A stretch of DNA of 47,760 nt. Source: Candidatus Nealsoniibacteriota bacterium (GTDB lineage Bacteria; Planctomycetota; Planctomycetia; Pirellulales; Thermoguttaceae). Location: positions 1 through 47,760 of the forward strand of contig JABMRB010000793.1 in assembly GCA_013202865.1 (NCBI GenBank), in the 5' to 3' direction. Positions 1-47,760 of the stretch are shown piece after piece. A program made the translations under genes and the position numbers. Numbering within the stretch: position 1 is the first letter of the stretch; each line of letters opens with the position of its first letter. A model generated the notes under the pieces. That model searched no databases and had not been told where the DNA came from. It was given only the letters and a program-made list of their open reading frames with translations.

Positions 1-1
1 A

Positions 2-3000
2 GCCTACGCCGTCGCATTGCACGGCGCCCTGAACGTAGTCGACACCGATACCACGTTTAACAACACGACCACGGTCACGCTCGGCGACGAAGACACCGAC
101 CGTACCACGTTCACCGGCGGGCTGGACACCACAAACTGCACGACGACGAATATCGCCGGAATCGTCGCCACGGAAAACGATTCCACACTTTCCTTGGGTG
201 CAACAAATCTCACGACCGATGCGACGCTGATCTCCGACGAGGTCGATTTCGCCGGTGTGGTCGACGGTGGCGGCTTCGCACTGACGATCGAGCCGGACGA
301 AGTGACCGATGCGATCGAGATCGGAAACGGGGCCGCCGGTGGAAACGACGTTCTGGTTATCGACACCGTGGAGATCGGCAGATTGGCCGTCGACACGTTT
401 TCCCAAATCACGATCGGACGTACCGACGGGACACACCAGATCACGGTCGGGACATCCAGCTTCGCCGATCCGCTGAGAATCTTCGCGCCGAACGCCGGCG
501 GCAAGATCACCGTCAACGGCCAATTGGACACGCTCGGCAGTCTCGCCGGCAGCCCGGCAACGATCGACGTGAACGGTTCGGCCGTGCTCAATGTCGACGT
601 CGTGACCGCAGGCGCAGCAGTTACGTTTTCCTCCGACGTGGAAGTGGGCAACGGCCGGGCAGTGACGGTCAACACCGCCAGCGGGATTGCGGCGGGAGCC
701 AACGTCACGTTTGGCGGCACGGTCGACGGACAGGCACCTGCCGGCATCGAGACGCTGTCCGTCAACGTGGGCTCCGGCGGCAACGTTCAGTTCCAGGACG
801 CGGTCGGCGCCACTGCACCTTTGGACCTGACGATCACCAACAGCAACTCGACAACCTTCAGCGGCAACACCAACGTCGGCACGTTGACCACGTTCGCCCA
901 AGCCTACTCCGTCGCGTTCCATGGGGCCGTCAACACGATCGACACAGCTACCACGTTTCTCAACACAAACGGCGTGATCTTCGGCAACGTGCCGGCGGTG
1001 GACCCGATCAGGTTGACCACGACCGGCGACAGCGTGCAGATCGACGGCCCGGTGACGCTCAATACGGACACCCGCATCGAAACCGCCGGCGGCGACGTCA
1101 CGTTCACAACGCTCGCCACGATCAACAGTCTGGCCGACGGAGAGAAGGGCCTGACGCTCGACGCGGGGGTTGGTAGCGTGCAGTTCCAGGCGGACGTCGG
1201 GACTCAGGCTGCCAACATGAGGCTGGGATACCTGGTGGTCGAAGAGGCCGACGCGGGTGTGGCGTTCGATCAGGTGGCGGCGGTCAACGTGACGGACCGG
1301 GAGCCGAACACAATTGATATTGGCTCGACCAACGCGATCACCGGTGGCATCGTGCTCGACGGTGGGGCGGGAACGATCGCGCTCAGCAGCACCGACGGCA
1401 ACGTCCGCTTCAACGGGCCGGTGAGACTCCACAGCAACACACGTATCGACACTGCCTCGGGGCCCGGGAACGTTCTTTTTACCAACCAGTCGACCGTCGA
1501 CAGCAAAGCCCTTGAGAACCACGATCTGACGTTGGCGGCCGGCACCGGAGACGTCGACTTTGAGACCAACGTAGGAAGCAACGACCGCTTGCGCGATCTG
1601 CGCATCGACAGTGCCGACAACGTGACGGCCGACGCGGCGATCAACGCAACCACCTTCGTGCAGCAGGCGGGTACCGGCACGACAACGTTCAGCGGGCCGG
1701 TCGATACGGTCGGCTCGCCGTTGGGTGTGAGCGTGACGACCCTTAACGTCACGGTAGACTCGTCGGTCACTACCCATGGAGGTTCGGTCGATGTGGACGC
1801 GGGCGACGCCATCACCATGCACAACGGGGCGTTGATCGCTGCGGGCAACGGGACCATCGCACTGAAGGCGGTGAATGACGTTACGTTGGCCGGTGTGAAA
1901 ACGGAGAATGCGACGGGAAATGCGGTGAGGATCGAAAGCACCTCCGGCAGCGTGATAGACGGCGGCGACTTGCACGTGGAAGTGGAAGCCGACTCCATCG
2001 GTGCAACGGTGAACATCGACGCGGCGACGGGAGTGGGCTCGACGGACCCGCTGGAAACCAAGATCCACGAACTGTGGGTGAATAACAGCACGTCGGGCGC
2101 CGTGGAGATTGCCGAAGAGAACGATCTCTCCATCGCCGGGATTTCGAACGTTCACATAATTGGCGCCGACCAGGGCCTGATCAATATCGAGGCCAAGGGA
2201 ACCATTTCGATCAAGAACGGCACTGCCCTGGAGAGTGGAACCGGCTGGGTAACCCATGCTCCAATCGCCCTGAACGTCACGAACAATCCCTTCGGTCAAT
2301 TTCTGTCTTGGGCTGACACGGTACAGAATCTGGCGGGGTGGTTTGGCAATGCCGGCGACGGCGGTCGAAACTTCAGCCTGACCATCGAGTGGGACGACGG
2401 CCGGAGCCAGACGGTGCTGGGTATCAATCACGGAGATCTGGTCAACCTGCACGCGGACATCGCAGGGCATGACGGCTCACCTCCCTGGATAAACCCCGGC
2501 GGATCGACGCTTCCCGAACAAGTGACACTGGACTTGTCGCGGATCTACTCGAGCATCTATCTGTCCCTGCTCAGCCCACCCGTGGCGGAGGCGTTAGTCA
2601 CGGTCTACAACGACCCGAACATTCGCCTGGAAGATAACAGGGGACCGGACTATCTCAATCAGGCGAGCGAGATCGTACCGACTCCGGTGGCAACTATGTC
2701 TCTGGCCGGCAAGATGCCGGAGGCGTTCGAGCGGCCGGTACCGATTCCGCCGCAAGAGATTGCACAGCCGCCGCTGTTTCTGACGACGTCGCGGCTGACT
2801 CGGTATGAGGAGATATCCTTCCGAGGGGAAGCACGTCAACAGCAGGTACGGAAGCTGTATATCGTAAAGGTTGTTAACGGAGAGGAAGTAGATCGCACGG
2901 ACCTGCCACTCGAATGGGTCTCGAAGATGTCCGAACTGCTGACGCAATTCAAAGACAGGGGGCTGCCCAACGGCACGTACCGGATCTACCTTAAGGAACC

Positions 3001-3418
3001 GAACCTCCCGCAGCGGGAGCTGATGGAGTTCATCAAATCGGAGGATACGATCGGAGAGGCGGTTCGCGAGCCGGGGCGAGGCTCGAATCCGATTCTTCCC
3101 GACGAACGGGGATCGGACGTTCCCGAACCGGAAGAGAAACCCGACGCACCGCCGGCCGCCCCGCAGCCCAGTGCCGAGATGCCCAGTGCCGAGAAGCCCA
3201 GTGCCGAGATCTCCGAGGATCCTCAGCCGGAGAACGTCTCCGCGTCTTCCCGCGGGGCGTCTCGTTCGGCGCTTGGCGCGGCATTGCTGGCCGGCACGGT
3301 CCTGGCTGCCGATTCGACCCGTGGCCGGTGGGGCAAGGCGTTAGACCGGGCCATGGCGAGGTCGGCCGAGCGGCCGCTGACCAAGGTCGAACGAATGTGC
3401 CGGCGCTTGCGGCAATAG
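2..3418 (+). CDS. Repeat-rich extracellular/surface (filamentous-haemagglutinin-like beta-repeat) protein, 5' truncated by window edge
   Basis: Frame open to the left edge (AYAVALHGALNVVDTDTTF...); internal paralogous segment AYSVAFHGAVNTIDTATTFLN; repeated G/T/N/V/D-rich 'GNVRFNGPV', 'VQFQADVG' units; Pro/Glu-rich tail with PSAE repeats and a C-terminal hydrophobic stretch. Confidence 0.7.
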   Translation, partial: AYAVALHGALNVVDTDTTFNNTTTVTLGDEDTDRTTFTGGLDTTNCTTTNIAGIVATENDSTLSLGATNLTTDATLISDEVDFAGVVDGGGFALTIEPDEVTDAIEIGNGAAGGNDVLVIDTVEIGRLAVDTFSQITIGRTDGTHQITVGTSSFADPLRIFAPNAGGKITVNGQLDTLGSLAGSPATIDVNGSAVLNVDVVTAGAAVTFSSDVEVGNGRAVTVNTASGIAAGANVTFGGTVDGQAPAGIETLSVNVGSGGNVQFQDAVGATAPLDLTITNSNSTTFSGNTNVGTLTTFAQAYSVAFHGAVNTIDTATTFLNTNGVIFGNVPAVDPIRLTTTGDSVQIDGPVTLNTDTRIETAGGDVTFTTLATINSLADGEKGLTLDAGVGSVQFQADVGTQAANMRLGYLVVEEADAGVAFDQVAAVNVTDREPNTIDIGSTNAITGGIVLDGGAGTIALSSTDGNVRFNGPVRLHSNTRIDTASGPGNVLFTNQSTVDSKALENHDLTLAAGTGDVDFETNVGSNDRLRDLRIDSADNVTADAAINATTFVQQAGTGTTTFSGPVDTVGSPLGVSVTTLNVTVDSSVTTHGGSVDVDAGDAITMHNGALIAAGNGTIALKAVNDVTLAGVKTENATGNAVRIESTSGSVIDGGDLHVEVEADSIGATVNIDAATGVGSTDPLETKIHELWVNNSTSGAVEIAEENDLSIAGISNVHIIGADQGLINIEAKGTISIKNGTALESGTGWVTHAPIALNVTNNPFGQFLSWADTVQNLAGWFGNAGDGGRNFSLTIEWDDGRSQTVLGINHGDLVNLHADIAGHDGSPPWINPGGSTLPEQVTLDLSRIYSSIYLSLLSPPVAEALVTVYNDPNIRLEDNRGPDYLNQASEIVPTPVATMSLAGKMPEAFERPVPIPPQEIAQPPLFLTTSRLTRYEEISFRGEARQQQVRKLYIVKVVNGEEVDRTDLPLEWVSKMSELLTQFKDRGLPNGTYRIYLKEPNLPQRELMEFIKSEDTIGEAVREPGRGSNPILPDERGSDVPEPEEKPDAPPAAPQPSAEMPSAEKPSAEISEDPQPENVSASSRGASRSALGAALLAGTVLAADSTRGRWGKALDRAMARSAERPLTKVERMCRRLRQ

Positions 3419-3477
3419 GTGTTTGGTGAGAGTATTGTCGATCAGAGAACTAGCCCGTTGATGAATTGAGGACTATC

Positions 3478-6400
3478 ATGCCAACTTGTCCATTCTGTCA
3501 AGCCGACCTTCAGGAGACTGACGTTCGGTCCGGGCGATGTCCCCGTTGCGGCAAGCAGTTGCCGGCCGAGCAGGCCGCACCGCCGCGGACTTCCGGGGAC
3601 GGTTCAGCGTCCGAAGAGGCGACGTCTGAATCTTCGCCGCCGAAAACCTCGGATACGGATGATCGACAGCGGATGGGCGAGACGCTCGACGGGGCGCCGT
3701 TACCGGAGCCTCCGCCCTCGGAGGAGGACGCCGACACGGCCGACGACTTCCCCGTCGACAAGACGTTGGACGGGGGAGACCCGTCCGAGACGCCGCCGGC
3801 AGAGGACCTGATCGGTGACACGGACGACCGCCAATACGCGGAGACGCTCGACAGCGACCGCGTGCCGCCGATGTCCCTTCCTTCCGGCGGAAACCCGCTC
3901 AGTTCGATCAAGGCCGAGGGCCGTGCCGCGGTAGCCGAATCAAAACAGGTGATCCCGTCGCGCGTTGTTTGCCAGCAGGACGGGCCAAGGCTGCCCGATG
4001 CCGACTACGAAGTGCTGGGAAAGATCGATAAGGGCGGGGTGGGGATCATCTACAGTGCCCGGCAGGCCTCGATCGGACGGCAAGTGGCACTGAAGATGCT
4101 CAAGCCGGAGCGGGCCGACGACCAGGGGCAGCGGGCGTCGTTGATCTCGGAAGCGGTCGTCACCGGCGACCTCGAACATCCCAACATTGTGCCGATCTAC
4201 GACTTGGGGATCAGAGAGGTTCGCCGACCAGAGGGCGAGGCCAAGGGTGAGCTGTTCTACTCGATGAAGCACGTCCAGGGTACGGAGTGGCAAAGCGTCA
4301 TCTCATCGCAAACCGAAGAGGAAGACCTCGACGCGCTGTTGAAGGTCTGCGACGCCGTTGCCTTCGCCCACAGCCGCAAGGTGATCCACCGCGACCTGAA
4401 ACCCCGAAACATCATGCTCGGCGATTTCGGCGAAGTGTTGGTGATGGATTGGGGGCTGGCAACGTCGCCGGACGACAAGGGCAACGGCGAGGCCGAAGGC
4501 ACGCCCGCCTACATGGCGCCGGAGATGGCACAAGGCCATACCGAGCGGATCGGGTTCCACAGCGACGTCTACCTGCTGGGGGCAATACTGTACGAGATCA
4601 TCACGGGTAATCCGCCTCACCCGGGTGAGACCGTCAAGCAAAGCGTGGCCGCAGCCGCGGAGAACGAAATCCGGCCGACCAACCGGTCCGGTGAGTTGCT
4701 CGATATCGCCCTGAAGGCCATGGCCACTGCGCCGGAAGACCGCCACGCCGACGTGGGCGAGTTCCAGGACGCCGTGCGGCAGTATCAGGCCCATTCCCAG
4801 AGCAGCCTGCTCGCCACCCGGGCGAAGGGGGATCTGGATGAAGCCGAGCGCGAAGGGGACTACAAGGTATTCGCACGGGCTCTGTTCGGGTTTCAGGAGG
4901 CGTTGGAGCTTTGGGACGGCAACGCCGCAGCCCGGTCCGGCGTGTCGGAAGCCGCGACGGCCTACGCGGGCTGTGCCTTGAACCGAGGCGACTTCGATCT
5001 GGGCATCTCGCTGCTGGACAACCTCGACGAGCAAGATCCGCAGCGGAACAAACTGCACCAGCGTCTCCAAACCGGCGCACGCGACCGCGACCGGCAGGAA
5101 AGTTGGCGCCGCAACGCCAAACGTATCGGGTTGGCGCTGGTGGCGACGATCTTCGTTGTGATCATCGGATCGTTCTTCTGGGTGCTGAGAGCGGAAGGGA
5201 TTGCGGTCAAGGAAAAGGAAGAAGCGGACCGGCAGAGAGGGATTGCTGTAGAGCAGAAAGGAATTGCCGTAGATCGGAAGAAGGAGGCAGATAGGCAGAA
5301 AGGAATTGCCATAGATCAGAAGGAGGAGGCAGACAGGCAGAAAGGAATTGCCGTAGAGCAGACGAAAGAGGCAAATAGACAGCGAACCATCGCCGAGAAG
5401 AACGAGGAGAAAGCACAATACAGTGCCTACGTGACCCGGATCGGCCTGGCGGAGGCGAGCATCGGGGAAAACGCGTTCGACCGAGCCGGCACGCTGTTGC
5501 AGCAGTGCCCCGAGGAGCAAAAGACGACTTGGGAATGGGGGCACTTGTGGCATCTCTGCACGCAGGCCCGTGTTAAGTTTAACGCTCAGCAACGGATCGA
5601 GGCCGTGGCGTTCTCGCCGGACGGAGGGCGTTTTGCCACCGGTGGCTGGGGCGGCACGGTTGATATCTGGGACACGGCAACTAGAAACAGGATTCGGACT
5701 CTTGAGAACGGCGTCGAGGACGTTTTCGCCGTAGCCTTCTCTCCCGACGGTAAACACCTTGCCGCCGGCACGAACGACAAACCGAACTACATCAAGATCT
5801 GGAACGTCGACTCTGGTGAACTCGTCCAAGAACTCGCAGGACACGGCGACGCTGTGTTGAGCGTCGTCTACTCAAAGGATGGACAGAAGCTGTTGACGAG
5901 TTCCTACGACGGCACGGCCAAGCTATGGGACCTGACGACCGGCGAGGTGCTGCAAACCTTCGAGGGCCACGACTGGTGGGTCTGGTCGGCGGCTTTCGAT
6001 CCGAACGAAAAAAGAGTCGTCACTGCCAGCCAGGACGGGACGGCGATCGTCTGGACGGTCAAGACGGACAAGACGGCCGAAACGGAAAAGGAAGACAAGG
6101 CGGATGAGACGGACAAGGCAAACAAGAAAGGTCCGGCGGCGTTCCGGGGGCATAAGGGACCGGTGTATGCTGCCGCCTTTTCACCCGACGGCCGGCACGT
6201 GGCCAGCGCGGGCTACGACAAGCGAGTGCTCCTTTGGGAACCCAAAGAAGCGACGCACTTCGACATCGAATTGGCGGTGAAGAACAAGGATAACCCGGCG
6301 CCCGTCTACGAGGTCTTGAGCGGTCACACGGCCCCCGTTCGCTCGCTGCAGTTCTTCCCCCGGTCCGGCGCGGAATCCTCTCCCGATTCCGACGAACAAC

Positions 6401-8619
6401 TCCTGGTCAGCGGCAGCAACGACAATACGGTGAGGGTTTGGGACCCTCGCAGCGGGGAATTACTCCGAACGCTGAGGGGCCACGGAGGTTGGGTGCTGTC
6501 TTGCGCGTTTGACCCCCAATCTTCTATCGACAACCCTCGGATCCTCTCGGGCAGTCACGACCGGTTTGCAAGGATCTGGAGTTTCGCCGAATACGAAGAG
6601 CTTCGCGTATTCGGAAGGCGTATCCATCGAGGTCACAAAGACGCCGTTCTCGGGGGGGCTTTCTCGTTTCCCGACGGCTTGAAGATCGCCAGCGCCAGCC
6701 GCGACCGCACGGCCAGTATCTGGGATTTCAACTCCGGTGAGCAGGGCCTGCACTTACAGGAGGGGCACGAATACCTGGCGTCAACCGCCCTCTTCTATCC
6801 CGACGGGAAACGACTGCTTACCGCCGCCGTCGACAATACCACCAGAATTTGGGACGTCTCCACCGGTGCACAGCAGTTTCGGCTTGACAAGACCGGCGCC
6901 AATGCCGTCGTGGCGGTCTCGCAGGAGACCGATTCGCAGAAGGCCCGATGGATCTTGACCGGCAGCGACCAGGACACGGCAAAACTGTGGAACGCGCAAA
7001 CCGGCGAGTTGATCCGAGAACTCGATGACCACCACTCCGAAGTCACGGCCGTGGCCGTCTCGACCAACAACCAGTGGCTGATGACCGGTGATCGGGCAGG
7101 GAAATGCCGCCTGTGGGACGCCAATAAGTACGCGTTGCTCTGGGAATCGGCCAAGCATTCTCGAGCCGTGAACGCCGCCGTGTTCCTTCCCGGGCAAGGA
7201 CAAACCCCGGAGCGACTCTTGACTGCCAGTGCGGACAACACGGTGGCCCAATGGGATCTAAAAACGGGTGAGGAGCATGGCACGCTGCTGCTGAAACATC
7301 CCGATGCCGTCACGTCGATGGCCCTCTCGGCCGACGATCGGCTACTGGTGACCAGTTGTGGCGACAACGTCGTCAGGCTTTGGGACGTGGACCGCGCCGT
7401 GGTAGTCGGGAAGATCTCCGGCGGGGACGAGACGGTTAATCGGGTGGCAATCGTGGCGGGCAACGGCGGCCAGGGGTTCCTGCGAGTGGCGACCACCAGC
7501 GCACCCAACGTGGTGCGTCTGTGGGACTTGCGGGACCGGCAAGAGATCCGAGAGATCACCGGCGCCGATGGAAATGCGTTCTTGCGTCTCGATCCGGGAA
7601 GCCAATTAGCCTGGTCAGCCGTCTTCCATCCCGACGGCAAACGCCTGCTCACCGTAGGTGGCAACGAGGCCTGCTTGTGGGATATCGACACCGGAGACTC
7701 AATGCTCGACTTCAGCCCGCACGATGCCGTTGCGTCTGCCCACTACTCGCACGACGGGAAATACCTGATCACCGGGAGCTGGGACGGCACGGCCAAGGTC
7801 TGGAACACCGAGACCGGCATCGTCGAGAGCAGACTTCGCGGGGGACACGATACGCTTGTCAACAGCGCCGTCTTCCATCCGGACGATTCTACGACGGCAC
7901 TTACCGCCAGTAACGACACAACCGCCAAACTCTGGAAACTCGCAAGCGAGAACGGAAGCCCGACGTGGGCAGTCGTCAGAACATTCACCGGACACACCGG
8001 CCGCGTCAGCAGCGCCGTGTTCTCTCCCGACGGAAATCAAGTGCTGACGGTATCCGACGATAAGACGGCCCGCGTCTGGGACACGGCCACCGGAGAGGAA
8101 CTGCCGTTCTCTCCGCTGAAGGAGCACATTCAGAGCGAGTTTACTCACGATCAGGCCGTCCTCTGCGCCGCATACTCCCGTGACGGGCAATGGATCGTCA
8201 CCGGCAGCGAGGACAATACGGCAAGGCTGTGGCACGCCGCGACCGGCAAGCCCGCAATGGCCGGCGATCTTACAACCGAGGAAGCGGACGAATCCGCTGA
8301 GCCGGCCACGGACGAAACGGATGAGCCGGCGCTCGTCGAGAAAGCCCCACTGATCCTGGAGGGGCATTCCGCCGGCGTTACGTCCGTCGCTTTCTCCCCG
8401 GACGGTGAGCGTGTGATTACCGGAAGCCGGGACAGAATGGCTAAGCTCTGGGAACTACGCGGCGGCGACGAGATTCTCACCCTGAAGAAACACGCCGAGG
8501 AGGTGACCTGCGTCGCGTTTTCACTAGACGGCAAGAGCATCCTCACCGGCAGCCGCGACGGAACGCTCATCCTTTGGCCCACCACGAAACCACCGTCGCA
8601 GAAACCTCCCAGCCGGTAA
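3478..8619 (+). CDS. Zinc ribbon - Ser/Thr protein kinase - TM - WD40 repeat protein
   Basis: CPFCQ...CPRC zinc ribbon; kinase motifs IDKGGVGIIYSARQ, VALKML, HRDLKPRNIML, DWG, TPAYMAPE; TM IGLALVATIFVVIIGSFFWVL; many WD40 units (VAFSPDG...WD). ATG at 3478 preferred to the TTG at 3466. Confidence 0.9.
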   Translation: MPTCPFCQADLQETDVRSGRCPRCGKQLPAEQAAPPRTSGDGSASEEATSESSPPKTSDTDDRQRMGETLDGAPLPEPPPSEEDADTADDFPVDKTLDGGDPSETPPAEDLIGDTDDRQYAETLDSDRVPPMSLPSGGNPLSSIKAEGRAAVAESKQVIPSRVVCQQDGPRLPDADYEVLGKIDKGGVGIIYSARQASIGRQVALKMLKPERADDQGQRASLISEAVVTGDLEHPNIVPIYDLGIREVRRPEGEAKGELFYSMKHVQGTEWQSVISSQTEEEDLDALLKVCDAVAFAHSRKVIHRDLKPRNIMLGDFGEVLVMDWGLATSPDDKGNGEAEGTPAYMAPEMAQGHTERIGFHSDVYLLGAILYEIITGNPPHPGETVKQSVAAAAENEIRPTNRSGELLDIALKAMATAPEDRHADVGEFQDAVRQYQAHSQSSLLATRAKGDLDEAEREGDYKVFARALFGFQEALELWDGNAAARSGVSEAATAYAGCALNRGDFDLGISLLDNLDEQDPQRNKLHQRLQTGARDRDRQESWRRNAKRIGLALVATIFVVIIGSFFWVLRAEGIAVKEKEEADRQRGIAVEQKGIAVDRKKEADRQKGIAIDQKEEADRQKGIAVEQTKEANRQRTIAEKNEEKAQYSAYVTRIGLAEASIGENAFDRAGTLLQQCPEEQKTTWEWGHLWHLCTQARVKFNAQQRIEAVAFSPDGGRFATGGWGGTVDIWDTATRNRIRTLENGVEDVFAVAFSPDGKHLAAGTNDKPNYIKIWNVDSGELVQELAGHGDAVLSVVYSKDGQKLLTSSYDGTAKLWDLTTGEVLQTFEGHDWWVWSAAFDPNEKRVVTASQDGTAIVWTVKTDKTAETEKEDKADETDKANKKGPAAFRGHKGPVYAAAFSPDGRHVASAGYDKRVLLWEPKEATHFDIELAVKNKDNPAPVYEVLSGHTAPVRSLQFFPRSGAESSPDSDEQLLVSGSNDNTVRVWDPRSGELLRTLRGHGGWVLSCAFDPQSSIDNPRILSGSHDRFARIWSFAEYEELRVFGRRIHRGHKDAVLGGAFSFPDGLKIASASRDRTASIWDFNSGEQGLHLQEGHEYLASTALFYPDGKRLLTAAVDNTTRIWDVSTGAQQFRLDKTGANAVVAVSQETDSQKARWILTGSDQDTAKLWNAQTGELIRELDDHHSEVTAVAVSTNNQWLMTGDRAGKCRLWDANKYALLWESAKHSRAVNAAVFLPGQGQTPERLLTASADNTVAQWDLKTGEEHGTLLLKHPDAVTSMALSADDRLLVTSCGDNVVRLWDVDRAVVVGKISGGDETVNRVAIVAGNGGQGFLRVATTSAPNVVRLWDLRDRQEIREITGADGNAFLRLDPGSQLAWSAVFHPDGKRLLTVGGNEACLWDIDTGDSMLDFSPHDAVASAHYSHDGKYLITGSWDGTAKVWNTETGIVESRLRGGHDTLVNSAVFHPDDSTTALTASNDTTAKLWKLASENGSPTWAVVRTFTGHTGRVSSAVFSPDGNQVLTVSDDKTARVWDTATGEELPFSPLKEHIQSEFTHDQAVLCAAYSRDGQWIVTGSEDNTARLWHAATGKPAMAGDLTTEEADESAEPATDETDEPALVEKAPLILEGHSAGVTSVAFSPDGERVITGSRDRMAKLWELRGGDEILTLKKHAEEVTCVAFSLDGKSILTGSRDGTLILWPTTKPPSQKPPSR

Positions 8620-8810
8620 CACCGCGCCGGCGGGTAGATCCGATTTCTTCACCGGGATCGTTACCAAAGGATCTGCACGGCCAGATACGCCGATTGCGCG
8701 TCGTCGCGCCCCCTCTGGAACTTTTCCGCAATCATGACACAATAAGAGGAGCGGCTTGGATCACACGACGTGTCTCGGTGTGTGCCCGGTGGCAAAAGGA
8801 GAGCGAACGC

Positions 8811-10775
8811 ATGTGGCAGGTCGGTGATGAACCGGTTCCCGGATACCGGCTGGAATCGTTCCTCGGCGAGGGATCGAATGCCGTCGTGTGGCAGGCCTCG
8901 GCACCCGGCGGCATGGCGACCGCGTTGAAACTGATCAATCTTGGTGGAAAGCTGGGGCTGAAGGAGTTTCGCGGTATCCAGCGGGTCAAGGAGATCCGCG
9001 ATGCCCATCTGCTGCCGATCACTGCTTTCTGGCTGCTCGACGATCAGGGAAACGTGCTCGACGATCGCGCGATGCACTGCCTGGACAATTGGGTACACGG
9101 ACAAGAAGAAGTCACCGGCACCGTTCGGGTTCGGCCTCGGTGGCCCAGGACGCTGGTGGTCGCCATGCCCCTGGCCAACACGAACCTCTTCGACCTGTTG
9201 GAGCAATACAAGAACCGGGGCTGCGTGGGGATTCCAGTCGACGAGTTGCTCGACTACATGGAAGACGCCGCCAAGGGCATCGACTTCCTCAACAGCCCCC
9301 GCCACGACCTCGGCGGCGACCCGGTGGCCGTTCAGCACTGTGACGTGAAACCACAGAACATCATGCTGGTGGGCGACTCGGCCGTGGTTTGCGACTTCGG
9401 ACTCGCGCGGGTGGCCGGTGGAGACGAGAACCTGCGTTCGCTCACCGGCCCGGCCGGGACACCCGCCTACATCGCCCCGGAATGCGTCCACGGCGCGGAG
9501 CCCAGCCGTGCTACCGACCAGTACTCGCTGGCGATTACCTATTTCGAGCTCCGCACCGGCGTGCTGCCCTTTGCCGCCGAATCGCTGGAGGAGGTTTTCG
9601 GCGTCCACACCGGGGGCCACCTCCAACTCGATCCGTTGCCGCCCGCGGAGCGTGCGGTGATCCGCCGGGCAACTTCGCTACAGCCGGAAGACCGCTTTCC
9701 CACCGCGTTGAAAATGGTCCGCGCGCTCAGGCAATCGGTCGGGCCTCGGCTCGATTCCGCGTCTGCGGCTGTGGCTGACGAGGTTGCACACGTCCGCGAC
9801 ACCGACGAGGTGTTGGAGTCGGCGCTGGACTCGAAACACGACGCCCGCCTGTTGGTCGATCGGGGCACGGCCTCGTTGAAACAGGGTGACGTCGAGGCGG
9901 CTATCGACGACTTCGACAAGGCCATCGACATGGCCCCCGACATGGCGGAGGCCTACTACGGCCGTGCGATGGCCCACGGGGCCACGGCGGAATACCGCCG
10001 CAAACACGCCGCCGCTTTCGACGAGCAGGCCCATTCAAACTTTGCCCGGGGTGACTTCAGCCACGCGATCGCCGATTTCAGCGAGGCCATCCGCATCAAC
10101 CCCGAACTGGCCACCGTCAACCGTTGCCGCCTCCTTCGTAACCGGGCACTTGCTTATCGTATCCAGGGTGACTACGACAAGGCCATCGCCGACTGCAACG
10201 AGGTGATTCGGCTCCATCCCGACTTCGCCAGGGCCTACCACGACCGTGCCTTGGCACACCGGGCCAAACTGGACTACGACCACGCGATCGTCGATCACCT
10301 CGAGGCCGTCCGCCTGTCGTCGGGCAACGCGTCGTCGGGCAACGCTTCCGGGGACTACTGCTCCGAGTGTGCCGCCGCCTACCGCGAGCGCGGCGACGCC
10401 TACTACCGCAGACGCGACTACGATCGGGCACTAGCCGACTACAACGAAGCGATCCGTATCCGGCCGCGGTGGGGCATCGCCTACAATCAACGCGGTCGCA
10501 CCTACGCTGCCAAGGGCGAATACTCGGGAGCCATCGACGACTACGGTCGCGCGCTGCAACTCGACAAGAAGTTCGCGCACCTCTACCATTACAATCGCGG
10601 CAACGCCCATCACAAGAACGCCGACTACCACGAGGCCGTCGCCGATTTCACGCAAGCCCTCGAACAAAAACCCGATTACGGCAGAGCCTACCTCGGGCGC
10701 AGCCGGGCCTACAGAGAGCTGGGAATGGAAACCGAGGCGCAATCCGATGCAGCCAAGGCCGAGTCGCTGAAATAG
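8811..10775 (+). CDS. Ser/Thr protein kinase with C-terminal TPR repeats
   Basis: Starts MWQVGDEPVPGYRLESFLGEGSNAVVW after an AAAAGGAGAG ribosome-binding-like stretch; HCDVKPQNIML, CDFGLARV, GTPAYIAPE; repeated TPRs (YNEAIRIRPRWGIAYNQRGRTYAAKGEYSGAIDDYGRAL). Confidence 0.88.
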   Translation: MWQVGDEPVPGYRLESFLGEGSNAVVWQASAPGGMATALKLINLGGKLGLKEFRGIQRVKEIRDAHLLPITAFWLLDDQGNVLDDRAMHCLDNWVHGQEEVTGTVRVRPRWPRTLVVAMPLANTNLFDLLEQYKNRGCVGIPVDELLDYMEDAAKGIDFLNSPRHDLGGDPVAVQHCDVKPQNIMLVGDSAVVCDFGLARVAGGDENLRSLTGPAGTPAYIAPECVHGAEPSRATDQYSLAITYFELRTGVLPFAAESLEEVFGVHTGGHLQLDPLPPAERAVIRRATSLQPEDRFPTALKMVRALRQSVGPRLDSASAAVADEVAHVRDTDEVLESALDSKHDARLLVDRGTASLKQGDVEAAIDDFDKAIDMAPDMAEAYYGRAMAHGATAEYRRKHAAAFDEQAHSNFARGDFSHAIADFSEAIRINPELATVNRCRLLRNRALAYRIQGDYDKAIADCNEVIRLHPDFARAYHDRALAHRAKLDYDHAIVDHLEAVRLSSGNASSGNASGDYCSECAAAYRERGDAYYRRRDYDRALADYNEAIRIRPRWGIAYNQRGRTYAAKGEYSGAIDDYGRALQLDKKFAHLYHYNRGNAHHKNADYHEAVADFTQALEQKPDYGRAYLGRSRAYRELGMETEAQSDAAKAESLK

Positions 10776-10783
10776 AACGGCTG

Positions 10784-11302
10784 CTACTTGGACGGACGAC
10801 AAGTGGGAACCGGTACCGGCTTGCAAACCGCGCGCGGAATGCAGACGATCACCGTGTACGGCTCCATCGTGCATACGGTCCGCGGAACCTTCTCCGTCTT
10901 CTGAACACACTTCTTCACGACGACCGTATAGGGCACCTTGCGGAGGATCTGCACGGGTACCATTTCGCACGGCTTCGCCGGCCCGCAACCCTTCACCGGC
11001 TCGCACGGTTCACAGCCGCCGGTCGGCTTCGGCTGCCACACCGTACAGGGGCGACACCGGTAACGGGTTTCCTCGACGTACTCCACCGTGTTGACGACCT
11101 TCTCGACCATCTCTTCCTTATAGACGGGGCGGTAGAAGGTGCGCTCCTCTTCGTCGAAGTCGGTCTCCTGGCAGGTTTTGCAACAAGAGGGCGTCTTCAA
11201 ACAGGCTCGCTTCAAGCCGCAGCCCTTCTCCGCGCAAACCGCGCTGCCGCAAATCGCCACCAACAGGCCCACCGCTATCGCTACGATTGTCGCTCTGGTC
11301 AT
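10784..11302 (-). CDS. Secreted cysteine-rich protein with YTV-type motifs, planctomycete wall-protein-like
   Basis: Signal peptide MTRATIVAIAVGLLVAICGSAVCA; about 20 Cys in 172 aa; VPYTVVVKKC and EPYTVIVC motifs. Confidence 0.7.
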   Translation of the reverse strand: MTRATIVAIAVGLLVAICGSAVCAEKGCGLKRACLKTPSCCKTCQETDFDEEERTFYRPVYKEEMVEKVVNTVEYVEETRYRCRPCTVWQPKPTGGCEPCEPVKGCGPAKPCEMVPVQILRKVPYTVVVKKCVQKTEKVPRTVCTMEPYTVIVCIPRAVCKPVPVPTCRPSK

Positions 11303-11776
11303 CGGCCGTCTCCCTGTACAATCCTGCCGTACTTACGCGCTAAACTCTAACGTTTCTTCCGCCGGTAGGTCGTATTCCCATTAGCGGCGTTTGCTCGGGT
11401 GATTCAGGTTACCCAACCTACAAAGTGGTGCTAACCGGCATATCCGAACCGCTCGGCCCTGGGTGGAGCCACCGCTGTCTGGGGCACGTCGCGATCCGCA
11501 TACCCCTACGATACCCGCAACCCATACAGGCCGCAAGGTTTACCCAGGCCTCCTGTCCGGAATAATCGCTACCCAGGGCCGGAATCTGTGCGGATTAGGG
11601 GGACGCGCCTGACGGATGCCACCGATCCCGCGGCCCGCCGGCCGCTCGGCTCCCGCGTTACCTGCAAATCCCTGCCTCTCGCTAAAGACGGCAATCCTCC
11701 CGGACGAAGAGAATTGATAGTAACGATTATTCAGATCGCAATGATGGTGAGTATTTCTCCCGGAGAAGGAATTCTA

Positions 11777-12877
11777 ATGAAAGCTTCCGGATACCTCGGT
11801 TTGGCGGTGATCCTGTTCGGCATCGGCGGCACCTTCTCGGTTGCGAATGCTGCCGAGCCGCCAGGCGGTGTCACGACTGTCTGGAACATGCTGGGCATTC
11901 CCCAGGGGATCCAAGGCTTCCGAGATGCCACACTCAACCGCGGCGGGCGTTTTCCCGGACTAGAACGAAAGCCCCCGCTGAAAAGGATCGGCGATCCCGC
12001 CAACCTTGCGGAAGACCAACCCAAGGTCGTTCAGGACGCCGCGAAGATCAAGATCGAGGAAGATCTGGCCAAGCAGAAGATCAAGGCGATCAAGTATCTG
12101 GCCCAGATCGGCTGCGGATGCCACAAGGACGTGGACGCAGCGCTGCTCGACGCGTTGGATGATTGCACCGAGGAAGTTCGATACGAAGCAGCGATGGCCT
12201 TTTGCAACGCGGCCGGCGATCCGTGCGATACCTGTACGGGATCCGGCTGCTGCAACGCGAAAACGATGACGAAGTTGTACGACGTGGCCTACGGGCAGGA
12301 CGCCAGCGGCTGCTACAAGGAGCGTTCCACCCGAGTTCGCGCCGCCGCCCAGACCTCGCTGAGAGCCTGCCGCCGCGTTGTCCCCGTGGTCCCCGCCACC
12401 GTGCCCGAACTGCCCGGCGACGTGGAACTCCCTGGAGATATCGAAATGCCGCGCACGAGACCGGGGGACCTTCCTTCCGAACCGAGCGCTGTTCCCAACG
12501 GCGTCGAACCGTTGCGGCTGAAGGAACGGGGGCCGAGGGAGCCGACGCCTGCAGTTCCTCCCGCGGAAGATACTTCCGGCATCGTCAACCCGATCACGCT
12601 GACCGGCTTGGCGCAAGACGACGAACTCCGCTTCTCCGAGTCGCGACCGGCGTCTACCACCGAGCGACCCGCGGCGACCAGCGTTCGGCCCGCGGCTGCC
12701 AACGTTCGGTCCGTCCAGCGGGGTCACGACGGGCCCCCTTCGCCCGGTCGCCCCCGGAACTACGTCTACCGAGCCTCCGGCACGAGCTACGGCGAAACCG
12801 GGGCTTCCAAGGGGGGAGACTACGGTCGCAATCCGATGTGGTGGGAAAACACGTCGAAATTCAGGATCCACCGGTAA
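11777..12877 (+). CDS. Secreted HEAT-like repeat protein with Cys-rich insert and Pro/Arg-rich tail
   Basis: ATG at 11777 gives signal peptide MKASGYLGLAVILFGIGGTFSVANA; KYLAQIGCGCHKDVDAALLDALDDCTEEVRYEAAMAFCNAAG is HEAT-like; CDTCTGSGCCN. Confidence 0.65.
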   Translation: MKASGYLGLAVILFGIGGTFSVANAAEPPGGVTTVWNMLGIPQGIQGFRDATLNRGGRFPGLERKPPLKRIGDPANLAEDQPKVVQDAAKIKIEEDLAKQKIKAIKYLAQIGCGCHKDVDAALLDALDDCTEEVRYEAAMAFCNAAGDPCDTCTGSGCCNAKTMTKLYDVAYGQDASGCYKERSTRVRAAAQTSLRACRRVVPVVPATVPELPGDVELPGDIEMPRTRPGDLPSEPSAVPNGVEPLRLKERGPREPTPAVPPAEDTSGIVNPITLTGLAQDDELRFSESRPASTTERPAATSVRPAAANVRSVQRGHDGPPSPGRPRNYVYRASGTSYGETGASKGGDYGRNPMWWENTSKFRIHR

Positions 12878-12952
12878 CACGGTGGGCCAGCCAGTCGGCC
12901 AAACGCGGATGCAACGGAACCTTGTGCCGGAGCATTCGCCACCGGTTCCCCC

Positions 12953-15900
12953 TCACCGGTGACGGACGTCGATTTGCAGGGAATCCGAATCGCCGAACTT
13001 CAGGGCATCCTTCTTGATTGCCGCTTCGGTCGTGAAGCGGATTTCATAGCCCCTCACGTCACTCTCTTTGGCATCTTTGTAGGTGAACGAGTGGCAAGCC
13101 GTGCCGACCTTGGGATAGAAGCGTCGTTCGACGACGTCAGGCCGGGGCCGCATCTCCACCTTGACCCAGTGCAACGGATTCTCGGGCCGGTGCATTTCCT
13201 TGATCTCGATCCGGTATCCGGTGGTTGCCTCTAGAGGAGAGGTTTGCAGCTTGAACTCCACGTCGTCGATCCGAAACGGGGGAAGCTCGTTGGCGGGGTG
13301 GATCAACTCGCCGACGGCCTTCGTTTTGGTCGGCGAAGTCTCTCGTGGCTTGAACCACACTCGGACCTCCGCCCTTGTGGCGTTCGTCGGCCAATTGATG
13401 AGGTCCTCGCACATCAACCGTGGGACCGGCTCACCCCGCTTGTAGTTCGAGTCGTAGAACGTGCGAATCTCCCCTACGTCAACATTGGATTCACCACCCG
13501 ACTTCGGCTGGATTTCTATCCATACTTCCTTTGGGCGAGGGCTGAATTGCTCCGCTGCAGCGTTGCGGATCGAGACGTCGACAATGCCATCTATCGCTCG
13601 AGTGGGATCGTGTGCTTGGACGACGAACTGCCCGACGGTGCGGCTCTCCCCGCCATCGTCCGGGGCGTACGGCTCGAATACCAGCCTGGCTCCGTCTTGG
13701 GTGAGCCGAAGCCTCAGCCCCTCCCCACCCGTCACGCTCACCTCTTTGGAAACCGTTGTCTTCTTCCGCTTGACGCGTACGTCGTACTGCCTCTCGTGCT
13801 GGCCGTACGGGATCAGGACCGCCGTGTTGATGGTGCCCTCCTGGATGAACGAACCGCTGCGCTGCCGAACCTCGTAATTCCATATCCCGAGCGACTCTTC
13901 CAACTCTTCCTGCAGAATTGCCGTGGCCTTGGCAGGGCGGAAGCTGCAGCGATCGTGTATCTTCAGAGTCGTCTCAAGGTGTGAGGGCGGTCGTTCTTCT
14001 CCGGGTTTGTCTAGAGCGAACCCCACGACGTCCAAGCGATTGTCCCCCATGCGGGAATCATCTACGGCCTTGATGACGTCCTTCAGGCTCTGCTGCACCG
14101 CAACGTCCACGTTGTTGATCTTGATGGTATCGGGGTCCGTGGTATGGCCGTTCTGATTATTCAAGCCGTCGGTAATTACAATCACGTGTCTGGCTTCCCC
14201 CGCAACGCGGTTTTCCTTAATCGCCATGATGATCGAGAGGTAGAGGGGAGTGATTCCGTTCGGTTTCAGCGTGGCGAGTTTGGCAATGACGTCGGCCTTC
14301 ATTTTCTGCGTCAACGGCTGTGGCGTCAGGATCCATTGGACGTCGCTGCTCATCGGGGGGGACTTGTGTTGTGGGACGAGTTTACCGTCTTTCTTAAAGA
14401 TGTCCTTGTTCCAGCCGTTGCGGTGGCCGTAGACGATCAGTCCGACGCGCGGTGGCTTCTCGGAAGCCGCCAACCGCCGGAGCATCTTACCCAGCGCGTT
14501 TCTGGCCCCGGTCATCTTTATCCCGAGTTCGGTCCCGTCCACGGAATCCTGCATGCTGCCGGACGAGTCGAAGACGAAGACAACCGAAGCGTCTCGTTCT
14601 CCGGCGGAGACGCGAACCGTGGAGTCCTGATCCTCCAGCTTGTACTCGACGTGCAAGGCCTCCGCGGCGAATCGGCACGGTTGTTCGCCCACGTGGCCGC
14701 GGTAGTAGACGCGGGCGGTCATGGCAGCGGAACTGTTGGAATCCCCCTCGCTGATGAGCGACTTGAAGTAATCGCTGTTGGCGATTTCATATTCGCCCGG
14801 CCGACGCTCCTTGGAGTCGCCGGGAATCGCAATCGGAATGCGCAGACCGGCGCTGCCTACTATTCTGATGGGTGGCCCGGACTTCTTTTCATGCAGATAG
14901 TACGCCGCTTTGCCGCCGGGCAAGCCATTGCCCAGCAAAGCGGCCCCAGCGTCCAGCTCGACGGCCGTTGCGTGGGGAAGCGTCTTGCCCTGGTCATCGG
15001 CCAATAGCTGCTGGAGTTCCGTCGGTGTCAGCAGTCTTCTCGCCACGGGCGACAGCCGTTCCAGGCGGTCCCTGGCGGCCTTCGAGCTGATCCTTTTCGG
15101 AGACGAATCACCGCCAGCCGGGCGGACAATCCGGTCGACAAGCGTCTCGGCAGACGTCAGATAGCTTTCCGCCGCGATTTCAAAGAAGGGGCGTTTGCCG
15201 CCGGGCTCTGCTCCCCAGAAGTCTTCCATGGCCCGCCGGGCGTGCCAGAGCATCAGGTGGTGGTGATCGAGATTGCGGAGTTGGCCGGTGGGGTCCGCCA
15301 CGCCGGCGGTCCAGAGATCGTGGTTCAGCAAGGCCGCCGACACCCGCACCACCTGGTCCGCCCGGCTGCAACTTATCCGGGTCTTCGTAGCGGAGTATTC
15401 GGCCTGGTCCGTTGCTTCCGTGCCTTCGATCAGCATGCCTCGCGTCTCCGCCAGCAACTCGTCGGTTTCGGTGTACACGCACTTCGGCGCCGAGGCGCCG
15501 TCCGGAAGGTCGTCGGGTTTCAGTTCGGCGTTGTTTCCGTACAGGCGCTGGCGGACGCGCCAACCCTGCACGGCAAACCGCTCGAGCGGTTGATTCCGCA
15601 CGGCCGGCTTCAAAGACGAGTTGAAGCTCTCCACCGATTTGAGAATTGTCAAGGCGGGATGCTCGGACCAGGCAACCAGTCGACTCAGGTACGGCGAGAG
15701 GGCCTGTTCCGGGTCGTTGTCTTCGTCCGTCGGGCCACCGGTGGAAGCACCCTCACCTTCGTCGTTCTCGACCGTCAGGAATATCCCGAGGAGTTTACGG
15801 CGGCGCTCACCGGTGACCAACGGCACGGCCAACACGCTGGCAATGCGTCGGCATCTTCCCTTGTGGGCACCGAGATCCTCCGCGCATACCCTGCATTCTT

Positions 15901-18196
15901 CGGCGTACACGTCATCGAGCACCCTCAGCCGTTCCTCTACGATCGCACGGGCAGCATCGGCGGCAGCCGGCACTCCGTCGTCGGCCGACCGTTCCAACAC
16001 CGCCGCCAGTTGGCAATTCTCGCGGATCAACTCTTCCAACTGATCGCGCAAGGCGGCTTCCTCGGTCTTGGAGCCTCTCTCGCGAAGCCGCCCGCAGAGC
16101 CATTGCGCCAGGTACGGGGCCCTGGCCCAGACTTTGTCCCGCGTTTGGAACGCGTCGGCGAGTTTTCTAGCGTTCTCGACCGCGGCATGATAGGTGTCGT
16201 GCGGGGGCGTGGACGGTTCTTCCCGCTTCTCGCCGAGCGCCGCCTCCCACTGCTGTGCTGCGTAGCCAAGGCTCTCACTGTCGCCCACGAAGAGATGGTC
16301 CTCGGCCGTTCGGCGTTTCTTGTCGGCCGCTTCCACCGCGGATTGGATCCAATAGTGAGTTCGTTCGTCTTTCGGCGCGGCGGCTTCTTCCGCCTTATTG
16401 CGGAGTTGGAGGGCCCGTTGAACGTGCTCCGCGTTCTGCTGCCACGTGTCCGGGTCGAGATAGGCGTTGAGCATCCGCAGAAACCGCAACTCGATGAGGT
16501 CGGGCTGCTTGCCCGAGTTGGTCTTGTCGACGAACTGCAGTGCTTCGTCCAGTCGGTTCCGTTCGAGCGGCAGCGCCGATTCGTCCGCCTCGCGGCCGTC
16601 CGCGTATTCTCCCCGTGCCCAGTTCCAGGCCGCCTCTGTGGCATCGAGATAGTCCGGTGGCGAAGCATCCTTGGAGTTGGTCTCCGGCGGCGGTGCTCCG
16701 GAGCCGTTTCCATTCGTGTCGCCGCCGTTGGCCGGCTCGGCGGGCTCCGGCGGGTCAGGCTCGCCCGCGGCGGTTTCTACGGGCGTTCCCTCGTCGGCAC
16801 CGGATTCGGCGGGCCGATCTCCCGTGCCGTTTTCGGCCCCGGCCGCCGGGTCTTCCCTTGAGTTCAGCCACGCGTCGAGTTGCTCGCGGGCGACCGCAAC
16901 GTCGTCGGCGTGGGCAACGCGGAGCCGGCGAGCCATAGGCAGACTATGGGCCGCCACGTCGCTGTGGGCCACCGCTTGCTCCAGTTCTCCGGCCAACTTG
17001 TTCAGGTCCAATCCCCTATCACCAGGATTGCCCGCTAGCGTCCACTGCTCCAACTCCAGCAAACCGTGCTGGAACTTCTCGAACTTCAGCGGGTCAACTC
17101 GATACGCATAAGCGTTGCGAAGCTGTTTGTGTCTGTTCCACAACTGGCCCACTTGAGCCCAGGAGATGTTCGTCGGTTCCCACTTGGCGGGTCCAAGCTT
17201 CTGGGTAAAGACGAGCGGGTAGTCGGCATCGGCGGGCAGGAGCATGGGCACCTGGACGTCGTCGCGATTCTTGACCGTCCACTGCTTGACCTCCTTCTGC
17301 AGGTAGGCGATCAGTTCCTGCAAAGAAACTTCTTCATTCTCACGGCCGTCCTCGGCACCATCGGCTTCGCCCCGAAGGCCGCGCCAGAGGAAGTGTCCGA
17401 ACACGGAGCCGGAGAATTGTGGGGCCGCCCAGCCGATCTGGCCGGGGCCGCAGGAGTTCAGCACCGTGAGGTTGCGATCTTCGACGATGGCCTTTTTGAC
17501 GACGTCCTGCAGACGTTCCGCAAAGCCGTTGTAGAGCACTCCCATGTTCCAGTTGGCGTCGATGCGGTTGGCGTCGAGAATCAGGAGTGTCTTGACATTC
17601 TTGCGTTCTTTGAGAGCGTTGAGGAGTTCGCTTACCGGCAACCATTTCTCCGGTACCGGCAGCCATTTGTCCGGCGCCTCTTCCAGAGCCCCGGGAAGTA
17701 GCAGGCACGGGCGGTTTTGCCCGTCGACGATTCCGTGCATGCTGAGATAGATAATCACGAGGTCGCCGCTGGGCCCGCCTAGGTTCAGCTCTTCTGTTCT
17801 GAGCTTCTTCAGTAAGTCCTCCTTGGAAACCTGGTCGAGCTTGGTATGCTTGAAGGCGTTCCTGTCCTTCTTGATTTTGGCGATCCGACTCACGTCTTCG
17901 GTTGCCCAGGCGTTGGGTGGGATCGGCCAAACGTAGTTGGTGGCCGCGAAGGTCACCAGCGGCGTCTGTTGCGGCGTGCGCGTAATGTACCACCAATACC
18001 CTCCGAGCAGCGCGACCAGCACGACGACGTAGGCAGCGAGTTGGAGATTGCGCCGGCGCACGCGACTCTTGTGCGGATCGGCCTTTTTTTCACCTACCCA
18101 GCCAGGGGTCTTCTTGCCCGCGACAGGCTTACGGCGCGAACCGTCTTGCGACTGGCCGCGCCATCCGGGTTTATCAGAGGGAGGCTGGGAAGGCAT
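12953..18196 (-). CDS. Single-TM protein with degenerate caspase-like (C14) domain and C-terminal von Willebrand factor A domain
   Basis: TM LQLAAYVVVLVALLGGYWWYI after basic N-terminus; IIYLSMHG (His motif) but LLILDANRID where DACHSG is expected; VWA VVFVFDSSGSMQD (DxSxS), VIVITDGLNN. Start MPSQPPSDK chosen. Confidence 0.8.
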   Translation of the reverse strand: MPSQPPSDKPGWRGQSQDGSRRKPVAGKKTPGWVGEKKADPHKSRVRRRNLQLAAYVVVLVALLGGYWWYITRTPQQTPLVTFAATNYVWPIPPNAWATEDVSRIAKIKKDRNAFKHTKLDQVSKEDLLKKLRTEELNLGGPSGDLVIIYLSMHGIVDGQNRPCLLLPGALEEAPDKWLPVPEKWLPVSELLNALKERKNVKTLLILDANRIDANWNMGVLYNGFAERLQDVVKKAIVEDRNLTVLNSCGPGQIGWAAPQFSGSVFGHFLWRGLRGEADGAEDGRENEEVSLQELIAYLQKEVKQWTVKNRDDVQVPMLLPADADYPLVFTQKLGPAKWEPTNISWAQVGQLWNRHKQLRNAYAYRVDPLKFEKFQHGLLELEQWTLAGNPGDRGLDLNKLAGELEQAVAHSDVAAHSLPMARRLRVAHADDVAVAREQLDAWLNSREDPAAGAENGTGDRPAESGADEGTPVETAAGEPDPPEPAEPANGGDTNGNGSGAPPPETNSKDASPPDYLDATEAAWNWARGEYADGREADESALPLERNRLDEALQFVDKTNSGKQPDLIELRFLRMLNAYLDPDTWQQNAEHVQRALQLRNKAEEAAAPKDERTHYWIQSAVEAADKKRRTAEDHLFVGDSESLGYAAQQWEAALGEKREEPSTPPHDTYHAAVENARKLADAFQTRDKVWARAPYLAQWLCGRLRERGSKTEEAALRDQLEELIRENCQLAAVLERSADDGVPAAADAARAIVEERLRVLDDVYAEECRVCAEDLGAHKGRCRRIASVLAVPLVTGERRRKLLGIFLTVENDEGEGASTGGPTDEDNDPEQALSPYLSRLVAWSEHPALTILKSVESFNSSLKPAVRNQPLERFAVQGWRVRQRLYGNNAELKPDDLPDGASAPKCVYTETDELLAETRGMLIEGTEATDQAEYSATKTRISCSRADQVVRVSAALLNHDLWTAGVADPTGQLRNLDHHHLMLWHARRAMEDFWGAEPGGKRPFFEIAAESYLTSAETLVDRIVRPAGGDSSPKRISSKAARDRLERLSPVARRLLTPTELQQLLADDQGKTLPHATAVELDAGAALLGNGLPGGKAAYYLHEKKSGPPIRIVGSAGLRIPIAIPGDSKERRPGEYEIANSDYFKSLISEGDSNSSAAMTARVYYRGHVGEQPCRFAAEALHVEYKLEDQDSTVRVSAGERDASVVFVFDSSGSMQDSVDGTELGIKMTGARNALGKMLRRLAASEKPPRVGLIVYGHRNGWNKDIFKKDGKLVPQHKSPPMSSDVQWILTPQPLTQKMKADVIAKLATLKPNGITPLYLSIIMAIKENRVAGEARHVIVITDGLNNQNGHTTDPDTIKINNVDVAVQQSLKDVIKAVDDSRMGDNRLDVVGFALDKPGEERPPSHLETTLKIHDRCSFRPAKATAILQEELEESLGIWNYEVRQRSGSFIQEGTINTAVLIPYGQHERQYDVRVKRKKTTVSKEVSVTGGEGLRLRLTQDGARLVFEPYAPDDGGESRTVGQFVVQAHDPTRAIDGIVDVSIRNAAAEQFSPRPKEVWIEIQPKSGGESNVDVGEIRTFYDSNYKRGEPVPRLMCEDLINWPTNATRAEVRVWFKPRETSPTKTKAVGELIHPANELPPFRIDDVEFKLQTSPLEATTGYRIEIKEMHRPENPLHWVKVEMRPRPDVVERRFYPKVGTACHSFTYKDAKESDVRGYEIRFTTEAAIKKDALKFGDSDSLQIDVRHR

Positions 18197-18243
18197 TGAT
18201 GATCTCCATGATTCGGATTGAGGCACGCACGCCGTCGGCCGAC

Positions 18244-21200
18244 CTATTCCTTCGGCAACCGGATTCTGGCCGGCGTGGTCTTCCCCGTTGCAGCGAGGTC
18301 GACCTCTAGTTGGTTCTTTTCGCCGTAACCGACGCGGGATTGATCTGCCTCATTCGGCTTTGGCTCGATGGTAACACCTTTTGCTTCCATCACAGGGGAT
18401 TTGTTACCGGCGGAATCCGTGGCCTGAAACAGAATGCTGTAGTTTCCCGGCGGCAACAACTTGCCTTTGATCTTGGTGGGCAGTGAAATCAGGCACCAGC
18501 CTCTTGCGTCGGGCTGAGGCGGGGACAAGAGTCTCTCTCCCTTCTCGAGTTCACCCGATCCGTCCTGATCGATACCGACTTCCATCTTGATCTTTTCCAC
18601 GCCGCTGAGGTCCTCGCATTGCAGGCCCAACAGCAGCGGCTCACCCTGGAGGATCCTGCCGTCGGCGACCGTGCCGGTGCAAACGGGTGGCTTGCTGTCC
18701 AGGAAGATCTCGACGGAGTGCCTTGGCGGATCGAGGTCCTCCCGCGTACCGGACGAGGGTAATCTCAAGGCGACCTCCAAACGAACCTTGCCGTCGTCCA
18801 GCCTGTCGTCTTGCAGGTCCATCCGGAAATCCTGCACGCTGGCCCGGACCTTCACCATACCGGTCGGTGTAAGCTCCGGCCGAGCGACGGTCACCTGCCG
18901 ATTGCCGAAAAAAGGCTCGATTTTGACGGGCTCAACACCGCGGCTCTGACTGACAAATCGCACCTGAATATAGCCGGGCGGATCCGCTCCGTGCGGGACC
19001 GTGCCACCCCAATCGGCGAGCTGTCCGCGAGGATCGTCCACCTGGAAAGCCAGCGGGATTGGCCCGTCCGGTCGATACGCCTTGCCTTCCTCGGGCGAGG
19101 TGATGCGTACGCCGGGGCGGTTGATCTTGGAAACCTGCCCGTGTTGTTCCCGCTCGATCCGGAATGCAAAGACCCGCGGGTAGCCATCGACGTGCAATCG
19201 CAGGAAGAGTTCCCTTGGCGCAAGCGGATCGACCGTCATGGGCCACTCCACCGGTTCGTCGGGGGAGGTAATAAGCATCTTCGACCGGACGGTCTTGAAT
19301 CCGACGTCGGGTCCCGTATCCCAGGTCACGTTGATCGGCTTCTTCGAGGAGATCTCGGGTAACGACGGATTGGATCGTCCACGAGCGTCGGTCTTGCGTA
19401 CGCCGACGTGAACGTTGACCGCGCGCTGCCGGGGGTCGTAACTCGGCAACGATTCGAGCTGGACGTATTGCCGCGGATCGACCGGCACGAAGTCCAGCCA
19501 ATAGTACCATGCGGGCGCGGCCGAATCCGTGTCGTTCTTGTCGTGAATCACGCACGCCCACACGCACAGTCCCGAATCCGGCTGGGGATCTACCTCCGTT
19601 TCGGCGCGTGCATCCGGCGGCGCGGCGGGCTTTGGCTCGGTGAACGGAACCTGTTCGGGACCGCTCTTCGGCGGCAGCGTCATGGACTCCGCCGCGGTGA
19701 GCTCCTCCACGCCGAGTTGCCATTTTCCCGCCTTCTTGACGAGCCGGTCGGGCGAAGGCAATTCACTCCGTCGGTGGGTCGACAGTCGCAGCAATTGGAC
19801 CGTCACGTCCTTCTTGTCTTCGGAGAGATTCTGCAGATCGAAACGGAATTCGGTAGCTCGACCGGGAAACGGGCGGAGACTGATCGGATCGGTCCCGGTC
19901 ATGAGCGTGCCGTGTTCTCTGCCCACCCGATACACCTGCAATTCGACCGTATCCGGCGCAGGCAACTTGAACGTAACCTTACAGGGAGGAGCCGTCTTGT
20001 TGCCGGCGCGGACCGACACGTTCACCTCGGGCGGCCTCGTCGCTCGGTTGTCCGCCAAGGCGACGACAGAATACTTGCGGATCGTTTCGTTCTTCTCCAA
20101 CGTAATCTCTTCAGGTTGACCCGGCTCGATTTTCGTTTTTCCGTTGGCCGTCAACACTTGCAGCAGGTCCGGGTAGTAGTCCAGCGTAATCTCGGCCTTT
20201 TGGCCGGAGAGGTCCGTCGCAACAATCTCGATCTGGAACTCTCCCTCGTTCTTGCCCGGACCCAGTTGGGGCGTTTTCGAGCTGCCGGTGACCGTCAACG
20301 CCGGTTGGCCGGGCGGCGGCGGAAACCGGACGTCGCGGACAATGGATCCGACGGTTGCTGCCTCGTGGATCTTTTTCGCGTCTCGCGGGTCGACCAGCCG
20401 GAGCAATCGTTCTGCGCGGCGGAAATCTCCGTCGGCCCGGGCCGCGTGAATCTCCTCAGGCAAGCCTTGGTAGAACGTGCCGAGATCCTTACCGAATGTA
20501 CGGCATGCTTCCCAGAAGCCCTCTTTCTTGGAGCCCGGCTGCTTCAAACCGATTTTCTCGTTCGAGCCGGCCAGCATGACAAGCTGCTTTTCCAAATTCG
20601 CCTGTTTGACGAGGAGTCCACGCTGCCAGTCGGCGAACTTCTTGGCCTCTTCGTTCAACTCGTTCACGTCATCGTCCGTCAACGCGCGAGTTTTCGGAGG
20701 GGTCGATTTCAGGGCGTCCAAGGCATCGAGCAACATGATGCGTTGGTCGCGGGAGAGCAATGGGAAACCCAGCAAGGCCTCAATGCGGCAGGCCCTGCCC
20801 GGCCGCTTAACTCGGAATTCGCTGTTCTTTTCCGGCTTTTCGGCCATTTCCTCGACTTCGCGGTCGAGGCGGTCTCGGAGGCGTTTGGCCGGGCCGCGCA
20901 GTTGCAGCGCGCCGTCGACCAACCCTGTCAGAATACTCTCCATCTGGCTGCGCGACTCCCCGTCGGCCACCGCCGTTTCCAATCGCTCCAAGTCCTTGGT
21001 GAACTGACTCAACTTGTCAAGCAGTCCGGAAACGTCGTCATACGCGTCGTCGTGCGGATGAGTCTCGGCGCTGGTGGAAGCCTGCGAAAGGCGTGCGTAC
21101 CACCGGAGGTAGTAGGGCGCCGCAAAGACGAGATCGTTCTTCAGTTGGACCAGCTCCCGGACCTTGGCTGTGGTCTCCTTCTCCCGGGGTATTCCCTTGA

Positions 21201-22446
21201 AGCCCACGTGACATTTGCTCTGCTCCTGCCAGAACTTCTCGTCGCGATTCGCCATGACAACCTGGAGGCCGGTGTCTAGTTCGGCTCTGTTGATCCCTTT
21301 GCCGCCCCGATAGCGCGACTCGTAATGCACCAGCTTTTCGAGATACTCGCGCCAAAGATGAGGAGCGTAGTCGACCGGCAACCAGGAATCGTCTTGGCGT
21401 GTCATTCTCTCGGGAAGTTCCCATGCCTGTTTCGCGAATTCTCTCACCGACGGCGGGGTCTCGTCCAGCGCGGCGGGCTTCTCTTGCCCGTTGCCGGCGC
21501 CTCCGGGCGTCTCTTTCGACGACTTCTCGGCAGCGGCACACACCAGGACATCGTCCGGCGGATTCGTGACGGTTCCCTCGCCGCCTTGCAGCAGCCAGGG
21601 TGTCTGGACTTGCCGGCCGCCGACCTCGCGCTCTACCCAACTGCCGACCCCGTCGCGAACGTATCGATAAAGCTCCGCCAGGCCGACGTTGCCGTCCGAG
21701 TCGTCTGCACGATTGGCGGCCCCCTTGAGTCCCTCGGTGACGTAGTAGCCGAAGATCGATCGGCCTGCTGGAAATGAGGCATGAGAGGCCTGCAACGGGC
21801 GGTTCGACGTCAGCACCCACAATCTGCGGTCGTCGAGTTCCTTCAGTTTCTTCTCCAATATCCGGGGAAACTCGTTGGCCAGCATCCCCAGGCGCGGGTC
21901 GGAGGCAATATGGCCGACATCCAGGATCAGCAGCTTTCGTTTCGCCCGACAGCCCCGAAGCCGGTCGAGCAATTCGCCAAGCTCGTATCGCTTCTCTTTC
22001 GACTGCCCGTCGTAGTCGACGCACAGCAAATAGGCGGTGCCGTCCTGAGAAACCCCGTGAGCCGACAGGTAGCAGATCAGAACGTCTCTGCGGCCGGTGT
22101 CGATTCCGTCCAATTCACCGTCGAGGCCCGCCACGTCCCGCAACACGTGCCGTTGTTTCTTCGGCTCAGTCAACGACACGCCTTTCAGTTGTTCAAGGTC
22201 CTCCTCGCCGAATGGAATGGTCGGAACCGTCAGCCGGTCGTATTCGACGACCGACAGGCAGACCAGATGCGTCTTGGACGGCGAATACCACAACCAGATC
22301 AGCCAGACGAGCAATCCCATCAGGACCAGTGTAATGGTGCCGAACAGGGTCCGATTCACCCATCTTGTCGTTGTCGACGACTGGGCCACCTCCTTGCCTC
22401 GCCATCCGCCTTCGGGTGACGGAGAAACGTGATCGCTTTGTGTCAT
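18244..22446 (-). CDS. Single-TM protein with degenerate caspase-like (C14) domain and long C-terminal Ig/bacterial-surface-like region
   Basis: TM TLFGTITLVLMGLLVWLIWLW; LICYLSAHG His motif, LLILDVGHIASDP replacing the Cys motif; C-terminus with YSILFQATDSAGNKSPV Ig-like motif. Start MTQSDHV chosen. Confidence 0.75.
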   Translation of the reverse strand: MTQSDHVSPSPEGGWRGKEVAQSSTTTRWVNRTLFGTITLVLMGLLVWLIWLWYSPSKTHLVCLSVVEYDRLTVPTIPFGEEDLEQLKGVSLTEPKKQRHVLRDVAGLDGELDGIDTGRRDVLICYLSAHGVSQDGTAYLLCVDYDGQSKEKRYELGELLDRLRGCRAKRKLLILDVGHIASDPRLGMLANEFPRILEKKLKELDDRRLWVLTSNRPLQASHASFPAGRSIFGYYVTEGLKGAANRADDSDGNVGLAELYRYVRDGVGSWVEREVGGRQVQTPWLLQGGEGTVTNPPDDVLVCAAAEKSSKETPGGAGNGQEKPAALDETPPSVREFAKQAWELPERMTRQDDSWLPVDYAPHLWREYLEKLVHYESRYRGGKGINRAELDTGLQVVMANRDEKFWQEQSKCHVGFKGIPREKETTAKVRELVQLKNDLVFAAPYYLRWYARLSQASTSAETHPHDDAYDDVSGLLDKLSQFTKDLERLETAVADGESRSQMESILTGLVDGALQLRGPAKRLRDRLDREVEEMAEKPEKNSEFRVKRPGRACRIEALLGFPLLSRDQRIMLLDALDALKSTPPKTRALTDDDVNELNEEAKKFADWQRGLLVKQANLEKQLVMLAGSNEKIGLKQPGSKKEGFWEACRTFGKDLGTFYQGLPEEIHAARADGDFRRAERLLRLVDPRDAKKIHEAATVGSIVRDVRFPPPPGQPALTVTGSSKTPQLGPGKNEGEFQIEIVATDLSGQKAEITLDYYPDLLQVLTANGKTKIEPGQPEEITLEKNETIRKYSVVALADNRATRPPEVNVSVRAGNKTAPPCKVTFKLPAPDTVELQVYRVGREHGTLMTGTDPISLRPFPGRATEFRFDLQNLSEDKKDVTVQLLRLSTHRRSELPSPDRLVKKAGKWQLGVEELTAAESMTLPPKSGPEQVPFTEPKPAAPPDARAETEVDPQPDSGLCVWACVIHDKNDTDSAAPAWYYWLDFVPVDPRQYVQLESLPSYDPRQRAVNVHVGVRKTDARGRSNPSLPEISSKKPINVTWDTGPDVGFKTVRSKMLITSPDEPVEWPMTVDPLAPRELFLRLHVDGYPRVFAFRIEREQHGQVSKINRPGVRITSPEEGKAYRPDGPIPLAFQVDDPRGQLADWGGTVPHGADPPGYIQVRFVSQSRGVEPVKIEPFFGNRQVTVARPELTPTGMVKVRASVQDFRMDLQDDRLDDGKVRLEVALRLPSSGTREDLDPPRHSVEIFLDSKPPVCTGTVADGRILQGEPLLLGLQCEDLSGVEKIKMEVGIDQDGSGELEKGERLLSPPQPDARGWCLISLPTKIKGKLLPPGNYSILFQATDSAGNKSPVMEAKGVTIEPKPNEADQSRVGYGEKNQLEVDLAATGKTTPARIRLPKE

Positions 22447-22652
22447 GGCCACCGATCCTCGCAACAAGCGTCCACAGTACCGATCCCTACACCACCAAAC
22501 GGATTCTACGACAACAGTCGGCAAGATGGTAGCCCCAAGCGTCTGGCGGGCAGCGCCCGGGGCACCTGCCGGCTCCCGTTCTTTTGGCAAGTTGGCGAAG
22601 TGGCGCTGGCTTTCCCCGGCCGAAAAGGGGGAGATTTCCGATCGGCACGTCC

Positions 22653-22681
22653 TTGACCCGGGATAGCCGATCGTGTATACA
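22653..22681 (+). promoter_or_regulatory. Candidate sigma70-type promoter upstream of tssK
   Basis: TTGACC (22653-22658), 17-nt spacer, TATACA (22676-22681), 34 nt before the tssK ATG; matched by eye only. Confidence 0.4.
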
Positions 22682-22715
22682 GGATTGCTGTGTTGATCGG
22701 GATGGGAGGGACGAA

Positions 22716-24134
22716 ATGCGTAATCTACCGGTACACTGGTCGGAAGGCTTGTTCTTGCGGCCCCACCATTTCCAGGCCGCCGACCGGTTCTGGACCGAGT
22801 CGCTGCAAACCTCGGAGCATTGGGACCACCAGTACAACTACGGTGTTCGTTCGCTGCAGATCAGCGAGGAGGCGATCGCCAACTACCAGGTCCAGGTGAA
22901 CCTCTGCCAAGGGCGAATGAAGGATGGCACGTTGGTCTCGCTGGAGCCGGGCCAGGAACCGGACCGGGTCGATCTGAACGAAGCCTTTGCGACCGAATCG
23001 ACCGTACGCGTGTATCTCGCCGTGCCGAAGCTCAAGATGGGCAGCCCCAACGTGGGAAGCGACGTCGCCGGAAAGCAACGCTATCTGGGTGGCACGGAAT
23101 CGCTGCAAGATGAGAGCGCCGGTGGAAACGATCAGGACGTCGGGCTTCGCAATCTCAACGTGCGGGTGCTGCTGTCGACGCAGGATCTGGCCGGATACGA
23201 GGTCCTGCCGATCGCCCAAATTCAACGGGCCGGCGACCGGGAGGCGACGCCGCGAGTGGACGGCAGCTACTTTCCGCCGATGTTGGCGATCGATGCCTGG
23301 CCGCCGTTTTTGGGAAGAGACGTCGTCCGCGCAGTTTACGACGTCATCGGCATGAAGATCGACTTGCTCAGCCAGCAAGTGGTCAACCGCGGCATCGGGT
23401 TTGCCGCCCAGATGCCCGGCGATTTGGATCGTCTGATGATGTTGATGCTGTTGAATAACGCCTACTCGGTATTGCGGGTGTTGACGTTCGCCTCCGGCGT
23501 GCATCCGCTGGTGGCGTACACCGAGTTGTGCCGCATTGTCGGGCAGTTGGCGATCTTCTCCCCCGAGCGGCGGGCTCCGGAAGTCCCCCTGTACGATCAT
23601 GACGACTTGGCGGGGATCTTCCACAAGGTGAAGGACCTGATTCAGGCGCTGATGGCGGAGATCGGCGACTACGAGTATGAGCAGCGGTTCTTCGAGGGCC
23701 GGGGCCGGGGAATGGCCGTGGCCATCGAGTCGGGATGGTTCAACACCGACTGGCAATGGTTCGTGGGTGTTTACCGGGGAAGCCTCAACAAGGACGAGTG
23801 TCTCGCCCTGCTCTCACCCGGCAGGCTCAATTGGAAGCTCGGCAGTGCCCGTCAGGTCGAAGCCTTGTTCACTCACGGAGCCCCGGGACTTCAACTGACG
23901 CCACTGGCCCAGGCCCCCCGCGCGCTGCCGCCGGCCGGCGACGTGATGTACTTCGAGGTGACCCGGGGAAACGCCGCCTGGAACGACGTGCTGGAAACCG
24001 AAACACTGGCGATGCGACTGAACGAGACGGTGATCGCCAACCGGGACGATCTACAAGGACAACAGGAACTGGTTGTCTCCCTGGAAGGCCGGCAGTCGCG
24101 GCTTCGTTTTGCCCTGTTCGCGGTACCGGAGTAG
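22716..24134 (+). CDS. tssK: T6SS baseplate protein TssK
   Basis: MRNLPVHWSEGLFLRPHHFQAADRFWTE...; family hallmark VHWSEGLFLRPHHFQ; SLNKDECLALLSPGRLNWKLGS. Confidence 0.95.
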   Translation: MRNLPVHWSEGLFLRPHHFQAADRFWTESLQTSEHWDHQYNYGVRSLQISEEAIANYQVQVNLCQGRMKDGTLVSLEPGQEPDRVDLNEAFATESTVRVYLAVPKLKMGSPNVGSDVAGKQRYLGGTESLQDESAGGNDQDVGLRNLNVRVLLSTQDLAGYEVLPIAQIQRAGDREATPRVDGSYFPPMLAIDAWPPFLGRDVVRAVYDVIGMKIDLLSQQVVNRGIGFAAQMPGDLDRLMMLMLLNNAYSVLRVLTFASGVHPLVAYTELCRIVGQLAIFSPERRAPEVPLYDHDDLAGIFHKVKDLIQALMAEIGDYEYEQRFFEGRGRGMAVAIESGWFNTDWQWFVGVYRGSLNKDECLALLSPGRLNWKLGSARQVEALFTHGAPGLQLTPLAQAPRALPPAGDVMYFEVTRGNAAWNDVLETETLAMRLNETVIANRDDLQGQQELVVSLEGRQSRLRFALFAVPE

Positions 24135-24136
24135 TC

Positions 24137-24802
24137 ATGACGCCGAAATTCGCCAAGGCGGTTGACCCGGTCTTCATGCGGGTGCTTGGTCTGCTGGAGC
24201 GGATCGAACGGGATCGTAACCTCTCGCCGGAAGAGGAACGGGTGACGATTCGTAGCGATCTGGACGCGGCGGAGCGACGCTTGGGCCAAAGTGAAGAATG
24301 GAAGTTGGCCAAGTACGGCCTGGTGTCGTGGATCGACGAGGTGCTCATTGAGGCCCCGTGGGAGAAAGGCCGTAACTGGTGGAAGGAGAATTCGCTGGAG
24401 TGGGTATATTTCGGGACGAATTCGCGTTTCGAGAGGTTCTTCGAGCAGGCCGAGGAGGCAAACAAGCAGCCGCAGAAGGACGCCCTGGAGGTCTTCTACG
24501 TCTGTCTCGTGCTCGGCTTCCGCGGGCTCTACCGCGACCCCGAACAGGCCCCCGCGTTGGCCGGTCCGCTGGGGATCCCCACAAGAATCGGGGACTGGGC
24601 CAGCCAGAAGGCGAAGGCCATCCACGGAGGTGACCGGCCCAATATCTCCGAGGGCCACGAGCCGATCGACGGCGCCGAGCCGCTGGAGGGGCCCGTCATG
24701 TTGATTTGGTCCGTGCTCTTGGCGCTGGTGCTGGCTGCCGTGACGGGATTTGTCGCGTGGATGTTCTGCTTCCCCTCCTCGTTCGGGGGACCGCAAACAT
24801 GA
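24137..24802 (+). CDS. tssL: T6SS membrane protein TssL (DotU/IcmH family)
   Basis: AKYGLVSWIDEVLIEAPW..., EVFYVCLVLGFRGLYRD; C-terminal TM MLIWSVLLALVLAAVTGFVAWMFCF; next gene start overlaps (ATGA). Confidence 0.92.
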   Translation: MTPKFAKAVDPVFMRVLGLLERIERDRNLSPEEERVTIRSDLDAAERRLGQSEEWKLAKYGLVSWIDEVLIEAPWEKGRNWWKENSLEWVYFGTNSRFERFFEQAEEANKQPQKDALEVFYVCLVLGFRGLYRDPEQAPALAGPLGIPTRIGDWASQKAKAIHGGDRPNISEGHEPIDGAEPLEGPVMLIWSVLLALVLAAVTGFVAWMFCFPSSFGGPQT

Positions 24803-26427
24803 TGAGCTTCTTTCGCCGAATCGTGGATACGATCACCTATCCGCTCAGAGCGCTGCTCTATTCGCCGAGCAAGCTGTTCGCCCCGTTGCGGTGGTTGGCG
24901 AGGCTCTCGCTGCCGACAAAAGTGTCCATCCTGGCGTTCATCTTTCTCGTGGTCCTTGCGGTGATCTGGCTGATAGTGAGCTACGCGACCGCGACGGCTG
25001 GGGCCCCAGCCAGCGTTTGGGCCAAGGATTGGTGGCAACTGACAATCCTCGTGGTGCTGATCCCGATCTTCCTCTACCACACCCTGAAATTCTGGCTGCA
25101 AGGTGAAATCTCGCCCTATCCGGACATCGATCACGCCTGGAAGGCCGGGCTGGCCGAGCTTCAACAGCAGGGTCTCGACCTGGCGAGAACGCCCCTGTTT
25201 CTGATCCTCGGTTCCGCCGGTGAAAACCAGGAGAGGGCCCTGTTCCACGCCTCGCAAGTTAATTTCAACATGGAGGCGGTCCCGCACGGTCCCGCCCCGT
25301 TGCATTGGTACGGCAGCGCCGACGGCGTTTATCTGGTATTCACGGGTGCCGGGTGCCTGAGCAAGCTGGCTGGTGTCGCCAGGCAGGTCGCCGACAAGGA
25401 GCGCGTTGGGCCCTCGCCTAGTCCTCCGCGGGCTGCGGCGCCGGACCAGCCGGTGCGCCAGACCATAGTCGCCAAGAACGGCGTGCCCGACGGCGCACCC
25501 GACACACCTCGACCGGCGGCGGACGAGAGACCCGCGCCCGCGTTTGATATCCGCGGAACCATGCAGGTTTCAACCGATGCAGTCGACATTTTGCCCGCCC
25601 CGGGAGCAGCATCGGAGAAGCGGGTCATCAAGCTCGACAAGGACGACACCATCGAGCAAGCCCGGCGGTTGCAGTACGTCTGCGGGCTCATCCGCCGACA
25701 GCGACAACCGCTGTGTCCGATCAACGGAATCCTGGCGCTATTGCCGTTCGGTCTGATCCAAAGAAGCCCCGGGGAAAAGAGCATACTGCAGGGCGCGGTC
25801 GAGAAGGATCTTTCGACCGTTTCGCGGGTGTTGATGCTCCGTTGTCCGGTAACCGCCCTGGTGGTCGGCATGGAAGAGGAGAGCGGTTTTCAGGAACTGG
25901 TGCGGCGTCTGGGACGCGAGCGTGCCGTGAGCCAGCGTTTCGGCAAAGGCTATTCGCTGTCGAACCCCCCCTTGCCCGACCGGCTCGATGCGCTCTGTAC
26001 GCACGCCTGCGGCGCGTTCGAAGACTGGGTCTATGCCATGTTTCGCGAGCGAGACGCGCTGACCCGAACGGGCAACACTAAGCTCTACTCCCTGTTGGTG
26101 AAGATCCGACGCGACGTGCGGGGGCGCTTGGCGGATATCCTGGCGTACGGTTTTGGGACGAAGGACGAGCCGGATCAACGATCTGACGGGCTGCTGTTCA
26201 GCGGCTGCTATTTCGCCGGCACCGGCGACGAGGAAGATCGCCAGGCGTTCGTCAAGAGTGTTTTCGAGAAATTGCCGGAGCAGCAGGAGGAGGTGCAGTG
26301 GACCAGTTCGGCAATTCGTCAGAATGAGAAGATGTTGAGTATCACTCAGGGTATCCTCGTATTCTGTACTGCGATGATCGTGTTGCTGGTGGCTTTCGGC
26401 GTCTACAAGGTGGTCTTCCAGGTGTAG
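24799..26427 (+). CDS. tssM: Short TssM/IcmF-like protein lacking the periplasmic domain
   Basis: Two N-terminal TMs, central cytosolic domain with LFLILGSAGENQERAL at the usual Walker A position, C-terminal TM ILVFCTAMIVLLVAFGVYKVVF followed by stop; located between tssL and downstream genes. Confidence 0.8.
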   Translation: MMSFFRRIVDTITYPLRALLYSPSKLFAPLRWLARLSLPTKVSILAFIFLVVLAVIWLIVSYATATAGAPASVWAKDWWQLTILVVLIPIFLYHTLKFWLQGEISPYPDIDHAWKAGLAELQQQGLDLARTPLFLILGSAGENQERALFHASQVNFNMEAVPHGPAPLHWYGSADGVYLVFTGAGCLSKLAGVARQVADKERVGPSPSPPRAAAPDQPVRQTIVAKNGVPDGAPDTPRPAADERPAPAFDIRGTMQVSTDAVDILPAPGAASEKRVIKLDKDDTIEQARRLQYVCGLIRRQRQPLCPINGILALLPFGLIQRSPGEKSILQGAVEKDLSTVSRVLMLRCPVTALVVGMEEESGFQELVRRLGRERAVSQRFGKGYSLSNPPLPDRLDALCTHACGAFEDWVYAMFRERDALTRTGNTKLYSLLVKIRRDVRGRLADILAYGFGTKDEPDQRSDGLLFSGCYFAGTGDEEDRQAFVKSVFEKLPEQQEEVQWTSSAIRQNEKMLSITQGILVFCTAMIVLLVAFGVYKVVFQV

Positions 26428-26463
26428 CCCTCACGGGTATCATTTCAATTGGAGGTGTCGGTT

Positions 26464-26865
26464 TTGTCATCTTTTGCATCCGATCCGCAAGACGCTGATG
26501 GCGCGCCGCAGTCGGTCCCGGCCGAGGCCGGTTCACCCGGCGGCCAGCCGTACGATCGGGCCCTGCTCGAACGCGTCTTGCAGGAGACGCTCACCGACGA
26601 GAGCGCCCGCGAGTCGCTCTCCGGCGTGGACAGGGCTGCCCTGCTGGGCGTGGCGGCCCGCTATCGAAATCAACCGCTGTCGCTCGACCCGATTGTGATT
26701 GCATTGATCGAGGCGATGGTACAAACGCACTTCGGGATCCTGTCGGATGTGGCGGAATTCTGGCGGCCGATCACCGCCCAGATCGGCCGGACCTTGTGGG
26801 ACGATCCTGTGGCGCGTGCGCGGCTGGAAGTGTTTTGGCACCGCTTGTGCGAGGTGGAGCCATGA
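26464..26865 (+). CDS. Small hypothetical T6SS-linked protein
   Basis: ORF preceded by GGAGG; TTG start uncertain; stop overlaps the sigma-factor ATG (ATGA). Confidence 0.6.
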   Translation: MSSFASDPQDADGAPQSVPAEAGSPGGQPYDRALLERVLQETLTDESARESLSGVDRAALLGVAARYRNQPLSLDPIVIALIEAMVQTHFGILSDVAEFWRPITAQIGRTLWDDPVARARLEVFWHRLCEVEP

Positions 26866-27563
26866 CTGGTCCGAGTCGAAGCCTCGAAGAGCTTATCAAC
26901 GAATGCCAAGGGCTCGTGCGCTCGCTGGCTACGACGATCCATCGCAAACTGCCGCCCGGCACGGAACTGGACGATCTGGTGGCGTACGGCCAGATCGGGT
27001 TGGCCGAGGCTGCCAAGAACTTCGACCCCTCGCACGGCAGCCGCTTCTCAACTTTTGCGTACTACCGGATTCGAGGCGCTATCTACGACGGGCTGTCCAA
27101 GATGTCCTGGTTCAGCCGAAGCGAGTACAAACGCGTGCGGACCGAGCAAATGGCCAACGAGGTCATCCGTGCGGAGAACGAGCAGGACGAGGAACCTTTG
27201 AAGACGGGATGCGACGGCGACATGCGCTGGTTCCGCGACCTGAGCCGGGCCCTGACGGTCGTCCATCTGGCGATGCACGCCGGCGGGGAGGACAACCCGG
27301 GTGCATCGCTCCCGCCCGACCTCTCCACACCGGACCCCTCCGCAATCGTCATCGGACGCGAAATCGGCCAAATCCTCCACAAACTGATCGATGCGCTGCC
27401 CGAAGCGGCCGGAGATCTGATCCGGGCGACCTATTTCGAGGGTCTGACGCTGCAAGAAGCGGGAAAGAGGCTGGGGGTGAGCAAGTCCTGGGCAAGCCGA
27501 CTACACGCGAGAACACTGCAACAATTGGCACGATCGTTGAAATTACTGGGCGTCGCCTCGTAA
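26862..27563 (+). CDS. RNA polymerase sigma factor, FliA/WhiG/SigF-like sigma70 family
   Basis: Region 2 ELDDLVAYGQIGLAEAAKNFDPSHGSRFSTFAYYRIRGAIYDGLSKM; region 4 GLTLQEAGKRLGVSKSWASRLHARTLQQL. Confidence 0.92.
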   Translation: MTGPSRSLEELINECQGLVRSLATTIHRKLPPGTELDDLVAYGQIGLAEAAKNFDPSHGSRFSTFAYYRIRGAIYDGLSKMSWFSRSEYKRVRTEQMANEVIRAENEQDEEPLKTGCDGDMRWFRDLSRALTVVHLAMHAGGEDNPGASLPPDLSTPDPSAIVIGREIGQILHKLIDALPEAAGDLIRATYFEGLTLQEAGKRLGVSKSWASRLHARTLQQLARSLKLLGVAS

Positions 27564-27652
27564 TACCACCAAAGGGCCTCGTAACACCACCAAAGGGCCT
27601 CGTGACACCACCAAAGGGCCTCGTGACACCACTAAAGGGCTTCGTGACGACC
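27556..27652. repeat. 21-bp tandem repeat (CCTCGTRAYACCACYAAAGGG), 4 full copies plus a partial
   Basis: Copies at 27556-27576, 27577-27597, 27598-27618, 27619-27639, partial from 27640; first copy includes the sigma-factor stop codon. Confidence 0.9.
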
Positions 27653-27905
27653 ACGACAGGCTGAACTTCGCCATCGGTATTGCCCGAACTTCCGAAAGGC
27701 GCATACCTACCGCCCGCGGGGGGGGCGGTTGCGAGAATGCTAGCCGGCCGAGACTGGGGTATTGAGGTCCAGCCAGTTTAATGGGATAATCGACGCGTGG
27801 GTGGCTAGGCACAGGCACGAAAGATGAGGATCTTTGGCGGAAAAGGCGAAGAGACGGTCGTAGTTCTTCCTGACATAACGGGCAGGGATAGCAGAGCGAG
27901 TATCC

Positions 27906-29030
27906 ATGGCTTCATCCGAAACGTTCGATTTCGAGCAACTCTTGGCACCCATCGCGGGAGAGAATCCGGCCGGCGAGAACCTCCGCGAGGACCCGGCCTA
28001 CGACTCGCTCTACAACCAGATCGCCGCGGCGCGAAACCGGGCCGGCGAGGCGGAACGTGACGCGCTGCGCGACGGAAAGGGACCGGATCTTCTGCGCAAC
28101 GATCCGAAGGACTGGCAACCGATCCTGGAACTCGGCTGCGAGGCGATCTCGCATCGGTCGAAGGACCTCAAGGTGGCCGCCTTCCTGATCGAAGCGCTGG
28201 TCCGCGTCCACGGCTTCGCGGGGCTTCGCGACGGGTTTCGCCTGGTCCGCAAGCTGGCGGAGGATTTCTGGGACGGCCTCTATCCCCGCCCGGACGAGGA
28301 CGGCGTGATCACGCGGATGGCCCCGCTGACGGCGCTCAACGGCGAAGACGGGCCGGGAACGCTGATCCGCCCGATCACCAAGGTGGCGCTGACGCAAGGC
28401 CGCGTTTACGGGCCGTTCTCCCTGTTGCACCACAGGACGGCAGCCCAGTCGACCGGGGGCGACGGGCTTGCCGAACAAGACGACGCCGTTACCCTGGAGA
28501 CGTTCGACGCCGCGGTCCGAGAAACGCCGCCGGAGTGGTTCGCCGAACTGCACGGCGATTTGGCACAGTGTCTGGACGAATTCAAGGCGCTGGGCGACGC
28601 GTTGGAAGAGAAGTGCGGTGAAGACGACTCGGGCGAATCGCTGGCTCCCCCGTCGTCGAACATCCGCAAGGCGTTGAAGGAATGCCGCGAGATGCTCAAC
28701 GAGATCGCCCCGCCGAGCGAATCGGAATCCGACGCCGCGGAAGCCGACCCGGGAGAAACCGGATTGCCCGTGACGACGACGCCCGGCCAGGTACCCGGCC
28801 AACTCCAGACGCGGCAGGAGGCGTTCCGCATGTTGCAGCGAGCGGCCGACTTCTTCCGGCGGACCGAGCCGCACTCGCCGGTCTCGTACGCCCTGGAGCA
28901 GGCCGTCCGGTGGGGCGAGATGCCCTTGCCCAAGTTGCTGACGGAACTGATTCCCGACGAATCGGCGCTCGAACGGATTTTCAAGGTCGTGGGGATCCAA
29001 CCGCCGAAGGAAGAGCAGGAGGAATACTAG
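27906..29030 (+). CDS. tssA: T6SS protein TssA (ImpA N-terminal domain)
   Basis: LLAPIAGENPAGENLREDPAYDSLYNQI...; ILELGCEAISHRSKDLKVAAFLIEALVRVHGFAGLRDG...FWDGLYPRPDEDG; C-terminal RTEPHSPVSYALEQAVRWGEMPLPKLL. Confidence 0.95.
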   Translation: MASSETFDFEQLLAPIAGENPAGENLREDPAYDSLYNQIAAARNRAGEAERDALRDGKGPDLLRNDPKDWQPILELGCEAISHRSKDLKVAAFLIEALVRVHGFAGLRDGFRLVRKLAEDFWDGLYPRPDEDGVITRMAPLTALNGEDGPGTLIRPITKVALTQGRVYGPFSLLHHRTAAQSTGGDGLAEQDDAVTLETFDAAVRETPPEWFAELHGDLAQCLDEFKALGDALEEKCGEDDSGESLAPPSSNIRKALKECREMLNEIAPPSESESDAAEADPGETGLPVTTTPGQVPGQLQTRQEAFRMLQRAADFFRRTEPHSPVSYALEQAVRWGEMPLPKLLTELIPDESALERIFKVVGIQPPKEEQEEY

Positions 29031-29142
29031 GCTTTGTCAAGCTTGATGTTTCGCGTAGCTGGATTCGCAAGAATTCAGTCGTCGCCGCATTCGACTGAAT
29101 TCTTGCGAATCCAGCTACCCGAAGTTTGAATGTTGACAAAGC
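29031..29142. repeat. MITE-like/nested inverted-repeat element between tssA and tssB
   Basis: Outer arms GCTTTGTCAA (29031-29040) / TTGACAAAGC (29133-29142); perfect 27-bp inner arms GTAGCTGGATTCGCAAGAATTCAGTCG (29055-29081) / CGACTGAATTCTTGCGAATCCAGCTAC (29092-29118), 10-nt loop. Confidence 0.85.
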
Positions 29143-29365
29143 GCGGCCGGCCCCTGTTCGCAGAGGCCGGAAGAACCATATAATAACGTGGCGCAAGATC
29201 ACAATCAAAGGAGGGTATAAAGTTCGGGGGTCACGACAACATTGGAAGCAAAATGCTGAACTCTGACACCTGAACCCTCCCCCCCGACCACACGAGACTG
29301 ACCAGCATGCATGGCTCGCAGAACTTACAACAGAAAACGTTACTCATGTCCGGAGGTGACTGCTG

Positions 29366-29896
29366 ATGGCAAAAAGCGTACATGACGATCTGGGGAGGCG
29401 CCGCAAGCCTCGGGTCCACATCAGATACGATGTGGATATCGGTGACGCGCAAGAGAAGCGAGAACTCCCGTTCGTGGTCGGGGTGCTCGGCGATTTCTCC
29501 GGAGATCCGACCGAGAAGCTCAAGCCGTTCCGGGATCGCGAGTTCATCCAAATCGATCGCGACAACTTCGCTAAGGTGATGAAGCGGATGACGCCCGGTG
29601 CGAATTTCCGCGTGGAGAACACGCTCGAGGGCGACGGCAGCGAACTGTCCGTCCAGTTGAAGTTCGAGTCGATGGAGGACTTCGAGCCCGCCAACATTGC
29701 CAAACAGGTCAAACCACTGCAGAAACTCCTGGAGACCAGGAACAAGCTGCGGGACCTGCTGACCAGAATCGACATGGAGCCGGAGTACGAAGGCCTCTGG
29801 GAAGAGGTCCTCAAGAACACCGAACAGCTCCAGAAGCTCGAAAGCGAGCTGGGCGGGGCCGCTTCCGACAGCGAGAAACAGGAGGATGAATCATGA
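29366..29896 (+). CDS. tssB: T6SS sheath small subunit TssB
   Basis: [60 protein letters not shown]. Confidence 0.97.
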
Positions 29897-31410
29897 GCGC
29901 AGGCAAAGAATCTAAAGCCCGGGCACAAGGCGCGGAGGCCGAATCGAAACTGCTGAGCCTGGACGACATCGTCCAGGCCACGGCCGCCCTGCCGCAGACC
30001 GAAAAGAATCGCGCCCAAGACATGGTCGAAACCGCCGTCACTGCGGCGATGGAAGGCACGATCAAATTCGACAAGAACCCCACCCGGACCTTGAAGCAGG
30101 GAATCCAGGCGATCGACGCCCAGATCTCCAAGCAACTGGCCGCGGTGATGCACAACGATAAATTCCAGAATCTCGAAGGGACCTGGCGCGGCCTGCACCA
30201 CCTGGTGATGGCCAGCAACACGGGCCCGATGATGAAAATCAAGCTGCTCAACGCGCCGAAAAAGGATCTGGCCAAAGATCTGGACAACGCGGTCGAGTTC
30301 GACCAGAGCCTGCTGTTCAAGAAGGTCTATACCGAAGAATTCGGCACGCCTGGTGGCGAACCCTACGGGGCCCTGATCGGTGACTACCAGTTCGGCGTCC
30401 ACCCTGATGACATCGACTTCCTCACGAAGGTTTCCGGCGTGGCGGCCGGGGCCTTCTGCCCGTTTATCTCGGCCGCCTCTCCCGACCTGTTCGGCCTGAA
30501 GAGCTTCACCGATCTCTCCACGCCCCGCGATCTGGCGACGAAGTTCGACGCGATCGAGTACACGCAGTGGAATTCGTACCGCCAGAAAGAGGACTCCCGG
30601 TTCGTGACCCTGGTGATGCCGCGTGTGCTCTCGCGGCTGCCCTACGGCGCCAATACCAAGCCGATCAGCGAGTTTGATTTTGAAGAAGTCGAACTCGACA
30701 AGAAGGGCAAAGCTAAGCCGGTGCCCCACGAGGACTACGCCTGGATGAACGCGGCCTACGTGATGGGCGTGCGGTTGACCGAGGCCTTTGACGAAACCGG
30801 TTTCTGCACGCGGATCCGAGGAATGGAGAACGGCGGGCGAGTCGGCGACCTGCCGGCCCACATCTTCACCTCCATGGACGGTGACTCGAAAATGAAGTGC
30901 CCCACGGAAATCTTGATTCCCGACCGGCGCGAAAAAGAACTCAGCGACCTCGGATTCCTGCCCCTGTGCCATTGGAAGAACAGCGACTGCTCGGTCTTCA
31001 TCGGTGCACAAACTACGCAGAAACCGAAGAAGTATGGTACGGTTAAGCCGGCAGATGAGGCGGCAACGAAAAACGCCGCCATTTCGGCGCGCCTGCCCTA
31101 CATTATGGCGGTCTCGCGAATTGCCCATTTCCTCAAGGCAATCGCCCGCGATAAGATCGGCTCCTACAAAGAACGGGCGGACATGGAAAAGTTCCTCAAC
31201 GGTTGGATCGCCGACTACGTCAGCGCCGACCCCACCGCCAGCGCCGAGGTCAGGGCCAGTTATCCGTTGCGGGCGGCGGAGATCACGGTCCAGGAAGTTC
31301 CCGGTGCTCCCGGCTCGTATAACGCCGTCTGCAAGCTTCAGCCTTGGCTCCAGTTGGAGGAACTGACGACGTCGCTGCAACTGGTTGCCAGCCTACCGAA
31401 GAAAGCCTAG
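29893..31410 (+). CDS. tssC: T6SS sheath large subunit TssC
   Basis: [83 protein letters not shown] overlap with tssB. Confidence 0.97.
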
Positions 31411-31418
31411 GCGTCGAT

Positions 31419-32987
31419 ATGAGCGCCGGATTCGCCGACAGCGACAACCGTGCCGCGATGCCCGCCGGGGGTATCTCGCTATCGGACTTGGTCCAATCGG
31501 CCCTGGCGGCCTCGCCCGCGGCGGATGAGGCCGGCTTCGGTCTCGGTCGGTTCCTCGCCGAGCCCTCACCCGGCGAGGCGTTGTTGAGGTGGTTCGGCGG
31601 CACGATCCCCAAGAGCAAGGAGCAGGTTGCCCGGCAACTCAGTCACGACATTGCGTGGCTGGACGAGGCGATCTCGCGGCAGGTCAACGCCGTCTTGCAC
31701 CACCGGCGGTTTCAGCGGCTCGAGGCCTCCTGGCGCGGGTTGCAGTACCTGGTCCAGCAACAGGTGGAAGACCGAGGTATCAAGATCCGCGTGCTGAGCG
31801 TTTCCTGGAAGGAGTTGGCGCGGGATATCGACCAGGCGATCGAATTCGACCAGAGCCAGTTGTTCCGCAAGGTCTACACGGCGGAGTTCGGGATGCCCGG
31901 CGGAGAACCGTTCGGCGTGTTGTTGGGCGACTACGAAATCTGGCCCGGCCCGTGTACGGAACATCCGGTCGACGATCTCAAAGTGCTTGAGGGGATTTCC
32001 GGGGTGGCGGCGGCGGCTTTTGCCCCGTTCGTCGCCGGGGTTCATCCGGCCATGTTCGGCCTGAGCGACTTTTCCGGCTTTCAGCAGCACGTCGATCTGG
32101 CCCCGGTTTTTGAGCAAGTCGAGTATCTGACGTGGCAGGCGTTTCGCAAGAAGCCCGATTCCCGATTCATCGCCCTGACGCTTCCCCGCGTGTTGATGCG
32201 GTTGCCCTACGAGGACGACGGTTCCCGGGTCGACGGCTTTTGTTTCCGCGAGGACGTCACCGGCCCGAACAGAGACGCCGGCGGCCTAACCGGGGACATT
32301 GGCGGCCCCGACAAGTATCTCTGGGGCAACGCCAGCTACGCGTTCGGGGCCGTGCTGATGCGGTCCTATGCCCGGAGCGGATGGTTTGCGGATATTCGGG
32401 GAGTGCGGCGCGACCTCGAAGGAGGCGGCGTGGCAACCGGCCTGCCGGTCCACTGGTTCTCGACCGACCGGTCCGGAGTTGCCGCGAAATGTTCGACCGA
32501 CGTGATCGTCACCGACGACCGCGAGCCCGAGCTTAGTGACCTGGGCTTCATTCCTTTGTGTCACTGCGCCGACACGGAGTATTCGGCCTTTTACGCCACC
32601 TCGTCGGTTCAGAAGCCGAAGCGATACGACGATCCGCGATCCACGATGAACGCCCGGATCTCCGCCATGTTGCAGTACACGATGTGCGTGTCCGTTTTTG
32701 CCCACTACGTGAAGGTCATCGTGCGCGACAAGATCGGAGCGTTTACCGGCGCCGGACAGTGCCAGGACTACCTGAACGAATGGCTCACGCAGTACGTCAC
32801 CCGCGACGCCGACGCCAGCACGGAGGTCAAGGCCGCCCGGCCCCTGCGCGAAGCCGAAGCGGAGGTCCGTCCTGTTCCGGGTGAAGAAGGCCACTACTCG
32901 TGTACCGTTCGCCTGTGGCCACATTTCGAGTTGGACGAACTGGCCTCGATGCTGCAGTTGAAGACCCTGTTGAAGGGGCCGACTTGA
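31419..32987 (+). CDS. Second TssC-family sheath protein (TssC paralogue)
   Basis: LEASWRGLQYLVQQ, VYTAEFGMPGGEPFGVLLGDYEIWPG, FIALTLPRVLMRLPYE, LSDLGFIPLCHCADTEYSAFY, VFAHYVKVIVRDKIGA; parallel to the upstream tssC. Confidence 0.92.
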   Translation: MSAGFADSDNRAAMPAGGISLSDLVQSALAASPAADEAGFGLGRFLAEPSPGEALLRWFGGTIPKSKEQVARQLSHDIAWLDEAISRQVNAVLHHRRFQRLEASWRGLQYLVQQQVEDRGIKIRVLSVSWKELARDIDQAIEFDQSQLFRKVYTAEFGMPGGEPFGVLLGDYEIWPGPCTEHPVDDLKVLEGISGVAAAAFAPFVAGVHPAMFGLSDFSGFQQHVDLAPVFEQVEYLTWQAFRKKPDSRFIALTLPRVLMRLPYEDDGSRVDGFCFREDVTGPNRDAGGLTGDIGGPDKYLWGNASYAFGAVLMRSYARSGWFADIRGVRRDLEGGGVATGLPVHWFSTDRSGVAAKCSTDVIVTDDREPELSDLGFIPLCHCADTEYSAFYATSSVQKPKRYDDPRSTMNARISAMLQYTMCVSVFAHYVKVIVRDKIGAFTGAGQCQDYLNEWLTQYVTRDADASTEVKAARPLREAEAEVRPVPGEEGHYSCTVRLWPHFELDELASMLQLKTLLKGPT

Positions 32988-33034
32988 CGTAGGCGCGATC
33001 GCGCCGACCGACAGTGCCAAGGAGACAGTCAACC

Positions 33035-33862
33035 GTGAAAGCCAAAGAACTCTATGAGGCGGGAAAGCTCAACGACGCGGTCGCCGCCGCCATTGAGGAG
33101 GTGCGGCGTCACCCGACCAATGCAGCACACCGGTGGTTGCTCTGCGAACTGCTCTGTTTTGCCGGCGAGTTGGAACGCGTCGACAAGCACCTCGATCTGA
33201 TGGCGACGCAGGACCCCAAAATGGTCGCGCCGCTGAGCCTGTTTCGCCAGTTGATTCGGGCCGAGCAGGCGCGCGTGGATTTCTACGGCGAGGGACGGTT
33301 GCCCGAGTTCATGGGCAAACCGTCCGCCGGGCTCCAACTTTGCCTGGAGGCGTCGATTCGGACCCGCGAAGGAAAATCGGATGAAGCGGCTGCCCTGCTG
33401 CAGCAGGCGGAAGAGCAACGCACACCCGTCGTCGGCAACTCGGGCGGCAAACCGTTCGACGACTTGCGAGACATGGACGATATGACGGCGCCCTTTCTCG
33501 AGGTCTTCACCAGCACGGGCAAGTACTTTTGGATCCCCATTGAAAGCATCCGCCGGATCGAGTTCCGCAAACCCGAGCGCCTGGGTGATTTGCTCTGGCG
33601 CCGCGCCAATCTGGCCGTCTGCGGAGGGCCTGACGGAGAGGTCTTTCTGCCGACCCGATACGCCGGCTCCCACGAGGAACCGGACGACGACGTGCGACTC
33701 GGACGTGCGACCGACTGGCGAGGCGACGACGGTTGCCCGGTACGCGGCGTCGGGCAGCGGATGTTCATGGTCGGCCAGCAAGACCTGGGGATCCTGGAAA
33801 TTGAAGATTTTGACGTCAGCAATCCGGTATCCCTAAGCACCGATGACCCGACCCAAGCGTGA
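33035..33862 (+). CDS. tagJ: T6SS accessory protein TagJ/ImpE
   Basis: GTG start; AKELYEAGKLNDAVAAAIEEVRRHPTNAAHRWLLCELLCFAGELERVDKHLD; FLEVFTSTGKYFWIPIESIRRIEFRKPERLGDLLWRRA; YAGS. Confidence 0.93.
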   Translation: MKAKELYEAGKLNDAVAAAIEEVRRHPTNAAHRWLLCELLCFAGELERVDKHLDLMATQDPKMVAPLSLFRQLIRAEQARVDFYGEGRLPEFMGKPSAGLQLCLEASIRTREGKSDEAAALLQQAEEQRTPVVGNSGGKPFDDLRDMDDMTAPFLEVFTSTGKYFWIPIESIRRIEFRKPERLGDLLWRRANLAVCGGPDGEVFLPTRYAGSHEEPDDDVRLGRATDWRGDDGCPVRGVGQRMFMVGQQDLGILEIEDFDVSNPVSLSTDDPTQA

Positions 33863-34337
33863 CCAACCGCTGGTTTCCTCCGTACTCGATCGCCTGCTGG
33901 ACGACCAGCCGGACGCGACCGGGGAGAATATCGAGACGCAATACCAGGTGCTTCGCGAGTTGAAGCGGAGTGTCCGGCGCGACTTGGAGAACCTGCTGAA
34001 CACGCGCTGGCGCTGCACGACGTGGCCCGAGGATCTGAAGGAACTGGAGCGTTCGCTGGTCAACTACGGGGTCCCCGACGTTACCGGGACCGACCTGGGA
34101 TCGAAAGAGCGCCGGCAGGATCTCTTGACGGTGCTCAGCGCGATCGTCGAGCGTTTTGAGCCTCGGTTGAAAGACGTGGAGATCACGATGCTCGACAATG
34201 CCGAACCCCTGGATCGCGTGCTGAGATTTCGCATTCGGGCGATGCTGCACGTCGAACCGGAGCCGGAGCCGGTGACGTTCGACTCGACACTGCAGCCGAC
34301 CACGGGCAACGTGGAAGTCAAAGGAACGGATCGATGA
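33843..34337 (+). CDS. tssE: T6SS baseplate protein TssE (gp25-like)
   Basis: SVLDRLLDDQP; RDLENLLNTRWRCTTWPEDLKELERSLVNYGVPDVTG; VERFEPRLKDVEITM. Confidence 0.93.
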   Translation: MTRPKRDQPLVSSVLDRLLDDQPDATGENIETQYQVLRELKRSVRRDLENLLNTRWRCTTWPEDLKELERSLVNYGVPDVTGTDLGSKERRQDLLTVLSAIVERFEPRLKDVEITMLDNAEPLDRVLRFRIRAMLHVEPEPEPVTFDSTLQPTTGNVEVKGTDR

Positions 34338-36178
34338 GCGACGAGTTATTGCCTTTCTACAATCGCGAGTTGGCGTTCATTCGGCACCTGGGTAACGAGT
34401 TCGCCGAAGCCCATCCGCAGATTGCCGGGCGGCTGCGGCTTGGCCCGGACGGCTCGGAAGACCCGCACGTGGAACGGATGATTGAGGCCTTCGCGTACCT
34501 CAACGCCCGGACCCGCTACAAGCTTGAGGACGACTTCCCCGAAATCACCGACGCCTTGCTGGGGGTCCTCTATCCGCACTATCAGGCCCCGATTCCCTCG
34601 ATGGCAGTGGTGCAATTCGTGCTCGACCGGGGACAGGGCGAGTTGACGACCGGGTATTCGATCCCGCGCCATGCGCCGATCGAAACCGACCCGATCGACG
34701 GCGAACCGTGCCGCTTCCGCACCTGTTATCCCACGACGATCTGGCCGATCGAACTGGCGGCAGCCGGCCTTTCGGTTCGGCCGTTCACGGCGCCGAATGT
34801 CCCCTACGCGTCGCAATCGGTGGCCGCGTTGCGCCTGGAGTTGCGCTGTTTCTCCAAAGAGATGACGTTTGCCCAACTCGACGTGAATTCGCTGCGATTC
34901 TTCCTGCGAGGGCAATCGCAGCACGTCCACGCATTGTACGAACTGGTCTTCAACAATGTGCTTGGCGTGGCGCTGGCCAATTCGCCCGGCGACCACGAAC
35001 CGGTGCTACTGGACCGGCACCGGTTGAAGCCGGTCGGTTTCCACCGCGACGAGGGAATGCTCCCTTATCCGAACCGCGCATTCATGGGGTATCGCATCCT
35101 GACGGAGTATTTCGCGTTTCCGCAGAAGTTCCTGTTCTTCGATCTCGAGGGATTGAGCCCACAGGCGTTGCAGAAGATCGGCAACAAGCTGGAAATCTAC
35201 ATCTTCTTCGACCGCACGGAGCCGGATCTGGAGCAGAACGTGAGTGCCGACACGTTGCGACTCGGCTGCGCGCCGATCGTCAATCTCTACCGGCAGCGGG
35301 CCGACCCGATCAAACTGACCCATACACAGACCGAATATCGCGTGGTTCCCGACGCCCGGCGCCCGCTGGCCAGCGAGGTCTACAGCGTCGACAGCGTCGT
35401 TGCCACGTCGGCCAGCAAGAAGCCTGCCGACGTCGAGTATCAGCCCTTCTACTCCTTCAAGCACGCGTCCGATCGGACCAGGCAGAAGACGTTCTGGTAC
35501 GCGACGCGGCGGCCGGCCGGCGGAGGCAGCCCGCAGGTGGACCATGGCACGGAAATCTACTTGTCGCTGGTCGATCTGGCATTCGACCCGGCGGCGGCCG
35601 CCGACTGGACGCTCAACGTGGAGACGACGTGCATCAACCGCGATCTGCCCCACAGGCTGGCGATTGGCGAGGGCCAGTCGCACTTTCGTCTCGCGGCCGG
35701 CGGACCGCTCTCGCGAATCGAGAGCATGACCGGCCGCCCCACGCCGACGATCCGCCCCGCCCTGAAACACGAAGCGAGGTGGCAGTTGATCTCCCACTTG
35801 TCGCTGAACCACCTGTCGCTGGTCGACTACGAGGAGGGCGCCGACGCCCTGCGGGAGATCCTCCGCCTGTACGATTTCGGCAATTCCGTGGAGACCCGGT
35901 CGATGATCGACGGCATCCTCGGCGTCGCCGGCCGCCGCGTGGTGGGACGCACCGGCGGGGCCGTCAGCGGGTTCGCCCGCGGCCTGGAAGTCGCTATCCA
36001 TTTCGACGAGGACCGTTTCTCCGGGGGCGGCGTTTTTCTGTTCGCCTCCGTGTTGGAGCGGTTCCTCGGCCTGTATTGCTCGATCAATTCGTTCTCCAAA
36101 CTTATTGCAACCACCAACAGACGCGAAGGGAAGTTGTGCCAATGGCCCCCAAGAGCGGGCGAAACCGTGCTGCTTTGA
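34334..36178 (+). CDS. tssF: T6SS baseplate protein TssF
   Basis: LLPFYNRELAFIRHLGNEFAEAHPQIAGRLRL; DPHVERMIEAFAYLNARTRYKLEDDFPEITDALLGVLYPHYQAPIPSM. Confidence 0.96.
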   Translation: MSDELLPFYNRELAFIRHLGNEFAEAHPQIAGRLRLGPDGSEDPHVERMIEAFAYLNARTRYKLEDDFPEITDALLGVLYPHYQAPIPSMAVVQFVLDRGQGELTTGYSIPRHAPIETDPIDGEPCRFRTCYPTTIWPIELAAAGLSVRPFTAPNVPYASQSVAALRLELRCFSKEMTFAQLDVNSLRFFLRGQSQHVHALYELVFNNVLGVALANSPGDHEPVLLDRHRLKPVGFHRDEGMLPYPNRAFMGYRILTEYFAFPQKFLFFDLEGLSPQALQKIGNKLEIYIFFDRTEPDLEQNVSADTLRLGCAPIVNLYRQRADPIKLTHTQTEYRVVPDARRPLASEVYSVDSVVATSASKKPADVEYQPFYSFKHASDRTRQKTFWYATRRPAGGGSPQVDHGTEIYLSLVDLAFDPAAAADWTLNVETTCINRDLPHRLAIGEGQSHFRLAAGGPLSRIESMTGRPTPTIRPALKHEARWQLISHLSLNHLSLVDYEEGADALREILRLYDFGNSVETRSMIDGILGVAGRRVVGRTGGAVSGFARGLEVAIHFDEDRFSGGGVFLFASVLERFLGLYCSINSFSKLIATTNRREGKLCQWPPRAGETVLL

Positions 36179-37268
36179 GCGAGCAATTGCGCCGCGAAGC
36201 CTACCGCTTTGACTTCTTCCAGGCGGTTCGCCTGCTGCAAAGCGAGGCCGCCAAGCAATCGAGCCCCCAGCGCGATCGGCGGCGATACCCGGTGGGAAAG
36301 GACTACCCACCGCAGCAAGAGGCGGTCCGATTTCGGGCCCTGCCGTCGCATGGTTTCCCGGCCGGCCCGATCGAGGAGATCCGCGACGCTGACGACCAGA
36401 CTGCGGCGGGCCGCAAGGCCGGTCCCCCGGAAATGCTCGTGACGTTCATGGGCCTGACCGGTCCCAACGGCGTCTTGCCGCGGCACTACACGACGATGCT
36501 GATCGAACGCCTGCGGGGCGGCGACCGGCACAAGAGCGATCCCACGCTCCAGAACTTCTTCGATCTGTTCAACCACCGCGTGATCTCGCTGTTCTATCGG
36601 GCTTGGGAGAAGTACCGGTTTGCGATCGCTTACGAGCGATGCGAGGCCGACGGCAACGACCGGGAAGATCTCTTCACTCGCTGTTTGTATTGCCTGGTCG
36701 GACTCGGCACCGACGGGCTGCGGGAGCGGATGGAATTCGACGACGAGGCGTTTCTCTACTACGCGGGCGGTTTTGCCCACCGCGGGCGATCGGCCGTTTC
36801 GCTTCAGACGATGCTGGCCGACTACTTCGAGATGCCCGTCGAAGTGCGGCAGTTCGTTGGCACGTGGCTCTACCTCGACCGTGACGACCAGTCGGCGCTG
36901 CCGAGCAGCCGGTTGCCGGAGGGACTCAACTCACAACTGGGCACCAGTGTGGTCGTCGGCGAGCGGGTGTGGGACGTGGAGAATAAGTTCAGAATCCGTC
37001 TCGGGCCGGTGGGGTATCGAGACTTCTGCCAGTTCGTACCTTCCGGCGACGCCTTGCGGTGCCTCTGCCAGTTGGTACGCTCGTACGTGGGGCCCCAGTT
37101 CGATTTCGACGTTCAGCCGGTGCTCCGCGGAGAAGAAGCCCCCTGGTGCAAGCTGGGCGGCGACGGGGCCAATGGCGACGGGGCCCGACTCGGTTGGAAT
37201 ACGTGGATCCGAAGCGGTGCATTCGACCGCGACGTTTCCGATGCCGTTTTTTCCCTGGAAGGATTGCC

Positions 37269-37287
<19 letters not shown>
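36142..37287 (+). CDS. tssG: T6SS baseplate protein TssG
   Basis: EAYRFDFFQAVRLLQ; MLVTFMGLTGPNGVLPRHYTTMLIERLR; FFDLFNHRVISLFYRAWEKYRF. ATG 36142 within the longer open frame. Confidence 0.95.
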
Positions 37288-40028
<2,741 letters not shown>

Positions 40029-40117
40029 GGAGAAGTCACCACACTCCACGGAGGGACGTCCCTTTCTGAAAAGAAGAGTCAACTGTTTCCTATGTATTCT
40101 GATTGGGAGGTTCAGCA

Positions 40118-40891
40118 ATGAGTACAAGCATTGGCGGGTCGGTAGGGAGTTGGCAGAGTGGTGCGAAGAACAACCTGACGGACATCAAGGCAATTCAGCA
40201 GCTACTAAAAGCAGCGTCAAAGAAGCTGGGAAAACCTGCCTACGATCCGGGTAAGGTCGATGGAAAGATCCATCGCGTTGCCAACAAGTCGGGTACGGTA
40301 GCGGCGATCGTCAACTTTCAGCGCCAGCACGTGAAGATGGCCAAACCGGATGCCCGGATTGACGTGAAAGGACGAACATGGAGAGCGCTGGCGGCCGTAT
40401 CGGGCTCGGCGGCCAAGACCGGTGTTCCCGGCAGCGATGCGGATGCACCTTGGATGAAGATTGCCAAACGCGAGATAGGGCAGAAAGAGATGAAGGGCTC
40501 CAAGCATAATCCGCGCATCGTTGAGTATCTCGGGAGTACGACCCTAAACGAGAAGTACGCAAGCAAAGATGAGACGGCGTGGTGTGCAGCCTTTGTGAAT
40601 TGGGTACTGAAGAAGGCAGGCAAGACCAAGCTGAACACCGCATGGGCCGCGTCCTGGGCCAAGTACGGAAAGCATCTTGATGAAGCACGATACGGCGCCG
40701 TTGTTCTGATTCGTACGACTCCGACGAAATCCATCCGCGGCACGACTACTTCGGGCAATCACGTCGGTTTCCTGGTGGAAGAGACTCCGGGAAGCATCAA
40801 GCTGCTTGGCGGCAACCAGGGCGACTCGGTCAAGTACTCGACCTTTTCGAAAGGCAAGTGGAAGGTAATTGCCTACCGTTGGCCAATCTGA
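40118..40891 (+). CDS. TIGR02594/CHAP-like peptidoglycan amidase, candidate T6SS effector
   Basis: WMKIAKREIGQKEMKGSKHNPRIVEYLGST; DETAWCAAFVNWVL (Cys), SGNHVGFLVEE (His), IKLLGGNQGDSVKYS, AYRWP; between clpV and hcp. Confidence 0.85.
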   Translation: MSTSIGGSVGSWQSGAKNNLTDIKAIQQLLKAASKKLGKPAYDPGKVDGKIHRVANKSGTVAAIVNFQRQHVKMAKPDARIDVKGRTWRALAAVSGSAAKTGVPGSDADAPWMKIAKREIGQKEMKGSKHNPRIVEYLGSTTLNEKYASKDETAWCAAFVNWVLKKAGKTKLNTAWAASWAKYGKHLDEARYGAVVLIRTTPTKSIRGTTTSGNHVGFLVEETPGSIKLLGGNQGDSVKYSTFSKGKWKVIAYRWPI

Positions 40892-41032
40892 CCGTGAGCC
40901 CGCCGTGTGCCACATCGGAGATTCACCGGCGCGCTGTGCGGGATTGGCCATGAACAGCCTGTCACTCAAGTTGGAGCGGGCGGGCGGGGACTTCGTGACG
41001 AAGCATCAAGGCGGAAAACCAAGGAGCATTCC

Positions 41033-42019
41033 ATGGCAAATTCTCGAACACCGGGGCCAATACGCCTTGTTCCGACGTCGAAAGACCACGCTCAACGGGC
41101 CCGCCCGCCGGGGCCCGTGCAGACTTCGCACGCCGCCGCCGGGCCGGCCCGGCAGGCGTCGGTGATCCCTGCCGAGATTGCGGCCATGGCGCAAGGAGAT
41201 TCCAAGGCGCTCTCCGCGGCAGGCCGGCTGCAGCAGGGCCGCCGCGGCGTCCTTGTCGAAGCCCTCATGGACGAAGCCGGAGAGCCCAAGCGGTACCATC
41301 TCGGACGCCAACTCCTTGTGAAAATGAATGCGCTGTCCGACAAGCAACTCGACGCGCTGGCTGCCCTGCACGAAGACGACCTGCACACCGGTGGGCTGGG
41401 TTCGGACGCCTGGTACGATCTGCTGGATATGGGCAGTTCCGCCGGCGGCAAGGTATTCCGCGACGCACTGCTCGACCTCGTCGGTGAGATCCGCGATTGC
41501 GTCGAAAGCGGATTGGCTAGTGCCGTAGGCCGAGGGCTCGGCGGCGGCGGTATGGACATTCAGGGAACCCTGGGCCAACTGTACGCCGCACGCACGCTGA
41601 GAACCCGGTTTCCGGGTGCCCGATTGCGATTCGAGGTCATGGAAGTCGGCCGCGAGATAGACATCCAAATGCTCCACAATGGAAGGAAGATCGATGTGGA
41701 AGTCAAGACAAATCTCGGAGCCAAACCGTCCGTCGATAAAGGACAGATCGGCAAGGATCTCTTCAACCACGCGGCCGATCGCTGGGAGAACATGCTGTAC
41801 CTCTATGCTCCGCAGCAAGCGAGCCGACTCGGACAGGTCAAGAACGCTATGCTCCGTGTTTTGGATCAGGCCGCCGCGGCAGTGAAAGCGTCGAAGGCCG
41901 ACCCCTACCAAGAAACACTAATCAAGGAGCTAAAGATTCACAAGATGACGATTGAAGATGCCAAGAAGATCCTCAAACAACGGTTCATCCGAGGACTTGT
42001 GGGCACGTACACGTGCTGA
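41033..42019 (+). CDS. Putative PD-(D/E)XK-type nuclease, candidate T6SS effector
   Basis: ATG 41033; GTLGQLYAARTLRTRFPGARLRFEVMEVGREIDIQMLHNGRKIDVEVKTNLG fits D...(hydrophobic)ExK nuclease core; located directly upstream of hcp. Confidence 0.55.
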   Translation: MANSRTPGPIRLVPTSKDHAQRARPPGPVQTSHAAAGPARQASVIPAEIAAMAQGDSKALSAAGRLQQGRRGVLVEALMDEAGEPKRYHLGRQLLVKMNALSDKQLDALAALHEDDLHTGGLGSDAWYDLLDMGSSAGGKVFRDALLDLVGEIRDCVESGLASAVGRGLGGGGMDIQGTLGQLYAARTLRTRFPGARLRFEVMEVGREIDIQMLHNGRKIDVEVKTNLGAKPSVDKGQIGKDLFNHAADRWENMLYLYAPQQASRLGQVKNAMLRVLDQAAAAVKASKADPYQETLIKELKIHKMTIEDAKKILKQRFIRGLVGTYTC

Positions 42020-42187
42020 CCGTAGTTTCCATATTTTGGAATAAAAAACGCAACTTCTGCCCGGGATCTACGAGAATCTCAGTATGACAACAATCGAACG
42101 GCTTCGCCAAGGACCAACGAAGTTTGCGAGGTCCTGCGGCAGGAGTCAACAGGTAACCCCACCTTTTTTTCCTTACGGAGGTCAGAC

Positions 42188-42670
42188 ATGGCTGCTTACA
42201 TCAAATTCGACGGTGTCGACGGCGAAGCCCAAGACAAGGATCACAAGGCCTGGAGCGATCTGGCTTCATTCGGCCAAGGCTTGCATCAGCCCGGCGGCGG
42301 CGCGACCGGCCCGACCCGGCGCCGCGGCGACGTGATCCTCGACGACATCTCCTGCTCGAAGGAGTTGGACAAATCCAGCCCGAAGATCGCCGAGGCGGTC
42401 TGCAAGGGCAAGGTCTTCCCCAAGGTCGAGATCCACATGACCGCGTCCACCACGGATACCGGCAGAGTGACGTTCTACGCCTACGAGTTGAAGAACGTCC
42501 TGGTCACCAGCTACAACATCAGCGGCAGCGGCCAATCGGAAGACGTGCCGATGGAAGACTTCTCCTTGAACTATGAGGAGATCAAGGTCACCTACACCGA
42601 GTGCGACGCGAAGGGTAAGAAGAAGGGCAACGTGGAGTACACTTGGAAGGTCGAGGAGGGCGAAGCGTAA
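42188..42670 (+). CDS. hcp: T6SS tube protein Hcp (TssD)
   Basis: MAAYIKFDGVDGEAQDKDHKAWSDLASFGQGLHQP; ISCSKELDKSSPKIAEAVCKGKVFPKVEIHM; YELKNVLVTSYNISGSG; ACGGAGG Shine-Dalgarno. Confidence 0.96.
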   Translation: MAAYIKFDGVDGEAQDKDHKAWSDLASFGQGLHQPGGGATGPTRRRGDVILDDISCSKELDKSSPKIAEAVCKGKVFPKVEIHMTASTTDTGRVTFYAYELKNVLVTSYNISGSGQSEDVPMEDFSLNYEEIKVTYTECDAKGKKKGNVEYTWKVEEGEA

Positions 42671-42715
42671 ACGCGCTGCTTTCGACCTTCGACGCGCCGG
42701 CGGGGATCACCGGGA

Positions 42716-42755
42716 GCAAGTCGGGACAGGGTTCGGCGCCCCTGTCCCGACTTGT
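42716..42755 (+). terminator. Stable intergenic hairpin between hcp and vgrG (attenuator, terminator or mRNA stabiliser)
   Basis: CAAGTCGGGACAGG (42717-42730) / CCTGTCCCGACTTG (42741-42754), plus a G-C pair at 42731/42740; no T-tract follows. Confidence 0.55.
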
Positions 42756-42904
42756 CTCTGCTTTCCAACGGATTGGGCGCCGGCCGATAGGCCGGCGGTT
42801 CCGCGGCCCGCGGCGGCCCCGTCGACGGTCGGCCACCGTACTCGCGACCCCAGCCGGCGCAACAGCACCGGCGCCCTCCCCATCCAATCCTCAGGGGACC
42901 TGCC

Positions 42905-45082
42905 ATGGCCCTCAGACAGAAAAATCGCTTGTTGACGCTGAAGAGTCCGCTGGGGGACGACGTCCTCGTGCTGACTGCCTTCTCCGGCCAGGAGGAGATC
43001 TCGCGCCTGTTCAACTACGAACTGGAGATGATCTCCGACAACAACTCGATCTCGGCGTCCGAGATTGTCGGCAAGAACGTCACCTTCGGCATCAAGCTTG
43101 CCGACGGCTCAGTGCGGCACTTCAACGGCTTCGTCACCCGGTTCGTCGCCGGCGACGAAGACGGCCAGCGCCGGCGGAACTACCGGGCCGAAGTCGCACC
43201 CTGGCTCTGGTTCCTTACGCGGACTTCCGATTGTCGCATCTTCCAGGAGAAGTCCGTTCCGGAAATCATCGAGCAGGTCTTCAAGGATCTGAACTTCAGC
43301 GACTACGACGTCTCCCAGGTCTCCGGCGAACACCCAAAACGCGACTACTGCGTCCAGTATCGGGAGACCGACTTCAACTTCGTCTCCCGGCTGATGGAAG
43401 AAGAAGGGATCTTCTATTTCTTCCGGCACGAAGAAGGCAAGCACACGCTGGTGATGGCCGATCAGAAAGGGGCCTACAAGGACTGCGTGGAAAAGGAGGT
43501 CGACTATCCTCGCGACCACCGCGCCCGCGCAATCACCGACCATATCACCGAGTGGGAACATCAGTACGAGTTCCACACGGGAAAATGGTCGCAGACGGAC
43601 TACAACTTTGAAGATCATCCGGCCCGTAGCGAGCCGACGCCGAGCAAGCTGATGATGACCAGCGAGCAGTCCACGACGCAATTGGACGGCGTCGAGAAAT
43701 ACGAATTCTACGACTACCCGGGAGAGTACGACAAGAAGGATGCGGGAAAGACCCTGACCAAGGTCCGCATCGAGGAGGAAGAGGCCGGGCACGACACGAT
43801 CCGCGCCGGCAGCACGTGCAGATCGTTTACACCCGGCGGCAAGTTCAAGGTTAAGGACCACCGCTCCGACGCCGAGAAGGGGAAGACGTTCGCGATCACC
43901 TCGATCCACCACTGGGCTACGGAATCGACCACTTACGAAACGGGCGGGTCGGTCGAGGAGGACTATAGAAACACGTTCCTCTGCATCCCCGATTCCGTCA
44001 CCTTTCGCCCCCGGCGGATCACGCCGAAGCCCGTTGTGCAGGGTTCGCAGACGGCCGTAGTCGACGGACCCGAGGGCGAAGAAATCTGGCCCGACAAATA
44101 CGGGCGCATCAAGGTGCAGTTCTTCTGGGACCGCGAAGGCCAGCGCAACGAGAAGACGTCCTGCTGGGTTCGGTGCATGCAGTCGTCGGCGGGCAAGGGC
44201 TGGGGCTCGATGTTCATTCCCCGCGTTGGCCAGGAGGTCGTGGTCAGTTATCTCGAAGGCGACCCCGACCGCCCGCTGGTCACCGGCGTGGTCTACAACG
44301 CCGACCAGATGCCCGCCTATCCCTTGCCGCAAGAGAAGACCAAGAGCTACGTCAAGACCAACTCGTCACCCGACGGCGACGGCTACAACGAACTGCGTTT
44401 CGAAGACAAGAAAGACAAGGAGCAGATCTTCATTCACGCCCAGCGCGACATGGATACCCGTGTGCTCAACGATTCCAAGGAGCGGATCTTTGGCAGCCGC
44501 CACCAGGTCATCGGCTGTGAGAAAGACGGCAGCAAGGGCGGCGACCAGCGCGAGATGGTCTATCAGGATAAGCACCTGACGGTCCATCGAAACCAGACCG
44601 AACACGTCGGCGGCGACATGCAATTGCTGGTCGGCGGCATCGAAGGCGAGGGCAACCAGGAAATCGTCGTCCAGGGCGACCGGAAAGAATCGGTCGGGAA
44701 GAACCAGCACATCCACGTCAAGAACGACCGCAATGAGTCGGTCGACGGCAGCCAGTCGCTGACCGTCGGGATGGATCAGCAAGAGAAGGTGGGGATGAAA
44801 CACGCGGTCGAGGCCGGGCAGGAAATCCACTTGAAGGCCGGAATGAAGGTCGTTATCGAGGCCGGGCTGCAACTGACGATCAAGGCGGCCGGTGGATTCA
44901 TTGACATTGGCCCAGCCGGCGTGACGATCCAGGGAACGCTGGTGAACATCAACAGCGGCGGCGCGGCGGGCACCGGTGGCGGATCCAGCCCCGCCTCTCC
45001 CGAGGCCCCCCAGGAAGCCGCCCCCACCGCCCCTGCCGAGGCCGACGACTCGAAGACCGGCCAGAAATCGGCACCCGATTAG
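42905..45082 (+). CDS. vgrG: T6SS spike protein VgrG (TssI)
   Basis: SRLFNYELEMISDNNSISASEIVGKNVTF; RDYCVQYRETDFNFVSRLMEEEGIFYFF; VVDGPEGEEIWPDKYGRIKVQFFWDREG; WVRCMQSSAGKGWGSMFIPRVGQEVVVSYLEGDPDRPLV; beta-helical C-terminal repeats. Confidence 0.97.
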   Translation: MALRQKNRLLTLKSPLGDDVLVLTAFSGQEEISRLFNYELEMISDNNSISASEIVGKNVTFGIKLADGSVRHFNGFVTRFVAGDEDGQRRRNYRAEVAPWLWFLTRTSDCRIFQEKSVPEIIEQVFKDLNFSDYDVSQVSGEHPKRDYCVQYRETDFNFVSRLMEEEGIFYFFRHEEGKHTLVMADQKGAYKDCVEKEVDYPRDHRARAITDHITEWEHQYEFHTGKWSQTDYNFEDHPARSEPTPSKLMMTSEQSTTQLDGVEKYEFYDYPGEYDKKDAGKTLTKVRIEEEEAGHDTIRAGSTCRSFTPGGKFKVKDHRSDAEKGKTFAITSIHHWATESTTYETGGSVEEDYRNTFLCIPDSVTFRPRRITPKPVVQGSQTAVVDGPEGEEIWPDKYGRIKVQFFWDREGQRNEKTSCWVRCMQSSAGKGWGSMFIPRVGQEVVVSYLEGDPDRPLVTGVVYNADQMPAYPLPQEKTKSYVKTNSSPDGDGYNELRFEDKKDKEQIFIHAQRDMDTRVLNDSKERIFGSRHQVIGCEKDGSKGGDQREMVYQDKHLTVHRNQTEHVGGDMQLLVGGIEGEGNQEIVVQGDRKESVGKNQHIHVKNDRNESVDGSQSLTVGMDQQEKVGMKHAVEAGQEIHLKAGMKVVIEAGLQLTIKAAGGFIDIGPAGVTIQGTLVNINSGGAAGTGGGSSPASPEAPQEAAPTAPAEADDSKTGQKSAPD

Positions 45083-45143
45083 TTCCACAGCGATATGCTT
45101 TGGAAACTGCAAACTGACAACTATCAAACCGGTGTCCCCCAAA

Positions 45144-46160
45144 ATGCGAGTCGTACTGGAAGTAATGTCGGGATCGGAAACGGGACGAAAGGCCCTTTTG
45201 GGTATCGACCAGACGATTCAGGTCGGCCGGACCGAATGGGCGGATTTTTCCGTGGTAAACGATCCCTACCTCTCCGGCGTCCACTTCGCCCTGGAGACCG
45301 ACCTGCTCGCCTGCTATCTCCGGGACCTCGGTAGCAGCAACGGCACGCTGCTGAACGGCCAACCGGTCACCGATCGGACCGTGTTGCACAACGGCGATGA
45401 GATATGCGCCGGCCAAACGCGATTCATCGTCCAGACCGAAGGAGACGCACCAGAGCAAGCGACCCGCGTGTCCGGGGCGGCCGTCGGCGTACCCGGCCCG
45501 GAGGTTGTTCGCCACCCACCCGTGGCAACCGAGGTCGCCTACGCCGTGGAGACGTGCAACTCCGCTCTGACGCTCTGTCGTGGGAACATCGATGAGATTT
45601 CACCGGCCGATCTGGCTGCGATGCTTGCCCAAGAGGTTCCGCTGTACCTGATCGCCGACTTGAAGAAGCTGGCGGTCACGCTGCCGGAAGGTTTCGATGT
45701 GACCGACGGCCTGTTGTTCGATTGGCTCGAACCTTCGGCCGCGGCGATGGTTTCGCCGGTGGTCCTTGCGGCGGACGAATTCCCCGACTGGCGGGCCCTG
45801 GTCGAACAGGGTTGGGGTGCCGACGCGGTGATCTGCCTCTTCTCGTCGGAAGCGAAGGACGCCTTGTTGGCCCACTTGCGTCGCAGCGCCCGAGCTCAGC
45901 CGGCACAAGAGGGCGCCGATGCGGGGATCGTCGGCTACTGTTGGCCCAGCGTGATGGCGCCGCTGTTGTCGCATTACTCGCCGGAGTCCGTTCGCCAACT
46001 GCTCGGGCCGATCGAAGCTGTGCTCGTCGAGTTGCCCGACTTGCCCGACACGTGGCAGTTGTACGGGCAAGACCGGGTGGCCGGTCTGTTGGACCGGCTC
46101 GGGCTCGTCCGGACGTTGCCCGAAGAGATCGTTACCGAACCGTCGGAGGATATGCATTGA
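45144..46160 (+). CDS. FHA domain - DUF4123 fusion (putative VgrG/effector adaptor)
   Basis: FHA: IQVGRTEWADFSVVNDPYLSGVHFALE...LRDLGSSNGTLLNGQPV; DUF4123-like: PDWRALVEQGWGADAVICLFSSEAKDALLAHLRRS...YCWPSVMAPLLSHYSPESVRQLLGPIEAV. Confidence 0.85.
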   Translation: MRVVLEVMSGSETGRKALLGIDQTIQVGRTEWADFSVVNDPYLSGVHFALETDLLACYLRDLGSSNGTLLNGQPVTDRTVLHNGDEICAGQTRFIVQTEGDAPEQATRVSGAAVGVPGPEVVRHPPVATEVAYAVETCNSALTLCRGNIDEISPADLAAMLAQEVPLYLIADLKKLAVTLPEGFDVTDGLLFDWLEPSAAAMVSPVVLAADEFPDWRALVEQGWGADAVICLFSSEAKDALLAHLRRSARAQPAQEGADAGIVGYCWPSVMAPLLSHYSPESVRQLLGPIEAVLVELPDLPDTWQLYGQDRVAGLLDRLGLVRTLPEEIVTEPSEDMH

Positions 46161-46218
46161 TCGTGCGACGGTTTTCCATCAGTAATAGTTAATCCGAGAT
46201 TACCACAAAGGGTCCACG

Positions 46219-46512
46219 ATGCCACCGGCCGCACGCATTGGCGACATGCACACCTGCCCGATGGTCACCCCGGGTACGCCCCCGATACCACACGTGGGTG
46301 GACCGATCGTTATGGGATTCCCAATGGTCTTGATCGGCGGCATGCCGGCGGCGCGGGTGGCGGACATGGCCATCTGCGTCGGTCCGCCCGACGCAATCGC
46401 CATGGGCTCCCCGACGGTGATGATCGGCTCGATGCCCGCCGCCCGCATGGGCGACAACACAGTGCATGGCGGCGTGATCGTGATGGGCTGCCCGACGGTG
46501 ATCATCGGCTAA
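46219..46512 (+). CDS. PAAR-domain spike tip protein
   Basis: MPPAARIGDMHTCPMVTPGTPPIPHVGGPIVMGFPMVLIGGMPAARVADMAICVGPPDAIAMGSPTVMIGSMPAARMGDNTVHGGVIVMGCPTVIIG. Confidence 0.96.
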   Translation: MPPAARIGDMHTCPMVTPGTPPIPHVGGPIVMGFPMVLIGGMPAARVADMAICVGPPDAIAMGSPTVMIGSMPAARMGDNTVHGGVIVMGCPTVIIG

Positions 46513-46725
46513 GCAGGCGGGGGAGCGGGGTTTGGACCGGGGCCGGTCTCCCCGGTGGCCGCCCAAGTGCGATGGCCCAGGACTGGCGAGTACTCGCTCA
46601 AGGCTGCTGCCGGGGCGGCTATCCCGCATTTGGAGAGGTTGGCAAACGATCCGGTCCCGCGTGTCTGTAAGATCGCCGCGGCGTCTCTCGAAGCGATACG
46701 GACACCAGGGGCGGAGAAGCAATAG
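46513..46725 (+). pseudogene. In-frame HEAT-like reading frame directly after the PAAR stop (remnant or former C-terminal extension)
   Basis: 70 codons in the PAAR frame without a stop: AGGGAGFGPGPVSPVAAQVRWPRTGEYSLKAAAGAAIPHLERLANDPVPRVCKIAAASLEAIRTPGAEKQ*; LERLANDPVPRVCKIAAASLEAI is HEAT-like. Confidence 0.45.
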
Positions 46726-46962
46726 CGGGGGACGTTCGTCTACCGTATTCTAGGCTTTCTCGGAAAAACCCCCGCGGGCACCAGAACCCCGCCCGGCAAC
46801 GTGCAGCAACCGCTGGCATCTCCCCGGCCATGTCGCTAGACTATACGGGTATGGCTCCCCGGCGGGCGGTCCGTGAACACAGGCTGCGGACCCGGCTACC
46901 TGGGGTGCCAGAAAAATCGAACTGTGCGTGTAACTAATCTACCCCAACGAAAGGAGTTGGAC

Positions 46963-47760
46963 ATGAGGAATCGAACCGGCACAAACAACGGCAACCGTGG
47001 CCCGGTTGCCAGTCGACGGCAATTCTTGAAGGCGGCTGCCGCAACGGCGGCCGTACCGTACATGATCCCCTCGGCCGCGCTGGGGGCCGACGGGCGGCCG
47101 GCGGCCAGCGAGCGGATCGTGATGGGCGGCATCGGACTCGGCAATATGGGCGGCGGCGACATGGGCACCTTCCTCGGCCGCAGCGACGTCCAGTACGTCG
47201 CCGTCTGCGACGTGAAGAATGGGGTCCGCGAAGGCAAACGGCTGCAGACCAATCGGAAATACGGCAACGAAGACTGCAAGGCCTACACCGACTTCCGCGA
47301 ACTGCTCGACCGCGACGACATCGACGCGATCCATTGTGCCACGCCCGATCACTGGCACGCGATCATCGTCATCGCCGCCTGCGTCAGCGGCAAGGACGTC
47401 TACTGCCAGAAGCCCGAGACGCGTACCCTGCGCGAAGGCCGGCTGATGATCGACGCCGCCCGGCGCTACGGACGCGTCGTCTCCGGCGGTAGCCAGCGCG
47501 TGTTAGGCGACTACCGCGGCATCGTCAACAAGTGCTGGGGCGGCGAGTTGGGACCGATCAAGTCGATCAACGTCAACGTCGGCCCCTTGCCCAAGCCGTG
47601 CAACCTCGCCGGCCAGGATATCCCCGGGGGCTTCGATTGGGACCGATGGCTCGGCCCCGCGCCCTGGGCTCCGTACCACCCCTACCGGTGCAGCGGCAGC
47701 TACAACATCAACGGCACGAGTTGGCGATCCTTCAGCGACTATTCCGGCGGCGGCATGACC
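46963..47760 (+). CDS. TAT-exported Gfo/Idh/MocA family oxidoreductase, 3' truncated by window edge
   Basis: MRNRTGTNNGNRGPVASRRQFLKAAAATAAVPYMIPSAALGA TAT signal; GIGLGNMGGGDMG, DVQYVAVCDV, DIDAIHCATPDHWHAIIVIAA, GKDVYCQKPETRTLREGRLM. Confidence 0.9.
   Translation, partial: MRNRTGTNNGNRGPVASRRQFLKAAAATAAVPYMIPSAALGADGRPAASERIVMGGIGLGNMGGGDMGTFLGRSDVQYVAVCDVKNGVREGKRLQTNRKYGNEDCKAYTDFRELLDRDDIDAIHCATPDHWHAIIVIAACVSGKDVYCQKPETRTLREGRLMIDAARRYGRVVSGGSQRVLGDYRGIVNKCWGGELGPIKSINVNVGPLPKPCNLAGQDIPGGFDWDRWLGPAPWAPYHPYRCSGSYNINGTSWRSFSDYSGGGMT

What the first reader, a model, noticed from the sequence alone, without database searches (positions are those of the whole stretch)
12953..22446. Paired giant membrane pseudo-caspases divergent from the T6SS operon
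Both minus-strand proteins have a basic N-terminus, one TM and then a C14 caspase-like core. The His motif is kept (YLSMHG; YLSAHG) but the Cys motif DACHSG is DANRID (Asn codon at 17567-17569) and DVGHIA (Gly codon at 21913-21915). Losing the nucleophile in both adjacent copies suggests selection for a non-catalytic scaffold or binding role. Positive-inside reasoning puts the caspase-like domain outside the cytoplasm. Placed head-to-head with tssK-tssL-tssM, they could supply envelope functions this T6SS seems to lack. Function and partnership are inference.
Basis: partly seen in the sequence, partly recalled or inferred. Interest (0 to 1): 0.78.

Follow-up and report, generated by a model that had tools for sequence, protein, structure and literature searches.

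The report
Paired pseudo-caspases replacing T6SS envelope parts
Two very large membrane proteins carrying dead caspase-like domains occur with essentially every type VI secretion system (a bacterial toxin-injecting machine) in one class of planctomycete bacteria, exactly where the machine has lost its usual periplasmic anchor, so they probably rebuild that anchor.

Summary
Both minus-strand proteins have a basic N-tail, one TM helix and a C14-type caspase fold (AlphaFold pLDDT 83; the 50 best PDB fold matches are all caspase-family). The nucleophile codons are AAC (Asn) and GGC (Gly) as stated. The loss is old: 0 of 16 same-family and 3 of 101 class homologue sequences keep Cys.

Giant homologues, usually one VWA-bearing (P1) and one VWA-less (P2) in tandem, are seen in 53 of 55 T6SS-positive Planctomycetia genomes tested; two are unresolved. 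In 51 T6SS-negative genomes only weak caspase-domain matches appear. They lie next to tssK/tssM/vgrG in most genomes.

In the same class TssM stops right after its third TM helix (30/30 inspected), and neither the TssM periplasmic domain (0/55) nor TssJ (0/55) is found. In other classes of the phylum, T6SS-positive genomes lack the giants (0/45) and TssM is full length (14/14 found). A signal-peptide HEAT-repeat protein beside the pair is a predicted lipoprotein in 15 of 22 relatives, a TssJ-like candidate.

Best reading: a third design of T6SS membrane complex. Complex membership is not shown; a sensor role for P1 is the main rival.

The parts
12953..18226 (-). P1: VWA-type giant membrane pseudo-caspase (1757 aa from GTG; ATG at 18196)
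17990..18046 (-). P1 single TM segment after a basic N-tail
   Evidence: hydropathy; class-wide tail charge positive in 93/97
17201..17965 (-). P1 pseudo-caspase domain (His motif YLSMHG kept, Cys position Asn at 17567-17569)
13907..14590 (-). P1 VWA domain with MIDAS DxSxS...T...D, invariant in the 6 aligned orthologues (approximate bounds)
   Evidence: Pfam VWA E 0.0017, alignment A2, class pairs
18244..22446 (-). P2: VWA-less giant membrane pseudo-caspase (1400 aa from ATG), helical region plus a string of beta-sandwich domains
22288..22344 (-). P2 single TM segment
21541..22272 (-). P2 pseudo-caspase domain (His motif YLSAHG, Cys position Gly at 21913-21915)
11777..12877 (+). Exported HEAT-repeat protein (signal peptide); homologues often sit between the two pseudo-caspase genes and 15/22 are predicted lipoproteins: candidate TssJ analogue
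22584..24134 (+). tssK, divergent from P2 (conserved in G008, G009, G010, G013 and several class genomes)
24137..24802 (+). tssL (DotU), C-terminal TM, no PG-binding domain seen
24799..26427 (+). short tssM, ends about 6 residues after TM3, no periplasmic domain
8574..10775 (+). Ser/Thr kinase-TPR protein; neighbour of P1 in relatives of the same family; possible regulatory link

Best explanation
P1 and P2 are a co-evolved heteropair of bitopic inner-membrane proteins that form, with truncated TssM, TssL and probably an exported HEAT-repeat lipoprotein, an alternative T6SS membrane complex in class Planctomycetia. Shown here: the caspase fold of P1 by model (P2 by homology), loss of the nucleophile across the class, the one-VWA-one-not pairing, near-complete co-occurrence with T6SS, frequent adjacency to tssK/tssM, and absence of TssJ and of the TssM periplasmic domain wherever they occur. 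Inferred: the N-tails lie in the cytoplasm and contact TssL/TssM/TssK (perhaps through their recurrent W-[RKQ] motifs); the pseudo-caspase domains sit just outside the inner membrane and act as a dimerising or ligand-binding scaffold instead of a protease; the long helical and beta-sandwich bodies span the periplasm and form the cage through which the tube passes; the lipoprotein anchors it to the outer membrane.
For: Giant homologues seen in 53/55 T6SS+ and only weak caspase hits in 51 T6SS- genomes of the class. In the family of 119 genomes, P1 and P2 orthologues occur in the same 9 genomes, all TssF+. TssM: 53/55 genomes, all frames 470-822 aa; 30/30 inspected end at TM3 (0-22 aa after it in 29, 52 in one); IcmF_C 0/55 over cut-off and TssJ 0/55, E. 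coli control positive in both. Other classes of the phylum: giants 0/45 T6SS+ genomes, TssM 1153-1683 aa in 14/14 loci where found. Pairing VWA + non-VWA in 34/40 two-gene loci, never two VWA. Adjacency 37/49 genomes, 20 with tssK/L/M; tssM lies between the two giants in G138, G216, G288, G313 and directly before them in G122. Lipobox in 15/22 HEAT-protein homologues. Precedent for a non-homologous complex of this layout: Bacteroidota TssNQOPR (PMC10781749).
Against: No interaction or localisation data. No sequence homology between the P1 or P2 body and the periplasmic part of full-length TssM (hhalign probability below 1%), so replacement rests on distribution, not descent. The P2 body model has low global confidence (pTM 0.46) and matches only generic beta-sandwich arrays. 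In 12 of 49 genomes no core T6SS gene was seen near the fetched pair. Two T6SS+ genomes (G208, G219) have only weak matches and could not be read. Class phylogeny is shared by all the correlated traits, so the between-class contrast is close to one evolutionary event; the within-class presence/absence is the independent part.
Confidence: 0.7

Rival explanations
1. P1 (and perhaps P2) is an envelope sensor of a threonine-phosphorylation pathway rather than part of the channel: its periplasmic ectodomain senses damage and passes the signal to the neighbouring kinase-TPR protein and the FHA-DUF4123 protein, like a PpkA split in two.
For: P1 has a complete MIDAS VWA; in G008, G009, G013 P1 lies beside the kinase-TPR gene and in G008, G009, G013, G025, G026 near the FHA/DUF4123 gene; the window holds both. 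PpkA of T6SS has an N-terminal kinase, a TM and a periplasmic domain (PMC12607579).
Against: Kinase-TPR homologues are rarely seen beside the pair in the rest of the class (only two of 60 loci), whereas the pair itself is near-universal; a regulator would not explain loss of TssJ and of the TssM periplasmic domain; P2 has no VWA.
Confidence: 0.15
2. The giants are T6SS-linked accessory proteins (immunity, cargo, adhesion or wall binding) with no core role.
For: Sequence turnover is high (about 30% identity inside one family); some copies lie far from the core cluster; Ig/VWA modules are common in adhesins.
Against: Near-universality, strict pairing of two types and conserved positions next to tssK/tssM do not look like variable cargo or immunity.
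Confidence: 0.1
3. The domains are still proteases using other residues, for example the Cys one position earlier (DCN/DCT) or a metal site.
For: 17/48 VWA-type sequences have Cys immediately before the canonical position; two sequences (G123, G152) keep His and Cys.
Against: That Cys is absent in the window and in all P2-type sequences; the His is also lost in about half of P2-type sequences.
Confidence: 0.04

Closest known systems
Canonical T6SS membrane complex TssJ-TssL-TssM (T6SS-i)
   Same: TssL and the cytoplasmic/TM part of TssM are present beside TssK; an exported protein that is a predicted lipoprotein in most relatives could play the TssJ part
   Different: TssM periplasmic domain and TssJ not found class-wide; replaced in distribution by two non-homologous giant bitopic proteins
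Bacteroidota membrane complex TssN-Q-O-P-R (T6SS-iii; PMC10781749)
   Same: Non-homologous single-TM periplasmic proteins plus a lipoprotein substitute for TssJLM
   Different: No TssL/TssM remain there; here TssL and a truncated TssM are kept, and the new parts carry pseudo-caspase domains
Bacterial pseudo-orthocaspases (cyanobacteria, PMC6426788)
   Same: Caspase-homologous domain without the His-Cys dyad
   Different: Those carry Tyr-Ser and no T6SS link is described in the abstract read; here Asn/Thr/Gly/Ala, giant membrane proteins, T6SS-bound
PpkA-type T6SS regulatory kinases (PMC12607579)
   Same: Membrane protein with a periplasmic ectodomain; a kinase and an FHA protein are nearby in this family
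   Different: P1 itself has no kinase; the kinase is a separate gene and not conserved beside P1 in the class
TagP of Pseudomonas putida K1-T6SS (PMC10433429)
   Same: TssM derivative with its periplasmic C-terminus exchanged
   Different: Single fused protein with a peptidoglycan-binding domain; here separate giants

Membership tests
Peptidase family C14 (caspases/orthocaspases), fold membership | Caspase-like p20 fold | tested here: met
   P1: AlphaFold2 pLDDT 83, Foldseek top 50 all caspase-family, E 7e-10; P2 by homology
Peptidase family C14 (caspases/orthocaspases), active enzyme | His-Cys catalytic dyad | tested here: not met
   Asn and Gly at the Cys position in the window; Cys in 3/101 class homologue sequences
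Peptidase family C14 (Pfam PF00656) | Score above Pfam gathering cut-off | tested here: not met
   P2 12.9 bits vs 21.4; P1 no hit
VWA domain (P1) | MIDAS DxSxS...T...D | tested here: met
   Invariant in 6 aligned P1 orthologues; Pfam VWA below cut-off
Type VI secretion system (the neighbouring cluster) | tssA,B,C,E,F,G,H,K,L, Hcp, VgrG present | tested here: met
Canonical TssJLM membrane complex | TssM with periplasmic domain and TssJ lipoprotein | tested here: not met
   IcmF_C 0/55 over cut-off, TssJ 0/55, TssM ends at TM3 in 30/30 inspected
T6SS membrane-complex component (P1, P2) | Physical assembly with TssL/TssM and requirement for secretion | not testable with these tools
   Only co-occurrence, adjacency and complementarity tested
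Outer-membrane lipoprotein (HEAT-repeat protein at 11777-12877) | Signal peptide with lipobox Cys | tested here: inconclusive
   Window copy has a signal peptide without lipobox; 15/22 class homologues have xxGC

The most novel reading that the evidence does not exclude
Planctomycetia evolved a third kind of T6SS trans-envelope complex: TssL plus a TssM stripped to its cytoplasmic/TM part, completed by an obligate heteropair of giant pseudo-caspase proteins (one VWA, one beta-sandwich) and a HEAT-repeat outer-membrane lipoprotein. A protease fold was thus co-opted as a structural part of a secretion machine.
Probability: 0.6. Interest if true: 0.88.

Novelty: new variant of a known kind. Interest (0 to 1): 0.82.

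Why it matters
T6SSs are known in Planctomycetes (Rhodopirellula baltica; PMC2660368, PMC5394234), but I found nothing in the held literature on how they cross the envelope. If right, it adds a second independent replacement of the TssM/TssJ periplasmic cage besides Bacteroidota, gives a case where catalytic loss in a caspase fold is fixed across a bacterial class together with a new role, and makes a concrete set of three genes testable for T6SS assembly. It also warns that T6SS typing by TssJ and the TssM C-terminal domain (PF06744, used as the TssM marker in PMC9113992) would miss these systems.

Tried and rejected
Pfam on full P1/P2 gave no caspase hit, so homology was shown through family caspases, NCBIfam and fold. 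The first genome-contig scan with P1 found nothing; the second with A3 gave 16 loci with record names such as Pirellulales, Pirellulaceae, Thermoguttaceae. Split or fused TssM remnants in P1/P2: hhalign against the periplasmic part of 14 full-length TssM, no match. P2 body fold search: only arrays of beta-sandwich domains (complement/alpha-2-macroglobulin), TM about 0.12, not informative. The divergent T6SS of genus g39 in the same family was considered as a counterexample: it lacks the giants, but also no tssK/L/M was seen in the 40 kb read around tssF in G094, so it is another system type.
Full report
Setting. The window is one whole contig (C659, 47,760 bases) of a 9.1 Mb genome assembly in 1456 contigs, 81% complete. 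Named relatives found by sequence are mostly Pirellulales/Pirellulaceae/Thermoguttaceae MAGs, class Planctomycetia. It carries a T6SS cluster on the plus strand: tssK (22584), tssL (24137), short tssM (24799), tssA (27906), tssB (29366), two tssC genes (29893, 31344), ImpE/TagJ (33014), tssE, tssF, tssG, ClpV, a CHAP protein, Hcp, VgrG and an FHA-DUF4123 protein. On the minus strand P2 starts head-to-head with tssK and P1 follows it.

Observation. P1 and P2 share a homologous N-terminal region including the TM (28% identity, E 5e-18). That this is a caspase domain is shown three ways: (a) other proteins in the same family of bacteria that match it keep HG and DxCHAG/DACR motifs and score Pfam Peptidase_C14 at 1e-18 to 1e-25; (b) NCBIfam caspase_w_EACC1 matches P2 at 9.5e-10 and P1 at 1.4e-4, under the curated cut-off; (c) the AlphaFold2 model of the P1 domain (pLDDT 83, pTM 0.88) finds only caspase-family structures (caspases, CED-3, MALT1) among the 50 best PDB matches.

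The catalytic loss is ancestral, not a local accident. In the same family, P1-type sequences carry D-[A/C]-[N/T]-R and P2-type D-[A/V]-[G/N/P/S]; no Cys at the position in 16 sequences. In 101 class homologue sequences taken from 60 fetched loci, the position is Cys in 3, and the His is kept in 53. His is kept mostly in the VWA-type (38/48) and much less in the other type (28/67). No other Cys column is conserved (best 18/47 of the VWA-type). Two of the three exceptions (G123, G152, one genus) keep both His and Cys and might be active.

Two distinct partners. P1 has a VWA domain with an intact MIDAS motif, P2 does not; its model shows a helical region followed by a row of beta-sandwich domains (pLDDT 72, pTM 0.46). 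In 40 class loci that hold two giant genes, 34 have exactly one VWA-type and one VWA-less gene, 6 have no VWA detected, none has two. A tree of the caspase domain puts 43 of 47 VWA-type sequences in one clade with 6 others, consistent with an old duplication.

Association with T6SS. In 119 genomes of the window's family, P1 and P2 orthologues are found in the same 9 genomes and all 9 have TssF; 6 other TssF-positive genomes are five with a divergent system (genus g39) and one fragment (Fisher 9/15 vs 0/104, p 5e-10). Across the class, TssF occurs in 155 of 398 sampled genomes. I tested 55 T6SS-positive and 51 T6SS-negative genomes with a P2 profile. All 55 positives match; giant frames were seen in 53 (G188 by a truncated frame beside tssM), while G208 and G219 have only weak matches and could not be read. 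Among the 51 negatives, 14 have weak matches to the caspase part; only two lie in long frames (G139, 1576 aa; G127, 1227 aa) and neither matches the body. Position agrees: a core T6SS gene lies within 2.5 kb of a giant gene in 41 of 60 loci and 37 of 49 genomes, tssK/L/M in 20 genomes; in G138, G216, G288 and G313 tssM lies between the two giants and in G122 the pair follows tssM. In the family, P2 is divergent from tssK in four relatives, while P1 sits with hcp-vgrG-FHA/DUF4123 and a kinase-TPR gene; the window joins both modules.

What the T6SS lacks. TssM in this class is short: frames of 470-822 aa in all 53 genomes where it was found. In 30 of 30 inspected it stops right after TM3 (0-22 residues beyond it in 29, 52 in one). 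The periplasmic IcmF_C domain is over cut-off in 0/55 genomes, and TssJ in 0/55, with E. coli as positive control in both. In other classes of the same phylum the reverse holds: no giant pseudo-caspases in 45 T6SS-positive genomes, and TssM, found in 14 of 20 loci read, is always full length at 1153-1683 aa. So presence of the pair and absence of the TssM periplasmic domain go together. The giants do not descend from the lost domain as far as profile comparison can see. Because the class contrast may reflect one ancestral event, the within-class presence/absence pattern is the independent support.

A possible third part. The convergent gene at 11777-12877 encodes a protein with a signal peptide and weak HEAT similarity. 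Homologues are found at 22 of the 60 loci, often between the two giants; 15 of 22 end the signal region in a lipobox-like xxGC (my count from the listing). An outer-membrane lipoprotein is what TssJ and TssR supply in the two known designs (PMC10781749).

Mechanism. I infer an alternative membrane complex: cytoplasmic hub TssL/TssM, heteropair P1/P2 spanning the periplasm from an N-in TM anchor, HEAT protein at the outer membrane. The N-tails are basic (net positive in 93 of 97) and carry a W-[RKQ]-x motif in 58 of 99 (shuffled 21 +/- 4), twice or more in 22 (shuffled 1.9), a candidate docking motif. Caspase domains commonly dimerise (established knowledge), so the pseudo-caspase domains may pair P1 with P2; this is inference. 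The main rival is a sensory role for P1 in a PpkA/Fha-like pathway; it explains the kinase and FHA neighbours in this family but not the class-wide loss of TssM/TssJ parts nor P2.

Known or new. Nothing in the held library describes pseudo-caspases in T6SS or the envelope complex of planctomycete T6SS; that library lacks many subscription papers. T6SS genes in Rhodopirellula are noted (PMC2660368, PMC5394234). I file it as a new variant of a known kind (T6SS membrane complex), with complex membership unproven.

Noticed in passing
window 29893-31410 and 31344-32987: Two adjacent full tssC (VipB) genes, conserved in G008, G009, G010, G013, G031; two sheath large subunits in one cluster also in several other-class loci.
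   Followed up: partly
P1/P2 N-terminal tails (window about 18050-18196 and 22345-22446): Recurrent W-[RKQ]-x motif in the basic cytoplasmic tails of both giants, class-wide, well above shuffled expectation.
   Followed up: partly
L145:3855-8783 and L148:4071-9149: VWA-type homologues in G123 and G152 that keep His and Cys (GHGF...DSCRT/DTCRT): possibly active exceptions.
   Followed up: no
window 40103-40891 and 40907-42019: CHAP-domain protein and an unassigned protein just upstream of Hcp/VgrG: candidate T6SS cargo genes.
   Followed up: no
window 44976-46160: FHA domain fused to a DUF4123 (effector adaptor) domain next to VgrG.
   Followed up: no
window 3466-8619: Ser/Thr kinase with one TM and 17 WD40 repeats upstream of the kinase-TPR gene.
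   Followed up: no
L201:13485-15383: HEAT-protein homologue (predicted lipoprotein) fused to SurA-like/PPIase domains.
   Followed up: no
L084 (G094:C3): Divergent T6SS-like cluster of genus g39 in the same family, without tssK/L/M seen in 40 kb and without the giants.
   Followed up: partly
C-terminal part of the pseudo-caspase domains, e.g. L057:11994-12749: EF-hand-like loop (weak Pfam EF-hand, E 0.006) in some P2-type orthologues; possible Ca2+ site.
   Followed up: no

Follow-up and report, generated by a model that had tools for sequence, protein, structure and literature searches.

The T6SS encoded in the stretch of planctomycete DNA analysed here (47,760 nucleotides, hereafter the window) carries a TssM that ends directly after its third transmembrane segment (TM3), and this truncation is almost certainly real and conserved. 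Two giant proteins with single-pass, periplasmic architecture, A and B, are encoded in the same clusters. They are very probably T6SS-associated components and, as argued from association and topology, probably form a trans-periplasmic bridge in place of the TssM periplasmic domain and the lipoprotein TssJ. The window encodes a near-complete T6SS, best explained as a class-wide variant whose membrane complex has been rebuilt. Besides TssL (DotU), it has TssA, B, C, D, E, F, G, H, I and K, and the features are listed in Table 1.

Table 1. Features of the T6SS region in the window (positions are those of the window).
Feature	Position	Strand	Description
giant protein A	12953..18196	-	1747 aa; GWRGQS tail, single TM, degenerate caspase-like domain, helical region, VWA with MIDAS, beta-rich C-terminus
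giant protein B	18244..22446	-	~1400 aa; GWRGKE cytosolic tail, single TM, degenerate caspase-like domain, helical region, Ig/beta C-terminal half
intergenic region	22447..22715		common to the divergent B-A pair and tssK-L-M
tssK	22716..24134	+	Pfam T6SS_VasE, E 4e-74
tssL	24137..24802	+	Pfam DotU, E 6e-29; short, C-terminal TM, no OmpA/peptidoglycan-binding domain
tssM, short form	24799..26427	+	542 aa; TM1-TM2, cytosolic pseudo-GTPase/IcmF-related_N domain without P-loop, TM3, ~10-residue tail, stop
small ORF after tssM	26449..26865	+	up to 138 aa; does not encode a TssM domain; weak conservation in two relatives (G087, G105)
tssA	27906..29030	+	Pfam ImpA_N
tssB	29366..29896	+	homologous to tssB ORFs preceding tssC in relatives
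tssC, first copy	29893..31410	+	Pfam VipB
tssC, second copy	31419..32987	+	Pfam VipB
tagJ/impE	33014..33862	+	Pfam ImpE
tssE	33843..34337	+	Pfam GPW_gp25
tssF	34334..36178	+	Pfam T6SS_TssF
tssG	36142..37287	+	Pfam T6SS_TssG
tssH/clpV	37269..40028	+	Pfam AAA_2, ClpB_D2-small
hcp (tssD)	42188..42670	+	Pfam T6SS_HCP
vgrG (tssI)	42905..45082	+	Pfam Phage_GPD, Phage_base_V

The window holds several further features. Two adjacent tssC (VipB) genes follow a single tssB (29893-32987), and a second tssC-like gene was also found in several relatives (e.g. L051, L058, L065). Between tssH and hcp lies a CHAP (amidase-like) ORF (40118-40891), a candidate peptidoglycan-acting effector with similarly placed homologs in G087 (L059, L075). 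Directly 3' of vgrG, an FHA domain is fused to DUF4123 of the VgrG-chaperone type (45144-46160). Ser/Thr kinase-WD40 and kinase-TPR genes are located upstream (3466-10775), and in relatives, STK-WD40 homologs are repeatedly found next to T6SS genes (L041, L047, L050, L060, L077).

In the window, tssM is third in a tssK-tssL-tssM run and its ATG overlaps the tssL stop codon (ATGATGA). Hydrophobic segments at residues ~33-70, 78-101 and 511-540 correspond to the TM1-TM2 hairpin and TM3. The reading frame has exactly the extent given in Table 1 and closes about 10 residues past TM3, in agreement with the original prediction, made from the window, that the protein stops a few residues beyond this segment. 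Residues 287-485 matched Pfam IcmF-related_N (PF14331) with an E of 1.5e-10 and 41.3 bits against a cut-off of 25, while a weak second PF14331 match, on C1338, was below the cut-off (E 0.09). When a profile of 13 short TssMs was compared with full-length planctomycete TssM using hhalign, the TM1-to-TM3 half was aligned over 356 columns (E 4.8e-17, 98.8%), and no profile-profile alignment was obtained with the periplasmic half. In the alignment, GSAGENQERA of the window falls column for column on GPPGSGKSTA of full-length TssM, so that the Walker A site is lost, as had been predicted. The motif GxxGxGK[ST] occurs in none of the 16 short TssMs read and in 24 of 30 long-TssM loci of the phylum, several of the other loci being cut fragments. 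From its sequence, the cytosolic domain of short TssM is predicted to be nucleotide-binding-dead. In a TssM-like ORF of G489 (L078 6386-9271), a Ser/Thr protein kinase-like domain is fused ahead of the TssM cytosolic half, in a single 962-aa frame.

The spread of the short form was followed in two samples. Among 392 genomes of the phylum, TssM was found with PF14331 in 83, and the lengths, whose comparison across the phylum had been suggested as a check, separate the classes: in the window's class, each of the 16 genomes with TssM carries the short form (frames of 542-611 aa), whereas frames in other classes are mostly 880-1683 aa, anything shorter being confined to a few fragmented genomes. 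A second sample, 298 genomes drawn separately from the window's class and including the 16, gave short TssM in 127. Longer-looking frames (G489, G495, G591, G451, G639 and G643) were read directly; the extra length was N-terminal or in the linker, and all of them end after TM3. The truncation of TssM is ancestral.

Genome-wide profile searches for the TssM sub-domains and TssJ, another check suggested, gave PF14331 in all 16 short-TssM genomes together with two absences. TssJ (PF12790) was over the cut-off in 0 of the 16 compared with 6 of 12 long-TssM relatives, and the TssM periplasmic domain PF06761 was found in 0 of 16 compared with 5 of 12. PF06744 was likewise over the cut-off in none of the 16, but is weak in long-TssM genomes too and so adds little. 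Since several short-TssM genomes are single contigs (closed), the absence of TssJ and PF06761 does not come from incompleteness; because the genome that holds the window is a MAG of 1456 contigs with 81% completeness, the absences rest mainly on these closed relatives. Profile searches for a full-length TssM or a TssJ elsewhere in the genome found neither. A conserved T6SS-linked lipoprotein as a substitute for TssJ was sought by a lipobox scan of the loci, and only scattered, unshared candidates were obtained. No TssJ-like lipoprotein ORF was present in the window. The original prediction was therefore right on this last point, and also in concluding that a different anchoring route is needed. 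Its extension to planctomycetes as a whole has to be narrowed to the window's class, since other classes keep full-length TssM, and TssJ in 6 of 12 tested.

The giant proteins were found by clustering the ORFs around short tssM genes. A and B lie back to back in the window, divergent from tssK; the ORF of A spans 12953-18226(-), and the coding starts were taken as 18196 (A) and 22446 (B). In a related family, A homologs are located directly downstream of tssM and the second giant directly upstream. The 32 giants collected are 1,400-1,880 aa in size. In each, a single TM is found near the N-terminus (residues 24-79) and none further on, and the tail before it carries more positive charge than the residues that follow it, which predicts an N-in/C-out topology. 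A W[RK] motif occurs in 30 of 32 tails compared with 11 expected when each tail was shuffled, and is kept although the remaining cytosolic tail is not conserved. The first periplasmic domain matched NCBIfam NF047832 far below the curated cut-off (B, E 9e-10; A, E 1e-4), and the catalytic Cys at the D-x-C position is missing in 30 of 32 giants. An apparent His-Cys dyad (TGHG ... IDSCR/IDTCR) was observed in one giant each of G121 and G339 (L074 5855-10783, L076 4071-9149). The helical region was modelled with low confidence (pLDDT 59) and its best structural match had an E of 0.16. Profile-profile comparison aligned A with B over ~626 columns (E 1.6e-42), making them paralogs. Pfam VWA_2 was found in all six A members scanned, the window copy being below the gathering cut-off, and the VWA fold is backed by Foldseek matches to VWA domains.

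Giants were found in 16 of 16 short-TssM genomes, as a pair in 15 and as one protein of the A type in G087, and in all 16 they adjoin T6SS genes (tssM/L/K, or vgrG, hcp, tssH and FHA genes). Among the best few candidates scored per genome in the phylum scan, no full-size giant was seen in long-TssM genomes. The only full-size match beyond short-TssM genomes in that scan was in G298, a fragmented genome outside the class with no TssM detected; its A-type giant (L060 2235-7178) lies beside an STK-WD40 gene on a 7.7-kb contig and may reflect transfer, contamination or an incomplete genome. The class was scanned with the shared A/B N-terminal profile, and matches at E<=1e-36 were taken as strong. 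Scoring the best few candidates per genome, this gave a strong match in 111 of 127 genomes with short TssM (95 of 111 without the training genomes) and in 1 of 171 without TssM, counts that are not numbers of independent events, the class genomes being phylogenetically related. Two of the 16 non-matching TssM-bearing genomes, G523 and G489, were read directly and carry a giant-like ORF beside tssL or tssM. TssM and a giant share one contig in 54 genomes and are within 10 kb of each other in 31 of these; in some genomes the giants are 50-500 kb from tssM, though beside vgrG/hcp.

We read the giants as replacing the TssM periplasmic domain and TssJ because they are tied to a bridge-less TssM, their topology suits a bridge and their genes lie in the T6SS clusters. 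From this we infer that they bridge, what the W motif does, how the outer membrane is contacted and which part touches what, as follows. TssM would be reduced to its inner-membrane and cytosolic half, which together with TssL and TssK would still dock the baseplate. The paralogs A and B would stand in for the bridge that the periplasmic domain of TssM normally builds with the lipoprotein TssJ. The cytosolic tail of each giant may touch the TssK/L/M base via the W-[R/K] motif. Each giant would place 1,300-1,700 residues in the periplasm, with the degenerate caspase-like domain as a scaffold and the helical region as a long stalk; the outer membrane, or proteins in it, could be bound at the far end, by the VWA domain in A and the Ig-like region in B. 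Several results weigh against the bridge: the giants have no sequence homology to the TssM periplasmic domain, the helical region gave no confident structural match, an outer-membrane anchor was seen in neither A nor B nor any conserved neighbour, in some genomes the giants are far from tssM, and in G087 a single giant was found. On balance, though by a narrower measure of confidence than for the bridge itself, we favour a T6SS architecture, distinct and class-wide, that keeps half of TssM and forms its trans-periplasmic channel from two giant pseudo-caspase proteins, one VWA-tipped and one Ig-tipped, independent of both TssJLM and TssNQOPR.

An unlikely alternative, although the best of those considered, is that the inner-membrane complex is truly minimal: the short TssM, TssL and TssK would hold the baseplate, the spike would cross the periplasm unguided, and A and B would be accessory regulators, e.g. 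contact or damage sensors, that trigger firing. The original prediction had also spoken of a minimal membrane complex, a description that does not stand now that two giant single-pass periplasmic proteins, which it had not linked to TssM, are found in T6SS clusters (12953-22446(-) in the window). Sensory and conflict proteins often carry caspase-like and VWA domains, which are also found in regulatory ones, profile-profile comparison of the giants with the TssM periplasmic domain gave no sequence homology, and the Ser/Thr kinases and FHA proteins in the clusters make a signalling input plausible; yet the presence of A and B is near-obligatory, they form a paired single-pass architecture with large periplasmic parts, the catalytic Cys is nearly always missing, and they are coupled strictly to the loss of the TssM periplasmic domain and TssJ and not to T6SS in general.

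It is less probable still that A and B are surface or periplasmic adhesins or receptors which draw target cells near and are co-inherited with the T6SS while remaining outside the apparatus. The predicted N-in/C-out anchoring in the inner membrane, with no lipobox or barrel that could serve as an outer-membrane anchor seen in A, B or any conserved neighbour, argues against this, as does the conservation of the W-[R/K] motif in a cytosolic tail that otherwise varies. The features that would fit adhesion are the Ig-like repeats and the VWA domain of A, in which the MIDAS residues (DxSxS and TDG) are conserved and the motif is apparently intact (D-x-S-x-S, with conserved T and D); pilus adhesins and integrins are among the Foldseek matches of this region.

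Decay of the T6SS, or its conversion into, say, a contractile device of the cytosol for which a trans-envelope complex is no longer needed, would explain why the P-loop, TssJ and the periplasmic domain of TssM are missing, but is very improbable given that sheath, tube, spike, baseplate, ClpV, TssK-L and regulators have intact frames and that a matching gene set is kept in many genomes. Finally, the idea that a frameshift, an assembly error or transcriptional slippage makes or rescues the truncation, with full-length TssM being produced, has a precedent in Citrobacter rodentium tssM1, which lacks in-frame C-terminal codons and is rescued at a run of 11 A (PMC4256274), but can practically be set aside and, on sequence comparison, is already refuted, because the end point is kept in 15 other, diverse genomes and across 127 of 298 class genomes, no A/T homopolymer lies near the tssM stop, unlike in Citrobacter, and no periplasmic-domain coding sequence follows tssM or occurs elsewhere in the window's genome.

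If the giants do bridge the periplasm, TssM would be divisible into a baseplate-docking core half and a replaceable bridging half, and it would become testable which portion of the membrane complex the recruitment of the baseplate depends on. A gene pair hitherto unannotated as T6SS is now a concrete candidate in planctomycetes. Earlier papers noted T6SS genes in Rhodopirellula baltica and in Planctomycetacia but gave no structural detail (PMC2660368, PMC5394234, PMC6461901), and the literature searched, mostly outside subscription journals, gave no description of an arrangement of short TssM with giants.

Compared with known systems, the first periplasmic domain of A and B resembles NF047832 (caspase, EACC1-associated type) by a weak sequence match, and differs in being embedded in a giant membrane protein and in its missing Cys. 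The annotated tssM frames of Citrobacter rodentium and Yersinia pseudotuberculosis also stop early (PMC4256274), but their stop is late (residue 807) and bypassed by slippage, whereas that of the window is directly past TM3 with nothing after it. In Acinetobacter baumannii the T6SS has no TssJ and compensates with TsmK and other envelope proteins (PMC10564176); there, too, a TssJ loss is met by lineage-specific envelope proteins, but TssM is kept with a modified C-terminal domain and there are no giants.

With the canonical T6SS-i TssJLM complex (EAEC Sci-1 type) the window shares the tssK-tssL-tssM run, TssL, and the TM1-TM2, cytosolic domain and TM3 of TssM, and departs from it in lacking the entire TssM periplasmic domain, the P-loop and TssJ, with two giant pseudo-caspase proteins instead. 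The Bacteroidota T6SS-iii replaces TssJLM with TssNQOPR, whose components include the periplasmic proteins TssQ, TssO and TssP, each with a single N-terminal TM, a TssR with a VWA domain, and PKD-like domains (PMC10781749). The likeness lies in a phylum-level swap of the trans-envelope part for lineage-specific single-N-TM periplasmic proteins, and the TssR VWA and Ig-like PKD domains are echoed in domain content by the VWA of A and the Ig-like parts of B. The Bacteroidota have lost TssL and TssM entirely, whereas the window's class keeps TssL and half of TssM and two giants only were seen. On this comparison, periplasmic VWA/Ig proteins seem to have been recruited to one job independently in distant phyla.
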